This document shows, one piece after another, positions 1 through 64,000 of a stretch of 64,000 nucleotides of DNA. Every line of letters starts with the position of its first letter. Within the stretch, counting starts at the first letter, position 1. This stretch comes from Pseudovibrio brasiliensis (GTDB lineage: Bacteria; Pseudomonadota; Alphaproteobacteria; Rhizobiales; Stappiaceae). The notes under the pieces were generated by a model. That model was not told where the DNA came from, did not search any database, and saw only the letters and a program-made list of their open reading frames with translations. The DNA lies in assembly GCF_018282095.1 (NCBI RefSeq), contig NZ_CP074126.1, positions 1,622,501 to 1,686,500 on the forward strand, given 5' to 3'. The position numbers and the translations under genes are program-made.

Positions 1-671
1 AACGCATCCTCGGAGCGTGGTGTGCCAAGCTTGTGGCGGAAGAGTTTTGACGGGCGGTGGTTCGCATCTACCTCAACATAAAACAGATACTGGCCGTCTT
101 TGGACCAGACACCACCAGCTCCGGTGTCTGGAATAGTGTCTTCCAGATCTTCGCCAGTTGCCGTATCGCGGAACTTAAGTGTGTAGTACTCAGAGCCTTT
201 GTCGTCATAAGCCCAGGCCAGATACTTGTGGTCGTCGCTGTGGGATGCGCCGCCAAACTTGAAGTAGGCTTTTCCGTCTGCTTCAAGGTCTCCATCAACC
301 AGCACGATAGGATCGCTGCCATCTCGCTTGCTGCGGACGAACTTAGGATGCTGCCCGCCTTCAACAAACTTGGTGGCATAGGCATACTCACCGTCAGGGG
401 AGGGAACAGAGCTGTCGTCTTCCTTGATGCGTCCCTTCATTTCCGCAAACAGGGCCTTTTGCAGCTCTTCAGTATCAGCCATCTCGCTTGTGGTGTAAGC
501 GTTCTCGGCTTCCAGATACGCGCGGATCTCTGGATCAAGTACCTCAGGATCGCGCATAACCTCTTGCCAGTTGTCTGCGCGCAGCCAAGCATAAGGCTCG
601 TTGCGGGTAAAACCGTGATGGCTGGTTTCGTGAGTGCGCATCTGAGCGCGAGGTGGAACTGGTTTATTCAT
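1..671 (-). CDS. ptrB: Oligopeptidase B (prolyl oligopeptidase family S9), 5' part
   Basis: Serine peptidase of the S9A family that cleaves short peptides after basic residues. Reading the complement from the ATG at 671 gives an open frame to the window edge with no stop, about 223 residues. The N-terminus contains HGFTRNEPYAWLRADNWQEV and then a run of beta-propeller-like repeats (SSVPSPDGEYAYATKF, SHSDDHKYLAWAYDD, WSKDGQYLFYVEVD), which is typical of the oligopeptidase B propeller. The catalytic Ser-Asp-His domain lies beyond the window, so activity cannot be judged. It follows msrB on the same strand with a gap of about 300 bases and is probably transcribed separately. I see no clear promoter or RNA in that gap (672-968). 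Confidence 0.85.
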   Translation of the reverse strand, partial: MNKPVPPRAQMRTHETSHHGFTRNEPYAWLRADNWQEVMRDPEVLDPEIRAYLEAENAYTTSEMADTEELQKALFAEMKGRIKEDDSSVPSPDGEYAYATKFVEGGQHPKFVRSKRDGSDPIVLVDGDLEADGKAYFKFGGASHSDDHKYLAWAYDDKGSEYYTLKFRDTATGEDLEDTIPDTGAGGVWSKDGQYLFYVEVDANHRPSKLFRHKLGTPRSEDA

Positions 672-968
672 TATACCTGACTGAGTTTTTGCAAATGATT
701 TTGAGATCTAAGCTCTGTTGGCTCTGCATTTTAAGTGAGAACTGACATAAAGCCAGTTCCCGATTAAAACTTATCCGTCAGAAGATATGTGCCGTATCGA
801 AGGTATAAATTTGAAGGCGAAGCTTTTTACACCGATTATTTTTATGCTCATATGTCTATCGATGTGGAGCTGATAATATTGTTTCAGTGTAAATTCAGTT
901 GTTCTTCCACAGCTTCAAAACGTCGCTCTTTCGCTCCGCGACAACACCTATCTTAGATTTTATCAAAA

Positions 969-1376
969 CTACTCGTCAGGTGTGAATGTCATCGAAGTAC
1001 CATTCATACAGTAGCGAAGTCCTGTTGGTGGTGGACCATCTGGGAAAACGTGTCCGAGATGTCCCCCACAACTTGCGCAGCAGATCTCCGTACGCACCAT
1101 GCCCAAGGTCGTGTCTTTGTGCTCGGTCACAACGTCTGGAGCGACCGCTTCAAAGAAGCTTGGCCAGCCGCAGCCTGCATCAAATTTCGTATCTGATTTG
1201 AATAACTTAGATCCACATGCAGAGCAGCTGTAAGTGCCGGTTTCAAAGGTGTTCCAATAAGGTCCGGTAAACGCGCGTTCAGTTCCTTTTTCGCGTAAGA
1301 TTCGAAACTGTTCCGGGGTCAGTTTTTCCCGCCATTCCGCCTCGGTCATGTCCTTAGGTGATTTTTTGTTAAACAT
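969..1376 (-). CDS. msrB: Peptide-methionine (R)-S-oxide reductase MsrB
   Basis: Cytosolic repair enzyme that reduces the R form of methionine sulfoxide in proteins, using thioredoxin. The 135-residue length is normal for a free-standing MsrB. Zinc-site cysteines are visible as two CxxC pairs (C51/C54 and C100/C103). The nucleophile is C123 in RYCMNG, and C69 in AGCGWPSF is the likely resolving cysteine. The usual motif is RYCxNS, so Gly replaces Ser here, a mild deviation. It is divergent from the Mrp operon across a 258-base gap (1377-1634), which should hold both promoters. No convincing hexamers were identified there. Confidence 0.95.
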
Positions 1377-1634
1377 GATAGAAATCCTTATTCAACGGGC
1401 TCAATGGTAGGGCCATGTTAAGTTTACCAAGACATAAACAAACAGCAGATGTCTAAAAGGCAAGTTACAAATAGGTGAGGTTAGAGTTTATTGAAACCTG
1501 ACAAAACTAGAATGTGATGAACTTGCCCCGCATGGGTGGGCAGATTATGTCTTTGGAGTGGTCGGGGGAGCGTGTTTGGCAAATTCGACTCGGTCTTATA
1601 GGTTCAACCACGAAAATAATTCACGGAGTGCTAC

Positions 1635-3983
1635 ATGCCTTTATTCGGTGTCGAGGCAACGTTCTGGGCGTTATTAGGCCCGTTTGTTGCCGCTGCGCTT
1701 AGTCCCATTCTGGCAAAGACTCTGAAACACAATGCATCATGGCTTCTGGCTATTATCCCTGCATTGGCTTTCTTACAGTTTCTCTCATTCGTGCCGGGTC
1801 TTGCTGAAGGGCAAACCTACAAGGCAAGCTTGGAATGGGTTCCCACCTTTAACGTAAACTTTTCGATTTATCTGGATGGCTTGTCTGTCGTTTTCGCGCT
1901 TCTGATTTCAGGTATCGGCACATTCATTACGTTGTACGCTGGTGGCTACCTGAAAGGGCATGAAAATCTCGGGCAGTTCCTGTCCTACCTGTTCCTGTTT
2001 ATGGGCGCTATGCTTGGCGTTGTCGTGGCCGATAACGTCATCACACTGTTCGTCTATTGGGAATTGACGTCCATCACGTCGTTCTTGCTGATTGGCTTTG
2101 ACCATCTGCGCCGTGCCTCGCGCCGCTCTGCTGTGCAGGCGCTTGTTGTGACTGGCGGCGGTGGTCTCGCCCTGATGGCAGGTCTTATTCTTGCAGGTTA
2201 TCAAGGCGGTAGCTTCGAGATGAGTGAGCTGCTCAACTCAGGAGATGTACTGCGCGAAAGCCCTTATTACACCGCGATCTTTATTTTGGTCGTACTCGGC
2301 GCCTTCACGAAATCTGCTCAGTTCCCGTTCCATTTCTGGCTTCCAAACGCAATGGAAGCGCCAACACCTGTTTCCGCGTACTTGCACTCCGCGACCATGG
2401 TGAAAGCTGGCGTTTACCTGCTTATGCGAATGCATCCGGTTCTGGGAGGAACCGAGCTTTGGATGACAGTTCTGCCAATCTTTGGCGGTATCACATTGCT
2501 GGTTGGTACCATCCTCGGTATTCGCCAGACAGACCTAAAGCTTGTGTTGGCCTACACCACCGTTGCATCCCTTGGTCTTTTGGTGATGCTGACTGGCACG
2601 TCTGATCAAATCGCTATTCAGGGTGCGGTTCTCTACCTGTTTGCGCACTCTCTCTTCAAAGGTTCGCTCTTCATGGTCGTCGGTACGGTAGATCATGAAT
2701 CTGGCACGCGAGACCTGCACAGAGTAGGGGGGCTGTTCTCCGCGATGCCGATCACAGGCACAGCAGCAGTTCTTTCGGCTCTTTCTATGGCTGGTCTGCC
2801 TCCACTCATCGGCTTTGTTGCTAAGGAAGTCCTCTACGACGGCACCTGGTACACCACCAACGGCGGATTATGGACAGCCTTCGCTGTACTGGGCAACGCC
2901 ATGATGTTTGCATTGGCCGCAACTGTTGCCATCAAACCGTTCTTCGGTGCCAAACTGAAAACGCCAAAAGCTGCTCATGAGGGGACAGTTCTGCTGATTG
3001 CCGGTTCAATCACGCTGGCTGTTTTAGGTCTGGTGACGGGTGCCTTTGTGGCTTCTGTAGGTCATCAGCTCTTGTCGCCTATGACCTCAGCAATCCTTGG
3101 CCAGCCGTTTGATAAAGAATTGCATCTGTTCCCAACCTACCTGTCTCCAGCATTGTACCTGTCCGTGGCAACCATCGGTCTGGGCATTATCATCTTCATG
3201 TACATGGACCGCCTCCGTGTCATCGTTGCTGATGTTCTGCGCACCATCGGTTGGGGGCCAGACAAAGGCTTTGATCAGGTTCTGGAAGGGATCATCCGCT
3301 TCGCGACGACGCTGACACAAATGGTTCAGACCGGCAGCATGGTCACCTACATGCGGGCCACGTTCACCGTGATCGCGTTGATGCTGTTTGTGCCAATGAT
3401 CCTCACAGGCAACTGGCCAAAGCTGGAAGGCTTAGGCAGTCTCCACGTTTATGAGTGGTTCATCGCAGCCATAGCCGTCATTGGCGTCTACGCTGTGCTG
3501 ACAGCACGTTATCGGGTAACTGCGATCGTCCTGCTTGGTATTCAGGGATTTGCGGTTGCGTTGATCTATCTGTTGTTTGGCGCGCCAGACCTGTCCTTCA
3601 CCCAGTTCATGGTTGAAACGCTGTCGGTGGTCATCCTCGCACTGGTCATGACACGACTGAACCTCAAGCCAACGGATGCCCGCTCGTCCCGTGGCAAGGC
3701 CTTTGACATCAGCATCGCTGTGCTTTGCGGTGCTGGCATCAGCATGTTGCTCATGTCCATTGTTCAGCTGCCATTTGATCCGACACTCTCTGAGTTCTTC
3801 ACCCAGTACAGCCGTACGATCGCGCATGGCCGCAACATCGTGAACGTCATCCTCGTTGATTTCCGTGGTTTTGATACCATCGGTGAAATCTCCGTTGTGA
3901 TGGTAACTGGCCTTGCGGTGCTTGCACTTATCAGAGTTCGTCCTAAATCAAATGGAAACTCGAATACGGAGAAAAATCGCTAA
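1635..3983 (+). CDS. mrpA: Mrp-type Na+(K+)/H+ antiporter subunit A
   Basis: Largest subunit of the seven-subunit Mrp antiporter in the inner membrane, homologous to the proton-pumping NuoL/NuoM subunits of complex I. It exchanges cytoplasmic Na+ or K+ for protons and supports pH and salt tolerance. The 782 residues are almost wholly hydrophobic. The conserved core is visible ([52 protein letters not shown]), followed by the C-terminal MrpA extension with more helices ([15 protein letters not shown]). The chosen ATG follows GGAG about six bases upstream. In some rhizobia A and B are fused; here they are separate, with the A stop overlapping the B start by one base. First gene of a tightly coupled operon. 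Confidence 0.95.
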
Positions 3984-4399
3984 TGAATACGCTCATATTC
4001 AGAACGGTCGCTCCGTACCTTTCAGCACTGATGCTGTTGTTCTCCGTCTTTGTGCTACTGCGAGGCCATAACGAGCCTGGCGGTGGTTTCATCGGTGGCC
4101 TCATCGCAGTTTCCGCATTCGCCATTTACGGCATCGCTTGCGGTGTATCTGCCGTGCGCCGTGCTATGAAGTTCCACCCAATGTCCATTGCTGCATCCGG
4201 CCTGTTTCTGGCAGTCCTGTCTGTGCTGCCAAGCATTTTCTTCGGTCAGCCAGCTATGACCAGCCAGTGGTTGGCACTGCCATTCTTGGGCACGGTGATC
4301 GATCTGTCGACACCGCTGTTCTTTGATATTGGCGTGTATCTGGTTGTTGTAGGAGCGATCTCCTCTATCGCTCTTTCTCTGGAAGAAAGGGCAGACTAA
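3983..4399 (+). CDS. mrpB: Mrp antiporter subunit B
   Basis: Small membrane subunit (138 residues, MnhB family) of the Mrp antiporter. It has about four hydrophobic segments and the family signature [15 protein letters not shown] near residues 26-40. It starts at the TAATG that also ends mrpA and ends by one-base overlap with mrpC, so translation is probably coupled along the operon. It is needed for complex assembly in characterised Mrp systems; its exact mechanistic role is not resolved by sequence. Confidence 0.94.
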
Positions 4400-4776
4400 T
4401 GGAAACGCTTTTTGCTGTACTTGTAGGTGTACTCTTCGCAGGTTCGATCTATCTGCTGCTCTCTCGCAAGCTGGTCAGAATCCTGCTCGGCATCGCTATT
4501 CTCGGTAATGCAGTGAACCTATTGATTTTCACCGCAGGTCGACTCACACGAGATGTGCCGCCAATCATACCGGTCCATAGCTATCTCCCTGTAGAAGCAA
4601 CGGCGAACCCATTGCCTCAGGCATTGGTGCTCACTGCGATCGTAATTTCCTTTTCTTTCCTCGCTTTCTTTCTGGTCCTTGGGTACCGGGCCTATCAGGA
4701 GCTGGGAACAGATGATCTGCTGGAAATGCGCGTCGCGGAACCAAAAGAACACAATGAACCGCCTCTGGGGTACTAA
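4399..4776 (+). CDS. mrpC: Mrp antiporter subunit C (NuoK-like)
   Basis: 125-residue membrane subunit of the Mrp antiporter, homologous to NuoK of complex I. Three hydrophobic segments are visible, with the family motifs RILLGIAILGNAVNLLIF and PLPQALVLTAIVISFS. It overlaps mrpB by one base and ends four bases before mrpD. The C-terminal tail is charged and cytoplasmic. Confidence 0.94.
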   Translation: METLFAVLVGVLFAGSIYLLLSRKLVRILLGIAILGNAVNLLIFTAGRLTRDVPPIIPVHSYLPVEATANPLPQALVLTAIVISFSFLAFFLVLGYRAYQELGTDDLLEMRVAEPKEHNEPPLGY

Positions 4777-4780
4777 GTAG

Positions 4781-6367
4781 ATGGCTGCAACGAAAACTAC
4801 AGTTGATATTACAGCGGCGATGGTGACCGAGGCGGTGCCGCTTGCAGATTGGCTTCTGGTTGCGCCAGTCCTGCTGACCATGGCAGGCGGTGCGATCTCT
4901 ATCATCTTCCGCAAAAAGCCTCAGACACAGCCGTGGATCGCGATCTCGATCATTTCGCTGGTTATTCTCTCGAACATTGGCCTGCTGACCCACGTCCTGA
5001 ACAACGGTGTCGTCACCATGGTCATGGGCAGCTGGCTGCCACCATTCGGCATCGCATTCACAGCTGATCCACTAGGAGCACTGCTTGCCCTGACAGCGTC
5101 TATCGCAACGCTCTGTGTTGCCGTCTTTGCGATGAACTCCATTGCTGAGAGTGAACGCCGATACGGTTTCTATCCGTTTTTGATGATGCTTCTGTGTGGT
5201 GTCACCGGTTCATTCCTGACAGGTGATATCTTCAACCTCTATGTCTGGTTCGAGGTGCTGCTGATCTCATCCTTCGGTATGCAGATCCTTGGCAATGAAA
5301 AGGTCCAGATCGACGGTGCTGTTAAGTATGCCGTCCTGAACCTGATCGCTACCACATTGTTCCTTGCCTCAACTGGCCTGCTATATGGCCTAGTCGGCAC
5401 GCTGAACATGGCGGACATTGCCGGCAAGTTGAAGGCCTTTGACGGCTCAGGACCCGTTCTTGGCCTTGCAGCTCTCTACTTCCTTGCATTCGCAATGAAG
5501 GCTGCAGCATTCCCGGTCAATTTCTGGCTTCCTGCCTCTTATCACACACCGCGTCTGGTCGTGGCTGCGATCTTCGCTGGCCTTCTTACCAAGGTCGGTG
5601 TTTACGCACTGCTCAGAGTGATGGTGCTTCTGATGCCGGAAGGCCGTGATTGGCTTGCAACCCTGATCGGTCTGGTCGCAATCGCAACCATGCTGACGGG
5701 CTCACTGGGCGCACTAGCTCAAACAGATATCCGTCGTTTGATGGCATACCTCGTGATTGCAGGCATCGGCGCTATGCTGGCGGGTATAGCAGTTGGCAAC
5801 GAAGTCGCGGTGTCAGGCGCAATCTTCTATTCCATGCACTCCGTACTAATCATGACTGCGCTGTATCTTCTGGTCGCATTTATGTTCCAGATGAGTGGTA
5901 CGTTCTCCTTGCGCGAGATCGGAGGGCTCTATATTCGCACACCACTTGGTGCAACCATCGGACTGATCCTCTTGCTGGCTGTTGCAGGCTTGCCGCCGTT
6001 CTCAGGCTTCTGGGCGAAGCTGCTGCTCGTAGCAGGCGCTTTGGAAGCTGATCGTGGCTGGGTCGCAGCCGGCATCCTGGTGTCTGGCCTGCTCACCACA
6101 ATCGCAGTTGGCCGCCTCTGGATATTCGCATTCTGGCGGGGAGGGAACGAGCATACTGTTGACGGTATTCAGGCCCTTCCAATCGCAGGCAGTGCGGAAG
6201 CCGCTGATATCTCCTGGAGCATCTGGCTACCGTTGATCCTCCTGACGACACTCATTGTTCTGATTGGACTACTTCCGGAAAGCATGATGTCCGTAGCAGA
6301 CTATGGAGCAAAAACGCTGATTGATCCGACTGCCTATATCGGTTCCGTATTTGGAGGTTCCCGATGA
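4781..6367 (+). CDS. mrpD: Mrp antiporter subunit D (NuoM/NuoN-like)
   Basis: 528-residue polytopic membrane protein and, with MrpA, one of the two putative ion-translocating subunits. Conserved elements include NLYVWFEVLLISSFGMQIL, AFPVNFWLPASYHTPR and DIRRLMAYLVIAGIG, as in other antiporter-like complex I subunits. It starts four bases after mrpC and overlaps mrpE by four bases. Length and motifs match the family, with no sign of damage. Confidence 0.95.
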   Translation: MAATKTTVDITAAMVTEAVPLADWLLVAPVLLTMAGGAISIIFRKKPQTQPWIAISIISLVILSNIGLLTHVLNNGVVTMVMGSWLPPFGIAFTADPLGALLALTASIATLCVAVFAMNSIAESERRYGFYPFLMMLLCGVTGSFLTGDIFNLYVWFEVLLISSFGMQILGNEKVQIDGAVKYAVLNLIATTLFLASTGLLYGLVGTLNMADIAGKLKAFDGSGPVLGLAALYFLAFAMKAAAFPVNFWLPASYHTPRLVVAAIFAGLLTKVGVYALLRVMVLLMPEGRDWLATLIGLVAIATMLTGSLGALAQTDIRRLMAYLVIAGIGAMLAGIAVGNEVAVSGAIFYSMHSVLIMTALYLLVAFMFQMSGTFSLREIGGLYIRTPLGATIGLILLLAVAGLPPFSGFWAKLLLVAGALEADRGWVAAGILVSGLLTTIAVGRLWIFAFWRGGNEHTVDGIQALPIAGSAEAADISWSIWLPLILLTTLIVLIGLLPESMMSVADYGAKTLIDPTAYIGSVFGGSR

Positions 6368-6843
6368 ACAACAGGGTCTTACTAATGAACCTGCTGCTCG
6401 CTGCAGCATGGGGTGCCGTTACAGGCTCATTTACGCCGCTCAACCTGATCTTCGGTTTTGTGCTCTCTAGCATCGCCTTGTTCCTGATCCGCGAGCAGAT
6501 CGCATTCAGAGACTACTTCCAGCGCGGTGGTAAGGTCGTCATTCTCGCAGGCAGTTTCTTCAAGGAACTGGTGCTGTCTTCCTGGCGCGTACTGATGATC
6601 GTCATCCGCCCGAAGATAAAACTGCATCCGGGTATCATCGCTGTACCGCTTTCAGTCACAGAGGACTTTGAGATTACTCTGCTGGCAAACATGGTCACAC
6701 TGACACCGGGCACACTCTCGGTTGATGTGTCAGAGGATCGTAAGGTCCTGTTTGTACATTGCTTGAATGTGCCGGATCCGGAAGAAACGATTGATGGCAT
6801 TAAGAACGGTTTTGAACGTCAGATTCTGGAGGCGTTTCGATGA
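6364..6843 (+). CDS. mrpE: Mrp antiporter subunit E
   Basis: 159-residue MnhE-family subunit: two or three N-terminal hydrophobic segments, then a soluble part with the family signature [18 protein letters not shown] (about residues 99-116). It overlaps mrpD and mrpF by four bases each (ATGA), which is typical translational coupling. Confidence 0.94.
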
Positions 6844-7193
6844 GCGGATTTGAAGCTTTTGCAGCAGACTTTCTGTACGCCTGTGTGAGCATCGCGCTCT
6901 TTATCCTAGGCTTGACGTTTCTGCTGATCGTGTATCGCATTATCAAAGGGCCTACGCTGCCTGATCGCATCGTGGGACTGGATTTGCTGGTTGTTGTTGC
7001 AATCGGCCTGATTGCGACCGTGGGCGTAGGGTCCACCTACACGCTGTACATCGACATCTCATTGGCTCTTGGCCTTGTTGGCTTCCTGGCAACTGTCGCG
7101 TTCGCACGCTTCATTCTAAACCGCGGACAAGCCAAGGATTTCATCATCATGCAAGAGATCAAAGATTCTGAAAGGCTGGAGGAGCAGGAATGA
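6840..7193 (+). CDS. mrpF: Mrp antiporter subunit F
   Basis: 117-residue MnhF-family membrane subunit with three hydrophobic helices and the signature [18 protein letters not shown] (about residues 36-53). It overlaps mrpE and mrpG by four bases. The C-terminal tail is acidic ([10 protein letters not shown]). Confidence 0.94.
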
Positions 7194-7552
7194 TGTCAGC
7201 AGTTATCTCCATCCTGACAGGGATCATGTTGATTATTGGCGCGATTTTCGCAGCAGGTGCAGCCCTGGGCATAAACCGCTTGCCGGATGTCTATACGCGC
7301 ATGCACGCAGCGTCTAAGGCAGGTACGCTTGGCTCAGGCCTGATGGTCCTGGCGCTGGGGTTATACTCTCAGCAATGGGATGACTTCATGCGCGCTGTTG
7401 CAACAGTCTGCTTCTTTCTGCTTACGGCACCAGTATCTGCACATCTCATCGCACGGGCAGCTTATGTGGTTGGCTACAAGCCGTATAAAGAGACCACAAT
7501 TGATGAGCTGAGTGTGACGAAGAAGACAGCAGAGCCTGATGCTCCGCAATAA
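7190..7552 (+). CDS. mrpG: Mrp antiporter subunit G
   Basis: Last gene of the antiporter operon: 120 residues, MnhG family, with the signature [21 protein letters not shown] (about residues 28-48; first Ile may vary) between hydrophobic helices. It overlaps mrpF by four bases. A hairpin follows at 7625-7672, after about 70 bases. Confidence 0.94.
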
Positions 7553-8015
7553 TGTGTCAGCCTCAGCCAAGCTTTTTGCGTTTTAGTGCTGAGCAAAGAT
7601 ACAATATAATCGACAATGACCAATAGGAAGGCGAAAAACTAGGAGTTGAAGTTTCAACTGCTTCGCCTTTCTAAAAGCCGATTACACAGTACAGTCACAT
7701 TCTTTTGTCTGTACATTAGAGCCCGCAGTTTATCTAGCTTACTTCTATAATTTCTCAAGTTTGTTAGAAGTCTGTAAGGTCCTTCTAAATCACAATGCAC
7801 AAAAAACCATAGTAAATCTGATTTTTTTGGCCGGATTTAACTTGTTATCCTTATTTCCTGTCTCTATAACAGCCCCCTATGGTTTTTGCTTGTTTAGAGT
7901 CGAATTTCGACTGTGATAAGTATGGATCTTAACTTTGATCTTCGGGTCGAAGTATTGGTTCAGTAGTAAACAAGCACACGTATGAAATTTAGATCCACAA
8001 GATGACAGGTTTGAG
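7553..8015. other. Intergenic region between mrpG and mucR: hairpin and inverted repeat
   Basis: 463 AT-rich bases without a convincing gene. At 7625-7635 and 7662-7672 an 11-base inverted repeat with one mismatch (AGGAAGGCGAA / TTCGCCTTTCT) encloses a second small stem GTTGAA/TTCAAC. It could end the mrp transcript, although no T-run follows. Closer to mucR, AAAAACCATAG (7802-7812) is repeated in inverted orientation as CTATGGTTTTT (7877-7887). The mucR transcript probably starts here. No small RNA or tRNA fold was recognised. Confidence 0.5.
7802..7888. promoter_or_regulatory. Inverted repeat upstream of mucR, possible operator
   Basis: Two 11-base arms (AAAAACCATAG and its inverse) sit 65 bases apart, 130-215 bases upstream of the mucR start. 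The core AAACCATAG occurs again at 11245-11253 in another promoter region. MucR/Ros regulators usually repress their own genes, so an operator is plausible, but the protein that binds is unknown. Confidence 0.3.
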
Positions 8016-8432
8016 ATGAGCGAGATCCCTGCAGATAACAATTTGATGGAACTGACTGCTGATATCGTGTCAGCCTATGTTGGTAATAACACTGTGGCCT
8101 CCGCTGATTTGCCTGTGCTGATCAACGACGTTTACGTCGCTCTGCAGAAAACCAGCGGTGATCTTTCTGAGCCAGAGCCAGAGCCACTGAAGCCAGCTGT
8201 GCCGGTTAAGAAGTCTGTCACGAACGACTACATCATCTGCCTTGAAGATGGTAAGAAGTTTAAGTCCCTGAAGCGCCACCTGCGCACTCACTACGATATG
8301 ACACCTGAGGAATATCGTGAGAAATGGGGTCTTCCTTCTGACTACCCAATGGTTGCTCCTCATTACGCAGCAGCTCGTTCTGAGCTTGCTAAGAAAATGG
8401 GTCTCGGCCAGCAGCGTAAACGCGCTAAGTAA
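8016..8432 (+). CDS. mucR: MucR/Ros-family zinc-finger transcriptional regulator
   Basis: 138-residue DNA-binding regulator of the Ros/MucR family, which controls exopolysaccharide, motility, virulence or cell-cycle genes in alphaproteobacteria. The N-terminal half is the oligomerisation region ([15 protein letters not shown]). The zinc finger is C75-x2-D78-x9-H88-x3-H92, the MucR variant with Asp replacing the second Cys. It is followed by [20 protein letters not shown], the family's hallmark. The C-terminus is basic (GQQRKRAK). It stands alone between long intergenic regions and has its own terminator. It is the nearest neighbour upstream of the putative GTA activator genes, though whether it regulates them is unknown. 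Confidence 0.94.
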
Positions 8433-8453
8433 TTTCGGGATATATCCTGAACG

Positions 8454-8485
8454 AAAACCAGCCTCATTTGGGGCTGGTTTTTTTT
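8454..8485 (+). terminator. Rho-independent terminator of mucR
   Basis: Perfect 10-base stem AAAACCAGCC / GGCTGGTTTT with an 8-base loop, ending in a run of eight T, 20 bases after the mucR stop. Confidence 0.92.
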
Positions 8486-8888
8486 ATTCCCCTTCCTTCA
8501 TTTTTTATCCCCCCGTTATCGATGAATTCCCCTAAGGGTGCGCGCATTGTGTATATCGCCCTAGATTGGCGAATGCTGCTTTCCGTAAAGGTAAATTTGG
8601 CTCATCGAACACTAGAGCTTAAGTTCTAATTTTACTGTGCTTGCCACAGTTGTGATTTCAAAATACCTGCAAGTCTCAAGAGTTAATTCAAAAATATAAT
8701 TTGATAAGGTTTTAAGCAGCACGATTACTGCGCCTAGGCAGTGCGCTGAACCCACCTGATTTTACCAGTTGTTTAGAAAAATTTATGTTTTGAGGGTGCT
8801 CAGTCTCAATCTTATCCCCCCCGAGTATCGCTAGGGCAACAATCAATTGTTCTTTGACGATAACCAATCAGTTCATTGGAGTAATTAA
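8486..8888. promoter_or_regulatory. Region upstream of the GafY-like gene with two dyads
   Basis: About 400 AT-rich bases with no gene. Two short dyads share the half-site ACTG...CAGT: ACTGTG-cttgc-CACAGT at 8634-8650 and ACTGC-gcctag-GCAGT at 8727-8742, about 90 bases apart. They are candidate operator sites for the gafY-like/gafZ-like transcript. A small hairpin, TCGCC/GGCGA, lies near 8554-8570. A GGAG at 8877-8880 serves as ribosome binding site for the next gene. No secure -35/-10 pair could be assigned. Confidence 0.35.
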
Positions 8889-9332
8889 ATGCCAAGAATT
8901 TCTGAGGGGGAGAAAGACGAAATGTCCAGAAGTCCGCGTTTGGGATCTCCGGTCCATTCCGCCCTGCTGAACAAACCTTTGTCAGCGGTGGACTGGATGG
9001 CAACAGGACGCGTCGCGCTCGCATTTGGATTGAAGCCCGAAGAACTCCATTCCGCATCTCGTGGGTATGCAAAAGCAGCAAGAGCCCGGCAAGTCTCCAT
9101 GTACATCCTCCATGTCTGTATGGGCATGACATTGTCTCAGGCTGCAGCAGCCTTTGGCCGGGATAGAACAACAGCAGCCCACGCCTGCAAGGTTGTTGAG
9201 GATTTGCGTGAGGACCCCAGATTTGACGCTGTGCTCTCCGAAATTGAAGGGCAGCTTTCTGCATCTGTTGCCAGTGCTCGCATGCACCCGGCCATAAACG
9301 CAGGAGGCCCGTCGGATGTCTTTACAGCCTGA
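8889..9332 (+). CDS. DnaA-domain-IV-like helix-turn-helix protein, GafY-like GTA activator
   Basis: 147-residue protein whose middle (about residues 66-104) resembles the DNA-binding domain IV of DnaA: MYILHVCMGMTLSQAAAAFG followed by RDRTTAAHACKVVEDLR, close to the DnaA signature RDHTTVLHA. The rest of DnaA (ATPase) is absent, so it is not a replication initiator. Stand-alone proteins of this type, followed by a second gene, correspond to the two halves of GafA, the direct transcriptional activator of the Rhodobacter gene transfer agent; in Caulobacter the pair is called GafY/GafZ. I infer the same role from domain type, the overlapping partner gene and a complete GTA cluster 10 kb downstream. 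It overlaps the next gene by 17 bases. Confidence 0.75.
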   Translation: MPRISEGEKDEMSRSPRLGSPVHSALLNKPLSAVDWMATGRVALAFGLKPEELHSASRGYAKAARARQVSMYILHVCMGMTLSQAAAAFGRDRTTAAHACKVVEDLREDPRFDAVLSEIEGQLSASVASARMHPAINAGGPSDVFTA

Positions 9333-10050
9333 AACTGAAATCCCTGAGAAAGAGCTGATCAACCTGTGCAGACGGCTCTCTGGGCCAAATAGAAGCTCCC
9401 TAAAGGCGGCCGTTGCCAAACACACGCTAAATCATGCAATTGCCCTGAAACTTGTAAGCAATCAAGAAGACGGACCAAGGCTAACCAAACACGGGAAACA
9501 ATGGCTCAAAAAGGCTCTCAGCAATGGTGGGCTCGAAACGCAACCTGTTCCTGTGCAAGTGGGGCGTGCTGATAGCCCACTCGCCTGGCTTAAAAGCCGA
9601 AAGGACAAAGCAGGGAGCGCCTACATCACAGAGCTGCAATACGAGGCTGGTGAGCGGCTGAGAGAAGATTTCACTTATGCTCAGTATTGGGGAACAGTTA
9701 AGTCCAACTGGCGAAGCGAACGAGCACCCAAATCAGCCTGCAAAATCGATGATGTCAGTGATAGCGTTTATGATGCCAGAGAACGTGTCCAGAAAGCACT
9801 AACAGCGGTAGGGCCGGAGCTATCAGGCATTCTCATGGATGTCTGTTGCTTTCTCAAAGCCCTCAAACACGTCGAAAGCGAACGGCAATGGCCACAACGT
9901 ACAGCAAAGGTGGTGCTGGGATTGGCTCTGGACCGACTATCTAAGCACTATGGCTCCTCACGCCAGCGCGCGGTCGGTCCTGAAACCTCACAAATGGTAA
10001 GTTGGACAGCTCTTAGTTCAGAGCAAGCGCAGCAGACGCATCATCCTTGA
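9316..10050 (+). CDS. DUF6456-type protein, GafZ-like GTA activator/antiterminator candidate
   Basis: 244-residue soluble protein translated from an ATG eight bases after AGGAGG, overlapping the GafY-like gene by 17 bases. The N-terminal third is a helical region reminiscent of a winged-helix or SinR-like domain. The C-terminal half (SPLAWLKSRKDKAG, AGERLREDFTYAQYWGTV, GLALDRLSKHYG) matches what I know as the DUF6456 family, found in this position in Rhizobiales. In Caulobacter the equivalent GafZ is reported to bind RNA polymerase and prevent termination within the GTA cluster. The assignment is by context and remembered family features, not by alignment. Its last 38 bases overlap the 3' end of sufE on the other strand. 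Confidence 0.68.
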   Translation: MSLQPETEIPEKELINLCRRLSGPNRSSLKAAVAKHTLNHAIALKLVSNQEDGPRLTKHGKQWLKKALSNGGLETQPVPVQVGRADSPLAWLKSRKDKAGSAYITELQYEAGERLREDFTYAQYWGTVKSNWRSERAPKSACKIDDVSDSVYDARERVQKALTAVGPELSGILMDVCCFLKALKHVESERQWPQRTAKVVLGLALDRLSKHYGSSRQRAVGPETSQMVSWTALSSEQAQQTHHP

Positions 10051-10444
10051 TGCGCTGGACCATGGAGCTCAGTCCATTCGAGCGCTGTGGTGTAAGGTGC
10101 TCTTTGAGGCCGATCTTGCTGAAGACATTCTCAATGTCGGTCTCAAGGATCTCTTTTGCAGGTACACCGGAGTATTGCGCAAGAACGATGGCAACCAAAC
10201 CACGAACGATATGCGCATCGCTATCGCCTTTGTAAAACAGGATCGGGCCGTTATCTCCGTCTTCCTGAATGCGCTTGGAAAGCCACACCTGAGAGACACA
10301 ACCATGAACGCGGTTTTCCTCACTGCGTTCATCATCGCTCAATGGCTCAAGTTCACGGCCAAGCTCGATGACATAGCGATAGCGATCTTCCCAGTCTTCG
10401 AGGAATTCAAAGCCTTCTAGAATCTCAGCAATCGCAGTGGTCAT
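10013..10444 (-). CDS. sufE: Cysteine desulfuration protein SufE
   Basis: 143-residue SufE-family protein that accepts persulfide sulfur from SufS and passes it to the SufB scaffold for iron-sulfur cluster assembly. The acceptor cysteine is C49 in VHGCVSQVW, the family signature. The order SufE then DUF5330 on one strand is familiar from Rhizobiales. The gene ends inside the 3' end of the convergent GafZ-like gene (38-base overlap), so the two transcripts are antisense there. No other suf genes are in the window. Confidence 0.94.
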   Translation of the reverse strand: MTTAIAEILEGFEFLEDWEDRYRYVIELGRELEPLSDDERSEENRVHGCVSQVWLSKRIQEDGDNGPILFYKGDSDAHIVRGLVAIVLAQYSGVPAKEILETDIENVFSKIGLKEHLTPQRSNGLSSMVQRIKDDASAALALN

Positions 10445-10532
10445 AGTACTATTCTTTCACTCAGGGTTTTGCAGGCGTTTCTACCGCGCCAGTCTCTCTT
10501 GGGCAATACGATTAGATTCAAAATATAAAACA

Positions 10533-10559
10533 GCCCACACTCCAAACCAGAGTATGGGC
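10533..10559 (-). terminator. Terminator of the DUF5330 gene (minus strand)
   Basis: On the minus strand GCCCATACTC / GAGTGTGGGC forms a 10-base stem with one G-T pair and a 7-base loop, followed by the T-rich TGTTTTATATTTTG. It lies 32 bases beyond the stop of the DUF5330 gene and before sufE, so it probably separates the two transcripts. Confidence 0.65.
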
Positions 10560-10590
10560 CTCAATTTTCTCAAGAAAATGGCAGGAATCT

Positions 10591-11175
10591 CTAATTCCGA
10601 CCGTAATAAAGCGGATTTGGCCTCGGTAGTGGCACCGCATGTGCAGGTGTCGCATAAGTTGGCTGACTGCCTGCAAACAAACTCTGCTCTTCAGCACTCA
10701 GCTGTGGTGCCGTATTGCCTGACTGTCCTTGGCTCAGCTGCCAGGGAATATCAAGATCCTCAGAGGTGAGCGCACCGGAGTGGACAGGTTCATCTGCAGC
10801 ACTGTTCAGGCTTGGCAGAAGCTGACCAGCAGCAACTTCATCAAATGGAATCGCTTCAATAGCATCTTGAGCGGATGGCAGAGCTGCATACTGGGTAGGC
10901 TGAAGGCCTTCAGTATCACTGTCGCTGAGATAGTTATAGGTCAGCCGGGCTGCCTCCTTGGCTTTCAATCCAACGAGGGTGATGACTGAACTTCCCATCT
11001 CACAAGCGTTCGGGTTGCGATCACAAAAGCCACCTAGATCCTGCACAGTAGACTGTGCTGCAAGGTAGACCTGAACGATCCCGATGGAAGGCGCGTCCTC
11101 GTCACTTCCGGTCCCGATAGGGAGCAGAAGGAGAACAAGTCCAATCCAAAATGTAGTTCTAAGCAAAAAGAACAT
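10591..11175 (-). CDS. DUF5330-type protein with N-terminal membrane anchor or signal
   Basis: 194 residues. An N-terminal hydrophobic helix (residues 4-20, RTTFWIGLVLLLLPIG) is followed by a conserved-looking region with two cysteines (GGFCDRNPNACEMG, about residues 48-61) and a low-complexity, Ala/Ser/Pro-rich tail. Proteins of this layout next to sufE are annotated DUF5330 in Rhizobiales. Function is unknown. It is probably periplasmic and anchored. The two cysteines could form a disulfide (inference). Confidence 0.75.
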   Translation of the reverse strand: MFFLLRTTFWIGLVLLLLPIGTGSDEDAPSIGIVQVYLAAQSTVQDLGGFCDRNPNACEMGSSVITLVGLKAKEAARLTYNYLSDSDTEGLQPTQYAALPSAQDAIEAIPFDEVAAGQLLPSLNSAADEPVHSGALTSEDLDIPWQLSQGQSGNTAPQLSAEEQSLFAGSQPTYATPAHAVPLPRPNPLYYGRN

Positions 11176-11702
11176 TGGCTTCGCCCAAAGGTTTCAATCA
11201 CGCCGAAACGGCCGGCAACTTTTACATAGTCGCTTAACTTATTGAAACCATAGGGTTTACTCTCAAATATAACATATATTGTTCTCGATAAAATTGAATC
11301 AAATTTTATTTAAATTGAGAACCTGCTGAGTTTTATGCGTATTTCTCGTCTACACAGACTTCTGCGAAGCTGAGATATAATTAACAGGCAGTAAATAAAA
11401 TGTCTCGTTAGGGCAGCTTAGTTCAGGCAAAGACAGCGGGATATGTCATTTGAAGTTCAACTTGCGCGGCCAATAAGCGTTTCTTTAAGCAAAACTTGAT
11501 AGGAACAGAAGGACTGGAAAACCGAAACTCAGCCTAATTTAACCCAAGGTTATATGATGGTTCTCGGTGGGCAGCGGCCTATTCAAAGTGGACTTGTAAA
11601 GAGGAGGGCGATATCTCTAACTCCTCAGGAATACACCAGCTAGAATTGGTAGTTGCTGACAACTCGGGTAACACAAAAAAGCGTTGAAAGAGGTAGTGCT
11701 TA
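11176..11702. promoter_or_regulatory. Divergent intergenic region with an AT-rich dyad
   Basis: 527 AT-rich bases between the divergent DUF5330 and peptidoglycan-binding genes, with no gene. At 11281-11322 GTTCTC and GAGAAC flank a nested dyad ATAAAATT-gaatca-AATTTTAT, giving a 42-base symmetric block that looks like an operator. AAACCATAG at 11245-11253 repeats the motif seen upstream of mucR. Promoters for both neighbours should lie here, but I cannot place them. Confidence 0.4.
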
Positions 11703-12581
11703 ATGGTGGGGCGAAAGCCAAACGGCAAAAAAGCGAGAAAAGCTGCGGTTCCTGCGGGTGCAGCACAAGCTCAGCCAGATGGTGAGTACCAGATGCACGT
11801 GCACTACGATGAAGACGGCGTTTTTTATGAGGATGGCGAAGTTGACCATGCTGCCGTCGCAAATGCGGCCTCCAAAAAATCAGCAGGCATGAGCAAGTTA
11901 TCGACACTCGTCCTGATGGCGTTTGTTGGAATGGCATCACTCATTGCTGTCAATGCTGCCTTCCTGCAAGACACCAGGCACCCATCTCCTATCGTTGCAA
12001 CGCGCGTCTCCGAAAGTCAGCTGGACAGTTCTGAGCTTGTCAGGGCGACCCAGAGCTTGAAGCAACAGGAGCTGGTGGCTGAAGTTCAAAAAGAACTCCG
12101 CCGTCTGGGTGTATATCCCGGTAGTCTGGATGGTCAGTTCGGTCCGGCGACAGAACGCGCTGTGCGTGCCTACCAAAGACAACGCGCCATGAGCGAAACC
12201 GGTCAGGTGACCGAAGCTCTGCTTGCGCGCTTGACCATGGACTTTGATGCCTTCACTCCGTCCCCCAATGCGTCCGCTGCTGAAGGTGCCGAAATCCCTA
12301 TTCCGCGCGCAAGTCCTGAGCAGATTCAGGCCCTAACGCAAGGTGGCTCTAATCTGACTCAAGTGTCAGGCCAGACCGATGTGATGACAGAGCGCATCAA
12401 GAAGCTTCAACAAACTCTGGCTGATTTGGGATACGGCCCGCTCACTATTGACGGTATTCCTGGCGGACAAACGTCTTCCGCAATCGCCGCTTTTCAGCGT
12501 GATAATGCGTTGAAAGTGGATGGCCAGATGAGTGAAGCCTTGTTCTCCAAGCTCGCCGCAGTCAGTGGCACGCGGATTTAA
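11703..12581 (+). CDS. Membrane-anchored protein with two peptidoglycan-binding domains
   Basis: 292 residues: a basic, cytoplasmic N-terminus, one membrane helix (about residues 64-80, LSTLVLMAFVGMASLIAVNA), then two PG_binding_1 repeats in the periplasm. These are at about residues 118-178 (LRRLGVYPGSLDGQFGPATE) and 233-288 (LADLGYGPLTIDGIPGGQTS). It probably anchors to or senses the cell wall, and no catalytic domain is visible. It is followed after 29 bases by a DUF1491 gene, a pairing common in Rhizobiales. Confidence 0.85.
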   Translation: MVGRKPNGKKARKAAVPAGAAQAQPDGEYQMHVHYDEDGVFYEDGEVDHAAVANAASKKSAGMSKLSTLVLMAFVGMASLIAVNAAFLQDTRHPSPIVATRVSESQLDSSELVRATQSLKQQELVAEVQKELRRLGVYPGSLDGQFGPATERAVRAYQRQRAMSETGQVTEALLARLTMDFDAFTPSPNASAAEGAEIPIPRASPEQIQALTQGGSNLTQVSGQTDVMTERIKKLQQTLADLGYGPLTIDGIPGGQTSSAIAAFQRDNALKVDGQMSEALFSKLAAVSGTRI

Positions 12582-12610
12582 GCAGTAGTTTCAAGAAGAA
12601 AGACAATCTG

Positions 12611-12982
12611 ATGCGAGTAACCTCTGAGTTCTGGGTCGCAGCCTACACGCGCCGTTGTTTTGCAGAAGGTGCGTTCGCTGGTGTTCGCCGCAAAGGGGCG
12701 CAGGAGGCTGGGGCCATCTTCATCATTGTCGATCGCTTGGATTCCACATATGACTTCTACGGCCCTGCGCCGCAGTCATTCTTTGAGGAAGAAAAGCCTC
12801 TGGATCGGGAATTTGAATGCCTGATGGAGAAAGCGTCCCGGGAAGACATCGAAGCCAAGCTCACACGCGAAGAGCGCATGGACCCTGACTTCTGGGTTGT
12901 TGAAGTGGAAGATAAGGAAGCACGCAGCTTCTTGTCACTACCCAAAGAGCCGGGGCCTGAGGATCTGTTCTCAGGCTTTTAG
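12611..12982 (+). CDS. DUF1491 family protein
   Basis: 123-residue soluble protein with the DUF1491 layout (EFWVAAYTRRCFAEGAFAGV at the N-terminus, then GAIFIIVDRLD and RMDPDFWVVEVED). The family is confined mostly to alphaproteobacteria and has no known function. It is probably co-transcribed with the preceding peptidoglycan-binding gene. Its 3' end overlaps the convergent DUF2336 gene by 12 bases. Confidence 0.85.
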   Translation: MRVTSEFWVAAYTRRCFAEGAFAGVRRKGAQEAGAIFIIVDRLDSTYDFYGPAPQSFFEEEKPLDREFECLMEKASREDIEAKLTREERMDPDFWVVEVEDKEARSFLSLPKEPGPEDLFSGF

Positions 12983-13927
12983 TGTTGCAAGCTCAGCATG
13001 ATAATGGGAAGGCCGCGTCAAGGATGTGCCTTGCGCTTTAAGCTCGCGAACAACCGTTTCAGTTGCTTCAAAGATGCTGTGATAGCGTGGTTGTCCAACG
13101 GCTCCACTCCAACTGCTGATCAGCTGTCGCGCAAGCTTTTTGTTCACGCCAGTTGCAGCTTTTTGCAGATCTCTCATGCGATCAGTATCAACGAGCGTGC
13201 CCCAAAAACGCACCAGCAGCTGATCGAGCATGCGGGGAGAAAACCCAAGCCCGACAAGCATAACTATAAATCCGTCAGGGTTCGCATGCGTACAGCACTG
13301 GTGCACCTGTTCCGGTGTGAGCCGACAAGCATGCGCAAGTTGACCAACCATGCTGGTGTGCCCGTACTTCAAACCGCGCAGACACAACTCAAAGCAATCA
13401 TCTTCTGAGAGCGGCTCAATAGCTTCTGCTGAAGCGTCAGGCTCTGTCAGGCTCTCTTTCAGATCTGCGAAGGAGGAAATCGGTGCCCTTTCCAGAAAGA
13501 GGTCTACCAGATCGTCCCGAGCTTCATCTGTAGGTGCAGCAGTGTGCAGAGGGGTAACTTTACTCTTGGAATTGAGAGCAACGTACTCTCCGATCATCTG
13601 GTCATGGTCATTTGCAAGTGCTTTCATCACGGCCTCTGGAGCATGAGAGATCGGGCACAACAGGTGCGCTACCTTCAGTCGACTGGCCGCAGAGACCGAT
13701 GACAGGTGCTGCAGCGCTAACTCTTCATACATATGAGAGCTTGCATGAGAATGGCCGGTTTGGGCAAAAGCCTCTGTTGCTGCAATTAAGAGTTGAGACC
13801 TGTCTTCCATGAGTGAAGGAACCTGTATACGCAAAACAATTGATTCATCGATGTTTTTCGCTTCCGCCAGAAATACGGGGCGGCGCATATGACATCGAAC
13901 AGAATTACTAGCTAAATTTAGGGGCAA
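12971..13927 (-). CDS. DUF2336 family protein
   Basis: Helical, repeat-like soluble protein of the DUF2336 family, unknown in function. The longest frame gives 318 residues, but the family usually begins near the second candidate, Met40 (MEDRSQLLIAATEAFAQ), with its start codon at 13808-13810. That start would give 279 residues and is the more likely one. The N-terminal part SRLKVAHLLCPISHAPEAVM is typical of the HEAT-like repeats in this family. It is divergent from the small gene at 14017. Confidence 0.7.
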   Translation of the reverse strand: MPLNLASNSVRCHMRRPVFLAEAKNIDESIVLRIQVPSLMEDRSQLLIAATEAFAQTGHSHASSHMYEELALQHLSSVSAASRLKVAHLLCPISHAPEAVMKALANDHDQMIGEYVALNSKSKVTPLHTAAPTDEARDDLVDLFLERAPISSFADLKESLTEPDASAEAIEPLSEDDCFELCLRGLKYGHTSMVGQLAHACRLTPEQVHQCCTHANPDGFIVMLVGLGFSPRMLDQLLVRFWGTLVDTDRMRDLQKAATGVNKKLARQLISSWSGAVGQPRYHSIFEATETVVRELKAQGTSLTRPSHYHAELATLKA

Positions 13928-14016
13928 ATGCTTTACAGCTCATTAACTGAAACTCCGCTTAACTGGAGGCTGGAAGAACCAAGAGATTGACCGGTAAATG
14001 TGCCAGAGGACAAACG

Positions 14017-14217
14017 ATGGGTACACTTCATGATCTAGTTACCGAGCGCTCGCGAAGGCAGCCTTTGCAGATACGTCGCGCTTATGATCGACAGGCTTCA
14101 TCTGCTCAGATCCATATCTTTCCCGGTGTCTATCAGATGCCGTCCGGACTGGCCTGCCGTAAGCGGGTGGGCACTATTCGTGTTGTAGAAGAGCACTCGG
14201 AATACGAGAGGGACTAG
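14017..14217 (+). CDS. Small basic protein of unknown function
   Basis: 66 residues from the ATG at 14017, which follows GAGGA at a good distance (14005-14010 region). A longer frame from a TTG at 13987 lacks a ribosome binding site. The protein is rich in Arg and hydrophilic (TERSRRQPLQIRRAYDRQ), with no membrane segment or motif I recognise. It lies 54 bases before the lipoprotein gene and may be co-transcribed. Confidence 0.5.
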   Translation: MGTLHDLVTERSRRQPLQIRRAYDRQASSAQIHIFPGVYQMPSGLACRKRVGTIRVVEEHSEYERD

Positions 14218-14271
14218 CTTCTCACGTTTTTTGCCTGTATCTCCATTGCTGTTGGCAGTGGGAAATGAGTC

Positions 14272-15174
14272 ATGGGCGAAATCGGGAAAACAGAATTGAT
14301 GGGCAAGGGGGATAACTTTGCATATCTAATTCGTGATGCTGTTCGCTATGCAACACCAATGCGCCCCAGACGTGCCTTGGCAACCACTCTTCTGGTTCTG
14401 TCCTCAACCAGCCTGCTGCTGGGCGCATGTGCCAAACCTACGGGCGATTTTGGCCGGGCCAAACCAAACATCCTGCATGATCGTGTTGCTGAAGATCTGG
14501 GGATGCTCTACCGCTACTCCCAAAAGCAGGACGTCTCCAACCTCAATCTGACTGATCAAGAAAAAGAACTGCGGGACCGTGGTTGGACACTTGTGGTACC
14601 GCCGGCTTCTGAGGATTGGATCGGAGCCAATAAAGTGCAGTTGCAGCGGCAAGGGTTTCTGAATGATCCGTATGCTGCAGTCAATCCCGCCAACTATTAC
14701 GTCTACCTGCGCTCCGATAAATACCGCTCCAGTGAAACACGTTATACCCGCTTGATCGATGACATGAAGTCCGATCAAAAGCTGCTGCTGCCGTTCTGCC
14801 AGATCGCTCGGCAGGTTCTTGTCAGCGACCATGAACGTCTGGAAGCTTTGAACCGCCAGCAGGACGTCAATCCTGAGTTTGAAACGGGCGTAAAGGCCCG
14901 GGTACGCGAGAACAAGTCATTCGTGGACTGGGTCCTGCGCGCCACCGGCCGACGCCTGCAAGCCTATCAGATTGCCATCAACGCGCTGGAAGTGGAAACC
15001 CCATCAGCCCAGCAGATCTGGGATGCCAGCAAAGGCTACGAGCAGCTCCGTCGAACTTACGAAGAACTACCGTCCAAATGCTACGCGGAAGTCAAAGGGA
15101 AGCCGGAAAAGGTTGAACGTCCGTCCCGCATCTTCTCTGGCTGGGGACTGGAACGAGCCGCACCGCAGAAGTAA
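14272..15174 (+). CDS. Conserved lipoprotein of unknown function
   Basis: 300 residues from the first ATG. The N-terminal 29 residues are polar, and a conventional lipoprotein signal begins only at Met30 (MRPRRALATTLLVLSSTSLL, lipobox LLGAC with the lipidated Cys at 53). The true start may therefore be at 14359, giving 271 residues with Cys24. The mature part is helical and charged (YTRLIDDMKSDQKLLLPFC) with no known domain. Converges on the DUF1254-type gene with only eight bases between the stops. Confidence 0.75.
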   Translation: MGEIGKTELMGKGDNFAYLIRDAVRYATPMRPRRALATTLLVLSSTSLLLGACAKPTGDFGRAKPNILHDRVAEDLGMLYRYSQKQDVSNLNLTDQEKELRDRGWTLVVPPASEDWIGANKVQLQRQGFLNDPYAAVNPANYYVYLRSDKYRSSETRYTRLIDDMKSDQKLLLPFCQIARQVLVSDHERLEALNRQQDVNPEFETGVKARVRENKSFVDWVLRATGRRLQAYQIAINALEVETPSAQQIWDASKGYEQLRRTYEELPSKCYAEVKGKPEKVERPSRIFSGWGLERAAPQK

Positions 15175-15182
15175 CCCTGCGG

Positions 15183-15773
15183 CTAAACTCTCGGCAAGTC
15201 TGAACAAGTAGCAGAGCGCAATGCCTCTGAGATCTGGGGCAGATACGCGTTGGAAGGCACAAACGCGCGGAACAGCGCAAAGCCCTTCAGCTCATTCGTC
15301 TCAACCACAATCATCTCCTCAAGATCCTCAGGCGGGTTCTCACGCAGGATAGAGAGCTGCTGCGGTGTCAACACCAGCATGCGCATAGCCTCGCCCTCAG
15401 AGGTCTTGTCGTTGAGGCTGTAGGTCACCTGTCCCTTTTCGTTAAACAGGCCGAGAGACCAGAACGGAGAGGGGGCGTAGGTCCGGATGATCAACGGGCC
15501 ATTTTCAAGGGAATAACGGCAGATCGCATGGCGCATAGATGGATCAAGATCCGGCAGCGGCTCACTGCGTGGTAGGATCGGAGGCAGCATCTGGAAACTG
15601 CGATCCGCGCCAAAATCGCCAACACGTTCATAAGGTGAATGAGGAACATAAGCAGGCACGCTTAGAACGATCGCAACATGGATTATCCCCGCAACGAGCA
15701 AACCGCCAAAGCCCCACAAAATCCAACGTGGGGAGATGTAAAGGTCCTGCAGCTTTTTCAGGAAGTCATTCAT
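15183..15773 (-). CDS. DUF1254-type membrane-anchored protein
   Basis: 196 residues: an N-terminal membrane helix (about 17-38, WILWGFGGLLVAGIIHVAIV) and a periplasmic domain. Third gene of a minus-strand operon with a DUF1214-type protein and a penicillin-binding protein. This pair of small DUF1254/DUF1214 proteins downstream of a PBP1A gene is a familiar rhizobial arrangement. Biochemical role unknown. Its start overlaps the end of the preceding gene by four bases. Confidence 0.7.
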   Translation of the reverse strand: MNDFLKKLQDLYISPRWILWGFGGLLVAGIIHVAIVLSVPAYVPHSPYERVGDFGADRSFQMLPPILPRSEPLPDLDPSMRHAICRYSLENGPLIIRTYAPSPFWSLGLFNEKGQVTYSLNDKTSEGEAMRMLVLTPQQLSILRENPPEDLEEMIVVETNELKGFALFRAFVPSNAYLPQISEALRSATCSDLPRV

Positions 15774-16471
15774 TTGCAGCTCACCAGTTCAACAGCAGGC
15801 ATCACAGGAGCGCTCAAACCGGCACCCGTCGTATAGGGTATATCGTAAAGCCGCATGGCAAACACCAGTCCGTTACTCCCTCCGGTCGGCAACCAATTGC
15901 CCGGACGCGCTTCAGGAGAAACCTGAATAGCAAACGCACCTGTTTGATCTGTCAGGATGCCATGACTGTGCAGGGATGCACGCCCCGCGTCTGTCGCAAG
16001 CAGCTCCAGAGCATTGTTCAGCGCGGTGATAGTCCAGAGACGTGTGGCAGGCACTCTGCCGGCAATTCTGTAGTTACACTGCGGGTCTAGTGCCCGTCCG
16101 CTGTCATCAAAAGCGGCGTAAAACGCAATGCCTTCACCGCTGCCAAGTGGAACACGGCCTGTCCGCGCAAAGATCGCAGTACTGTAGGGATCGCTGTCCA
16201 CCGTGCCTGCATGCGGATGAGCAACCCATACACCACTTTCCAGCGCGCTGAATGGGGAGCCACGGTTCAGCGAAAGATACGCGCTGCCTATCCCCACAAC
16301 CAGTGCGATGAGGATTGAGAATAAGAATGGCCCGAACGAGAAGAACGGCGCTTTATAAAGCAATGGCGAAATGTGAGGCCAAGGCTTTTGCCAGGAGGTT
16401 TCAGCATCATAAATCTGGGTGGTTTCCGGTTCTGGAACCGCCACCAAAGGCATGTGAGGGGTGTGTGTCAT
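15770..16471 (-). CDS. DUF1214-type membrane-anchored protein
   Basis: 233 residues with one membrane helix (about 46-66, FGPFLFSILIALVVGIGSAY). The periplasmic domain carries DUF1214-like motifs (PLGSGEGIAFYAAFDDSGRA, GRVPATRLWTITALN, GNWLPTGGSNGLVFAMRLYD). It lies between the penicillin-binding protein and the DUF1254-type gene with four-base overlaps on both sides, so the three are one translationally coupled operon. A cell-envelope function is inferred from that context only. Confidence 0.8.
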   Translation of the reverse strand: MTHTPHMPLVAVPEPETTQIYDAETSWQKPWPHISPLLYKAPFFSFGPFLFSILIALVVGIGSAYLSLNRGSPFSALESGVWVAHPHAGTVDSDPYSTAIFARTGRVPLGSGEGIAFYAAFDDSGRALDPQCNYRIAGRVPATRLWTITALNNALELLATDAGRASLHSHGILTDQTGAFAIQVSPEARPGNWLPTGGSNGLVFAMRLYDIPYTTGAGLSAPVMPAVELVSCK

Positions 16472-18705
16472 CGGGTATAAGTCACATCCGCCTGAGCGCC
16501 AGACCCCAGCTGAGCCTGCACATTTGACTGAGAAATACTATTGAATGGCAGCGACCGCAGCCGTTCACCCAGCGCTTCCAGAACCTGCTGTGAGGTTCTG
16601 TTGAGCAGCTCTGGCGGGCCAGTCACCTCCACATCACTAAGACCATTAGCAGCAATAATGCCTTTGCCCTCTGGTGGTTCCACACCGGGCATAGCTTTCA
16701 ACTCCAGTCCCTGATGGGCGTACTTCATGAAATTGCCCCAGGTCATGGCTGGCAGGCTACCGCCGGTCATGCGGCGGGTGGAGGAGAAGTCATCGTTGCC
16801 ATACCAGACAGCAGCGGCCAGATTGCCCGTGTAGCCCACAAACCAGGCATCACGATAGGCCTGCGTGGTGCCTGTCTTGCCAGCTGCAGTAATCCCCTCC
16901 AGCTGGGCTCGGCGACCCGTACCGCGTTCTACAACGTTCACAAGGATATCATTCATCATGGCGACTTTCTCAAACGGCAGAATCCGCAGAGGAGGGCCTG
17001 CATCGCGTTCGTGACTGTAAAGAAGCTCACCTTTAGAATCGCGCAGTTCAAGCACGGTGTATGGGTCCACTTTCTTCCCACCTGCACCAAACGAAGCGTA
17101 GGAACTTACCATATCCAGAACCGTTACCTCAGATACGCCAAGCGGCATTGCGCGGGTGATCTTCAGTTCGCTATTGATCCCCATCATGTAGGCTGTCGTT
17201 GCGATTTTATCGCGGCCAATAGCCTGAGCCAGACGAACCGGAATCGTGTTGATTGACTTTGTGAGCGCTGTTTTCAGGGTCACCGGACCTGCATAACCGC
17301 GGGTATAATTGCGCGGGCTCCAGCCGCCGATGCTGATAGGTCGGTCGGGAACAACACTCTCGCTCTCATAGCCGTTCATGAAGGCCGTCATGTAAACAAA
17401 CGGCTTGAAGGACGAACCCGGCTGGCGCAGTGCATCAGTTGCTCTGTTGAACTGGCTTTCATCATAATCGCGTCCTCCCACCATGCTGCGCACGGCGCCT
17501 TCAGTGGTGATAACCGTCATGGCTGCTTCTTCAACACCATAACGATCTCCGTATTGACGCAATGTGCTCTCGATCTGGTTGACTGCTTCCTGTTGGAAGC
17601 CAGGATCAAGAGTGGTACGAACGGAAATAACCCTGTCATTACTGAGCTCTGGATACTGCGCAGCAAGGTTTTTCACCTCTTCAAACGCCCAGTCAAGGAA
17701 ATGGTCCGGTGCCTGGCTCTTTGTCCGGTCAACAGGCTCTGCCGGGTTGCGGCGAGCGCCAATAACCTGTCCCTCGGTCATGAAGCCCGCTTGCACGATA
17801 TTCGTCAGCACCTCATTGGCGCGGGCACGGGCAGATGGCAGGTTTTTATGCGGAGCGTATTTAGAAGGTGCCTTGTAAAGCCCTGCAAGCATTGCAGCTT
17901 CTGCCAGAGAAATCTCGCGCACGTCTTTGCCGAAGTAAAATTCAGAAGCCGCTGCCACACCAAATGTCCCCGCGCCCATGTAAGCGCGATCAAGGTAAAG
18001 TTTGAGGATTTCTCGCTTTGTCAGGTTCATCTCAAGCCACAGGGCGAGATAAGCCTCTTTGATTTTGCGCTGTAATGTGCGTTCGTTTGAAAGGAACAGG
18101 TTTTTTGCGAGCTGCTGTGTAATTGACGATCCACCCTGCACAACAGAGCGGGCTTTCACGTTGGCAACCATGGCGCGGAAGGTACCAACGAAGTCAATTC
18201 CCATGTGATCAAAAAAACGTCTGTCCTCGGTAGCAAGAGTGGCTTGGATCACGTGATCGGGAATCTCGTCCAACGGAATTTTATCGTTCAGCAAAATGCC
18301 GCGCTTGCCGATCGGATTTCCGAACCGATCAAAAAAGCTCACTGAAAAATCGGAGGTGGTTTTCCAGTCGGAGCGCTCGGTCGCCTTGAAGGCCGGTTGA
18401 GCGAAGGTGAGTACTATGAGGAAACCAAAGGCGCAGTAGGTCAGGCCTTCAGAAGCAAGGCCAGCGATGTATTTGGCTGGTCCGCGCAGCGAAAAGCGGC
18501 GCATGAAAGCGGAGTACTCGCGAAAGAAAACGCCCAGAAACTGGGAGGTGTGCCACAAAGCAGAATCCAGCCAGGCATCGGTTGCAAGCATGCGCTGGGA
18601 TAGATCCTGAAGGGTAAAAGAGCGCTCCTTACCCTTTTTTTTCACCTTTTCAGCAGAATTTTCCGTGACATTCTGCTTTTCGCTGTTATCAGAGTTCTCT
18701 TCCAA
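16468..18705 (-). CDS. Class A penicillin-binding protein (PBP1A family)
   Basis: 745-residue bifunctional peptidoglycan synthase. After a charged cytoplasmic N-terminus comes a membrane helix (about 86-106). Next is the glycosyltransferase domain with catalytic E160 in ATEDRRFFDH and the motif GGSSITQQLAKNLF (191-204), then the transpeptidase domain with SxxK at S431-K434, SxN at S484-N486 and KTG at K610-G612. All catalytic motifs are intact. It polymerises and cross-links glycan strands on the periplasmic face. It heads the operon with two DUF genes and is divergent from the YcgN-like gene. Confidence 0.93.
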   Translation of the reverse strand: MEENSDNSEKQNVTENSAEKVKKKGKERSFTLQDLSQRMLATDAWLDSALWHTSQFLGVFFREYSAFMRRFSLRGPAKYIAGLASEGLTYCAFGFLIVLTFAQPAFKATERSDWKTTSDFSVSFFDRFGNPIGKRGILLNDKIPLDEIPDHVIQATLATEDRRFFDHMGIDFVGTFRAMVANVKARSVVQGGSSITQQLAKNLFLSNERTLQRKIKEAYLALWLEMNLTKREILKLYLDRAYMGAGTFGVAAASEFYFGKDVREISLAEAAMLAGLYKAPSKYAPHKNLPSARARANEVLTNIVQAGFMTEGQVIGARRNPAEPVDRTKSQAPDHFLDWAFEEVKNLAAQYPELSNDRVISVRTTLDPGFQQEAVNQIESTLRQYGDRYGVEEAAMTVITTEGAVRSMVGGRDYDESQFNRATDALRQPGSSFKPFVYMTAFMNGYESESVVPDRPISIGGWSPRNYTRGYAGPVTLKTALTKSINTIPVRLAQAIGRDKIATTAYMMGINSELKITRAMPLGVSEVTVLDMVSSYASFGAGGKKVDPYTVLELRDSKGELLYSHERDAGPPLRILPFEKVAMMNDILVNVVERGTGRRAQLEGITAAGKTGTTQAYRDAWFVGYTGNLAAAVWYGNDDFSSTRRMTGGSLPAMTWGNFMKYAHQGLELKAMPGVEPPEGKGIIAANGLSDVEVTGPPELLNRTSQQVLEALGERLRSLPFNSISQSNVQAQLGSGAQADVTYTR

Positions 18706-18780
18706 ACTGATTACCCGTAGTACCGGTCACACCCCTGAATACGCAAGGGGGACAATGAACCAAACCGAAGAACTAAGCGC

Positions 18781-18815
18781 AGCGTATTTCCGAATTTTCG
18801 GAAAAGAAGACGCTT
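18781..18815. repeat. Short copy of the CCGAAAA palindromic intergenic element
   Basis: AGCGTATTTCCG..CGGAAAAGAAGACGCT forms a dyad between divergent genes. It matches the ends of the longer 46-bp elements at 23351 and 40887 but lacks their middle about 10 bases, so it looks like a deleted copy. Confidence 0.55.
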
Positions 18816-18870
18816 CAAAATGACCTACTCGCGATATTCCCATCGGAATTTTGCAATGAGAACGACATAA

Positions 18871-19350
18871 ATGGTATCCGTAAACTCTGAGAGTCACCGC
18901 CCTTTCTGGCAGACCAAAACCCTTGATGAGATGACCCATGAAGAGTGGGAAAGCCTCTGTGATGGATGTGGACGCTGCTGCCTGAACAAGCTGGAAGATT
19001 GGGACACTGGCGCAATCTACTGGACAAACGTCGCGTGCACTCTGCTTGATGGAACCACATGTAGGTGCAAAAACTATGAACGGCGCTTCGACACCGTGCC
19101 TGACTGCGTTCAGCTTTCGCCGGAAACTGTAAGAACTTTGAAATGGTTACCGCCAACATGCGCGTATCGTCTAATCCGTGAGGGCAGGGACCTGTACTGG
19201 TGGCATCCGCTTGTCTCCCAAGATCCGCAGAGCGTGCATGACGCCGGAATCTCCGTAAAAGACAAAACCATCAGCGAAGATGGAATGGAGCCAGAAGAGT
19301 TCGAAAATTATCTCGTCGACTGGCCTGATGAGGAATATACCAGAGACTGA
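18871..19350 (+). CDS. UPF0260 (YcgN-like) cysteine-cluster protein
   Basis: 159-residue soluble protein of the UPF0260/YkgJ type. The eight or so cysteines include the motif [14 protein letters not shown] (about 30-43), then [17 protein letters not shown] and DCVQLSP, probably a metal or Fe-S binding set. Function unknown. It is divergent from the PBP operon and has its own terminator at 19432. Confidence 0.88.
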
Positions 19351-19431
19351 TCCTGTAAAATACGTTTATTTTCAATTACTTCTCCACAGGGAAGAAGCGG
19401 GAATAAGTCGAAATTCAAAAACTGTAAAGCC

Positions 19432-19462
19432 AGCGCAGGGCCACATTGCTCTGCGCTTTTTT
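19432..19462 (+). terminator. Rho-independent terminator of the YcgN-like gene
   Basis: AGCGCAGGGC / GCTCTGCGCT forms a 10-base stem with one G-T pair and a 6-base loop, ending in a run of six T, 80 bases after the stop codon. Confidence 0.85.
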
Positions 19463-19580
19463 AAGTGTCCCATCAAAGCCTTACAGCTTTCTTTATTCAA
19501 AGTTGAACAAATTCGATCCTAACGTGAAACGGGGATAAGTGTCCATGCCTCTTTGGGTGGCTTCTCTTAGGAATATAATC

Positions 19581-19609
19581 TTGACAGCGCGCCGCTGTTT
19601 TGATAGTGT
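19581..19609 (+). promoter_or_regulatory. Candidate GTA promoter
   Basis: A consensus -35 box TTGACA (19581-19586) is followed after 17 bases by TAGTGT (19604-19609), a weak -10 with three of six consensus bases. A good -35 with a poor -10 fits a promoter that needs an activator. It is 140 bases upstream of the first GTA gene and reads through the leader hairpin. Confidence 0.45.
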
Positions 19610-19692
19610 TTTGGCATGCTAGAGAAAGTGTGAGTGACGCCGACAAGCCCTCTTACAGCTTTCTGATCGCACGACATTTTAAAGTTTCGACC

Positions 19693-19725
19693 AGCTGCTC
19701 CTTGTTTCAACGGGCGGCTTTTTTT
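19693..19725 (+). terminator. Intrinsic terminator in the GTA leader
   Basis: AGCTGCTC (19693-19700) pairs with GGGCGGCT (19712-19719; two G-T pairs), with a further TTG/CAA stem at the top. Seven T follow at 19719-19725. It lies between the promoter-like site and the ribosome binding site of the first GTA gene, and no gene ends just upstream. A terminator in such a leader would keep the cluster off unless RNA polymerase is modified, which suits a GafZ-type antiterminator. Confidence 0.7.
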
Positions 19726-19750
19726 GTGCCTGATTTTTATAGGAGGGGAG

Positions 19751-20263
19751 ATGGCAGAGGAACAGGAACCCCAAGAGGACGAAGAGCAGGCAGCGCGGCT
19801 ACGTGTGCCTTTAGAGGTTTGGCAGGTGGTCCGCCGCATGGTGGAAGAGGAGGCGATTTCCATTGCTGACATTGCCCGCAAGACCGGCCTGCCGAGCAGC
19901 ACCATCACCACCAGGATCAGACGGGAAGGGTGGTTGCGCAAGTGGGAGTTGGCTCAGCAACTGGCGAGTTCCGGGACGGAAGAGCGCAAACGCCTGATCG
20001 CCCGTCTCTATGCTGCCTTTGAGAAACAGGTGAGCGCGCTGGAAGCCAAACTGAAAAAGCTCAGCGGCGATCCGCAATCGGCAGCCGGTGAGATGGACGC
20101 CACCGCTAAGGCAATCACCAGCCTCGCCAAAACGCTGGATATGCTGATTGATTTGCAAGAGGCCCATGGCGCGGACAACACAGAAGAGGTGAGTGATGAC
20201 CAGATGCGACAACAGCTTTCGCAGCGCATTGCAAGCTTGTGTGGCGCAGGGCAAACTTCATGA
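19751..20263 (+). CDS. GTA small terminase-like protein (gp1)
   Basis: 170 residues from the ATG at 19751, four bases after AGGAGG; an upstream ATG at 19724 has no ribosome binding site and lies in the leader hairpin's T-run. The protein begins acidic. A helix-turn-helix (ISIADIARKTGLPSSTITTR, about residues 36-56) is followed by coiled-coil-like helices (KRLIARLYAAFEKQVSALEAKL). This matches RcGTA gp1, which acts as an unusual small terminase lacking cos/pac specificity. It overlaps the large terminase gene by 71 bases. Confidence 0.82.
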   Translation: MAEEQEPQEDEEQAARLRVPLEVWQVVRRMVEEEAISIADIARKTGLPSSTITTRIRREGWLRKWELAQQLASSGTEERKRLIARLYAAFEKQVSALEAKLKKLSGDPQSAAGEMDATAKAITSLAKTLDMLIDLQEAHGADNTEEVSDDQMRQQLSQRIASLCGAGQTS

Positions 20264-21527
20264 CTTCATCGCCTCGCTGAGCAAAGATGAACTGAGCTTT
20301 CTTCAATATAACTGGCAGGTCTTTGCCCACGACCATCAGCGCCCACCAGAAGGCCACTGGGCCACATGGTTGCTCATGGGAGGGCGCGGCGCAGGCAAAA
20401 CCAGAGCAGGGGCAGAATGGGTGCGAGGCAAAACAGCGGGCGAGCCATGGGCAGGTCCAGCAGCGGGTAACATCGCACTTGTGGGGCAAACCTATGCGGA
20501 TGTCCGGGAGGTGATGATCGAAGGTATTTCCGGTCTGCTAGCCGTGCACCCACCCAACCAAAAACCTCAGTGGAACCCATCACGCCGCCGTCTGGAGTGG
20601 CCTAATGGCGCAATCGCAAGGGCCTTCTCCTCTGAGGATCCAGAGGCCTTGCGCGGTCCTCAGTTTGATGCAGCCTGGTGTGATGAAGCGGGCAAGTGGA
20701 GCAATGCAACGGAGACGTTCGATATGCTCCAGTTCGGCCTGCGCCTTGGCACGCAGCCACAGCAACTGGTGACCACAACGCCCAAATCTACCCCGCTGCT
20801 GAAAACGCTGCTACAGGATCAGCGAGTGGTGGTGACGAAAGCTGGCACCAGATCCAACGCAGCCTTTCTGGCCGAAGCCTTCCTGCAACAAATGGCAGAG
20901 CGCTACGGCGGCACCCGGCTCGGCAGGCAGGAGCTCGATGGTGAGCTGATCGAAGATCGCGAAGACGCCTTGTTCGCCCGCAAATGGTTCGAGATGAACC
21001 GCACGCGTCACATACCAGAGCTAAAGCGCATCGTGGTTGCTATCGACCCGCCCGCCACATCTGGCAAGTCGGCAGACGCCTGCGGCATCATCGCGGCAGG
21101 CATAACGGAAGCAGCTGAGCTGTTCGTCCTGCGAGACAGAACCGCTCAGGGCCTGCGCCCCGCTGCATGGGCAGATCAGGCCATCCGGATCTATCATCAG
21201 TTGGAGGCTGATTGCCTGCTGGCGGAGGTCAATCAGGGCGGGGAAATGGTGCGTGAGGTGATTGAAAGCGTGGACGCCAGCGTGCCTGTCAAATCCGTCC
21301 ACGCCACACGAAGCAAACGCCGCAGAGCGGAACCCGTTGCACTGCTATATGAGCAGGGCCGCGTTCACCACTGCGGTGTGTTCCCGGAACTGGAAGATGA
21401 ACTGGCAGATTTCGGTGCAGCTGGTTTGAGCAACGGAAAATCACCGGACAGGCTCGATGCACTGGTCTGGGCGATCACAGAACTGAATCGCCGCCCCACA
21501 GGCAAACCACGCCTGCGCAATCTTTAA
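20193..21527 (+). CDS. GTA/phage large terminase subunit (gp2)
   Basis: 444-residue DNA packaging motor that cuts and pumps DNA into the prohead. Walker A is GGRGAGKT (63-70), Walker B FDAAWCDE (158-165), and the coupling motif TTTPKSTPLL follows. The RNase H-like nuclease domain begins with VVAIDPPATSGKSADACG (D285) and ends with the acidic SPDRLDALVWA. The whole family layout is present, so the enzyme looks functional. Start at the ATGATG inside gp1. Confidence 0.94.
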   Translation: MMTRCDNSFRSALQACVAQGKLHDFIASLSKDELSFLQYNWQVFAHDHQRPPEGHWATWLLMGGRGAGKTRAGAEWVRGKTAGEPWAGPAAGNIALVGQTYADVREVMIEGISGLLAVHPPNQKPQWNPSRRRLEWPNGAIARAFSSEDPEALRGPQFDAAWCDEAGKWSNATETFDMLQFGLRLGTQPQQLVTTTPKSTPLLKTLLQDQRVVVTKAGTRSNAAFLAEAFLQQMAERYGGTRLGRQELDGELIEDREDALFARKWFEMNRTRHIPELKRIVVAIDPPATSGKSADACGIIAAGITEAAELFVLRDRTAQGLRPAAWADQAIRIYHQLEADCLLAEVNQGGEMVREVIESVDASVPVKSVHATRSKRRRAEPVALLYEQGRVHHCGVFPELEDELADFGAAGLSNGKSPDRLDALVWAITELNRRPTGKPRLRNL

Positions 21528-21746
21528 AAACATCAGTAGCATCAAAGGTTAGCTCGCAAACTTGAATCTGTTTGTGAGGAATAAACCTGTGCGTGCTGTT
21601 GAAATGCGGGTGCCGATTTTCGGGACAAAGATCCGCGAGACCAAAAGCTAAAGCAGTTTCTCAAGACAGGCATAACGGCAAACGGCTTTTGCGATCTGAT
21701 TACTTGAATCAAAACATTAAGTTAGAGCAAAAAGGACTCTGATCTC

Positions 21747-22925
21747 ATGGGGTTACGCAGACTTCTTGAATCAGTTTTTTCACCAGCAGCGGAGCAGAAA
21801 GCCTCCCGGGCAAAATCCGTGGCCTTCATGCGCTTTGGTGAAGGGGCCGTCTGGACCCCGCGCAACTATGAATCACTTATAAATCAAGGATATTTACGAA
21901 ATACTATCGCCTACAGATGTGTCCGCCTCATTTCAGAAAGTGCGGCGAACATCTCCGTGACCATCAAGGTCGGTGATGAGGAGCTGGAAACGCACCCTTT
22001 AATGGACCTGCTGAACCAGCCCACACCCACCCAAACACGGCGCTCGTTCCTGGAGGAACTCTACGGCTTCCTGCTGGTCTCCGGCAATGCCTATGTGGAC
22101 GCTGTGTCGCTGGAGGGCGAGCCGCGTGAGCTGCACGCTCTGCGGCCAGATCGCATGAAGGTGTTAGTGGATGATGCAGGCTGGGTAGAGGCCTATGAGT
22201 ATCAGGTGGCCGGACGCAAAGTGGAGCTGCGCAAGGGGACGGGTGATAAGATAGAGCCCGTCCTGCACATCAAGCTTTTCAACCCGCTCAACGATCACTA
22301 CGGCTTTGCGCCGATTGAGGCGGCCCAGGTTGCGCTCGATATCCATAATGCCGCCGGTGACTGGAACAAATCCCTGCTGGACAATGCGGCTTGCCCAACA
22401 GGCGCGCTGGTCTATGGCGCAGGCGATGCCATGAACATGACCGACGATCAGTTCCACCGCCTTAAGGAAGAGCTGGAAAGCTCCTATCAGGGTGCCCGCA
22501 ATGCAGGGCGACCCATGCTGCTGGAAGGTGGGTTGGATTGGAAGCAGATGGGCATGTCGCCAAAGGACATGGACTTCATTGAGCTGAAAAACGTGGCCGC
22601 CCGAGAGATCGCGCTGGCCTTCGGCGTACCGCCCATGCTGCTTGGCATTCCGGGAGACAACACCTATGCCAACTATCAGGAGGCCAATCGCGCTTTCTGG
22701 CGGCTGACTGTGGTGCCACTCGCCGCCCGTGTTCTCTCTGAACTCTCCAACTGGCTTTCTGGTGCTTACAGCGAGCAGATTGCTCTGGAGTTGGATCTGG
22801 ATGCGGTTGAAGCGTTGGCACAGGAACGCAAAGCATTGTGGGATCGCATCACCACCGCTGACTTCCTCAACCGTGATGAAAAACGCATGGCCGTGGGCTA
22901 CGGCGCGGAGGGGGCGGATGAGTGA
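21747..22925 (+). CDS. GTA portal protein, HK97 family (gp3)
   Basis: 392 residues, the dodecameric portal at the capsid vertex through which DNA is packaged. Family motifs are visible: TIAYRCVRLISESAANI near the N-terminus, LYGFLLVSGNAYV, HIKLFNPLNDHYGFAPIEAA and the C-terminal AFGVPPMLLGIPGDNTYANY. Full length. It is separated from gp2 by 219 bases with no gene, containing a weak GCGG...CCGATTTTCGGG...CCGC dyad at about 21605-21637. The ATG overlaps no neighbour. The stop overlaps the next small gene by eight bases. Confidence 0.94.
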   Translation: MGLRRLLESVFSPAAEQKASRAKSVAFMRFGEGAVWTPRNYESLINQGYLRNTIAYRCVRLISESAANISVTIKVGDEELETHPLMDLLNQPTPTQTRRSFLEELYGFLLVSGNAYVDAVSLEGEPRELHALRPDRMKVLVDDAGWVEAYEYQVAGRKVELRKGTGDKIEPVLHIKLFNPLNDHYGFAPIEAAQVALDIHNAAGDWNKSLLDNAACPTGALVYGAGDAMNMTDDQFHRLKEELESSYQGARNAGRPMLLEGGLDWKQMGMSPKDMDFIELKNVAAREIALAFGVPPMLLGIPGDNTYANYQEANRAFWRLTVVPLAARVLSELSNWLSGAYSEQIALELDLDAVEALAQERKALWDRITTADFLNRDEKRMAVGYGAEGADE

Positions 22926-23106
22926 GTTGATGACAGCACTCGCCGCAAAAGGAGATCTTGCCCATGTGGTGCTTGGTGCCTGGGCAGGCACGTCCACCTC
23001 CATGCTTCTATGGGCACTGAAACAAATCATCCGGTTCAATCGCCGCTTTGAGGAGTTCATGTGCGAACTGGAAAAACTCAACCAACTGCTGCGCATGGAT
23101 GCCTGA
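22918..23106 (+). CDS. Small GTA protein between portal and protease (gp3.5-like)
   Basis: 62 residues starting at the ATG in ATGAGTGA, overlapping the portal stop. It contains one hydrophobic stretch (AHVVLGAWAGTSTSMLLWAL, about 15-34) and an amphipathic, charged C-terminus. RcGTA has a small gene, gp3.5, at the same place. Position, size and a likely transmembrane or holin-like helix are the only evidence; function is unknown. Confidence 0.7.
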   Translation: MSELMTALAAKGDLAHVVLGAWAGTSTSMLLWALKQIIRFNRRFEEFMCELEKLNQLLRMDA

Positions 23107-23157
23107 AACATACGCACAATAAATATTGAGCTTACGTAAACGGTTTGAGGGAAGCTC

Positions 23158-23340
23158 TTGACTCAAAATTACAAAGCAGCCGCAGCACCGAAGGAGCGAA
23201 AGCAACAGCTCACCGAGCGGTGCACAGAACCGCCAGCACAGACCTTTGCCACTTTCACACAGGCCCTTGCCGGTGCGCTGGCAGAACGTCGGGCTGCGAA
23301 GGCTGAAAGCATCAACAGGACCAATAAAAACAACAACTGA
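23158..23340 (+). CDS. Possible 60-residue protein with TTG start
   Basis: Open frame from a TTG preceded by TTGAGGGAAG at ribosome-binding distance, in the same direction as the GTA genes. It is hydrophilic and rich in Ala, Lys, Arg and Gln with no motif. It ends ten bases before a palindromic repeat element. It could be an accessory GTA gene or chance. Confidence 0.35.
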   Translation: MTQNYKAAAAPKERKQQLTERCTEPPAQTFATFTQALAGALAERRAAKAESINRTNKNNN

Positions 23341-23350
23341 TTTCGCTCAT

Positions 23351-23396
23351 AGCGTATTCCCGAAAAGTGGTTCCGGTTTTCGGACGAGAATACGCG
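23351..23396. repeat. 46-bp palindromic intergenic element inside the GTA cluster
   Basis: AGCGTATTCCCGAAAAGTGG followed by TTCCGGTTTTCGGACGAGAA and TACGC: ends AGCGTATTC/GAATACGC and the inner CCGAAAA/TTTTCGG pair, giving an imperfect hairpin. Nearly identical to 40887-40932. Such elements are common between rhizobial genes. Here it separates the portal block from the protease-capsid block. Confidence 0.8.
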
Positions 23397-23465
23397 TAGA
23401 AAAAAGATTTAGAGCTTGGTGCGTGAATGTAATGAACGCGAGCAACTCTAAAGGAGGCAAGCAAT

Positions 23466-23891
23466 TTGAACACAGATCACCCCATCGCCATTGAGGGTTA
23501 TGCCAGCCGATTTGAGCTGAGCGATCAGGGCGGGGATGTTATGCGCAAAGGTGCATTTCACACCACCTTGCAAAAACAAAAGCTCTCGGATGTGAAAATG
23601 CTCTGGCAGCATGACCCGGCGCACCCCATCGGCAAGTGGCTGCATATTCAGGAAGACAGCATCGGCCTCTTTGTCAAAGGGCTGCTCTATCCAGGTATCG
23701 CACAAGGGCGGCAGGCCATCGCCATGGTGCAAGCGGGCATTCTGGATGGGTTGTCCATTGGCTTCAAAACCCGCCGCGCCCAGCGCAACAGCAAAACCGG
23801 CAGGCGGGATGTGCTGGCAGTTGATCTCTGGGAGATCTCGCTGGTCACGTTCCCTCTGCTGCCATCTGCCCGACTGACCGTCGTCTCCTGA
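23466..23891 (+). CDS. GTA prohead protease, HK97 family (gp4)
   Basis: 141 residues, serine protease (peptidase U35) that trims the capsid protein during prohead maturation. Likely catalytic residues are H49 (LWQHDPAHPIG), S97 (GLSIGF) and E123 (LWEISLVTFP). The start is a TTG eight bases after a strong AAGGAGG, and no ATG fits better: the first internal Met is at residue 26, inside the conserved domain. Immediately upstream of the capsid gene, as in HK97-like phages. Confidence 0.92.
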   Translation: MNTDHPIAIEGYASRFELSDQGGDVMRKGAFHTTLQKQKLSDVKMLWQHDPAHPIGKWLHIQEDSIGLFVKGLLYPGIAQGRQAIAMVQAGILDGLSIGFKTRRAQRNSKTGRRDVLAVDLWEISLVTFPLLPSARLTVVS

Positions 23892-23975
23892 CGATCCTTT
23901 TAGTCTGAACCAATGAGCTGTGGTGTCCGTTTGGCTCCGCAGTTTTTTATTATCCAATTCAAGGAAAATAATCCT

Positions 23976-25307
23976 ATGAAAAGCACATGCAATCCAGCAT
24001 TGGAAACCAAAGACTTCGCCAGAGAAGCGGCAGGAAAATCAGCTGAGCCCATAATTTCCGGCTCCGCAACCGGCCATTTTGCTTCTGCTATGGAGCGTTC
24101 TGACAGCTTCGATCAGCTCAATCACGCTTATTCTGAGTACACCCAGACAAATGATATGCGTCTGGCCGAGTTGGAACAGAAGTCCGGTTCAGACGTCCTG
24201 CTGGATGAAAAGCTGGCCCGACTGGACGAGATCATCGATGGCCAGCTGCGCCATCTCAACGAACTTCAGCTTAAGTCCCAGCGCCTGCCACGCTCTGCAC
24301 CGGATGCCGGTAGCAGTCCTACGGCGGAGGTGGAACACAAGTCCGCCTTTGAAACCTATATGCGCGAGGGGCAGGAGAGCCGTCTGAAAACGCTGGAACA
24401 GAAAGCCATGTCCTCTGGCACAGCCGCTGACGGCGGGTATCTAGTGCCGGAGCAACTGGAAACAGACATCCTGCGCCGCATCACGGCCCTGTCGCCCATC
24501 CGCTCAATTGCCTCCAACCGCAAAATCTCCGGCTCTTCCTATCGCCGCCCCATCGTCTCCGCCAATCCAGATGCAGACTGGGAAGGCGAAACCGATGCCC
24601 GCAGTACGCCAACCAACGCGATGAAGTTTGAGATGCGGGAAGTGAAGATCTTCGAGCTGTCGGCACTACCAGCGGTCACCCAGACCCTCTTGGATGATGC
24701 CGCCGTCAACATCGGGGAAATTCTGGCAGAAGAGGTGGAAACCGTCTTTGCGGAAAAAGAGTCTGCTGCTTTCTTCAACGGCAATGGCACCAGTCAACCG
24801 CAAGGCCTGCTCAAAGGCACCATCCATGGCTCACTGGATGATACCGGCCTTTCCATTGGCTCTATCAAGACCGGTGAGGCAGGTGCATTTCCATCTACCA
24901 ACGGTGGAGACTTGCTGATCTCGCTGATCTATGGCGTCAAAACCGCCATCCGCCGCAACGCCCGTTTCCTCTTCAACCGCAGAACGCAGGCCGCCATCCG
25001 CAAGCTGAAAGACGGGCAGGGCAATTACCTCTGGCAACCGCCAGCATCCGCCGGTGCTGACCCAAGCCTCATGGGCTTTCCGGTCACAGAGGCAGAACAC
25101 ATGCCGGATATGACAGCAGGCTCTGACCCTTATGCCATCGCGTTTGGTGACTTCCACCGCGGCTACATGGTGGTTGACCGTGTCGGCATCTCCGTACTGC
25201 GAGACCCATACACCAGTAAGCCGAATGTGCTGTTTTACATCACCAAACGCGTTGGCGGCGGCATCATGGATTTTGATGCCTACAAACTGCTGAACTTCAG
25301 CGCCTAA
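23976..25307 (+). CDS. GTA major capsid protein, HK97 fold (gp5)
   Basis: 443 residues from the ATG at 23976, preceded by AAGGA; an upstream ATG at 23913 adds 21 residues and has no ribosome binding site. The N-terminal part (about residues 60-100) is a charged coiled coil, DMRLAELEQKSGSDVLLDEK, matching the delta-domain removed by the protease. The rest is the HK97 shell domain (TAADGGYLVPEQLETDILRR, FLFNRRTQAAIRKLKDGQGN, VDRVGISVLRDPYTSKPNVL). Full length and intact. Confidence 0.95.
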   Translation: MKSTCNPALETKDFAREAAGKSAEPIISGSATGHFASAMERSDSFDQLNHAYSEYTQTNDMRLAELEQKSGSDVLLDEKLARLDEIIDGQLRHLNELQLKSQRLPRSAPDAGSSPTAEVEHKSAFETYMREGQESRLKTLEQKAMSSGTAADGGYLVPEQLETDILRRITALSPIRSIASNRKISGSSYRRPIVSANPDADWEGETDARSTPTNAMKFEMREVKIFELSALPAVTQTLLDDAAVNIGEILAEEVETVFAEKESAAFFNGNGTSQPQGLLKGTIHGSLDDTGLSIGSIKTGEAGAFPSTNGGDLLISLIYGVKTAIRRNARFLFNRRTQAAIRKLKDGQGNYLWQPPASAGADPSLMGFPVTEAEHMPDMTAGSDPYAIAFGDFHRGYMVVDRVGISVLRDPYTSKPNVLFYITKRVGGGIMDFDAYKLLNFSA

Positions 25308-25339
25308 CCAGCGTTCATCACAAAAGAGGAGGGGCCGCC

Positions 25340-25912
25340 GTGACAGCTATACTTACAGTGCCACCGGCTCTGGAGCCGGTTTCGCTCGCCCAGGCGCATG
25401 CGCAGCTCAGGGTGTCACATACTCACGAGGACGATCTGATCGGGCGTCTAATCAAAGCCGCGCGGGAACAGGTGGAGACACTCACACGGCGGGCTCTCAT
25501 AGAACAGGAATGGCGGTTGCTGCTGGATGACTTGCCGCCAGACCGCCTAATCCGCCTGCCAGTCGCCCCGGTCGCGCAAATCCTGCAGGTCTACACCTAT
25601 GACAAGGATGGCAACCAACATCAGGTGCCTGCCTCGGATTATCAGGTGGACCTGGCCGGTAACCCCGCCCGCCTGCGCTTCAAGGCAGGAGCGGTCGGAC
25701 CACTTCGCGACCTCAACGGCATCGAGATCGACTTCAAAGCGGGTTACGGATCAGCGGCAACCTCCGTACCCGCTGGCCTGCAAACCGCGATCCTGATGCT
25801 GGTAGGCTTCTGGTATGAGCGCCGATCCATGTTGGAAGAAACCCGCCTCACAGGCCTCATGCCCCACGGTTTTGAGGCCGCTCTATCTCCCTACAAGGTC
25901 CTCAGAATATGA
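25340..25912 (+). CDS. GTA head-tail adaptor (gp6)
   Basis: 190 residues from a GTG that follows GAGGAGG. It belongs to the phage head-tail connector group (gp6/phiE125 gp8-like): PVSLAQAHAQLRVSHTHEDD and LIKAAREQVETLTRRALIEQ at the N-terminus, and the family's AGYGSAATSVPAGLQTAILM near the C-terminus. It forms a ring under the portal. It overlaps the next gene by four bases. Confidence 0.88.
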   Translation: MTAILTVPPALEPVSLAQAHAQLRVSHTHEDDLIGRLIKAAREQVETLTRRALIEQEWRLLLDDLPPDRLIRLPVAPVAQILQVYTYDKDGNQHQVPASDYQVDLAGNPARLRFKAGAVGPLRDLNGIEIDFKAGYGSAATSVPAGLQTAILMLVGFWYERRSMLEETRLTGLMPHGFEAALSPYKVLRI

Positions 25913-26247
25913 GAGCGGCAGGCACACTCAACGAACCCCTGCTATTGCTCCGCCCTGAAACCACCCATGGCACAGATGGCTCCGTCACCCGAAGCTATCA
26001 GCAAACTGTCATGGTCTGGGGGCAGGTGGAGGGTTCCGCCAGCTCAGAGGCCACAACAGCAGGCCGCATTGCCAGTTCCTACCCGCTCACCGTCACCCTT
26101 CGCCGCCGTACAGATGTGGCGGAGGGTTGGCGGATCGAGCGGGACGGGCAGAGCCTGAGGGTCAAAGCGATCCTCCCAAACTCAGAGCAAGATGCCTTCA
26201 TGCAGATCCTCTGTGAGCAGGAGGAGGGCGATGATGGGGGAACTTGA
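25909..26247 (+). CDS. GTA head closure / stopper protein (gp7)
   Basis: 112 residues of the phage head-closure (SPP1 gp16-like) family: GTDGSVTRSYQQTVMVWGQV and the beta-rich DVAEGWRIERDGQSLRVKAI. It seals the portal and joins head to tail. It overlaps gp6 by four bases and gp8 by 17. Confidence 0.85.
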   Translation: MRAAGTLNEPLLLLRPETTHGTDGSVTRSYQQTVMVWGQVEGSASSEATTAGRIASSYPLTVTLRRRTDVAEGWRIERDGQSLRVKAILPNSEQDAFMQILCEQEEGDDGGT

Positions 26248-26641
26248 GTTCCGCAAAGCCCTGTTTCAGGCCATTCACGCCAAGGCATCGCTCAAACCTT
26301 ATCTGGGGGACCCACTGCGTATGTTCGACGGCGTGCCACGAGGTGCAACGTTGCCCTACGCCGCGCTGGAAGCCGTCACCACGCAGCTGCTGACGGGACA
26401 TCTGGAAGAGGGCGGCAGGCTCACGGGTTCCATCGGCGTCTACTCCCGCCATGCGGACCGTGCCCAGACCCAGGAAATCCTGCAGATCTTCAATGACCTG
26501 CTGGAAACGGGGATCACACCAGCAGCGGGCACTGACGCCGCAGGCCTGACCATGACCGAAACCAGCTGCCGCCGCCTGAGTGATGGCCGCACATGGTACG
26601 GACGCATCAAGTTCTCCATCCTGCTGCAGCAGTCTGATTAA
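26231..26641 (+). CDS. GTA tail terminator, DUF3168 (gp8)
   Basis: 136 residues from the ATGATG at 26231, just after GAGGAGG; a longer frame from 26192 is inside gp7. DUF3168 features are visible (FRKALFQAIHAKASLKPYLG, LEAVTTQLLTGHLEEGGRLT, IGVYSRHADRAQTQEILQIF). The protein caps the tail tube and mediates joining to the head. Confidence 0.88.
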   Translation: MMGELEFRKALFQAIHAKASLKPYLGDPLRMFDGVPRGATLPYAALEAVTTQLLTGHLEEGGRLTGSIGVYSRHADRAQTQEILQIFNDLLETGITPAAGTDAAGLTMTETSCRRLSDGRTWYGRIKFSILLQQSD

Positions 26642-26665
26642 AGCCAATACCCGAAAGGAAAACAG

Positions 26666-27082
26666 ATGGTCGCACAGGCCGGAAAAGACCTGCTGTTGAA
26701 ACTGGATACAGCAGGCACAGGCACCTTTGAAAGTGTGGCGGGCCTGCGCTCGCGGCGCCTTGCACTCAACGCAAACCCAATCGATATCACCGATGCAGAA
26801 AGCACAGGCCGTTGGCGGGAGCTGCTGGCAGGCGCCTCCACCCGCCATGCGTCGCTCTCTGGCAGCGGCTTGTTTCGCGACAAAGCCTCAGCAGAAAAAG
26901 TCCGCACCGCCTTCTTCGCCGGAGAGCTGCGGGACTGGCAGATCATTCTACCCGGCTTCGGCACGCTGGAAGGCCCGTTCCACCTCTCCGCACTGGAGTA
27001 TTCCGGCGACTACCGCTCCGAAGTCACCTTCGAGATCTCGCTGGAATCTGCCGGTGAGCTCACCTTCACACCGCTGACCTGA
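26666..27082 (+). CDS. GTA major tail tube protein (gp9)
   Basis: 138 residues of the TP901-1-like major tail family: AGKDLLLKLDTAGTGTFESV at the N-terminus, then LRSRRLALNANPIDITDAES and GEFT-like beta strands. It polymerises into the tail tube. It starts 24 bases after gp8, with GAAAGGA as ribosome binding site. Confidence 0.9.
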   Translation: MVAQAGKDLLLKLDTAGTGTFESVAGLRSRRLALNANPIDITDAESTGRWRELLAGASTRHASLSGSGLFRDKASAEKVRTAFFAGELRDWQIILPGFGTLEGPFHLSALEYSGDYRSEVTFEISLESAGELTFTPLT

Positions 27083-27090
27083 GGAACACC

Positions 27091-27459
27091 ATGTCATCGA
27101 AAACCTATAACCGGGGCGCCAACCGCAGACGTGGTGAAATCCTCGCGGAACTTGGCGGCCAAAAGCACATTCTGGTGCTCACACTCGGCGCATTGGCGGA
27201 GCTGGAAGACACGCTCAACTGCACCTCCCTGCAACAGCTAACAGAGCGCTTTTCAGAAGGGCATTTGAGCGCTGCCGACATCATCAAAGTGCTGGGGGCA
27301 GGTTTGCGCGGTGGTGGGCTGATTATTGAGAATGAGGAAGTCGCCGAACTCTCCCACGAAGGCGGCGTGGCAGCCCTTGCCAGGCTGGCAGGTGAGCTGC
27401 TGGTAGCCACGTTCTCTCCGCAGCAACCGCATACCCCGTCACAGCGCGGTCAGTCGTGA
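27091..27459 (+). CDS. GTA tail assembly chaperone (gp10)
   Basis: 122 residues; GTA/phage gene-transfer-agent family tail chaperone: NRRRGEILAELGGQKHILVL, LGALAELEDTLNCTSLQQLT and ADIIKVLGAGLRGGG. It assists assembly of the tail around the tape measure. Its last 27 codons and stop lie in the first copy of a 104-bp tandem duplication. The encoded protein is unaffected. Confidence 0.88.
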   Translation: MSSKTYNRGANRRRGEILAELGGQKHILVLTLGALAELEDTLNCTSLQQLTERFSEGHLSAADIIKVLGAGLRGGGLIIENEEVAELSHEGGVAALARLAGELLVATFSPQQPHTPSQRGQS

Positions 27460-27585
27460 AACAGAGCCGTATCACCACCACTGCCAGGCTGGCAGGTGAG
27501 CTGCTGGTAGCCACGTTCTCTCCGCAGCAACCGCATACCCCGTCACAGCGCGGTCAGTCGTGAAACAGAGCCGTATCACCACCAC
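27378..27585. repeat. Perfect 104-bp tandem duplication at the gp10/gp10.1 junction
   Basis: Bases 27378-27481 and 27482-27585 are identical at every position I compared, and identity stops on either side. Each copy contains the end of gp10, the GTGA overlap, and the first codons of gp10.1. Because 104 is not a multiple of three, the copies are read in different frames, yet both flanking genes stay whole. Confidence 0.95.
27456..27563 (+). other. Chimeric 35-codon frame created by the duplication
   Basis: The GTG of the first repeat copy opens a frame that reads the first nine codons of gp10.1 (VKQSRITTT), crosses the repeat junction into the gp10 frame (ARLAGELLVATFSPQQ) and stops at the TGA of the second copy. 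It overlaps gp10 upstream and gp10.1 downstream by GTGA, so reinitiation from gp10 to gp10.1 could pass through it. It is probably a by-product with no function of its own. Confidence 0.5.
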
Positions 27586-27790
27586 CCTGCTGCTCTGGCA
27601 TGAACTGCTGCACAAAGCCTGCCGTGAGCTGGGTTGGTCACCACACACATTCTGGCAGGCAACACCAAAAGAGCTGGAGATGGCACTGAACCCGCCGGGT
27701 CATCAGGACACGCACAATCTTTCTCGCAGCACGCTGAATGATCTGCTCCGCCAGTTCCCCGACGAACAGGACCCACACCATCATGACTGA
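27560..27790 (+). CDS. Second GTA tail chaperone (gp10.1)
   Basis: 76 residues from a GTG in the second repeat copy. It is the phage tail chaperone type found just before the GTA tape measure gene (WHELLHKACRELGWSPHTFW, ATPKELEMAL). The original gp10/gp10.1 overlap GTGA survives in both copies. It overlaps the tape measure gene by eight bases (ATGACTGA). Confidence 0.82.
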   Translation: MKQSRITTTLLLWHELLHKACRELGWSPHTFWQATPKELEMALNPPGHQDTHNLSRSTLNDLLRQFPDEQDPHHHD

Positions 27791-28319
27791 TAGTTTTAAC
27801 GAACCACTGAATGTGGAAGATGCCCGCGAGCTGGAGGTGACCATGCAGGAGGTCAACGTACTGGCCAAAGAGTTCTCCTCCGAACTCAGCAAAGGCCTGC
27901 AAAGCGCTGTCACATCTGGCAAAGACTTGCAATCCATCCTCTCACAAGTCGCGCTGAACCTTTCCAGCTCCACTCTCAACAATGCCCTCAAACCGCTGGA
28001 AGGCTTGCTGTCTGCGGGCATCTCTTCTGCAGTTGGCAGCGTAACGCCTTTCGCGAAAGGCGGTGTGGTATCCAGCCCCACAATGTTCGCAGCAAACGGC
28101 ACAGGTCTGGGGCTTATGGGGGAGGCCGGTGCAGAAGCAATCCTGCCTTTGCAGCGCGGCAGTGATGGTCGCCTCGGCGTTGCTATGAGCGCAGGCAGCA
28201 ACCAGCCCAGCGTCACTATAAACGTGGCAACACAGGATGTGCGCAGCTTTGAAAGATCTCAGGGACAGATTGCGATGATAATGGCCCGCGCCACCGGACG
28301 GGGGCGACGCGGGCTATGA
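27783..28319 (+). CDS. GTA tail tape measure protein (gp11)
   Basis: 178 residues from the ATG at 27783; a longer frame from 27738 lies within gp10.1. The N-terminal half is helical (DARELEVTMQEVNVLAKEFS, SELSKGLQSAVTSGKDLQSI). The C-terminal part has the Gly-rich signature FAKGGVVSSPTMFAANGTG and LMGEAGAEAILPL, the conserved end of tape measure proteins. It sets tail length. It is somewhat shorter than the roughly 219 residues I remember for RcGTA gp11. The gene is followed by 210 bases without a gene. Confidence 0.88.
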   Translation: MTDSFNEPLNVEDARELEVTMQEVNVLAKEFSSELSKGLQSAVTSGKDLQSILSQVALNLSSSTLNNALKPLEGLLSAGISSAVGSVTPFAKGGVVSSPTMFAANGTGLGLMGEAGAEAILPLQRGSDGRLGVAMSAGSNQPSVTINVATQDVRSFERSQGQIAMIMARATGRGRRGL

Positions 28320-28390
28320 CGTCGGCATTGAAGAGGAGGGACTCAAGGACCGACGTTGTTTTGCTACCGGACGGTGGTAGCAAACTTTTT
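28319..28390 (+). terminator. Hairpin plus intrinsic terminator between gp11 and gp12
   Basis: First ACGTCGG (28319-28325) pairs with CCGACGT (28350-28356). Then TTTGCTACC (28360-28368) pairs perfectly with GGTAGCAAA (28376-28384) over a 7-base loop, followed by C and five T. The second hairpin is a good intrinsic terminator inside the GTA operon, before genes needed for a complete particle. Readthrough must therefore be controlled. Confidence 0.75.
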
Positions 28391-28529
28391 GGAAAAAACC
28401 GTTGCTTTGCAAAGAGGGAGGAGCATGAACAACGGGCCTGCGCAAATCACGCAAACAACTTTCCCATGTCAAACCTATTAGATGCTTCGTTGGGGGGCAG
28501 CCTTGAGCCAAGTCAAACAGGAGGGGGAA

Positions 28530-29174
28530 ATGCCACCAAGTTTTGTTGATGAATCATTCCCACTTGGAATTTCCCTAGGGGCTTCTGTCAGAGTAGAAAA
28601 ACGCAGTCAGGTCACACGGTTACTCAATGGCGCCGAAACACGGAACGCCATCTGGAAGGGAACGCGACGGCATTTTGATGTGGGCACCGGATTGCGAAGC
28701 GCAGCAGACCTGCACCGCGTCCTCTCCTTCTTCGAAAAAGTAGGCGGTCGTTTGTGTGGGTTCAGATTCCGTGACCCCATGGACCACAAATCCTGTGCAT
28801 TTGACGGGACACCCTCCGCAACCGACGTCACCCTCGGTACGGGTGATGGCACCGCCGCGGCGTTCCAGTTGATCAAACAGGTCGGCGCTGCTGGCGTAAA
28901 ATGGCAACGCAAGATCTCCAAGCCAGTGGCTGGAACCCTCTCAGTCGCCGTCGATGGCCAACTAAAAACCGTTGGCAGCGATGTCCTGCTCGATCCGCTG
29001 ACAGGCATTCTCCAGTTTCAGGAGGGTCACATTCCCACCAACCATCAGGTGGTCACCGCTGGTTTCCTGTTCGATACACCCGCTCGTTTTGAAAATGATC
29101 AGCTGGAAATCAACCTCCTGCATTTTGAGGCAGGCCAGGTGCCGTCCATCCCGCTTGTCGAACTCCTCAGCTAA
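28530..29174 (+). CDS. GTA distal tail protein, DUF2460 (gp12)
   Basis: 214 residues from the ATG at 28530, after GGAGGGGG; an earlier frame start at 28482 lacks such a site. DUF2460 features: PPSFVDESFPLGISLGASV at the start, DLHRVLSFFEKVGGRLCGFR and FRDPMDH in the middle, and the C-terminal HFEAGQVPSIPLVELL. It forms the ring at the end of the tail tube. Confidence 0.9.
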   Translation: MPPSFVDESFPLGISLGASVRVEKRSQVTRLLNGAETRNAIWKGTRRHFDVGTGLRSAADLHRVLSFFEKVGGRLCGFRFRDPMDHKSCAFDGTPSATDVTLGTGDGTAAAFQLIKQVGAAGVKWQRKISKPVAGTLSVAVDGQLKTVGSDVLLDPLTGILQFQEGHIPTNHQVVTAGFLFDTPARFENDQLEINLLHFEAGQVPSIPLVELLS

Positions 29175-29195
29175 CTCAATCTCACGAGTATCTTC

Positions 29196-30083
29196 ATGTT
29201 CAACGCTGCTTTGAAAGAACACCTGAACGGTAAATGCACCACTGTAGCCTATTGCTGGCGACTAACAGCACCTTCCGGCCTCAACCTCGGCTTCACCACG
29301 CATGATCAACCCATCATGCTGCTTGGCAAAACATATGAGCCAGGATTTGGACTAGACGGTTCGCAGGCCATGGCCCAATCGGATTTTCAGGCCGGACAGG
29401 AAGAAGCGCTGGGCGTCCTCTCCTCAGAGAGTCTGAGTGAAAAAGACCTAAGTGCGGGCCTCTGGGACAATGCAGAAGTCGAAGTCTATCTGGTCAACTG
29501 GCAAAACCCGGAGCAACACGAGCTTCTGCGTCGTGGCACGCTGGGCGAAATCACACGAGATGCCAATGTCTTCCGCGCCGAGTTTCGCTCACTGGCCGCC
29601 AAACTCTCAGAGCCCAAAGGCCGACAACTCTCCCACCAATGTCACGCAGACCTGGGAGATCCCAAATGCGGGATCGACCTGAACTCTGATACCTATACGA
29701 GACAAGTGAGTATCATCGGGAGGGATACCGCCAATCGGCTGATCATCGAAGGAAATGCTGACATCACCACTGGCTGGTGGTCCTTCGGCAAGCTTGTGTT
29801 CCAAACCGGTGCTTACACCAATCATCCTTTACGCATAACCAGCCACACTATTGAGCAGAGCAAACACAAGCTGACACTTTGGGCACCGCTGGTGCTTGAG
29901 CAAACCTATCCGGTGACGGCAAATATCTCTGCTGGTTGCGACAAAGGTTGGGGCACATGTCGGGCGAAGTTTCAAAATACCAAAAACTTCCGCGGCTTCC
30001 CGCACATGCCGGGTAACGACTTCATCCTTGCAGGCCCTGAACCACAATCCGCCACCAACAACGGCGAAAAGCTGGTGGGGTGA
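29196..30083 (+). CDS. GTA hub protein, DUF2163 (gp13)
   Basis: 295 residues with the DUF2163/phage BR0599-like layout (TVAYCWRLTAPSGLNLGFTT, LTLWAPLV). Four cysteines, C149 (LSHQCHADLG), C158 (DPKCGIDL), C248 (SAGCDKGW) and C255 (GTCRAKF), are spaced like the [4Fe-4S] ligands of lambda gpL-type tail-tip proteins, and the terminal FRGFPHMPGND is conserved. An iron-sulfur cluster in the tail hub is therefore likely. It overlaps gp14 by four bases. Confidence 0.9.
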   Translation: MFNAALKEHLNGKCTTVAYCWRLTAPSGLNLGFTTHDQPIMLLGKTYEPGFGLDGSQAMAQSDFQAGQEEALGVLSSESLSEKDLSAGLWDNAEVEVYLVNWQNPEQHELLRRGTLGEITRDANVFRAEFRSLAAKLSEPKGRQLSHQCHADLGDPKCGIDLNSDTYTRQVSIIGRDTANRLIIEGNADITTGWWSFGKLVFQTGAYTNHPLRITSHTIEQSKHKLTLWAPLVLEQTYPVTANISAGCDKGWGTCRAKFQNTKNFRGFPHMPGNDFILAGPEPQSATNNGEKLVG

Positions 30084-30526
30084 ACATGCAGCAAAACCCG
30101 CAAGCACTCCTGCGGGAGGCCCGCAGCTGGATCGGCACCCCTTACCAACATCAGGCCTCCCGGAAAGGAGCCGGGTGTGACTGTCTCGGCTTCATTCGTG
30201 GTCTCTATCGCCTCCTGCACGGCTCCGAGCCCACTGTTCCGGCTGACTATGCCCCGGAATGGGCGGAGCTGAAGGGAGAAGACCTGCTGCTCGAGGCTGC
30301 TTACCGATACCTTCAAGAGGTGAAAGGCCCGTTGCATCAGCCAAAAACGGCAGAGGTCATTGTGTTCCGCTGGTCTCCTCAAAGCCCATGCAAACACCTC
30401 GGTCTCATGAGCGGCAAAGATCACTTTCTGCACGCTTATGAAGTGGTTGGTGTGGTTGAAAGCCCTCTGGTGCCTATGTGGCGCAACAAGATTGCAGGGC
30501 GTTTTTCATTTTTCTCAATTGATTGA
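30080..30526 (+). CDS. GTA NlpC/P60 cell-wall peptidase (gp14)
   Basis: 148 residues from a GTG overlapping the gp13 stop (an ATG at 30086 is an alternative). It is a tail-associated NlpC/P60 cysteine peptidase, likely cutting peptidoglycan peptides during DNA delivery. The nucleophile is C35 in AGCDCLGF and the histidine H106 in CKHLGLM. Normal length for the GTA family. Confidence 0.92.
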   Translation: MNMQQNPQALLREARSWIGTPYQHQASRKGAGCDCLGFIRGLYRLLHGSEPTVPADYAPEWAELKGEDLLLEAAYRYLQEVKGPLHQPKTAEVIVFRWSPQSPCKHLGLMSGKDHFLHAYEVVGVVESPLVPMWRNKIAGRFSFFSID

Positions 30527-30544
30527 TCTGGAAAGGACAAAGCC

Positions 30545-33500
30545 ATGGCAACAATGGTGCTCTCAAATGTTGGCGCAGCCGTTGGCAGTGCAATCGGAGG
30601 CCCGATTGGAGCCATAGCCGGACAAGCACTGGGTGCGCTGGGCGGTGCATGGATTGATCAGCAGATCTTCGGACAAGACCGGGAGGTCTCTGTCGGCAAA
30701 CTGGGTGACCTGCAACTGCAAACCGCTGCAGAGGGGGCTTCGCTGCCCTTTGTCTATGGCCGCGTCCGTGTCACTGGAAACATCATCTGGGCGACGCGAC
30801 TGGAAGAGGTGGTCTCCGAAGAAAAGCAGGGCGGCAAGTCGACAGGCTCTTCCAACACCGTCACCAGCCACAGCTACTTCGCCAACTTCGCCGTTGCCCT
30901 GTGTGAAGGCCCCATCACCGCTGTGCGCCGCGTATGGGCCAACGGCAAGCAGCTGGACACCTCTTCAATCAACATGCGTGTTTATCTGGGCACGGAAGAC
31001 CAGCAGCCTGATCCGCTTATTGAGGCCAAGCAGGGCACTGCGCCAGCCTATAAAGGAACCGCCTATGTTGTGTTTGAACGCCTGCCACTGGCCGAGTTTG
31101 GCAATCGCATCCCGCAACTCTCTTTCGAGGTGCTTCGCTCCATCGAGCCATTGGAGCAGCAGATCAAAGCAGTCACGCTCATCCCCGGCGCAGGCGAGTT
31201 TGCCTATCATCCGCAGGAGATCATTGAAGAAACCTCCCCTGGCAACACCCGCAGTGTGAACCGTCACGGCAAGGGCGAGGAAACCGATCTGGTCCGCTCT
31301 CTGGATGAGCTGCAGGCCCTGTGCCCCAACCTGAAAAGCGTGGCGCTGGTCGTCTCATGGTTTGGTGATGACCTGCGCGCCTCTCACTGCACCATTCAGC
31401 CCAAGGTGACCTACCAGACCACTAGACATCTGCCCGAAAACTGGAGCGTTGCAGGTCTGAGCCGCTCTGAGGTGCCAGAGGTCTCCCGCATCAACGACAG
31501 ACCTGCCTATGGCGGGACGCCTTCTGACGCCTCTGTCACAGAAGCCATCAAGGAACTGAAACGCCGGGGCCTCAAGGTCATGTTCTATCCATTCATCATG
31601 ATGGATATCCCTGAAGACAACCAGCTGCCTGACCCTTACGGTACTTCCAAGCAATCCAGCTATCCATGGCGTGGACGTATCACCTCAGATATCGCAGCAG
31701 GTCAGTCTGGAACGCCTCAGGGCACAAGTGCCGTCACCCCCCAGATAGACGCCTTTGTCGGCACCGGTAATGACTGGCGCTTTCACCGCTTCATCCTACA
31801 CTATGCCAACCTGGTGAAAGCAGCAGGCGGTGTGGAAGCCTTCCTCATCGGGTCAGAACTGCGCAGCCTCACCCAATGCTGGGCGGGCGGCAGCTTATTT
31901 CCCTTCGTGGACCACTTACAAGGACTTGCAGCTGAAGTCCGGCAGATCATCGGTACTGAAACTAAACTCTCTTACGCCGCAGACTGGAGTGAATATGCTG
32001 GCTACAGTCCCCAATCCGGTGATCTGCGTTTCCCGCTCGATCCATTGTGGGGACATGCAGACGTAGATTTTGTAGGCATCGACAACTACCTGCCACTCAC
32101 GGATTTACGAGAGGAAGATAGCACTCAGTCCAGCTACGACCTGAGTGAACTGAGAGCGGGAGTAGCTTCAGGCGAGTACTACGATTGGTATTACGCAAGC
32201 GATGAGGACCGTGCTTCCAAAACCCGCAGTCCCATCACGGATGGCGCCCACAACAAGTCGTGGGTGTTCCGCCAGAAAGACCTGAAAAGCTGGTGGCAAA
32301 ACCAGCACTTCGAGCGTGTCGGGAACAGTGAGCAAACCACGCCAACTCCATGGACACCGCAGTCTAAACCGATCTGGTTCACCGAACTCGGCTTTCCCGC
32401 AGTCGATAAAGGCACCAATCAGCCCAATGTCTTTGTAGATCCCAAGTCCGCCGAAAGTGCTTTGCCCCATTTCTCCAATGGACAGCAGGACGACCTTGTC
32501 CAGCGCCGCGCTCTGGAAGCAAGCCTCAGCTATTGGGGAACGGACCACCCCGACTGGCCTCAGGGCGACAACCCAACTTCAAGCCTCTATGCGGGGAATA
32601 TGGTGGAGGCTGACAACACCTTCCTCTGGACATGGGACGCTCGCCCGTATCCGGAGTTCCCAACCTATGCTGATGTTTGGGCAGATGGCCAAAACTGGCA
32701 GCTCGGCCACTGGCTCACAGGTCGGTTGGGAGCATTGTCTGCCTCCGGCCTCATCCGCGCCATGCGCGATGACTTCGGCCATACACAAGACCTCACAGAA
32801 GTCGCAGAGTTGGGAGAAACCATCGAAGGTCTGATTGTCTCCGGTCCAACTTCACTTCGATCCGCGCTCACCCCCATCCTGCAACTGACTGGCGGCATTG
32901 CCGTTGATCGTGGCACCCATCTGGCCGTTCTTCGTAAATACGCGGCAACCGCACAAAACGGCAAACTGGGCCTTGGTGATTTTTTGGAGGCTGACGAAGG
33001 TGAGGAGGGCTACATCTCCATAAACCGCAACGATGGCAGTGACTTGCCCGCAGAGCTGCGCTTGCGGGGGATGGATCCCAACAACGCTTTCGAAGCCCTT
33101 GTGGTGGCATCTCGCCGACTGGAGGGCATAGACCGCCGCACCTCAACCCTTCAGCTCCCAATCACCACATCTTTGCCAGTGGCCCGAAAACTCGTCGAAA
33201 AGATGCACCAGTCACTCTGGCTGGATCGTGAAACCTTCCAGTTCAAACTCGCGTTGAATAACATGGACTTGAAACCGGGCGACATAATTGAACTGCCCGG
33301 TGAGCTGTTGAAGGAAGACAACACTGCAATCCTATGCCGCATCACTGAGGTCTCCTCAGGTGCTCATATGGATGTGCAAGCCATTCGGCTCCTCGGGGAA
33401 CCAACAGTCACCATCTCTTCCAGCCCGGACAACACCGCACAGCCATCCTTTAACGACACCACCTCAGGCCCGCCGATTGTCTGTATTCTGGACCTGCCGC

Positions 33501-34429
33501 GGTTTCATAGCGAAGGCCCCGATGACGGCAGCCCTGTCGTTGCCATTTACAACGGCAACTGGCCCAGTGCTTATCAGGTCTACGCCTCCAGTTCAGGAGA
33601 AGAGTTCACGCCCCTGATGCAAGTCTCAGAACCCGCCGTCATGGGCACATTGCAGGCATCACTTGAAAGAGGCCCACTCTGGCGTTGGGATAGGGCCTCA
33701 GAAATCACTGTGAAACTCTATGGTGGGCAACTGCAAAGCCGCAAACGGCTGGATGTGCTGGCAGGAGCAAATGCCTGTGCAGTTCGCAAAGGTGATCGAT
33801 GGGAGGTGATACAGTTCTGTAATGCAGAGTTGATCGCGCCCATGACCTACAAACTCAGCAGGTTGCTCAGAGGACAGTTGGGCACAGAGCATCTTGTCGG
33901 GATCACAGCTCCCACCAATGCCGAGTTCATCCTGCTTAATCAATCCCTGCCCAAATTGCCTTGGACCAGTGACAAGGCAGGCGTGGCGCTCTCATATCGA
34001 ATAGTCCCTGCTGGAAAGCCATTGGGCTTCAAATGGGCGGTGAACCTGAGCCACGAAGGTAGTCAAACCGCACTGAAGCCCTTCGCACCAGTCCACCTCA
34101 AAGCAACCGCTCAGGAGAACGGCGACCTCGCTCTCAACTGGACCCGCAGAACAAGGTGGGAAGGGGACAGCTGGGCGACGCCAGACACTCCGGTGCAGGA
34201 AGAAAAATTAGCGTTTTCTCTCAAGATCTCCCACAAACCCGCTGGTGAAACAGATCCTGTTCTTCTGCAAACCTTCGAAACCTCGACGGAACAGCTCGTT
34301 ATTCCGAAAGTAGATCTGTTGCAGATGCTGGGGACTGGAACGCATGCTTTAACCTGCGAAGTTGCTCAAAAGTCGACAAAATTCGGATTGGGGACAACTG
34401 CAGATTGCTTGGCAAGCGTAACACTTTAA
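30545..34429 (+). CDS. GTA tail tip / host-recognition protein (gp15, TIM-barrel)
   Basis: 1294 residues, the largest GTA protein. The N-terminus has Gly-rich hydrophobic helices (VGSAIGGPIGAIAGQALGAL) and the phage tail signature LPFVYGRVRVTGNIIW. A central glycosidase-like TIM-barrel domain specific to GTAs (about 280-760) includes FYPFIMMDIPED, SYAADWSEYAGY, DFVGIDNYLPL and IWFTELGFPAVDKG. A tail-tip domain and fibronectin-like beta domains (PVHLKATAQENGDLALNW) follow. It forms the central spike/hub and megatron fibre and recognises the cell surface. It is intact and ends the cluster, 18 bases after gp14 at the 5' side. Confidence 0.92.
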   Translation: MATMVLSNVGAAVGSAIGGPIGAIAGQALGALGGAWIDQQIFGQDREVSVGKLGDLQLQTAAEGASLPFVYGRVRVTGNIIWATRLEEVVSEEKQGGKSTGSSNTVTSHSYFANFAVALCEGPITAVRRVWANGKQLDTSSINMRVYLGTEDQQPDPLIEAKQGTAPAYKGTAYVVFERLPLAEFGNRIPQLSFEVLRSIEPLEQQIKAVTLIPGAGEFAYHPQEIIEETSPGNTRSVNRHGKGEETDLVRSLDELQALCPNLKSVALVVSWFGDDLRASHCTIQPKVTYQTTRHLPENWSVAGLSRSEVPEVSRINDRPAYGGTPSDASVTEAIKELKRRGLKVMFYPFIMMDIPEDNQLPDPYGTSKQSSYPWRGRITSDIAAGQSGTPQGTSAVTPQIDAFVGTGNDWRFHRFILHYANLVKAAGGVEAFLIGSELRSLTQCWAGGSLFPFVDHLQGLAAEVRQIIGTETKLSYAADWSEYAGYSPQSGDLRFPLDPLWGHADVDFVGIDNYLPLTDLREEDSTQSSYDLSELRAGVASGEYYDWYYASDEDRASKTRSPITDGAHNKSWVFRQKDLKSWWQNQHFERVGNSEQTTPTPWTPQSKPIWFTELGFPAVDKGTNQPNVFVDPKSAESALPHFSNGQQDDLVQRRALEASLSYWGTDHPDWPQGDNPTSSLYAGNMVEADNTFLWTWDARPYPEFPTYADVWADGQNWQLGHWLTGRLGALSASGLIRAMRDDFGHTQDLTEVAELGETIEGLIVSGPTSLRSALTPILQLTGGIAVDRGTHLAVLRKYAATAQNGKLGLGDFLEADEGEEGYISINRNDGSDLPAELRLRGMDPNNAFEALVVASRRLEGIDRRTSTLQLPITTSLPVARKLVEKMHQSLWLDRETFQFKLALNNMDLKPGDIIELPGELLKEDNTAILCRITEVSSGAHMDVQAIRLLGEPTVTISSSPDNTAQPSFNDTTSGPPIVCILDLPRFHSEGPDDGSPVVAIYNGNWPSAYQVYASSSGEEFTPLMQVSEPAVMGTLQASLERGPLWRWDRASEITVKLYGGQLQSRKRLDVLAGANACAVRKGDRWEVIQFCNAELIAPMTYKLSRLLRGQLGTEHLVGITAPTNAEFILLNQSLPKLPWTSDKAGVALSYRIVPAGKPLGFKWAVNLSHEGSQTALKPFAPVHLKATAQENGDLALNWTRRTRWEGDSWATPDTPVQEEKLAFSLKISHKPAGETDPVLLQTFETSTEQLVIPKVDLLQMLGTGTHALTCEVAQKSTKFGLGTTADCLASVTL

Positions 34430-34476
34430 CAAGTGCTTTTACTGGATTATTTGCAAAGCAAGCCAAGAAACATCAC

Positions 34477-34508
34477 AGACCCCAGAGAATCTGCTAGGTC
34501 TTTGTTTT
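34477..34508 (+). terminator. Possible terminator after the GTA cluster
   Basis: AGACC/GGTCT with an inner CAGA/TCTG stem, small internal mismatch and a T-rich TTTGTTTT tail, 48 bases after the gp15 stop. The stem is weak, so this is tentative. Confidence 0.45.
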
Positions 34509-34545
34509 GAAATAAATAACACCTCGTTCATGTGAGGTTCAGCCA

Positions 34546-34860
34546 GTGCCGGTTAGAAGACGCCTTATGAGACACCAACTCCACGACCTCTTATCTCGCT
34601 CATTGATGGCACTGGCTTTGGCAACAGCGGTCTTCACCTGGTCTGCACCTGCGCAGGCAGCGTGTTTGTCCTCCAGCCAGACCCGGCAAGCCGTCGCCAG
34701 CGGTCAGGCGCGTCCGCTCGGCTCCTTGCGGGTCAACGGGCAGATCCTTTCAGCCAAGCTGTGTGAGCGAGGCGGTGGGTTGGTCTATGTGCTCTCCGTG
34801 CTCAACAACGGCAATGTCTCGCAAGTGACATTGGATGCACGAACAGGTCGCCGGTTGTAA
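34546..34860 (+). CDS. Small secreted PepSY-like protein upstream of FeuPQ
   Basis: 104 residues from a GTG eight bases after GAGG (an ATG at 34567 would give 97). A Sec signal peptide is clear (MALALATAVFTWSAPAQA, cleaved before ACLSS). The mature part of about 65 residues ends with VLNNGNVSQVTLDARTGRRL, which is PepSY-like. Genes of this type sit just upstream of FeuP in rhizobia, and FeuN, a small periplasmic inhibitor of FeuQ, is encoded there in Sinorhizobium. A similar role is plausible but inferred from position and size. Confidence 0.7.
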   Translation: MPVRRRLMRHQLHDLLSRSLMALALATAVFTWSAPAQAACLSSSQTRQAVASGQARPLGSLRVNGQILSAKLCERGGGLVYVLSVLNNGNVSQVTLDARTGRRL

Positions 34861-34957
34861 CTGCGCCGCGAAGAACTCTGGATAGAGATTTTTCTGCCCG
34901 AATTTGAACGAATTTAAACGGCGATATAAGCCTGAATGCTGGTGCGGGGTACCTCTT

Positions 34958-35623
34958 ATGCGAATGTTGATCGTTGAAGATGATCGCGATTTGAACAGAC
35001 AGCTGTGTGAAGCACTGGAAGATGCTGGCTACGTTGTCGATAAAGCATATGACGGCGAGGAAGGTCATTTCCTCGGCGATACCGAACCTTATGATGCTGT
35101 CATTCTGGATCTTGGCTTGCCTCAGATGGATGGTCTCAGCGTTCTGGAACGCTGGCGCCGGGACGGCCACTCCATGCCGGTCCTCATCCTCACAGCTCGC
35201 GATCGCTGGAGTGATAAAGTCGCTGGCATTGATGCAGGCGCTGATGATTACGTCGCCAAACCGTTCCACATGGAAGAAGTGTTAGCACGGGTAAGAGCTC
35301 TGGTCCGCCGCGCAGCCGGCCTGGCTTCCAACGAGATCTCGATCGGCGACATTGTTCTGGATACCAAAGCAGGCAAGGTGACGAAAAACGGCATGTCCGT
35401 GAAGCTCACCTCCCACGAGTTCCGCCTGCTGTCCTATCTCATGCATCACAAAGGCCGGGTGATCTCCAGAACCGAATTGGTTGAACACCTCTATGATCAG
35501 GACTTCGATCGCGACTCCAACACCATTGAAGTGTTTGTAGGTCGCCTGCGCAAGAAATTCGGCAGTTCGTTGATCGAGACCGTACGCGGTTTGGGCTACA
35601 GGTTACAGGAAGAAAATGCCTGA
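34958..35623 (+). CDS. feuP: OmpR-family response regulator, FeuP-like
   Basis: 221 residues from the ATG at 34958 (MRMLIVEDDRDLNRQL); the frame extends upstream to 34904 but those codons do not match the family. The receiver has phosphorylation Asp in VILDLGLPQMDG, plus the conserved TARD and K of VAKPFH. The C-terminal winged helix is KLTSHEFRLLSYLMHHKG..VFVGRLRKK. FeuP with FeuQ controls osmoadaptation and glucan export in Sinorhizobium, and lies near cycHJKL in Rhizobium, as here. It overlaps the kinase gene by eight bases. Confidence 0.85.
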   Translation: MRMLIVEDDRDLNRQLCEALEDAGYVVDKAYDGEEGHFLGDTEPYDAVILDLGLPQMDGLSVLERWRRDGHSMPVLILTARDRWSDKVAGIDAGADDYVAKPFHMEEVLARVRALVRRAAGLASNEISIGDIVLDTKAGKVTKNGMSVKLTSHEFRLLSYLMHHKGRVISRTELVEHLYDQDFDRDSNTIEVFVGRLRKKFGSSLIETVRGLGYRLQEENA

Positions 35624-37037
35624 TAAGACCAACCCAGACAGCAAGCAGTCGAAGGCTTCCATAAACTGGAGCCTCATCGGTTATATCCGCAAGAAGCAAC
35701 AGGCGTCATTGGCATGGCGTCTGATTTTTGTTGCTGGCTTGTGGGCACTGGTCAGTCTGGTCGTTGCCGGTGCTATCCTCGTTGCTCTGTTCCGCGAAGC
35801 TGGTGAAAAAGCGCTGGATGAACGCCTTGAAGTGCATATGACCGCAATTGTCAGTGCGCTCGCTGCCGACGAAGCACAGAAATACTCCGCCCTGCGCCGC
35901 ATTGGTGACCCGCGCTTCTCCATGCCGCTCTCCGGTTGGTACTGGACAGTCCAGCGCAATGGTAAAGTTCTCTATGAAAGTGACTCGCTCTTTGGTGACA
36001 CGCTCAGCTTAAAGCCCATGAACGGAGAGCTGGCGCTGACCCGCAATATCACTGGCCCTGCAGGCCGTGAGCTGCGCGTGCTGCAAAAACGCATCCAGTT
36101 TGGCGGACTTCAACCCGTCACAATCGCAGTTGCTGGCAGCACGAAAGAACTGGGTGAAAGCACAGCGTCCTTCGCATGGCAGGCTGCCATCACCCTTGGC
36201 GTTCTGGGCCTTGGTCTTGTTGCAGCCATCTTCCTGCAGGTCCGCTTCGGTCTGCGTCCTCTGACAGAACTTCAGGAAAGTCTGGGCCGTGTGCGTCAGG
36301 GAAAAGAAGAGGAAGTTCAGGAAGATCTTCCAAAAGAGTTGAAGCCGCTTGCCGTTGAACTCAACGCTTTGATCCATTCCAATCGAGAAGTCGTGGAACA
36401 TTCCAGAACTCAGGTTGGAAATCTTGCTCATGCCCTGAAAACGCCTCTGTCTGTCATTACCAACGAAGCCCGAAGCTCAGATGAACCACTCGCTCTGAAG
36501 GTTTCCGAGCAGGCAGATATAATGAGGGGCCAAGTTCAGCACTATCTGGAAAAGGCACGTATGGCGGCACAACGCCGTGTGATTGGTGTGTCCTGTGAAG
36601 CCGCTCCGGTGGTGACACGCATGGCACGGGCGATGGAGAAAATCCATCGTGACAAACAGCCAGAAATCACGGTCGATATGGATGAGACCCTGTTGTTCCG
36701 TGGTGAGCAGCAAGATCTGGAAGAAATCCTTGGGAATTTGTTGGATAACGCCTGCAAGTGGTGTGATAAAAAAGTGTCAGTGACGCTGAAAAACAACAAT
36801 TCCTCTGCGTCACTTATCAGTCTGATCGTAGAGGACGATGGGCCGGGGCTGGATGCTGAAGAGAAAAAACGTGCGTTGCGCAGAGGTCAAAGGCTGGATG
36901 AGACCGTACCGGGAACAGGTTTGGGTTTGTCCATAATTGTTGACATTGCAGGGATTTACGGTGGTTCGTTTGAACTGGGCGATAGTGAGTTGGGCGGTTT
37001 GAAAGCAACTGTGATCTTACCGTCTCTGACAATCTGA
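35616..37037 (+). CDS. feuQ: Sensor histidine kinase, FeuQ-like
   Basis: 473-residue inner-membrane kinase: helices at about 34-52 and 187-209 flank a periplasmic domain of about 130 residues. HAMP is followed by the phospho-acceptor His in GNLAHALKTPLSV (about residue 274) and the ATPase boxes NLLDNACKW, VEDDGPGLD and GTGLGLSI. The H-box type is that of PhoQ-like kinases. It overlaps feuP. A small secreted protein upstream may modulate it. Confidence 0.87.
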   Translation: MPDKTNPDSKQSKASINWSLIGYIRKKQQASLAWRLIFVAGLWALVSLVVAGAILVALFREAGEKALDERLEVHMTAIVSALAADEAQKYSALRRIGDPRFSMPLSGWYWTVQRNGKVLYESDSLFGDTLSLKPMNGELALTRNITGPAGRELRVLQKRIQFGGLQPVTIAVAGSTKELGESTASFAWQAAITLGVLGLGLVAAIFLQVRFGLRPLTELQESLGRVRQGKEEEVQEDLPKELKPLAVELNALIHSNREVVEHSRTQVGNLAHALKTPLSVITNEARSSDEPLALKVSEQADIMRGQVQHYLEKARMAAQRRVIGVSCEAAPVVTRMARAMEKIHRDKQPEITVDMDETLLFRGEQQDLEEILGNLLDNACKWCDKKVSVTLKNNNSSASLISLIVEDDGPGLDAEEKKRALRRGQRLDETVPGTGLGLSIIVDIAGIYGGSFELGDSELGGLKATVILPSLTI

Positions 37038-37235
37038 ACTGATTTGGGGCAGGGGTTGCATCTGTTTCAAACAGTACTGATAGTAAGTGTAACTGTGTTT
37101 TAAGGGGTTGCTCCACGGAAGTGTTTTCAAGCTAATGGCGCTGCTTTGGTTTGAGGCCTCTGCTGAGAGACCTTGGAAAGGACAAAAGTTCCTTTCTGCA
37201 AAACTGATAAGTCGCAGAAGCGACAATGAGGATGC

Positions 37236-37694
37236 ATGTTGGTGCGAAACTGGAAAAAACTGATGGTCTTGCCTGTAGTCGTTGGCGGTTTAGCTGGCTG
37301 CGCTACATCTGACCATGTCACCAGCGCGAGTGCCGATGATTCCTCCTCATCCATTTTCGGCTTCTGGTCTTCTGACAGTGAGCAGAACGCAGCAGCCCAT
37401 GCTGCAATCGACAGTGCCACTGAAGGTCAGCTGAAACAGCTGCTCAGAAGTGGTGATCTGGACACCGTTTACAAAGCACAAAGCAAAGCCCTTAACGCAT
37501 CTGATGCAGGCAACAAGGTTGTTTGGCGCAACCGATTCTCTGGTGCGCAGGGCACTGTGAAGTCCGGTCCAGTATATTACGTCAACGATCGTCGCTGCCG
37601 CGATTTCCAGCACACCATCGCTTACGATGAAAAAACACAGGTAATCAAAGGCGCTGCGTGTAAAGATGGCGAACGCTGGGCTGCGCTGAACTAA
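37236..37694 (+). CDS. RT0821/Lpp0805-type surface lipoprotein
   Basis: 152 residues with a lipoprotein signal (VLPVVVGGLAGC, lipidated Cys22). The mature protein starts Ser-rich and ends with the domain KVVWRNRFSGAQGTVKSGPV..RRCRDFQHTIAY and GAACKDGERWAAL, as in the 17-kDa-antigen-related surface proteins of alphaproteobacteria. Function unknown. Two cysteines near the C-terminus may be bonded. It starts at an ATG four bases after GAGG. Confidence 0.85.
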   Translation: MLVRNWKKLMVLPVVVGGLAGCATSDHVTSASADDSSSSIFGFWSSDSEQNAAAHAAIDSATEGQLKQLLRSGDLDTVYKAQSKALNASDAGNKVVWRNRFSGAQGTVKSGPVYYVNDRRCRDFQHTIAYDEKTQVIKGAACKDGERWAALN

Positions 37695-37836
37695 TCCAAC
37701 TTCCCAAACCACATGCTTTTAGCTGAAGGAAACGCATCTTTCGTATGCGGAAAGTCGCGCTTATCAAGATTTGATTAAGCAATTCCGCCGATAGTTTTGA
37801 TCAACTAATACAATTTTAGCGGTTGTTGTCTGCTAT

Positions 37837-37882
37837 AGCGCGTTTCCCAAAAGCAAGTTCGCTTTTGGCAGAAGAGGGCGCT
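37837..37882. repeat. Divergent copy of the 46-bp palindromic element
   Basis: AGCGCGTTTCCCAAAAGCAA..GCTTTTGGCAGAAGAGGGCGCT has the same length and arrangement as the 23351 and 40887 elements (AGCG ends, CCCAAAA/TTTTGG core) with compensating changes. It fills part of the 296-base gap 37695-37990, which otherwise holds nothing I recognise. Confidence 0.7.
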
Positions 37883-37990
37883 CAAACAAGAAAACAGAGC
37901 TCGTTAAGTGGATGTAGTGAGCTTTGAAGAATTGAGAGCCGGGCGTGTGTTTGTCCGGTCAGAGTAAAGCTGAGTACCAGAGAGATTTGG

Positions 37991-39457
37991 ATGCACGAGG
38001 TCAACCATAAAGCATTGCAAATGGAGAAGGTGTTGAGCGCCTTGTCTCAATCTGCTCTGCGGATGTTGGAGCGGTCTGTCGAAGACTCGCTTCAATGCGG
38101 TAAATCTGTTCCCAACTCCGACCTCATGTTGCTCACTATTCGCCGATTGCTCGGCGAAGCCTCATACATTCCTGAGCAAAAGCTGTCTCTTGATACGCCG
38201 TTAAAGCGCGCAATCCTAAGCCCATTGCAGCCGTTCCTGATCGTAACACCGCTCACCACGCCTCAACCGGGCCGCATCGATTCCTCTGCTATAGATACGC
38301 TCTGGGCTTACATGAGGCAGGAGTTGCTCTCCAGTGAGTTCAATGAAGCCGTCGCCGCTCTGGAAGAGCTGTGCCAGCATCAGGATCTGCCTGCCACGCA
38401 CGAGACCATCCAAAAGGCAATCTCCACCTGCGCAGAAGGTTTGCGCTTAAGGCTGGTAGCAGCAGCTAAGAAAGAGCTGGAAACAGCGGATCAGGACATC
38501 CAGATCAAAACCAAGCTGCGCCGGAAAGTGGGTGGCCATGTCAACTTTGACTTTTTCCGCGATGCGCTGGTGATCCTTGAACGTGCGCCTGCTTGGGAAG
38601 AGGTGATGGTCCGTACGCCGCCATTTGCTGAAGATATCTTGACCATGTCTTCTGGAAGTGACCTGAAGAACATGCGCACCCATATCGAAGAAAACCACAG
38701 CGAGGTGAACTATCTTGCTGCAATTGCGTTCCTTCGTCTTGATGAAGCACCTGTTGAGCTGATGAAGCTTGCTCAAGCACTGGCTGCAGTACCGACACTG
38801 CGAGACGTCACGGGTACAGCTTACGCAGCCTTTGTCGAGTTTGGGCTCTCATCGCTGGAGCAGAGTGTGACAGTTGTTGAGGGCTGGCGTTTGGAAGAGG
38901 AGGCCATCGTTGGCCTGCCTGAGGCCGCTAATGCCTGTCTGCTGCACTTTGAAGAGCTGGAAGAACTGAAAGGCTTTGACGCTTGCGACCAGTGGCAACA
39001 GCGCGCGGTTCAGCTAAAGAATCGTTTATGCCGATTGCTGCGTGATGAAATCCGCAACTTGCCGGCTCTTTTGGAAGAGGCAATCGCCTCCGAAACCAAG
39101 CCTGATCTGGCCGATTTGCAGGGTGGTTACCGTTTGGAGCAGATTCAGCGCTCCTATCACAAATGTTTGAGGGGATTAAAACTCGCCAAGTTAGCCTCAC
39201 AATATGCAGGTGTGCTGGGGTTGAACGAGTTGCAGAGCTCAACCCGAGATCATGTCGAACGCTTCATCGATCGCAATTCCGAGAAGCTGTTGGCAGCTCC
39301 TAAAGAAGAGCAAAACGAGACCGAAAACCTTCCGAATTATGGCGAAATTTCGAGAAAATTGAGCCGTTTGATATCGATGAGCGAGATCTCATTGGAGCCG
39401 GAAGACACTGCGAACCTCATTCGCAGACAGCGGACATATATGAAAGATGCGGCCTAA
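37991..39457 (+). CDS. Large helical protein of unknown function
   Basis: 488 residues, not recognised. No signal peptide or membrane segment. It is acidic and Leu/Glu-rich, almost certainly all-alpha, with a repeated look of amphipathic helices (AVAALEELCQHQDLPATHE, LEELKGFDACDQWQQRAVQL) and heptad-like stretches. Cys residues are scattered without a metal motif. It sits alone between a lipoprotein and ccmI. Codon use looks like its neighbours, so recent transfer is not suggested. Confidence 0.72.
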   Translation: MHEVNHKALQMEKVLSALSQSALRMLERSVEDSLQCGKSVPNSDLMLLTIRRLLGEASYIPEQKLSLDTPLKRAILSPLQPFLIVTPLTTPQPGRIDSSAIDTLWAYMRQELLSSEFNEAVAALEELCQHQDLPATHETIQKAISTCAEGLRLRLVAAAKKELETADQDIQIKTKLRRKVGGHVNFDFFRDALVILERAPAWEEVMVRTPPFAEDILTMSSGSDLKNMRTHIEENHSEVNYLAAIAFLRLDEAPVELMKLAQALAAVPTLRDVTGTAYAAFVEFGLSSLEQSVTVVEGWRLEEEAIVGLPEAANACLLHFEELEELKGFDACDQWQQRAVQLKNRLCRLLRDEIRNLPALLEEAIASETKPDLADLQGGYRLEQIQRSYHKCLRGLKLAKLASQYAGVLGLNELQSSTRDHVERFIDRNSEKLLAAPKEEQNETENLPNYGEISRKLSRLISMSEISLEPEDTANLIRRQRTYMKDAA

Positions 39458-39595
39458 CCCCCTAGTAGCGCCTGCGTCTTTTAGAAAATAAGTGCAACTT
39501 CATAGGTATTTTGTGGGTATATGGCTTGTGCGACTGCCCGTCGCAGGGGGGGAACTGTTGCCTTTCACATTTAGAACCTGTCTATTTAAGCCACT

Positions 39596-40756
39596 ATGAC
39601 ATTCTGGTTAGTTCTCGCAATTTTGACGGCGGCGGTCGCATTGACCGTACTCGTTCCATTGGCTCGCTCTCCTAAGGTTCATCCTGATGAGCGCAATGAT
39701 GAAGCTGTGTTTCGCGCCCAGCTCGAAGAAATACAAAAAGATCTCGAGCGCGGTGTCATCGCGCCGGACATGGCTGAAGCCGCCAAAATTGAAGTGTCGC
39801 GCCGCCTGTTGGCCGCACACAAGCAAAACGAGGGCGATGATAGGGAAGTTCCCTCCAAAATGCGCTTGCGCGCTGTGCAGCTGACAGCCGTTGTTCTGCT
39901 GCCTCTGGCCGCGCTAGGTATGTATTTACAATACGGTTCTCCGGAAATCCCAGATCAGCCACGGGCTGAGCGTTTGGCCGCGACAACCGGTGAAGCAGAC
40001 CTTGAAGTTCTGATCGCAAGAACAGAAGATCACCTCAAAGAAAACCCAACAGACGGACAGGGCTGGGCGGTTATTGCACCAGTTTACATGCGCACCAGTC
40101 AGTTTGACAAAGCCCGCCGCGCTTATGCGCAGGCGCTAAGCCAGTTTCCTGAGAACCTTGACCTGATGGTAGGTTGGGCTGAAGCAAGCATTTTTGCAAA
40201 TGAAGGCCAGGTTTCAGAAGAAGTTGAAAAGGTTTTGCGCCGGATCAATCTCGCCAAGCCTGAAATGTTGCAACCCTACTACTATCTGGCAATGGCTATG
40301 GGCCAGAAGGGTCAGATAAACGAAGCGCTGGCTGCATGGAATGCACTGCTCAAGACGGCAGATTCAAATGCTCCTTGGGTGGATGCTGCAAAGGCGCAGC
40401 GTGACGAACTGATCGCAAGAGGCGCCGTGGTATCTGGTGAAGCAGAAACGATCCCAGCACTTGAGCAGCCAACGGGACCTTCTGCTGAAGAAGTTGAAGC
40501 GGCTGCGCAGATGAGTGCAGAAGATCGCAATGAGATGATCAGCCAGATGGTAATACAGCTGGACGAACGCCTGAACGAAGAGGGCGGTTCTGTCTCCGAA
40601 TGGGGACGGCTGATACAGGCCCGCATTATTCTGGGTGAACAGGCGGAAGCAACAAAAGCAGTAGCTCGTGCCAAAGAGAACCTCAAGGATGATGCGCAAG
40701 CTCTGGAGCAGATCGACCAGTTGGCCGCGAGCCTGAACTTGAGCCCTGCCGATTAA
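39596..40756 (+). CDS. ccmI: Cytochrome c maturation protein CcmI (CycH)
   Basis: 386 residues. Two membrane helices (about 3-22 and 97-116) precede a periplasmic tetratricopeptide domain (GQGWAVIAPVYMRTSQFDKA, PYYYLAMAMGQKGQINEALA), which binds apocytochrome c and hands it to CcmF/CcmH for haem attachment. The cytoplasmic loop RSPKVHPDERNDEAVFRAQL is typical. First of the ccmI-E-F-H block. Confidence 0.93.
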   Translation: MTFWLVLAILTAAVALTVLVPLARSPKVHPDERNDEAVFRAQLEEIQKDLERGVIAPDMAEAAKIEVSRRLLAAHKQNEGDDREVPSKMRLRAVQLTAVVLLPLAALGMYLQYGSPEIPDQPRAERLAATTGEADLEVLIARTEDHLKENPTDGQGWAVIAPVYMRTSQFDKARRAYAQALSQFPENLDLMVGWAEASIFANEGQVSEEVEKVLRRINLAKPEMLQPYYYLAMAMGQKGQINEALAAWNALLKTADSNAPWVDAAKAQRDELIARGAVVSGEAETIPALEQPTGPSAEEVEAAAQMSAEDRNEMISQMVIQLDERLNEEGGSVSEWGRLIQARIILGEQAEATKAVARAKENLKDDAQALEQIDQLAASLNLSPAD

Positions 40757-40769
40757 GGCAGGCAGCTAC

Positions 40770-40816
40770 AGCATATCGCCGAAAATCGGCTACCGGTTTT
40801 TGGAAAATGATATGCT
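40770..40816. repeat. Palindromic intergenic element, copy between ccmI and ccmE (1)
   Basis: AGCATATCGCCGAAAATCGG..GGAAAATGATATGCT: 47 bases, ends AGCATATC/GATATGCT perfectly inverted, inner CCGAAAA/TTTTTGG. It begins 13 bases after the ccmI stop. Confidence 0.8.
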
Positions 40817-40886
40817 GAAACAAATAGTCAGCGCATCGAAAGATGCTCTGACGAGCTGCAAAACATGAACTGCCGAAAGGCACTAC

Positions 40887-40932
40887 AGCGTATTCCCGAA
40901 AAGTGGGAACCGGTTTTCGGAAAAGAATACGT
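40887..40932. repeat. Palindromic intergenic element, copy between ccmI and ccmE (2)
   Basis: AGCGTATTCCCGAAAAGTGG..CCGGTTTTCGGAAAAGAATACGT: 46 bases, almost identical to 23351-23396. It is 70 bases after the first copy in the same gap. Confidence 0.85.
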
Positions 40933-40964
40933 ATCGTTGGCAACGTATCTACGGAACTGCGAGT

Positions 40965-41435
40965 ATGACACGTAAACAAAAAAGACTCGGGCTTATTGGT
41001 CTAGCAGGATTGGTGCTGGGGTCAGCTGTCGGCTTGGTTCTTTATGGACTTTCCAGCAGCGTGACCTATTTCCAGAGTCCAAGTGACATCGCTGAACAGC
41101 AAGTTGCAGTTGGGCAGCGTATCCGTCTTGGCGGTCTGGTAGAAGATGACTCCGTTGATAAAAGCCGGGGTTCAGTCGTCCATTTCCGCGTAACTGACCA
41201 GGCCGAAGCTATTCCGGTTGCTTACAAAGGCATTCTGCCAGACTTGTTCCGCGAAGGGCAGGGCATCATCGCAGAAGGCTATATGGACGAGAAAGGTGTC
41301 TTTATTGCTGATACCGTTTTGGCCAAGCACGATGAAAGCTACATGCCGAAAGAGGTCTACGAGACCCTGAAGGAAGACGGCCACTGGATGGAAGAAGAGC
41401 AGGCTGCGGCTGAGCAGGCTTCCAAAGTAAACTAA
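40965..41435 (+). CDS. ccmE: Haem chaperone CcmE (CycJ)
   Basis: 156-residue periplasmic haem chaperone anchored by one N-terminal helix (about 9-30). Haem is bound covalently at H122 in LAKHDESYMPKEV, with Y126 as ligand. The OB-fold motif RIRLGGLVEDDSV is present. It passes haem from CcmC to CcmF. Followed by a hairpin and ccmF. Confidence 0.95.
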   Translation: MTRKQKRLGLIGLAGLVLGSAVGLVLYGLSSSVTYFQSPSDIAEQQVAVGQRIRLGGLVEDDSVDKSRGSVVHFRVTDQAEAIPVAYKGILPDLFREGQGIIAEGYMDEKGVFIADTVLAKHDESYMPKEVYETLKEDGHWMEEEQAAAEQASKVN

Positions 41436-41447
41436 AAAACTACGAGA

Positions 41448-41473
41448 AACCGGCTCTGCCGAAAGAGCCGGTT
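41448..41473 (+). terminator. Perfect hairpin between ccmE and ccmF
   Basis: AACCGGCTCT / AGAGCCGGTT, 10-base perfect stem with a 6-base loop, but no T-run follows. More likely an RNA stability or processing element than a full terminator. Confidence 0.5.
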
Positions 41474-41505
41474 ATCCAGCGCCAAATGGATACTAGGATA
41501 ACCTA

Positions 41506-43518
41506 ATGATAATTGAACTTGGCCACTATGCGCTCATCCTGGCATTGGTCGTCGCGGCTGTTCAGTCGGTCTTTCCGGTGTGGGGTGCAGTTAAATCGGA
41601 CCACCGTCTGATGGGGATGGCACCCGGCCTAGCCGTAATTATGTTCCTTTTGACTTGCGTTTCCTTTGGCGCATTGACTTGGGCGTACCTGACCTCTGAC
41701 TTTTCGCTTCTGAACACCTACCAGAACTCCCACAGCGATAAGCCGCTGATCTATAAGATCTCTGGCGTATGGGGAAACCACGAAGGCTCCATCCTTCTCT
41801 GGGTGCTTATTCTGGTGCTGTTCGGCGCATTGGTTGCAGTGTTCTCCAGCAACATTCCACAGCGCCTGCGAGCAGCAACGCTCGGCGCGCAGGGCTGGGT
41901 ATCCTTCGCATTCCTGCTATTCGTTATCGTTGCCTCCAACCCGTTCCAGCGCATCAGCCCGGCCCCAATGCAGGGCTCTGGCCTGAACCCAATGCTGCAG
42001 GACGTTGGCCTCGCGATCCACCCGCCAATCCTATACGTAGGTTACGTTGGCTTCTCTATCGTCTTTGCGTTCGCAGCAGCTGCCCTCATCCTCGGCAAGC
42101 TTGACGCTGCTTGGGCGCGCTGGGTCCGTCCGTGGATCCTCGTAAGCTGGATCTTCCTGACCCTCGGCATCGCTATGGGCTCCTACTGGGCTTACTACGA
42201 ACTCGGCTGGGGTGGCTGGTGGTTCTGGGATCCCGTCGAGAACGCATCCTTCATGCCATGGCTCACCGGCACAGCACTTCTGCACTCTGCAATCGTGATG
42301 GAACGCCGTGATGCACTGAAGGTCTGGACTGTGTTCCTTGCACTGCTGACATTCTCTTTGTCGCTGCTCGGCACCTTCCTCGTTCGTTCTGGTGTTCTCA
42401 CTTCTGTGCACGCATTCGCAGTTGACCCGGCTCGCGGCCTGTTCATCCTCGCGATCCTGCTGATCTTTGTGGGTGGGTCTCTCACTCTGTTTGCATGGCG
42501 TGCGCCATTGCTGCGTCAGGGCGGACTGTTTGCACCAATCAGCCGTGAGGGTTCTCTGGTTCTGAACAACCTGTTCCTAACCACAGCATGTGCGGCAGTC
42601 TTTGTGGGCACACTCTATCCACTCGTTCTGGAAGCGTTCTCCGGTGATAAGATCTCCGTAGGCGCACCATTCTTCAACCTGACATTCGGCCCGATCATGA
42701 TCCCGGTCCTGATCCTGATGCCTTTCGGTCAGCTTCTGGCTTGGAAGCGCGGTGATGCATGGGGTGTATCTCAGCGCCTGACCACCGCGTTTGTATTGTC
42801 CATACTCGCAACTGTCTGTCTGGTCTGGTTCATGGGTGCCAGCACAACAAGCATCATGACAGCCTTTGGCTTCGGTCTTGCGTTCTGGGCAATCTTCGGC
42901 TCGCTCTGGGAAATCGTTGACCGTTCGCAACTGTTTAAAATCGGCTTTGGTCGTGCCATGTCCCGTATCAAAGGTTTCACACCAACTGTCTGGTCGACTG
43001 TTCTTGGCCACGCTGGTCTGGGTGTAACTGTACTGGGCATCGTCTCCACTCTGGCATTTGAATCTGAGCGCGTTGAAGTGATGCGTCCGGGCGAAACGCT
43101 GGAGCAGAACGGCTATCACATCACCTATGAAAAGAGTTGGACGCAGGACGGTCCAAACTATCAGGAACTCGTGTCCCGCTACACACTCCGTAATGGTGAT
43201 ACTGTTGTCGGCGTGATGGAGCCATCCAAGCGTGCTTATGTGGCCAGCGGCATGCCAATGAGTGAAACCTCTATCGCAACCTTTGGCTTCTCTCAGGTTT
43301 ACTTCGCAACAGGTGACTCTGACGAGAACGGTGGTATTGTGACACGTATCTACTTCAAGCCTCTGATCACGCTGATTTGGATCGGCACTCTGATCATGTC
43401 GCTTGGTGGCTGTATTGCACTCTTTGACCGTCGCTTGCGTGTTGGTGCTCCGGTTTCTGCTCGCAAACGCAAGGGTAAAGCTGGCGGCGTTGCAACAGCT
43501 GCAGCACCGGCGGAGTAA
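41506..43518 (+). CDS. ccmF: Haem lyase subunit CcmF (CycK)
   Basis: 670-residue polytopic membrane protein and catalytic core of cytochrome c haem attachment. The haem-handling WWD motif GWGGWWFWDPVENASFMPWL (about 231-250) is intact, and further family motifs include SGVWGNHEGSILLWV and AFAVDPARGLFIL. It shares TAATG with ccmH, so the pair is translationally coupled. Confidence 0.96.
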   Translation: MIIELGHYALILALVVAAVQSVFPVWGAVKSDHRLMGMAPGLAVIMFLLTCVSFGALTWAYLTSDFSLLNTYQNSHSDKPLIYKISGVWGNHEGSILLWVLILVLFGALVAVFSSNIPQRLRAATLGAQGWVSFAFLLFVIVASNPFQRISPAPMQGSGLNPMLQDVGLAIHPPILYVGYVGFSIVFAFAAAALILGKLDAAWARWVRPWILVSWIFLTLGIAMGSYWAYYELGWGGWWFWDPVENASFMPWLTGTALLHSAIVMERRDALKVWTVFLALLTFSLSLLGTFLVRSGVLTSVHAFAVDPARGLFILAILLIFVGGSLTLFAWRAPLLRQGGLFAPISREGSLVLNNLFLTTACAAVFVGTLYPLVLEAFSGDKISVGAPFFNLTFGPIMIPVLILMPFGQLLAWKRGDAWGVSQRLTTAFVLSILATVCLVWFMGASTTSIMTAFGFGLAFWAIFGSLWEIVDRSQLFKIGFGRAMSRIKGFTPTVWSTVLGHAGLGVTVLGIVSTLAFESERVEVMRPGETLEQNGYHITYEKSWTQDGPNYQELVSRYTLRNGDTVVGVMEPSKRAYVASGMPMSETSIATFGFSQVYFATGDSDENGGIVTRIYFKPLITLIWIGTLIMSLGGCIALFDRRLRVGAPVSARKRKGKAGGVATAAAPAE

Positions 43519-44006
43519 TGACCATGAAGATGAAGTTCGTACTGGTATTAATCTCGTCCATTCTTTTGGGTGCTCCAGCTGCTTTTGCGGTGAACCCGGA
43601 TGAAGTTCTCAAGGATCCCGTTCTGGAAGAACGTGCCCGCGAGATTTCCAAGGAAGTGCGCTGTGTGGTCTGTCAGAACCAGTCCATCGACGACTCCAAC
43701 GCTCAGCTTGCAAAAGACCTGCGCCTGTTGGTGCGTGAGCGTCTGGTGGAAGGTGATACCAATAAGGAAGTCATGGACTACCTCGTAGCGCGCTACGGTG
43801 AGTTCGTACTCCTCAAGCCTCGCTTTGCATTCCACACCATTTTCCTGTGGGGTGGTGGACCGCTTGCACTGCTGATTGGTGGCTTCTTCCTGTGGCGTGC
43901 AGCCAAAAAGAAAAAGTACGCACCACTCAAGACTGAGACAGCTGGCGTCAAGCCGCTGTCGGACGAAGAGCAGGCAGAACTTGATAAGCTCATGTCCTCC
44001 AAATAA
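43518..44006 (+). CDS. ccmH: Cytochrome c maturation thioredox protein CcmH (CycL)
   Basis: 162 residues: Sec signal (VLVLISSILLGAPAAFA), a periplasmic domain with the redox pair C49-V-V-C52 (RCVVCQNQSIDDSNAQLA) and one C-terminal membrane helix (about 109-128). It keeps apocytochrome CxxCH cysteines reduced. It ends the ccm block, with a hairpin 14 bases downstream. Confidence 0.95.
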   Translation: MTMKMKFVLVLISSILLGAPAAFAVNPDEVLKDPVLEERAREISKEVRCVVCQNQSIDDSNAQLAKDLRLLVRERLVEGDTNKEVMDYLVARYGEFVLLKPRFAFHTIFLWGGGPLALLIGGFFLWRAAKKKKYAPLKTETAGVKPLSDEEQAELDKLMSSK

Positions 44007-44019
44007 GACATTTCAGGCA

Positions 44020-44048
44020 GAGCCCCGCAAACCCAGTTTGCGGGGCTC
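44020..44048 (+). terminator. Strong hairpin at the end of the ccm operon
   Basis: GAGCCCCGCAAAC / GTTTGCGGGGCTC is a perfect 13-base stem with a 3-base loop. No T-run follows, so termination may be Rho-assisted or the hairpin may protect the 3' end. Confidence 0.65.
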
Positions 44049-44174
44049 ACGCTTAATCACATCTTCTTGCAACCAGTTGAATTGTAAAGACGCGTGTAAG
44101 CGCGCACTAGATACCTGTCTTTTAATATATATTCTGAATGTGCCAGCTGCGCAGAAACGACAGGAACAGTTCAA

Positions 44175-44942
44175 ATGGCAAACGATCCCATTAAATTGGA
44201 ATTTGAAGGCTCTCAGGGAGCGCACCTCGCCGCGCGTCTGGATAAACCAGAGGGAGAACCCAAGGCATACGCACTGTTCGCCCACTGCTTCACGTGTTCC
44301 AAAGATCTCTCAGCTGCCCGCCGCATCGCATCTGCTCTGACCAAAGACGGCATTGCCGTTCTGCGCTTCGATTTCACTGGCCTCGGTAACAGTGGCGGTG
44401 ATTTTGCTTCCACTAATTTCTCATCGAACCTTCAGGATCTCATCCTCGCAGCGAACTATTTGCGTGATCACTTTGAAGCGCCGAAGTTGCTAGTTGGTCA
44501 CTCTCTGGGTGGTGCCGCAGTTTTAGCCGCTGCCTCTGAAGTTCCTGAGGTCAAAGCTGTTGCGACCATCGGTGCTCCAGCCTCTGCAGATCACGTTATT
44601 CATAACTTCGGCGCGTCTCTTGATGAGATTAAGGAGAAGGGCGAAGCAACCGTACAGCTTGGTGAACGCCCGTTTAAGATTAAACGCCAGTTTATCGAAG
44701 ATCTTGAAGCTCAGGACGTTCGCTCGCGCGTCGCTGTCCTGAAGAAAGCGGTGCTTGTTCTCCATTCCCCAATCGACGCCACTGTTGGCATTGAAAATGC
44801 CGCACAGATCTTTGAAGCGGCTAAGCACCCAAAATCATTCATTTCTTTGGATGATGCTGACCATCTGCTCTTCAAGTACAAAGATGCAGATTATGCAGCG
44901 CGCGTGATTGCTGCCTGGGCCAGCCGTTACATGAAGGATTGA
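44175..44942 (+). CDS. Alpha/beta hydrolase
   Basis: 255-residue serine hydrolase: nucleophile S110 in [10 protein letters not shown], oxyanion region [20 protein letters not shown], and likely acid and His in HSPIDATVG and DDADHLLF. It resembles the N-terminal part of the common alpha/beta hydrolase-OsmC fusion proteins of about 400 residues, but the stop comes directly after the hydrolase domain and no OsmC domain follows. Substrate unknown. Located between ccmH and degP. Confidence 0.88.
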
Positions 44943-45106
44943 GAATGTCCTGATGGGAAGGCCAATGAAGTTTTCCTATCATTACAGAAGATTAATGTAG
45001 CAGATAGGTGTTTGTAAGGTTCGCTCTGTCATAGTCATCCTCAACGAAATGCAAAAGCCCCGTTTCCCCCAGTTGGGCTGAGATTGACTAAATGGAGTTG
45101 AGCCAA

Positions 45107-46657
45107 ATGAAGTTGACCAAGAACGCAAGTTCCAACGTTGTTTCCCTGTCTGCTGCAAAAACTACTTCCAAACGTCGTTCCCGTCTTCTCAATGGTACAA
45201 TGGCACTCGCAATCGCTGGTGCAATGGTTGCTCCCCTGACACTCGTTCCGGCCACCTCTCAGGCTGAACCTGTACGTGTTGATGTGCCTGCCATGCCAAA
45301 CTTTGTTGGTCTGGTAGAAGCAGTGCAGCCAACCGTTGTATCTGTTCGGGTCCGCTCTGAGGTAAAAGAGCATGATCGCCTGAGCGGCATTCCTCCAATG
45401 TTCCGCGATATGCCGGATGACCACCCACTGCAGAAATTCTTCCGCGAGTTCGGTGGCAAAGGTGGTGAGCAAAAGAAAAAAGCTCCACCACGCAAGCGCT
45501 TCGATCAGTCTCAGGGCTCCGGCTTCTTCATCTCCGATGACGGCTACGTTGTAACCAACGAGCACGTGGTTGAAGGTGGCACTGAGTTCACCATCGTCAC
45601 CAGTGAAGGTGATGAGTTGGAAGCAACTTTGGTCGGTGCCGACAAACGCTCAGATCTGGCTCTCCTGAAAGTGGAAAGCGAAGAAAAATTCGAATACGTC
45701 GCCTTTGCAGATGACGCACCATTGGTGGGTTCCTGGGTTGTTGCGGTTGGTAACCCGTTCGGTCTGGGCGGTACTGTGACTGCCGGTATCGTTTCTGCTC
45801 GTGGCCGTGACATCGGTGCAGGCATCTACGATGATTTCCTCCAGATTGATGCATCTGTGAACCGCGGTAACTCCGGTGGTCCTGCATTCAACGTGAAGGG
45901 TGAAGTCGTTGGCGTAAACTCAGCGATTGTCTCTCCAAGCGGTGGTAACGTAGGTATCGCATTTGCGATCCCGGCACAGACCGCTAAAAAGATCATTTCT
46001 GATCTGAAGGAAGATGGCGCGGTAACTCGTGGTTGGCTTGGTGTTCAGATCCAGCCAGTCACTAAGGATATTGCTGAATCTCTGGGCCTCGACAACGAAA
46101 ACGGCACACTGGTCGCTGAAGTGCAGGGTGATACACCTGCAAAAGCGGCAGGCTTCCAGGCTGGTGACATTATCCTGAAAGTGGATGGTGAAGAAGTGAA
46201 CGGCCCTCGTGAGCTGGCAAAAGTCATCGCAGGCTACTCGCCAAACACCGAAGTTGAGATTGAGTACTGGCGTGATGGTGAAATCAACACCGCGACTGTA
46301 AAGCTCGGCACCATTCCTGAAGAAAAACAGCAAGCTTCTGTCAAACAAAGCGAAGATGCCAACACCGCACTGGTCGACAGCCTTGGTCTGGAACTGGCAA
46401 CCGCTGAAGAAGCTGGTGTTGATGAAGAAGGCGTGGTTGTCACTAAGGTTGATCCGGATGGACCAGCAGCTGACAAAGGCCTCGCACCAGGCGCAATCAT
46501 CACCGAGGTTGCCAACGTAAAAGTTCAGAGTCCGGCGGATGTTGCTGAGCAGGTTGAAAAAGCTCGTGAGCAAGGCCGCAAAGCAGTCCTGCTTCGTGTA
46601 ACCCGTGGCGAGAACACTCTGTTCGTTGCGATCCCACTGGAAAAGGGTGACGAATAA
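45107..46657 (+). CDS. degP: Periplasmic serine protease DegP/Do
   Basis: 516 residues from the ATG at 45107, which has GGAG at good distance; an ATG at 45092 in the same frame would add five. A long signal peptide (LNGTMALAIAGAMVAPLTLV..SQAEP) is followed by the protease domain. Counting from the ATG at 45092, its triad is H158 (TNEHVVEGG), D188 (KRSDLALLK) and S261 (NRGNSGGPAF). Two PDZ domains follow (GWLGVQIQPVTKDIAESLGL and VDEEGVVVTKVDPDGPAADK). It degrades or refolds misfolded envelope proteins. Its position after cycHJKL matches rhizobia. Confidence 0.95.
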   Translation: MKLTKNASSNVVSLSAAKTTSKRRSRLLNGTMALAIAGAMVAPLTLVPATSQAEPVRVDVPAMPNFVGLVEAVQPTVVSVRVRSEVKEHDRLSGIPPMFRDMPDDHPLQKFFREFGGKGGEQKKKAPPRKRFDQSQGSGFFISDDGYVVTNEHVVEGGTEFTIVTSEGDELEATLVGADKRSDLALLKVESEEKFEYVAFADDAPLVGSWVVAVGNPFGLGGTVTAGIVSARGRDIGAGIYDDFLQIDASVNRGNSGGPAFNVKGEVVGVNSAIVSPSGGNVGIAFAIPAQTAKKIISDLKEDGAVTRGWLGVQIQPVTKDIAESLGLDNENGTLVAEVQGDTPAKAAGFQAGDIILKVDGEEVNGPRELAKVIAGYSPNTEVEIEYWRDGEINTATVKLGTIPEEKQQASVKQSEDANTALVDSLGLELATAEEAGVDEEGVVVTKVDPDGPAADKGLAPGAIITEVANVKVQSPADVAEQVEKAREQGRKAVLLRVTRGENTLFVAIPLEKGDE

Positions 46658-46674
46658 GTCACCGACAAGAATGT

Positions 46675-46705
46675 GGATCACGGGAAACGCCCCCTCTCGT
46701 GATCC
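46675..46705 (+). terminator. Hairpin after degP
   Basis: GGATCACG (46675-46682) pairs perfectly with CGTGATCC (46698-46705); inner G-T and G-C pairs extend it. It begins 17 bases after the degP stop with no good T-run. Confidence 0.6.
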
Positions 46706-46746
46706 CTTATCGAAGCACTGAAAACTCTCACACGTGCCTCGATTGT

Positions 46747-46792
46747 TTGAGGGGCTGATAGCAAGAGAAGCCCTCAACTTGATGTCAGCCCC
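46747..46792 (+). promoter_or_regulatory. Two mutually exclusive hairpins in the leader of the regulator operon
   Basis: TTGAGGGGCT (46747-46756) can pair with AGCCCTCAA (46769-46777), or GGGGCTGA (46751-46758) can pair with TCAGCCCC (46785-46792). The two share bases, so only one can form. A strong terminator follows at 46855. This layout resembles an attenuator or a small RNA. No promoter was located. Confidence 0.35.
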
Positions 46793-46854
46793 CAAAACCA
46801 ATGCTGGAAGAAAAGGCAGAGACCTGACCATCTGCCAACTTCACCTAAAAACTT

Positions 46855-46898
46855 ATGCAAATGCTGATGGTTGCCCCCAACAGCATTTGCATTTTTTT
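46855..46898 (+). terminator. Strong Rho-independent terminator before the response regulator
   Basis: ATGCAAATGCTG / CAGCATTTGCAT, a perfect 12-base stem with a 14-base loop, runs into seven T. It ends 58 bases before the regulator's start codon and about 200 bases after degP, so it ends a transcript other than the regulator's own or attenuates it. Confidence 0.9.
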
Positions 46899-46955
46899 AT
46901 CGTTTCCCTTCATTGTGAGGAAAACGACCAATGCCTTGCTCTGGGAAATGAAAAA

Positions 46956-47636
46956 ATGAGAATCTTGATTATTGAAGATGATCGGGAAGCAGCAGATTAT
47001 CTGCTCAAAGCACTGAAAGAAGCAGGGCACTCACCTGATCACGCAGACAATGGCGAAGACGGACTTGAGCTGGCAATCTCCAACACATGGGATGTGCTCG
47101 TCGTCGACCGCATGCTACCCAAACGCGATGGCCTGTCCATCATCGAAACACTTCGCGCCTCAGGTGATGAAACCCCGGTTTTGATCCTCTCTGCACTCTC
47201 TCAGGTAGACGACCGCGTCACCGGACTGCGGGCCGGAGGTGACGATTACCTTCCAAAACCCTACGCGTTTTCTGAGCTGCTAGCCCGCGTTGAGGTGCTG
47301 AGCCGCCGTAAAGCTGGTCCACAGGTGGAAACCAAATTGCAGGTCTCCGATCTGGTGCTGGACCGTCTCGCACACTCTGTCACCCGCGCAGGGCAGGAGA
47401 TTGTGCTGCAGCCTCGCGAATTCCGTCTTCTTGAATACCTTATGAAGCATGCAGGACAAGTGGTGACCCGCACCATGCTGCTCGAAAATGTCTGGGATTA
47501 TCATTTTGACCCGCAGACCAATGTGATTGACGTTCACATCTCAAGGCTGCGGTCCAAGATTGACAAAGGCTTCGACTTCCCGTTGCTTCATACTGTTCGT
47601 GGTGCAGGATACTCCATCCGTGACAGCTCTAACTAG
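46956..47636 (+). CDS. OmpR-family response regulator
   Basis: 226 residues from the ATG at 46956 (MRILIIEDDREAADYLLKAL). An in-frame extension to 46734 is rejected because it runs across the terminator at 46855. The receiver has phospho-acceptor Asp in VLVVDRMLPKRDG. The winged helix has VLQPREFRLLEYLMKHAGQV and DVHISRLRSKID. It overlaps the kinase gene by 17 bases. In Sinorhizobium the same pair lies between degP and glnE. The signal is not known. Confidence 0.9.
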   Translation: MRILIIEDDREAADYLLKALKEAGHSPDHADNGEDGLELAISNTWDVLVVDRMLPKRDGLSIIETLRASGDETPVLILSALSQVDDRVTGLRAGGDDYLPKPYAFSELLARVEVLSRRKAGPQVETKLQVSDLVLDRLAHSVTRAGQEIVLQPREFRLLEYLMKHAGQVVTRTMLLENVWDYHFDPQTNVIDVHISRLRSKIDKGFDFPLLHTVRGAGYSIRDSSN

Positions 47637-49116
47637 GATCCTCTCAACCACAGCCTTCAAGCTGGCGGCCATTTACTTGACGTCGTTCACGGCGCTCTCC
47701 GTGTTCCTGTTCATCTTCATCTCGCAGAATACAGATGATCTGATGAACAAACAGGTCGTGCAAACAGTTGATGCTGAGATACAGGGTCTTGCTGAGCAAT
47801 ACGCCCAGAACGGCATCAATGGCCTTGTGGTTGGCGTAGAGAGACGCGTCAGAAGCCCCAACTCCAATCTTTACCTCATTCTGGATTATTCCGGGAATGT
47901 CATAACCGGCAACATCGCCTACCTGCCTGAAAAGGTATTGTCGGAGTCAGACGGCAGAATTCAGTTTGTCAGCTATACGCCACTTGGCCTTCCTGAAACG
48001 GACGAAAACAAAGCCAAGGCAATCGTGCGCATCTTCGAGTTGCCGGGTAACTTCAAGCTTTTGGTTGGGCGGGATCTTGAGGATCAGGTTCACCTGAAAA
48101 GTCTGCTCGGAGACGCTTTGACCCTCTGGCTCGTCGGTATGGTGGTGCTGGCTGGTATCACGTGGTTCTTCCTCAACCGCCGTATCCTGAAGCGTATCGA
48201 CAACCTGTCCATGAGCTCCCGTCAGATTATGGAGGGTGACCTCGCTGGTCGTCTGGATGTAACTGGCAATGGCGATGAGTTCGACCGTCTGGCAAGCAAC
48301 CTCAATGTGATGCTGGACCGTATTGAAGAGCTTATGAAGGGCCTGAAGGAAGTTTCCGACAATATCGCCCACGACCTCAAAACCCCTCTCACTCGTATGC
48401 GTGGCCGCGTTGAGGCTGCCTTGCGTCGCGACCTCAACGCAAAAGAGGGACGCGAGTGTCTAGAGGATACGCTTGTAGAGACAGACGAGCTGATTAACAC
48501 CTTCAACGCCCTTTTGCGTATCGCTCGTGTTGAAGCCGGTTCTACTGGTGCCCAACTGGAACCATTACAGCTGAACACCATCGTCAATGACGTCTGTGAG
48601 CTGTATGAACCTGTTACCGAAGATGATGGTGTTGCCTTTTCAGTGTCAACAGAAGCTGAACTAACCATCGAAGGCGACCGCGAGCTTTTGGCTCAGGCTT
48701 TGGCCAACCTGATTGAAAATGCCCTCAAATACGGTCGTCCAACCGAAGAGAATGCTAAACCCGCAATCAAAGTCGTACTGTCTGCAAACGATGAGCAAGC
48801 TATACTCAGCGTGGAAGACAACGGTGCAGGGATCGCAGAAGCTGATCGCGAGCGGGTGTGTAATCGGTTCGTCCGGCTCGACAGCTCCCGTCATGCACCG
48901 GGATCTGGACTTGGATTGTCACTTATCAAGGCGGTGGTAACTCTCCATCATGGAGAATTGCAGTTAACATCGGCTGGTTCAGTAGATGATTCTGGAAGTG
49001 ATGAGCAATCAGGCCTGTGCGCCCGGATTGTTCTGCCTCTGACAAAGGGGCCAAGAGGTGAGGGAGAGGGCAACGAAGCATGGGACAAGGCTCAGAAGAA
49101 GAACGCCACCAGCTAA
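47620..49116 (+). CDS. Sensor histidine kinase
   Basis: 498 residues from a GTG inside the end of the regulator gene; the longer frame from 47527 is within that gene. Membrane helices lie at about 12-32 and 168-188, with a periplasmic sensor domain of about 135 residues between them. HAMP is followed by the phospho-acceptor His in SDNIAHDLKTPLTRMR and the ATPase boxes NLIENALKYG, VEDNGAGIA and GSGLGLSL. Partner of the preceding regulator. Its last 37 bases overlap glnE. Confidence 0.88.
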   Translation: MTALTRILSTTAFKLAAIYLTSFTALSVFLFIFISQNTDDLMNKQVVQTVDAEIQGLAEQYAQNGINGLVVGVERRVRSPNSNLYLILDYSGNVITGNIAYLPEKVLSESDGRIQFVSYTPLGLPETDENKAKAIVRIFELPGNFKLLVGRDLEDQVHLKSLLGDALTLWLVGMVVLAGITWFFLNRRILKRIDNLSMSSRQIMEGDLAGRLDVTGNGDEFDRLASNLNVMLDRIEELMKGLKEVSDNIAHDLKTPLTRMRGRVEAALRRDLNAKEGRECLEDTLVETDELINTFNALLRIARVEAGSTGAQLEPLQLNTIVNDVCELYEPVTEDDGVAFSVSTEAELTIEGDRELLAQALANLIENALKYGRPTEENAKPAIKVVLSANDEQAILSVEDNGAGIAEADRERVCNRFVRLDSSRHAPGSGLGLSLIKAVVTLHHGELQLTSAGSVDDSGSDEQSGLCARIVLPLTKGPRGEGEGNEAWDKAQKKNATS

Positions 49117-52109
49117 AAAGCAGCATTCTGAAGCGCGAACACAGAGAAGGTGCACTTGCGCCTCTGTTTGAGCGTTTGGAACGCCAGCCCATTTGCGCAG
49201 ATGATGACCTGGGCAACCGGCACCTGAAAGATTTGATTGAGAAGCTGGAACGCAAGGATCTCATTTCTGAGTTTGAACAGCTCTGTCAGGGCGCTCCGCA
49301 TCTGCGCAGTTTCATAAAGGGCTTCATGGTCAACGCGCCTTTCCTACGCGAAACCATGCTGCGTGATGTCCAGCGCTTCCTGCGCATACTCAATACGCCA
49401 CCAGAAGAGACCATCGCCATCCTCCTGCAGGATTGCTTGAACGCAAGACCTGAGAGCGAAGCTGAGCTCATGCAATCCTTGCGGCTGGCAAAGCAGGAGC
49501 TGGCCCTCACTGTTGCGCTCGCCGATATCGCAGGTGCCTGGCCGCTGGAGAACGTAACCGGCGCTCTCACCAAGTTCGCTGATGCATCTCTCACAGCCTG
49601 CTTGCGCTTCTGCTTGCGGGAGCTGGAAACGCGCGGAAAGTTCATTCCGGTCGATCATGAGGAACCTGAAAAGGACGCTGGCTACTTCATTCTCGCCATG
49701 GGCAAGCACGGTGCTGGCGAGCTGAACTACTCCTCTGACATCGATCTGATTGTTTTGTATGACCCAGAGCGCAGTCGCCTCATTGGCGGAGCCGAAGCTC
49801 CTGTCGAGTTTGTTCGCATCACGCGCCGCATCGTAAAGCTCATGAACGAGCGTACAGGTGATGGTTATGTCTTCCGCACCGACCTCCGTCTACGTCCCGA
49901 CCCCGGTGCCACACCACTGGCAATCTCTGTTCCTGCTGCGCTGGTCTATTATGAAAGCCTCGGCCAGAACTGGGAACGCGCGGCGCTCATCAAGGCAAGG
50001 CCATGTGCAGGTGATGTGGAGGCTGGTGAGATCTTCCTTGAAGAAATCCGACCATTCGTCTGGCGTAAATACTTGGACTATGCCGCGATTTCAGACGTGC
50101 ATTCTATCAAACGCCAGATCCACGCCCATAAAGGATACGGCAAGATCACCATCGCTGGCCACAACGTTAAATTGGGGCGTGGTGGTATCCGTGAAGTCGA
50201 GTTTTTCGCTCAGACACAGCAACTTATCGCAGGTGGACGAAACCCGCAGCTTCGTGATCGTCGCACGTTAATCACGCTGGAACGTTTGGCTGACTGTGGC
50301 TGGATTGATCAGTCTGCCGCAGAAGAAATGGAAGAAGCGTATCGCTATCTGCGTGAGGTTGAACACCGTATTCAGATGATCAACGATGAGCAGACCCATA
50401 TACTACCGAAAGATGATGAAGCTCTGGCACGCGTCTATCATCTCATGGGCATTCGTGGTCGCTCAGAATTTGCAGATGAAATGCGTAGTAAGTTCGAACT
50501 AGTGCAGAAGCATTACTCAGGTCTGTTTGAACACGAGCCAGATCTCGCACTCAACCTCGGCAATCTGGTTTTTACCGGAGATGACGAAGACCCGAACACC
50601 CTTGAAACGCTGATGCAACTCGGCTTCCAGCGTCCGGTCGATGCAATCCGCACTATTCGTCAATGGCACTACGGCAGATATCCCGCAGTGCGCGCGCCAA
50701 AGGCTCGTGAACGCCTGACTGAGTTCACGCCGATCCTGCTGGATGCTTTGGCGCGTACCGAGAATGCAGATCAGGCCTTGCTCACGTTTGATGCCTTCCT
50801 TTCTAAGCTGCCCATGGGCGTTCAGCTCTTTGGCTTGCTCAAGTCCAATCCGCATCTGTTCAACCTGCTCACCATGGTCATGGGCAATGCGCCACGCATG
50901 GCGGAGATCGTCTCCAAACGCGTCCACGTTCTGGATGCGCTTCTCGATCCTGCCTTCTTTGGTGGAGCACCAACGGCAGAACAGATTGAAAGTGCATTGG
51001 CTGTTACGCTTGATCAGGCAGGCTACTATGAAGAGGCACTGGATAGGGCTCGTATCTTTGTGCAGGAGCAGCAGTTCCTACTCGGCCTACGTCTGATCAC
51101 AGGCACAATCACTGCTGCAGAGTTGGGGCAGGGGCTATCAACGCTCGCAGATGCGGTGTTGTGTCAGCTGCTCCCACGTGTCCAGCAAGAGCTGGAAGAA
51201 GCACACGGCAAAATTCCGGGCGCTGAACTGGCTCTGGTCGCTATGGGCAAACTGGGTGGGCAAGAGATCACCTGTGCTTCTGACCTGGACCTAATCTTGC
51301 TCTACGATTTCCCTGAGGATGTGGTGCAAAGCGATGGCAAACGCCCGCTTGCACCAAGCCAATACTACAGCCGCCTCACACAGCGCCTCGTTTCCGCTCT
51401 GACAGCGCCAACAGCAGAAGGTGTCCTGTATGAGGTTGACTTCCGCTTGCGCCCATCCGGCAATTCAGGTCCGCTTGCAACGCGTTTTGCATCCTTCAAG
51501 GACTATCAGTCCAAAGATGCCTGGACGTGGGAACACATGGCTCTCACACGCGCACGTGTCATCATTAGCTCAAGTCCTGAGTTTGCAATGCAAATTGACT
51601 GTGCTGTCTCCCAGCTGTTGCAGGAGAAACGGGATCTTAAAAAGCTGGCCACCGATGTTTGTGATATGCGCGCGCGTATCCAGAAAGAAAAGCCAGCCAA
51701 GAGCCCTTGGCAGATCAAAGGTATTCCAGGTGGTCTTATCGACATCGAGTTTATCGCTCAGTTCCTCCAACTGGCTCACGGTGTCGAGCATCCGGAGATC
51801 CTTCAGACACGCACAGAAGATGCACTGCTCAAAGCACGTGATTTTGGCGTGCTTCAAGAAGAAGATGCCGACACGCTCATCCCAGCACTGCGCAACTATG
51901 AAGATCTGACGCAAATCCTCAAACTGGCGCAGACAGGTCACTTCGATCCCAAAACAGCGCCGGGCGGATTGCTTGATCTTCTGGTGAATGCGGGAGGCGA
52001 GCCAGACTTTGAACGCCTGACCATCTATATGCAGGAACAGCAAATCATGGTCCGCAGAACCTTCGAACACCTGATCGGCAAAGTCGAAGAAGCCGAAAAG
52101 ACCAGCTGA
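49080..52109 (+). CDS. glnE: Bifunctional glutamine synthetase adenylyltransferase/deadenylase
   Basis: 1009 residues. GlnE adds and removes AMP on glutamine synthetase in response to PII, setting nitrogen assimilation. Two nucleotidyltransferase domains are clear: the N-terminal adenylyl-removing one with GKHGAGELNYSSDIDLIVLY (about 206-225) and the C-terminal adenylylating one with GKLGGQEITCASDLDLILLY (about 723-742). Each is followed by its helical bundle (GRGGIREVEFFAQTQQLI; GGLIDIEFIAQFLQL). Full length. Co-transcribed with the two-component genes. Confidence 0.95.
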   Translation: MGQGSEEERHQLKSSILKREHREGALAPLFERLERQPICADDDLGNRHLKDLIEKLERKDLISEFEQLCQGAPHLRSFIKGFMVNAPFLRETMLRDVQRFLRILNTPPEETIAILLQDCLNARPESEAELMQSLRLAKQELALTVALADIAGAWPLENVTGALTKFADASLTACLRFCLRELETRGKFIPVDHEEPEKDAGYFILAMGKHGAGELNYSSDIDLIVLYDPERSRLIGGAEAPVEFVRITRRIVKLMNERTGDGYVFRTDLRLRPDPGATPLAISVPAALVYYESLGQNWERAALIKARPCAGDVEAGEIFLEEIRPFVWRKYLDYAAISDVHSIKRQIHAHKGYGKITIAGHNVKLGRGGIREVEFFAQTQQLIAGGRNPQLRDRRTLITLERLADCGWIDQSAAEEMEEAYRYLREVEHRIQMINDEQTHILPKDDEALARVYHLMGIRGRSEFADEMRSKFELVQKHYSGLFEHEPDLALNLGNLVFTGDDEDPNTLETLMQLGFQRPVDAIRTIRQWHYGRYPAVRAPKARERLTEFTPILLDALARTENADQALLTFDAFLSKLPMGVQLFGLLKSNPHLFNLLTMVMGNAPRMAEIVSKRVHVLDALLDPAFFGGAPTAEQIESALAVTLDQAGYYEEALDRARIFVQEQQFLLGLRLITGTITAAELGQGLSTLADAVLCQLLPRVQQELEEAHGKIPGAELALVAMGKLGGQEITCASDLDLILLYDFPEDVVQSDGKRPLAPSQYYSRLTQRLVSALTAPTAEGVLYEVDFRLRPSGNSGPLATRFASFKDYQSKDAWTWEHMALTRARVIISSSPEFAMQIDCAVSQLLQEKRDLKKLATDVCDMRARIQKEKPAKSPWQIKGIPGGLIDIEFIAQFLQLAHGVEHPEILQTRTEDALLKARDFGVLQEEDADTLIPALRNYEDLTQILKLAQTGHFDPKTAPGGLLDLLVNAGGEPDFERLTIYMQEQQIMVRRTFEHLIGKVEEAEKTS

Positions 52110-52130
52110 TCCTCAAAAGCTAAACAACAA

Positions 52131-52163
52131 AAAAGGCCGCTCAGGAAGCGAGCGGCCTTTTTT
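52131..52163. terminator. Bidirectional terminator between glnE and the PleC-like gene
   Basis: AAAAGGCCGCTC / GAGCGGCCTTTTTT forms a stem with A-run on one side and T-run on the other, so it can serve both convergent genes. Confidence 0.9.
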
Positions 52164-52181
52164 GATCTGTAAGATGAACTC

Positions 52182-54569
52182 TTAAGCTGCGTTCAGCTTG
52201 CTGATGCCGGAGATGCGGCCTTTGTCGCGGCCCTTGGCTTTCAAAGGTAGTTTGATGGTGACCTCTGTGCCTTTTCCAACCTCGGAATCGATCTCCATAT
52301 AACCGCCGTGCAACTCGCTGAGAGAACGGGCGATTGCGAGACCAAGACCAGACCCTTTGTGGGTCTTGGTGAACTGGTTCTCCACCTGAACAAATGGCTT
52401 GGCAAGGCGATCAATATCCTTCTTTGCAATTCCGATGCCGTTGTCGGTGATTTTGAGTTCAGCGAACGCGCCCACTTTGCGGGCTGAGACACGCACTTCA
52501 CCGTTGTCAGGGGTAAACTTAATAGAGTTAGCAAGCAGGTTGAGGAGGATTTGCTTCACAGCGCGGCGATCAGCCTGCAGATGCATGTGCGGCAGGTTCT
52601 CATTCACAACCTTGATGTTCTTCTCTGCAGCAGTCGCAGAAATGATACGTGCTGCATCCTGAACAATCTGTTGGATCTGAACATCTTCAACGGATAGCTC
52701 AATCCGGCCTGCTTCAATCTTAGACATATCCAGAATGTCATTGATCACGTTCAGCAGGTAGTTACCGGAGGAGTGAATGTCCTTGCAGTATTCCTTGTAC
52801 TTGTCAGAACCCAGATCACCGAACATGCCCTGATCCATAATCTCGGAGAACCCGATGATTGCGTTCAAAGGCGTGCGCAGTTCGTGAGAGATGTTTGCAA
52901 GGAACTCTGATTTCGCCTGGTTCGCATCTTCCGCACGGGTCTTCTCATCCGCGTACTTCTCGGTCAGCTCTACAAGCTGCTGCGCCTGAAGTTCAAGCTT
53001 CTGACGAGACTGGCGCAGGTCCGCAATGGTCGCCATGTGACCACGCTCGGATTCCAATAGTTTTTCTTCCTTACGCTTCAGCTCGGTAATGTCGGTTCCA
53101 ACCGAAACAAAGCCACCGTCTTTGGTACGGCGTTCAGAGACCTGAAGCCAGCGACCACCTTCCATCTCAACCTTGTAGGAGCTCTCCATATCGCTATCGA
53201 TATGATCGCCTTCCTCAGGCTCGGAAATGATTGGCTGACTTGCAGAAGACATGACGGTCGCATAAGGCGTGCCAGACTGAACAACATGATCTGGCAGCTG
53301 GTGCAGCTTGCGATAGTTGGAGTTGCACATCACCAGATGATTGTCCGCATCCCAAAGAACAAAAGCCTCAGAGATGTTTTCAATCGCATCACGCAGACGC
53401 AGATCAGCAGTACGGCTCTGTTCGGCAAGCATCTTCTGCTCGGTTACGTCCATGCAGATGCCGATCAGGTGTGGTTCATTGGTGCCGGCATCGGTCTGTA
53501 CTTCAGCACGAACACGCAGCCAAACCCAGGAGCCATCGATGTGGCGCATACGCCATTGGCGATCCACGTTATTCTTACCAGTGTCCAGAAGGCTCTTGGC
53601 AAGGTCATAAAGGTCCACATCATCAGGATGCGTTAGAGACTGGATTTCTGCAAAGCCCATTATGTCATTGCGTGGATCCATGCCAAGCATCTCGTAGAGT
53701 GAGGCGGACCAGAATACGCGGCCACGGGAAAGGTCCCAGTCAAACAAACCACAGCGCCCACGGTTCAGCGCAGCATCTATGCGGGATCGAGTGGCGGCAT
53801 AAATACCATCAGCCTGCTGCGCACGGGTCGCCTGCGCAAAGTAGGCATAGATAATTACCAGCAGCACCATGGAGGTGGCCACAAAGATTGTTACGTTGGC
53901 TGATAGCTCTGCACGCCAGGAAGAGAAAATCGCGTCTTCTGGCTGCATGATTGCAACCATGCCAAGCTTATTTGGCAGATGATGAACAGTCGCGCGGGTT
54001 GCGTCCGTGGTGCCTTCGTTGATTGTCAAAACACCGGCACGCTTGCCGAAGAACGTCATTGGCTGAGTGTCACCAAGGAAACTGGTGATCTTCAGGCCTT
54101 CCATGTCCGGACGGGTAGGGGCGCTGGCAACAATGGTGCCGTTCGGGCCGGTCAAAAGAATTTGGCGGCTCTGACTGGTGGCCCGAGGGGGCAGGGCTTC
54201 AGAAAGGGCACGCTGCAAAGCAGAAGTAAGGCCGACGCTGCCTTTCTCTTGCTCGGAAACATCAATGCTGGCGGTCAGGGCAGTTGCAATAAGGGTGAGA
54301 TCGTCCTGAGCTTTCTGGCTCACGCTTTCATAATTGTATGCAATCTCAAGTCCGCGGAAAATGGCGGTACAGGCAATAAACACGATACAGAGCGCTGGAA
54401 TAATTCTGCGCATCATTGGTTCAGTTGTCAGGAGACGTTGGTAGGCCGGTTGGGCAAGCAACTTGATATGCCCGGTCAGAGCATCTTTTTTGCCAGTCCG
54501 TTTGGTCGAATTCAAGAGTCGTCGAGCGGTCGCGCCCCCCGCAAAGGCTCGTGCCATGAATGCCCCCAT
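52182..54569 (-). CDS. pleC: PAS-domain sensor histidine kinase, PleC-like
   Basis: 795 residues. Two membrane helices (about 54-72 and 227-248) enclose a periplasmic region. Two PAS domains follow (about 265-385 with FDWDLSRGRVFWSASLYEML; about 395-510 with ISEAFVLWDADNHLVMCN), then the DHp domain FLANISHELRTPLNAIIGFS and ATPase boxes NLLANSIKFTPDNG, ITDNGIGIA and GSGLGLAI. The pattern and the position next to glnE match PleC of Sinorhizobium, which controls DivK phosphorylation and the cell cycle. The gene name is by similarity of layout only. The exact start is uncertain among several Met. Confidence 0.72.
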   Translation of the reverse strand: MGAFMARAFAGGATARRLLNSTKRTGKKDALTGHIKLLAQPAYQRLLTTEPMMRRIIPALCIVFIACTAIFRGLEIAYNYESVSQKAQDDLTLIATALTASIDVSEQEKGSVGLTSALQRALSEALPPRATSQSRQILLTGPNGTIVASAPTRPDMEGLKITSFLGDTQPMTFFGKRAGVLTINEGTTDATRATVHHLPNKLGMVAIMQPEDAIFSSWRAELSANVTIFVATSMVLLVIIYAYFAQATRAQQADGIYAATRSRIDAALNRGRCGLFDWDLSRGRVFWSASLYEMLGMDPRNDIMGFAEIQSLTHPDDVDLYDLAKSLLDTGKNNVDRQWRMRHIDGSWVWLRVRAEVQTDAGTNEPHLIGICMDVTEQKMLAEQSRTADLRLRDAIENISEAFVLWDADNHLVMCNSNYRKLHQLPDHVVQSGTPYATVMSSASQPIISEPEEGDHIDSDMESSYKVEMEGGRWLQVSERRTKDGGFVSVGTDITELKRKEEKLLESERGHMATIADLRQSRQKLELQAQQLVELTEKYADEKTRAEDANQAKSEFLANISHELRTPLNAIIGFSEIMDQGMFGDLGSDKYKEYCKDIHSSGNYLLNVINDILDMSKIEAGRIELSVEDVQIQQIVQDAARIISATAAEKNIKVVNENLPHMHLQADRRAVKQILLNLLANSIKFTPDNGEVRVSARKVGAFAELKITDNGIGIAKKDIDRLAKPFVQVENQFTKTHKGSGLGLAIARSLSELHGGYMEIDSEVGKGTEVTIKLPLKAKGRDKGRISGISKLNAA

Positions 54570-54663
54570 GTGTCAGATTCCACCGCAAATAACTCGGATT
54601 GCAATTCCCCCGAATCACATTCATTTGAATCTATCCGAATCAACTTGTCCAGAGTCTCGACAC

Positions 54664-54702
54664 AAAAAAATGGTTAACGGCAGCGCTTTTTGCTGCCGTT
54701 AA
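54664..54702 (-). terminator. Terminator of pepN (minus strand)
   Basis: TTAACGGCAGC / GCTGCCGTTAA, perfect 11-base stem, 7-base loop. Reading the minus strand it is followed by a run of seven T (54664-54670). Located 48 bases after the pepN stop. Confidence 0.9.
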
Positions 54703-54749
54703 TTTTCATAGGACTCTCAGAGACTTCGTGAGATGCAAAGTAGACTGTT

Positions 54750-57386
54750 TTAGTCTAGGCAAAGCTCAACTATTTCTTTCACATCAGTAGAGAGTTGCTG
54801 GTCTGCAGCAAGAATTCGCTTCAATGCGGCTTCTGCTTTTACTCTGCGTTCTGCATTCATATTCTTCCACGTACCAAAGCTTTTGGCCATTCTGGAAGCA
54901 ACCTGAGGGTTAGTCTTATCCAATTGCAACGTGATTTCAGCAAGATAGTCATATCCTGAACCATCTGCTGCGTGGAAACCTCTGGTGTTACCACCCAGGA
55001 AGCCACCAATAAGTGCGTAGATGCGGTTTGGATTATCCCAAGAAAATGCAGGATGTTCGGTAAGAGTACGTATCGCCGCAATTGCGTCTTCGCTTGGTGC
55101 GCGAGCAGCTATGGACAGCCATTTATCCATAGCTAGCGCAGTATCTTTGTGGCGAGCTTCAAAAGCCTTCAACGCATCCTGAGCTCCGGCAAGCTGCCAG
55201 ATGACGAGAACTGTCAACGCACCCATGCGGTCTGTCATGTTGTCTGCATTGTCGAAATGAGCTTTCGTCAGTACCGCACTTTCCTCAGTCTGAGCAGCTC
55301 CAAGATAAGACAGGCAACGCAGCTTCAGAGCACGCTTACCAGCGGAGAGGGCATCCGGGCTGAATGTGGCAGGCATCTCCATTGCATCATAAATGCGTTT
55401 GAAGGTGTCGTAGAGCGCCTTGCCGATCTCCTTTGAGAAAGCATCACGTGCATCGCCGATTGCATCTGTGTCGACATCCTTACCGATTTCCAGAGCAATT
55501 GCCTGCTCACTTGGCAACATCAGTCCGAAACCACGGAAAGCATGATCGAGGTTCTTATCTTCTGCCATGTGGCCCAGAGCTTCAATGAAGGCATCTTTGC
55601 CAGCAGGCTCTTCGCCGTTAGTCAGCTCAATCAGCAGCTCTGTCATCAGTGTCTGAGTAGCCTGCCAACGGTTAAACGGATCAATGTCGTGACGCATCAG
55701 GAAGATCTGATCTTCGCGGGAGAGGGTGCTTTCCAGCTTCACAGGTGCAGAAAATTCACGAAGCAATGACGGTACAGGCTTGCTGCCGATGCCATGGAAG
55801 ACAACGGTTTGTTTGTCTTCCGTCAGGTGCAACAGATCACCATCAACGTGCGCACCTTCAACACTGGTGTAAGCAAGGTCATCCCCATTTGGCCCAACAA
55901 GACCGAAGCGGATCGGAATGAAGAATGGCTTCTTCTCATCCTGACCCGGAGTTGCTGCGGTGTTCTGCTCCAGATCCAGAGTATAGGTCTTTGCAGCTTC
56001 ATCATAAGAACCGTTGGCCTTCACAAATGGGGTGCCGGACTGGTGATACCACAGGCTGAAGTGAGACAGATCCTGTTGGTTTGCATCTTCAAAGCACTTG
56101 AGGAAGTCTTCGATGGTGGACGCATCCCCATCATGACGCTCGAAGTAAAGATCCATACCTTTTCGGAAGCCATCCGCACCAAGAATAGTCTTGATCATAC
56201 GAACCAGTTCAGCACCCTTGTCGTAAACGGTCGCTGTGTAGAAGTTGTTGATCTCTTTATATTCTGTCGGGCGAACAGGGTGTGAGAGCGGGCCTTGATC
56301 CTCTGGGAACTGACGGGATTTCAGGCGGATCACATCAGCAATTCGCTTTACCGGACGAGAGCGCTCATCAGAAGAAAATTCTTGATCACGGAAAACAGTC
56401 AGACCTTCTTTCAGACACAGCTGGAACCATTCACGGCAAGTGATGCGGTTGCCGGTCCAGTTATGGAAGTACTCGTGCGCAACAACGGTCTCGATGCCTT
56501 CGTAATCCATGTCGGTCGCAGTGTCGCTGTCCGCCAGAATGTACTTGTCGTTGAAGATGTTGAGGCCCTTGTTCTCCATCGCGCCCATGTTGAATGCAGA
56601 AACGGCTACGATGTTGAACACCTCCAGATCGTACTCGCGGCCAAACACCTTCTCATCCCAGCGCATGGAACGGATCAGGCTGTCCATCGACCAGTCCGTA
56701 CGATCCTCATTGCCTTTCTCAACATAGATGTTCAGATCAACAGGCTTGCCAGATGCTGTGGTGTACTTTTCTGAAGTACAGGCCAGATCACCCGCGACCA
56801 GAGCAAACAGATAGGCTGGCTTTGGATGCGGATCATGCCAAACAGCAAAGTGACGATCTGTTCCTTCAATATCTCCAGCGTCCTGCGGATTGCCGTTACC
56901 CAACAGAATTGGGTTGGTCACCTTGTCAGCTTCAATGCGTGTGGTGAACACGGAAAGAACGTCTGGGCGATCATAATAGTAGGTGATCCGGCGGAAGCCC
57001 TCGGCCTCACACTGGGTGCAATAGATGCCCTGAGAAAGATAAAGACCTTCCAGCTTGGTATTTGTTGTTGGGTTAACCCTAGTCACCACTTCCAACTTGA
57101 AGGTGTCTGCTGGCGGCGTTTGAACCACCAGTTTTTCCGGAGAAGCTTCATAAGCCTCCTCTGCCAGAGCCGCTCCATCAATCGCGACAGAAACAAGTGT
57201 GAGGTCATCACCATCCAGCTCAAGTGGGGCGCCAGTCTCAGTGCCTTCGCGTCTGAAAAGGGTCAGTGTGGAGATGACTTCAGTTGCTTCTGGCTGAAGC
57301 TTGAAGACCAGAGAAACATTCTCGATGACGTAGGGTGTCTCTTTGTAGTCTTCCAGTTTGATGAGCTGAGCAGTCTCAGATCGCAT
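54750..57386 (-). CDS. pepN: Aminopeptidase N (M1 family)
   Basis: 878-residue zinc aminopeptidase that removes N-terminal residues from peptides in the cytoplasm. The exopeptidase motif GAMEN (268-272), zinc motif H304-EYF-H308 and third ligand E327 (LCLKEGLT) are present, and YEGIETVVAHEYFHNWTGNR is the family's core. Length is usual for the Escherichia-type enzyme. Divergent from the CoA-transferase gene across 271 bases without a gene. Confidence 0.96.
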   Translation of the reverse strand: MRSETAQLIKLEDYKETPYVIENVSLVFKLQPEATEVISTLTLFRREGTETGAPLELDGDDLTLVSVAIDGAALAEEAYEASPEKLVVQTPPADTFKLEVVTRVNPTTNTKLEGLYLSQGIYCTQCEAEGFRRITYYYDRPDVLSVFTTRIEADKVTNPILLGNGNPQDAGDIEGTDRHFAVWHDPHPKPAYLFALVAGDLACTSEKYTTASGKPVDLNIYVEKGNEDRTDWSMDSLIRSMRWDEKVFGREYDLEVFNIVAVSAFNMGAMENKGLNIFNDKYILADSDTATDMDYEGIETVVAHEYFHNWTGNRITCREWFQLCLKEGLTVFRDQEFSSDERSRPVKRIADVIRLKSRQFPEDQGPLSHPVRPTEYKEINNFYTATVYDKGAELVRMIKTILGADGFRKGMDLYFERHDGDASTIEDFLKCFEDANQQDLSHFSLWYHQSGTPFVKANGSYDEAAKTYTLDLEQNTAATPGQDEKKPFFIPIRFGLVGPNGDDLAYTSVEGAHVDGDLLHLTEDKQTVVFHGIGSKPVPSLLREFSAPVKLESTLSREDQIFLMRHDIDPFNRWQATQTLMTELLIELTNGEEPAGKDAFIEALGHMAEDKNLDHAFRGFGLMLPSEQAIALEIGKDVDTDAIGDARDAFSKEIGKALYDTFKRIYDAMEMPATFSPDALSAGKRALKLRCLSYLGAAQTEESAVLTKAHFDNADNMTDRMGALTVLVIWQLAGAQDALKAFEARHKDTALAMDKWLSIAARAPSEDAIAAIRTLTEHPAFSWDNPNRIYALIGGFLGGNTRGFHAADGSGYDYLAEITLQLDKTNPQVASRMAKSFGTWKNMNAERRVKAEAALKRILAADQQLSTDVKEIVELCLD

Positions 57387-57657
57387 GCCTGTTCTCCCAA
57401 GAGGTGTTGAAGCAGCTTCTTCGCCTCTTGGGGCAGCGCTTCCAAATTTTTATGTAGATCGGCGGTACCTTTGAAAACGGTTCCGGTCAAATGCGGGAAA
57501 TGAAAACCACATCACTTTTGCACCCAAAAATCAAATAGGCAAGCAAGTGGAAGGACTGGAACGAGTTCATGACAGATCCTCGTAAGCACTATTCCAAAAA
57601 AACAGGTAGCACTGTGCTCCAGAAACAGATCTGCACAAAAAGACTGAGGTTGCTTCC

Positions 57658-58833
57658 GTGACGGCTCCCCTGGAAAACATAAGAGTATTGGAACTGGCGC
57701 GCATCTTGGCTGGCCCATGGATTGGACAAACGCTCTCTGATCTGGGCGCAGATGTCATCAAGGTGGAAAGCCCGCGCGGCGACGATACCCGCACATGGGG
57801 CCCTCCATTCATCGAAGAAGAGGGTGGCACAAAGAGCGCGGCCTACTTTCACGCTTGCAACCGTGGTAAGCGCTCCATCACGGCAGATTTCTCCAAAGCA
57901 GAAGATCTTGAGCTAATTTACGATCTGGTGCGCCAGAGTGACGTGCTGATCGAAAACTTCAAGGTCGGAGGCCTCGCCAAATACGGTCTCGATTATGCCA
58001 GTCTGAAGAAGATCAACCCAAAACTGATCTATTGCTCTGTAACCGGCTTTGGTCAGAATGGTCCCTATGCCCATCGCGCAGGGTATGACTTCATGATCCA
58101 GGGCATGGGCGGCATTATGGATCTGACCGGTTCAAAAGGCGGTGAGCCTCAAAAAGTTGGCGTGGCTTTTGCCGATATCTTCACTGGCCTTTATGGCGTC
58201 ATCGGCATTCAGGCAGCCCTGCGCCGCCGGGACCTGACCGGAGAAGGTGAATGGATCGACATGGCTCTGCTGGATGTGCAAGTAGGTGTTTTGGCAAATC
58301 AGGCCATGAACTACCTGAGCAGTGGCAATATCCCCACGCGCATGGGCAATGCTCATCCAAACATTGTTCCCTATCAGGTTTTTGAAGTGAAGGATGGTCA
58401 CCTTATCGTGGCTGTCGGTAACGACTCTCAGTTTGCCAATTTCTGTAAGATTCTCGGAGAGCCTGCTCTGGCGGAGGATGAGCGTTACGCCACAAACCCA
58501 TCTCGTGTGAAGTGCCGTGAAGAATTAACAGAAAAGCTTCAGGCACTGGTGCTAACCTTCAATCGAGATGATCTCCTGTCTAAAATGGAAGAACGCGGCG
58601 TTCCGGCAGGTCCAATCAATACAGTCGCTGATGTTTTACAGGATCAGCAAATTGAACACCGCCAGATGAAGGTCAATCTGCCAACATCCTCTAAGGATCG
58701 GGGCGAGCAAACCTATGTACGCACTCCAATTCAGTTTACTAATTCTAAGCTGAAACTGGAGAAGGGCGCACCAGCTCTCGATGAGCATAGAAATGAGATA
58801 TTGAGAGAATTAGGCAAAAAAGCAGTAGAATAA
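57658..58833 (+). CDS. CaiB/BaiF family CoA-transferase
   Basis: 391 residues from a GTG nine bases after GAGG. Class III CoA-transferase moving CoA between carboxylic acids: LELARILAGPWIGQTLSDLG and DVIKVESPRGDDTRTWGPPF at the N-terminus, NPKLIYCSVTGFGQNGPYAH and GYDFMIQGMGGIMDLTG in the middle, and the likely catalytic Asp in this last segment or GVPAGPIN near the end. The exact substrate cannot be told from sequence. Confidence 0.92.
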   Translation: MTAPLENIRVLELARILAGPWIGQTLSDLGADVIKVESPRGDDTRTWGPPFIEEEGGTKSAAYFHACNRGKRSITADFSKAEDLELIYDLVRQSDVLIENFKVGGLAKYGLDYASLKKINPKLIYCSVTGFGQNGPYAHRAGYDFMIQGMGGIMDLTGSKGGEPQKVGVAFADIFTGLYGVIGIQAALRRRDLTGEGEWIDMALLDVQVGVLANQAMNYLSSGNIPTRMGNAHPNIVPYQVFEVKDGHLIVAVGNDSQFANFCKILGEPALAEDERYATNPSRVKCREELTEKLQALVLTFNRDDLLSKMEERGVPAGPINTVADVLQDQQIEHRQMKVNLPTSSKDRGEQTYVRTPIQFTNSKLKLEKGAPALDEHRNEILRELGKKAVE

Positions 58834-58914
58834 AGACTAGCTACACCATGTGCAGGAAGGCAGTTTGACCCTCGGTCCGGGGAGTGGTTTAACGGGCTGA
58901 CATTCCTCACACAG

Positions 58915-60795
58915 GTGGGTCACAGTTTGAAGCTTTGGAATAGGATCAGGCGTAAGGCAATCGGCATTCGGCGATGCTATTACAAGCTGTCATTGACGTG
59001 GTTGGTTAGTCTCACATTTGTGACTGTGGTAACGTTGTGCGGCGGCATCGTGCTGTACATGTCCGTTCATACCAATCTCAAGAACACCCGAAGCCTCATA
59101 GAAAAAGCGTCGATCATGTCGACCGAGTCGATCAACAACGCTTTGGCTGCTTACATGACGCCTGCGTTCACCTCGGTTCATGCAATCAAGACATATGCTG
59201 AAGAGCAACCGACGGCGCAAAGTGCGATTTTTCGCGCCCGCCAAACCTTTCGGGGGGTGCTGTTTGGGGTGAAAAGTGTTGAAGGCTTGGTACTTTCGCT
59301 TCCGAACGAAACTGTTTGGGGCTTGAAGCACGCCAAAAATCGACAAGATCTGGTTTCGTTTCATCCAGAACAGTCTCTCTTCGACTTTTCCAGAATGCAG
59401 ACCATCGACGCAGAAACCGATGAAGATCCATTCTGGGGGGATTTTTATGCATCGGGAGAAGACCCATTTGCGACTGCGACAAGTGCAATCAAGTTTGATG
59501 GCGAAACTATTGGGTATGTTTCGGCGATCATAACGATGAAAGGGGTTGGCTCTGTTCTTGCCTCGCGCGATGATGACGGCGTGGGGAATGATATAGACGC
59601 AGAGGACGTCACCAGATTTATTCTGACAGACAAGAACCGCGTACTGGCTTATTCCTCTCCGACCAACGAGCTGCAACAACATAATTTGTTGGCTTCGATC
59701 TCAGAGTTCGGCGATCCGGTGCTTGCAAAACTGGAAACCAGCAAAAAACAGCCGTTCAGTCAGCGCGCACGTCAACGTGGTGTGGAGCTCCATCTCATCT
59801 ACGATGGTGAGGATATGTATGTCCTCGTCATGCAGAAACTGATCTCTCCTGATGGCGAAGTTTATTATGTTGGCGAATATCAGCTGGCCAACTCTCGTTA
59901 TGACGAGTTCACTCGCTTGATCAACTCAGTCTTCGCAGGCGTTGCAGTTGTGTTTTTATCCGCGCTCGTAGCAATTTTCTTTGCCCGCCGCCTTGCATCT
60001 CCACTGAAGGGCATTGCTGCACGTGCGCAAAAGTTTGGGGCATTGGAGTTCGAACACCTGGATCCGCTGCCACGCAGCCACATCCGCGAAGTGGATCAGA
60101 TCACTTCTGCCATGAATGCAAGCACCAGCGGTTTGCAGGCCATGAGCAGGTACATACCCAAGTCCCTCTACGCCAAGCTGATGGCGCTTGGCATTGATCG
60201 CGCTGCCAAGGCAAAAGAAGCAGAGCTGACAATCCTGTTCACGGATATTGAAGGCTTCACCTCCATTTCTGAACACAGAAGCGCAGGTGAAGTGGCAAGC
60301 TTGCTGAACAACCACTTCAAGCTCCTCGTTTCTGCCGTTGAAGCTCATCAGGGCACCGTAGATAAGTTTGTCGGCGACGGTATGCTCGCATTCTGGGGCG
60401 CCCCTAATGAGATGGAAGACCACGCTCAACGCGCCATCGCAGCAGCTGAAGACATGGCCCGTGCCATCCAGCGGGCAAATGAAGCTGCTCCGGAAAATGA
60501 AATACACGTGCGCATTGCGATACACACAGGCCCGGTTATCGTTGGCAATGTAGGCGCTGTTGAACGCTGGAACTACACAATCGTTGGCGATGCAGTGAAC
60601 GTCTGCAGCCGTCTGCAGAGCCTTGGTGGCACCATCTCTACGGTGAAGGGAGCATGTGTTGTTCTGAGCGGAGAGACCGTTGAAAAGGCAGGGCATCCAG
60701 ACAACGTGACCTATCGCGGTAGCCATGAAGTGCGGGGCCGCAAAGGCAAAGTAGAAGTCTGGCAGCTTAACTCCACCATATGTGACGAACAATAA
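58915..60795 (+). CDS. Membrane adenylate/guanylate cyclase, class III
   Basis: 626 residues from a GTG (a TTG at 58927 is possible). Membrane helices at about 27-50 and 344-364 flank a large periplasmic dCache-like sensor domain. A HAMP-like linker leads to the catalytic domain with metal-binding D444 (LFTDIEGFTSISE) and D488 (KFVGDGMLAFWGAP), then HTGPVIVGNVGAVERWNYTI and VGDAVNVCSRLQ. All active-site elements are there, so it should make cAMP in response to an extracellular signal. Confidence 0.92.
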   Translation: MGHSLKLWNRIRRKAIGIRRCYYKLSLTWLVSLTFVTVVTLCGGIVLYMSVHTNLKNTRSLIEKASIMSTESINNALAAYMTPAFTSVHAIKTYAEEQPTAQSAIFRARQTFRGVLFGVKSVEGLVLSLPNETVWGLKHAKNRQDLVSFHPEQSLFDFSRMQTIDAETDEDPFWGDFYASGEDPFATATSAIKFDGETIGYVSAIITMKGVGSVLASRDDDGVGNDIDAEDVTRFILTDKNRVLAYSSPTNELQQHNLLASISEFGDPVLAKLETSKKQPFSQRARQRGVELHLIYDGEDMYVLVMQKLISPDGEVYYVGEYQLANSRYDEFTRLINSVFAGVAVVFLSALVAIFFARRLASPLKGIAARAQKFGALEFEHLDPLPRSHIREVDQITSAMNASTSGLQAMSRYIPKSLYAKLMALGIDRAAKAKEAELTILFTDIEGFTSISEHRSAGEVASLLNNHFKLLVSAVEAHQGTVDKFVGDGMLAFWGAPNEMEDHAQRAIAAAEDMARAIQRANEAAPENEIHVRIAIHTGPVIVGNVGAVERWNYTIVGDAVNVCSRLQSLGGTISTVKGACVVLSGETVEKAGHPDNVTYRGSHEVRGRKGKVEVWQLNSTICDEQ

Positions 60796-60932
60796 TTCCG
60801 GCATTGTCTTCTAGTTTAGTTTAAGTGTGCTGCGAAACCCAACCTCATTGAAAGAAAGCCCTGTTCTAGTGTGAGAGCCGGGAAAGACCTTTCTCGCGCG
60901 CGCAGCAGCTGGTCAATGAGGAAGGGACGCAC

Positions 60933-62834
60933 GTGAACCTGCTTGACGTCAAAGGGTTGTCGGTAGAGTTTCGTGGAGACGAGGGGCGTCACGATGTTGT
61001 CCGCGATGTATCCTTCAGCGTTCCGGAAAACAAATGCGTTGCTCTGGTTGGAGAATCTGGTTCTGGCAAGACCGTCATCTCAAGAGCCGTTATGGGCATC
61101 CTCCCAGCCAAGTCTCGTATTACAGCAGGTCAGATCCTCTTTCGCGACAACCGCAAAAATGGTGACTTCGTAGACATCGCAAAACTCCCACCCGCTGGGC
61201 CCGCCATGCGAGCCATCCGCGGTGATCAGATTGCAATGATCTTTCAAGAACCTATGGTCTCGCTCTCACCGCTGCACACCATCGGAGATCAAATCGCAGA
61301 AGCAGCCAAACTGCATCGTTTCGTGGGCAGCAAAGAAGCGTTGGAACTGACCAAAGATATGTTGCGACTGGTGCATTTCCCGGAACCAGAACGTGCAATC
61401 CGTACATATCCTTTCGAATTGTCCGGCGGTTTGCGTCAACGCGCTCTGATCGCCATGGCCCTCATATGCCGTCCATCACTTCTTATCGCTGATGAACCAA
61501 CCACAGCTCTGGATGTCACCATTCAGGCAGAGATCCTGAAACTGATCAAAGAGGTACAGGCCGAGCTGAACATGACCCTGCTCATGATCACCCATGACTT
61601 TGGTGTGGTCACCAACATGGCAGACGAAGTGGTCGTGGTTTACAATGGGGAGATTATGGAAAAGGGCAGTGTTGAAGATCTATTCCTCACTCCCCAGCAC
61701 CCCTATTTGAAAGCGCTTCTAAACGCGGTGCCATCTCTCTCAATGGAGCCTGAAGAACGTCTCGTCCCAATCCGGCCAATCAAACCCAGAACCCACACCT
61801 CAGACCTGCATCCACATCCTGTCGGTAAAGCGCATGCTTTCCGGGGAACCTCTTTGATTGAGTTGGAAGGCGTCAGCAAGACCTTCACTTTCAAGAACTT
61901 GCGCGGCAAGAAACGCAGAGGCATGACCACGGCGCTCGACAATGTCTCGTTGAGAGTTCGCAGAGGCGAATGCCTTGGTATCGTCGGTGAGTCAGGCTCA
62001 GGAAAAACAACAGCTGCCCTTGCGATGCTGCGTGCGTTTCCGCTGACGCGCGGCAAAATCACCTACACCACGGAAGACGGTCCCCGCGACATACAGGGGT
62101 TCAACGAAAAGGAACTCTTCCAATACCGCAAACGCGCACAGATCATCTTTCAGGATCCATTCTCGTCCCTCAACCCAAGGCGCACCCTTAACGAAATCCT
62201 GCAAGAGCCTCTTGTCATCCACCGCATGGGCGACAGCCTCAGTCAGGCTGCCCGCATTCGGGAACTGATAGATCTGGTGGGCCTGTCCCCCAGATACCTG
62301 CGCCGCTACCCGCATTCCTTCTCGGGTGGTCAGCGCCAACGCATTGGCATCGCCAGAGCACTGGCTCTGAACCCCGAGTTCCTGATCTGTGATGAACCAA
62401 CCTCAGCACTCGATGTATCCGTTCAGGCGCAAATCCTGAACCTCCTCAAAGATCTGAAGGACGAACTCGGCCTCACTTACGTCTTCGTGAGCCATAACCT
62501 TGCGGTGGTTGATTACATCTCGGATCGCGTGGCGGTTATGTGTAAGGGCAAAGTGGTAGAAGTCGGCCCAACACGACAAATCATAGACAATCCAATCCAC
62601 CCTTATACAAAAGCGCTTCTCAAGGCAGTGCCGGAACCCTCTCTGGATCACAAACTGGACTTCGGATCACTGGAAGGAACAAGCAGCTCCGATCCAACCC
62701 AATGGCCAGCTCCCTACCGTATGCGTTACACAACGGTGCCATATCTGGTTGAGATGGAAACAGACCACTGGGTGTGTGCACCCGGTATGGAAGCCATGCG
62801 TGGCATCGTGGGATTGGGAGGCAGTCACATATGA
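60933..62834 (+). CDS. Dual ATPase of an oligopeptide ABC transporter (YejF-like)
   Basis: 633 residues, two ABC domains in one chain, as in YejF/GsiA. Walker A GESGSGKT occurs in each half (about 40-47 and 352-359), signatures LSGGLRQR and FSGGQRQR, Walker B LLIADEP and FLICDEP. A GTG start follows GAGGAAGG. It energises import of peptides or similar compounds through permeases outside the window. Its stop overlaps the start of the solute-binding protein gene by four bases. Confidence 0.93.
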   Translation: MNLLDVKGLSVEFRGDEGRHDVVRDVSFSVPENKCVALVGESGSGKTVISRAVMGILPAKSRITAGQILFRDNRKNGDFVDIAKLPPAGPAMRAIRGDQIAMIFQEPMVSLSPLHTIGDQIAEAAKLHRFVGSKEALELTKDMLRLVHFPEPERAIRTYPFELSGGLRQRALIAMALICRPSLLIADEPTTALDVTIQAEILKLIKEVQAELNMTLLMITHDFGVVTNMADEVVVVYNGEIMEKGSVEDLFLTPQHPYLKALLNAVPSLSMEPEERLVPIRPIKPRTHTSDLHPHPVGKAHAFRGTSLIELEGVSKTFTFKNLRGKKRRGMTTALDNVSLRVRRGECLGIVGESGSGKTTAALAMLRAFPLTRGKITYTTEDGPRDIQGFNEKELFQYRKRAQIIFQDPFSSLNPRRTLNEILQEPLVIHRMGDSLSQAARIRELIDLVGLSPRYLRRYPHSFSGGQRQRIGIARALALNPEFLICDEPTSALDVSVQAQILNLLKDLKDELGLTYVFVSHNLAVVDYISDRVAVMCKGKVVEVGPTRQIIDNPIHPYTKALLKAVPEPSLDHKLDFGSLEGTSSSDPTQWPAPYRMRYTTVPYLVEMETDHWVCAPGMEAMRGIVGLGGSHI

Positions 62835-64000
62835 TCACCCGACGTTTCCTCAACGCAGCGCTTGTCCTTGCAACCCTTGCATTCCCATCAGTCTCATCTG
62901 CCTTGGTTTTGAAAGAAACGCCCGGCATCCCTCCCGGCTTACCTCCTGTTGTCGACCGAGTGCCCAAAGAACCGCTCGTAACCTATCCGGAAGACATTGG
63001 CCGTGTCATTGGCGTGCAAGGGGGCTCTCTACACACACTAATCTCACGCCCTAAGGACGTCCGCCTGATCAACGTATGGGGGTATGCGCGACTGGTCGGC
63101 TACAACGAAAACCTTGAGCTCAATCCAGACATTTTGGAAAGCGTCGACAATCACTACGATAAGATCTTCACGTTGCATTTGCGGGAAGGCCACAAATGGT
63201 CCGATGGCAGCTCTTTCACTGCTGAAGATTTCCGCTTCTGGTTTGAAGATGTGGCCCTCAATGATGAACTCAACCCTATCGGCTTGCCGGGTTTTATGTT
63301 GGTGGATGGAGAAGGGCCAGAGTTTACGGTAATTGATGAAACCGCCGTTCGCTTCGAGTGGCATGAGCCAAACCCATTGTTCCTGCAAGAGCTTGCAAAG
63401 GCCCGCCCGCCATTTATCTATCGGCCTGCTGCCTACATGAAGCAGTTCCATGAAAAATATGGAAACCCCGAGTTCATCCGGCAGATCGCCCGCATAGAAA
63501 AAGTCCGTGGCTGGGCGCCTTTGTTTAATCGCATGGATGATATGTACGGCGCGTCAAACCCACACATCCCCACATTGCAGCCCTGGGTGCCGCGCACAGC
63601 CTCGGGCGAACGCCGAGCGGTGATGGAACGCAATCCCTTCTTCCACCGTGTTGATAATGCAGGCCAGCAACTGCCCTACATCAACCGCATCATCATGGAT
63701 GTGGTAGACGGCAAACTCATCCCGGCAAAGACACTGGCTGGTGAAAGCGACCTGCAGGCGCGTGGGCTGGGCTTCTCCGATATCTCGGTACTCAAACGCG
63801 GTGAGCAAACACAGGATTATGATACCCGTCTCTGGCTCAACTCCAAAGGTTCGGAAATCTCAATCTTGCCCAATCTGAGCGTCAAAGACCCAGTCTGGCG
63901 AAAACTCATGCAGGACCGCCGGTTCCGTCATGCGCTCTCAATGGGCATCGATCGTGAGCTCATCAACAAAGTGCTTTATTTCGGCTTAGGTCGTGCTGGC
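62831..64000 (+). CDS. Peptide ABC transporter solute-binding protein (family 5), 5' part
   Basis: 390 codons visible, running off the window. A Sec signal peptide (FLNAALVLATLAFPSVSSA) precedes a DppA/OppA/YejA-type domain: LREGHKWSDGSSFTAEDFRF, RNPFFHRVDNAGQQLPYINR and RHALSMGIDRELINKVLYFG. It captures the substrate in the periplasm for the transporter whose ATPase gene precedes it. It starts at the ATGA overlap. YejA-like binding proteins take microcin C-type or other peptides, but the ligand here is unknown. Confidence 0.9.
   Translation, partial: MITRRFLNAALVLATLAFPSVSSALVLKETPGIPPGLPPVVDRVPKEPLVTYPEDIGRVIGVQGGSLHTLISRPKDVRLINVWGYARLVGYNENLELNPDILESVDNHYDKIFTLHLREGHKWSDGSSFTAEDFRFWFEDVALNDELNPIGLPGFMLVDGEGPEFTVIDETAVRFEWHEPNPLFLQELAKARPPFIYRPAAYMKQFHEKYGNPEFIRQIARIEKVRGWAPLFNRMDDMYGASNPHIPTLQPWVPRTASGERRAVMERNPFFHRVDNAGQQLPYINRIIMDVVDGKLIPAKTLAGESDLQARGLGFSDISVLKRGEQTQDYDTRLWLNSKGSEISILPNLSVKDPVWRKLMQDRRFRHALSMGIDRELINKVLYFGLGRAG

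Follow-up and report, generated by a model that had tools for sequence, protein, structure and literature searches.

A cell that produces gene transfer agents (GTAs) dies in doing so; it is therefore the switch controlling production that decides when they are made. What is this switch in Pseudovibrio, and through which DNA sites would it act on the particle genes? The stretch analysed here (the window) comprises 64,000 nucleotides of contig NZ_CP074126.1 of Pseudovibrio brasiliensis and contains two overlapping genes at 8889–10050 with a GTA cluster downstream. We consider it highly probable that these genes are the gafYZ operon of the Pseudovibrio GTA and that they drive the GTA operon through a promoter, a dyad and a leader terminator in the manner proposed below. 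The gene pair is of a known type; the new part is a conserved control site before the particle genes, which suggests how the switch works.

The two proteins resemble the halves of GafA

gafY (8889–9332, plus strand) encodes a putative stand-alone activator of 147 residues and gafZ (9316–10050, plus strand), which follows directly with an overlap of 17 nt, a predicted processive anti-terminator or co-activator of 244 residues. A first-pass annotation, made from the DNA letters, had proposed a DnaA-domain-IV-like protein and a DUF6456 protein, and both assignments are borne out by Pfam: PF08299 (Bac_DnaA_C) matches residues 42–102 of GafY (E 2.7e-13), with no further domain above cut-off in that protein, and PF20057 (DUF6456) matches residues 81–213 of GafZ (E 6.1e-45). 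The signature motif claimed for the first protein, FGRDRTTAAHAC, is present and aligns with the domain IV signature of Escherichia coli DnaA (1j1v, E 8.6e-6), the reading head GRDRTTAAHAC of GafY being aligned to GRDHTTVLHAC of the E. coli protein.

The same annotation had taken the pair for the two halves of GafA, that is, GafY plus GafZ, and had suggested a profile comparison with GafA, GafY and GafZ. We ran hhalign against three GafA-type proteins of the same class (L075–L077); in two of these a single ORF also includes the N-terminal HTH. The DUF6456 protein is similar to the GafA C-terminus (probability 99.9, E 4.5e-31) and GafY to the N-terminus (probability 94.4, E 8.7e-8). These alignments support the identification of the pair, at the level of sequence, as GafY and GafZ, the split halves of GafA. 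The first-pass annotation would have been refuted had the second protein shown no profile similarity to GafZ or the GafA C-terminus, and this outcome did not occur. The 6.03-Mb genome contains one GafY match at E ≤ 0.001 and one DUF6456 match, and among 14 control genomes the DUF6456 model matches only Caulobacter vibrioides. GafZ is present at full length in eight other Pseudovibrio records with 52–93% identity, the nearest named relative being Pseudovibrio denitrificans JCM 12308 (93%). Structure prediction, which had also been suggested, was run for GafZ and gave a weak model (pLDDT 68.9); a PDB search with it returned a best match at E 0.67 and none that is significant, sigma-factor chains appearing among the non-significant matches only. 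This result counts against the preferred explanation.

Split activators of this kind have been described. In Hyphomicrobiales, gafA is split: the DnaA-like gene leads, and the pair is flanked by mucR on its upstream side and by sufE on its downstream side (Sherlock and Fogg 2022, PMC9638019). The order mucR–gafY–gafZ–sufE is the same here. mucR, a mucR/ros-type regulator gene (8016–8432, plus strand; PF05443, E 3e-53), is the neighbour that the first-pass annotation had noted, and its place is conserved, since each of the 15 genus relatives fetched (L055–L069) has it ahead of gafY; sufE (10013–10444, minus strand; PF02657, E 2.1e-46), a published synteny marker (PMC9638019), is the conserved downstream neighbour. 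Of 759 GafZ homologs, 494 have an adjacent GafY, and the split form is commoner than the fused one (Gozzi 2022). The finding of the gene pair is thus of a known kind. Rhodobacter capsulatus GafA, which matches DUF6456 proteins (PMC9638019), has the same two domains in one fused protein, whereas two separate ORFs encode them here (PMC6363796, PMC9638019); it binds the omega subunit of RNA polymerase, and its gene has lipA and gua1 as neighbours in place of mucR and sufE (PMC6363796, PMC9638019). Sections 10 and 18 and further passages of PMC9638019 state neither how far the pair lies from the GTA cluster in this order nor a promoter, a dyad or a leader terminator.

A phage origin of gafZ was considered and rejected. 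The sole phage match, MW462191.1 (L248), is a freshwater contig deposited as a bacteriophage; its gene order (transcriptional regulator, DNA-binding protein, hypothetical protein with the DUF6456-type match, sulfur acceptor protein) indicates that it is probably alphaproteobacterial chromosomal DNA labelled as phage.

The pair is linked to an RcGTA-type cluster

The cluster at 19751–34429 is of the RcGTA type, with its head–tail genes complete and in the order TerS–TerL–portal–protease–capsid–tail–megatron. The first gene, encoding the small terminase (TerS, gp1-like; 19751–20263, plus strand, ATG at 19751), was assigned from its position and sequence and has a weak match to phrog_1206 (E 0.0056). 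The genes for TerL, portal, protease, capsid, connectors, tail tube, tape measure, gp12–gp14 and megatron follow on the same strand (20193–34429), and the megatron product scores 1564.5 bits against a cut-off of 800. A complete GTA was reported in Pseudovibrio FO-BEG1 in 2013 (PMC3806328). The reading frame at 18871–19350 was rejected as a terminase candidate for TerS, since it encodes a CxxCxxCC protein (PF03692). This protein, conserved beside the GTA promoter, matches a PHROG of unknown function (E 4.6e-53), so some phage records include it.

Co-occurrence was examined in 121 genomes, our own and 120 relatives, with DUF6456 in 97 and the megatron model in 96. Both are found in 93 genomes and neither in 21, so that they are present or absent together in 114 of 121; four genomes have DUF6456 without megatron (G081, G104, G109, G110) and three the reverse (G079, G096, G102). 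The association has a Fisher p of 1.3e-16, a value that ignores the relatedness of the genomes. The 21 genomes that lack both include 16 from one genus (g2) and five from five families. Genus g2, which belongs to the same family (G016, G032, G035, G038 and 12 more), has apparently lost the whole GTA system.

In 58 of the 90 genomes entered, gafZ and the megatron gene share a contig; they lie within 70 kb of each other in 56 of these 58 (median 30.8 kb), and in 49 of the 56 linked genomes gafZ is upstream of megatron on the same strand, as in the window. Much of the block mucR–sufE–DUF1491–penicillin-binding-protein gene–CxxCxxCC gene recurs in Ancylobacter and Bosea. Since linkage and gene block both recur across the order, the nearness of gafYZ to the GTA genes is probably ancestral. 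The first-pass annotation had singled out the nearness to a complete GTA cluster: it is real, gafY lying 10.9 kb upstream, but with linkage so widespread in the order it is nothing special. The accompanying idea of a heritable on-switch is weak for the same reason and because the whole unit, from gafY to the end of megatron, spans 25.5 kb, as against the 8.3 to about 9 kb packaged by the Caulobacter GTA.

At the level of sequence, then, the split halves of GafA, the published gene order, the gene overlap and the co-occurrence with an RcGTA-type cluster are all in place.

A second megatron-type gene lies elsewhere in the genome (G000:C1:3109866–3113780; L050, L051), with gp12–gp14 relatives at 37–47% identity. 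In the 40 kb fetched around it, similarity to TerL, portal and capsid was not found at E 1e-3; the locus has neither the GTA promoter nor a TTATCCCC box, and no gafZ of its own. It is probably a prophage with a GTA-like tail.

A conserved promoter precedes the GTA genes

An alignment of nine Pseudovibrio leaders shows near-invariant blocks upstream of TerS. In the window, on the plus strand, these comprise TAGGAATATAATC (19568–19580), a degraded form of an R box, that is, of a RogA-like operator (GGAA-N4-TTCC, the motif published for Caulobacter RogA; PMC9632790), which abuts the −35 element TTGACA (19581–19586); the dyad CAGCGCGCCGCTG (19585–19597); the −10 element TAGTGT (19604–19609), 17 bp after the −35; and the conserved initial transcribed stretch CATGCTAGAGAAAGTGTG (19615–19632). 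The last of these was considered as a leader-peptide gene and rejected, as it has no conserved frame. The dyad, a predicted GafZ-binding element, occupies the place between −35 and −10 at which Caulobacter GafZ binds the palindrome GCGCCCG-CTGGCGC (PMC11150451). In Caulobacter crescentus the activator is likewise encoded by two genes, and activation and anti-termination by GafYZ have been published (PMC9632790, PMC11150451). A GafY would further be expected to bind the gafYZ and GTA promoters and sigma70 regions 3–4, and a GafZ to have its palindrome at the GTA promoter alone, a restriction that our analysis covers through the full promoter pattern.

Alignments across the order reveal a common plan of R box, TTGACA, dyad CAGCGnnnCGCTG, TAGGGT and then CATG.TCGAAGAA.TGCG. 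A promoter with the dyad at the position of the GafZ-binding palindrome was recognised in 37 of 51 upstream regions, in 13 of 21 genera. Because these 37 were chosen partly on TTGACA, AGGAA and TA at a fixed distance, the spacing of 17 bp does not count as independent evidence. Among the 51 GTA regions, 18 have an exact AGGA-N6-TCCT box (shuffle mean 0.44).

We then scanned all 121 whole genomes with a pattern built from these alignments. With at most one mismatch it gives 45 matches in 42 genomes, and the reversed pattern gives none; 16 of the 42 matching genomes had no part in building the pattern, and 7 of the 16 matches in such genomes lie upstream of an entered megatron gene. Overall, 34 of the 45 matches have a megatron gene 7.9–21.5 kb downstream of them on their own strand. 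Of the other 11, three are on the gafZ contig, 11–20 kb from gafZ (G074, G085, G114), two elsewhere in G091, one about 70 kb from megatron in G059, and five on contigs without an entered megatron. None of the 16 genomes of the genus Pseudovibrio matches within one mismatch, since the distance from AGGA to TTGACA is 8 there, not 9; the Pseudovibrio version of the full promoter has a single match within the window, that at TTGACA 19581–19586.

In 29 distinct 13-mers, the third pair of the dyad is G-C in 13 and C-G in 4, and in the other 12 it does not pair. On average 4.21 of 5 positions pair, compared with 4.03 when the halves are re-dealt; of 2000 re-dealings, 33 come up to the observed value in a test that ignores relatedness. 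This is modest support for a dyad kept through paired change; the 12 sites broken at the third pair count against the preferred explanation. The −35 is the consensus TTGACA, in contrast to the degenerate −35 rescued by Caulobacter GafY (PMC11150451), and GafY may therefore be less needed in Pseudovibrio. Searches of the open-access literature, covering listings and text passages, brought up no account of such a promoter, dyad or leader terminator for Hyphomicrobiales.

The GTA leader contains a terminator-like hairpin

Between promoter and TerS, at 19693–19725 on the plus strand, the leader folds into an intrinsic-terminator-like hairpin (−12.5 kcal/mol) followed by seven T residues. It was seen by folding and is absent from the list of a simple terminator scanner. 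For other genomes, leader ends were set at 430 nt before TerL instead of at an annotated TerS. A hairpin with a T-run occurs in all 13 genus leaders tested (members G001, G004 and G013 gave no tested leader), although the deeper members have stems of different sequence. Taking all 35 leaders together, 23 have one (shuffles 2.4); the 12 leaders without a detected terminator count against the preferred explanation. As no reading frame is conserved in Pseudovibrio in the stretch from promoter to hairpin, every GTA transcript from that promoter must pass the hairpin. Leader terminators are what GafZ anti-termination would need, and we infer that GafZ acts on the leader hairpin here. In Caulobacter, by comparison, GafZ anti-terminates at a terminator after the first gene, while the hairpin here is in the leader before it (PMC11150451). 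The predicted logic resembles that of processive anti-terminators of the lambda Q type, with a factor loaded between −35 and −10 and a terminator early in the transcript (PMC11150451); the likeness to GafZ that we draw is one of logic.

Sites upstream of gafY

The region before gafY contains the box CTTATCCCC (8811–8819, plus strand), one of two in the window, where 0.25 are expected. Its core, TTATCC, is also the core of the DnaA box. The genus alignment further shows two inverted repeats of putative function: AACAATCAATTGTT (8838–8851), a possible operator that is altered in some members, and CCAATCAGTTCATTGG (8864–8879), just before the gafY start, which also fits the strict IHF consensus AATCAGTTCATTG. 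Four further XRE-type repressors control Caulobacter gafYZ (PMC10688885), so these repeats could have other owners.

The shorter form TTATCCCC is found on either strand in 45 of 60 gafY-upstream regions and 18 of 25 genera (shuffle mean 0.98). When the 50 genomes that have both regions are compared, no other 8-mer is as common upstream of gafY: 42 of them carry it, including 28 of the 35 that lie outside the genus. Many relatives have, after this box, a palindrome of the type TATAGGAATATAAACCTATA, the core of which fits the RogA motif GGAA-N4-TTCC. Of the 60 gafY regions, 42 contain AGGA-N6-TCCT if up to one base may differ (shuffle mean 7.7) and 6 contain it exactly (mean 0.33).

The second CTTATCCCC box of the window, on the minus strand (19531–19539; GGGGATAAG on the plus strand), lies upstream of the GTA promoter, and 11 of 13 genus GTA promoters are preceded by such a box, 50 or 138 bp ahead of the −35. 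Outside the genus TTATCC is found upstream of the GTA promoter in 1 of 23 cases (chance 1.7), and in G017, G056 and G061 the TTATCCCC box is downstream of it. As a universal GafY site, TTATCCCC is unsupported at GTA promoters outside the genus. The box recurs at gafY throughout the order but precedes the GTA promoter in this genus alone, which makes its assignment to GafY uncertain and counts against the preferred explanation.

IHF is required in Caulobacter. Strict IHF matches occur in 6 of 60 gafY regions (chance 1.6, largest shuffle 6), a small excess made up entirely of one genus-conserved site 23 nt before gafY. At the GTA promoter no strict site was found here, and 1 of 36 GTA promoters has one (chance 0.5); near 19450 a looser match was noted, by visual inspection alone.

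In many relatives a RogA-like operator is present at both the gafY and the GTA promoter, and the two promoters are therefore probably kept silent in those genomes by a RogA-like repressor. In our genome, as in Pseudovibrio generally, the GGAA-N4-TTCC operator at the gafYZ promoter is found only in degraded form; since it is degraded at the GTA promoter too, the repressor link is less certain in this genome. Caulobacter RogA is enriched only at gafYZ and CCNA_02002 (PMC9632790), whereas the RogA-like box stands at both gafY and GTA promoters in the relatives studied here. A search for a LexA-like repressor of about 213 residues gave a candidate RogA-type repressor, a 214-residue ORF with HTH-like and S24-like parts (L247, 1411–2055, minus strand; G000 C1, about 1370687), unlinked to the window.

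A model for GTA activation and its alternatives

In the mechanism that we propose, GafY would use its DnaA-like reading head to recruit RNA polymerase at the GTA promoter (19581–19609), and GafZ would load onto the polymerase via the dyad (19585–19597) between −35 and −10 and carry it past the leader terminator (19693–19725) and along the 15-kb operon. A polymerase lacking GafZ would end its transcripts ahead of the first GTA gene. Both the gafY and the GTA promoter would, in many relatives, be held down by a RogA-like repressor. Extended to all Hyphomicrobiales, the GTA would be an operon of the late-phage type, in which one promoter interleaves a RogA-like operator, the −35, a GafZ-loading dyad and the −10, the leader terminator is passed only by GafZ-modified polymerase, the repressor acts directly on both the activator gene and the GTA promoter, and the promoter is specific enough for GTA operons to be found by DNA pattern alone. 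We regard this wider reading as evenly balanced between right and wrong. If it is true, the direct action of the repressor on activator gene and GTA promoter is a wiring unlike that of Caulobacter. The promoter would serve as a DNA signature for GTA operons in the order, and with a defined promoter, dyad and leader terminator the GafYZ mechanism can be tested outside Caulobacter with simple reporters.

The pair might instead be a GafYZ relic, or might now serve the host in some other way, and have ceased to drive this GTA. The second megatron locus, lacking its own gafZ and a matching promoter, shows that not every megatron gene goes with the switch; yet the joint presence or absence of GafZ and megatron in nearly all genomes, the full-length GafZ of the other Pseudovibrio records and the conservation of the promoter elements in the genus make this very improbable. 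A nearer competitor concerns the leader hairpin, which could be a mere insulator against upstream read-through and not a target of GafZ. A separate terminator-like hairpin after the upstream gene (19432–19457) means that such insulation is used at the locus, and the Caulobacter terminator lies after the first gene and not in the leader. Against this, the hairpin at 19693–19725 is downstream of a conserved promoter with no conserved gene between them, in every genus leader tested, and we think the insulator role unlikely.

A further alternative concerns the box before gafY. It could be read by DnaA or by another regulator, which would tie gafYZ expression to replication or to another signal, with GafY using a different site at the GTA promoter. 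The order-wide presence of the box at gafY and its restriction to the genus at GTA promoters favour such a reader, as does the core that it shares with the DnaA box. On the other side, Pseudovibrio has the box before both gafY and the GTA genes, as the sole two CTTATCCCC copies in 64 kb, GafY carries a DnaA-type reading head, and Caulobacter GafY binds its own promoter (PMC11150451). We therefore hold a reader other than GafY to be a real possibility, though somewhat less than even. The preferred reading remains that GafY and GafZ together drive the GTA operon from the promoter at 19581–19609.

Further observations

In a genome of the same class and another order (L083, G245), positions 177–3390 contain a divergent mucR, gafZ, a TerS-like ORF recognised by eye and TerL; the activator thus stands at the head of the GTA/phage-like operon itself. 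In G087, three copies of the GTA promoter pattern occur in one region on the megatron strand (C13:347478, 354757 and 361083).

A genome-wide GafY regulon drawn from CTTATCCCC was rejected: the box has 61 sites and its reversed control 21, yet a dispersed repeat accounts for 22 of those 61, which were assigned to it by a regular expression on its downstream hairpin. This non-coding repeat (L105–L155, G000; for example L115 at 1501, L120 at 1501 and L155 at 1552) gave no Rfam match up to E 0.1 in the five loci tried. It consists of AAAAACTTATCCCCCT, about 20 bases, a CATACTAAT-like stretch and a GCCCACG..CGGGC hairpin.
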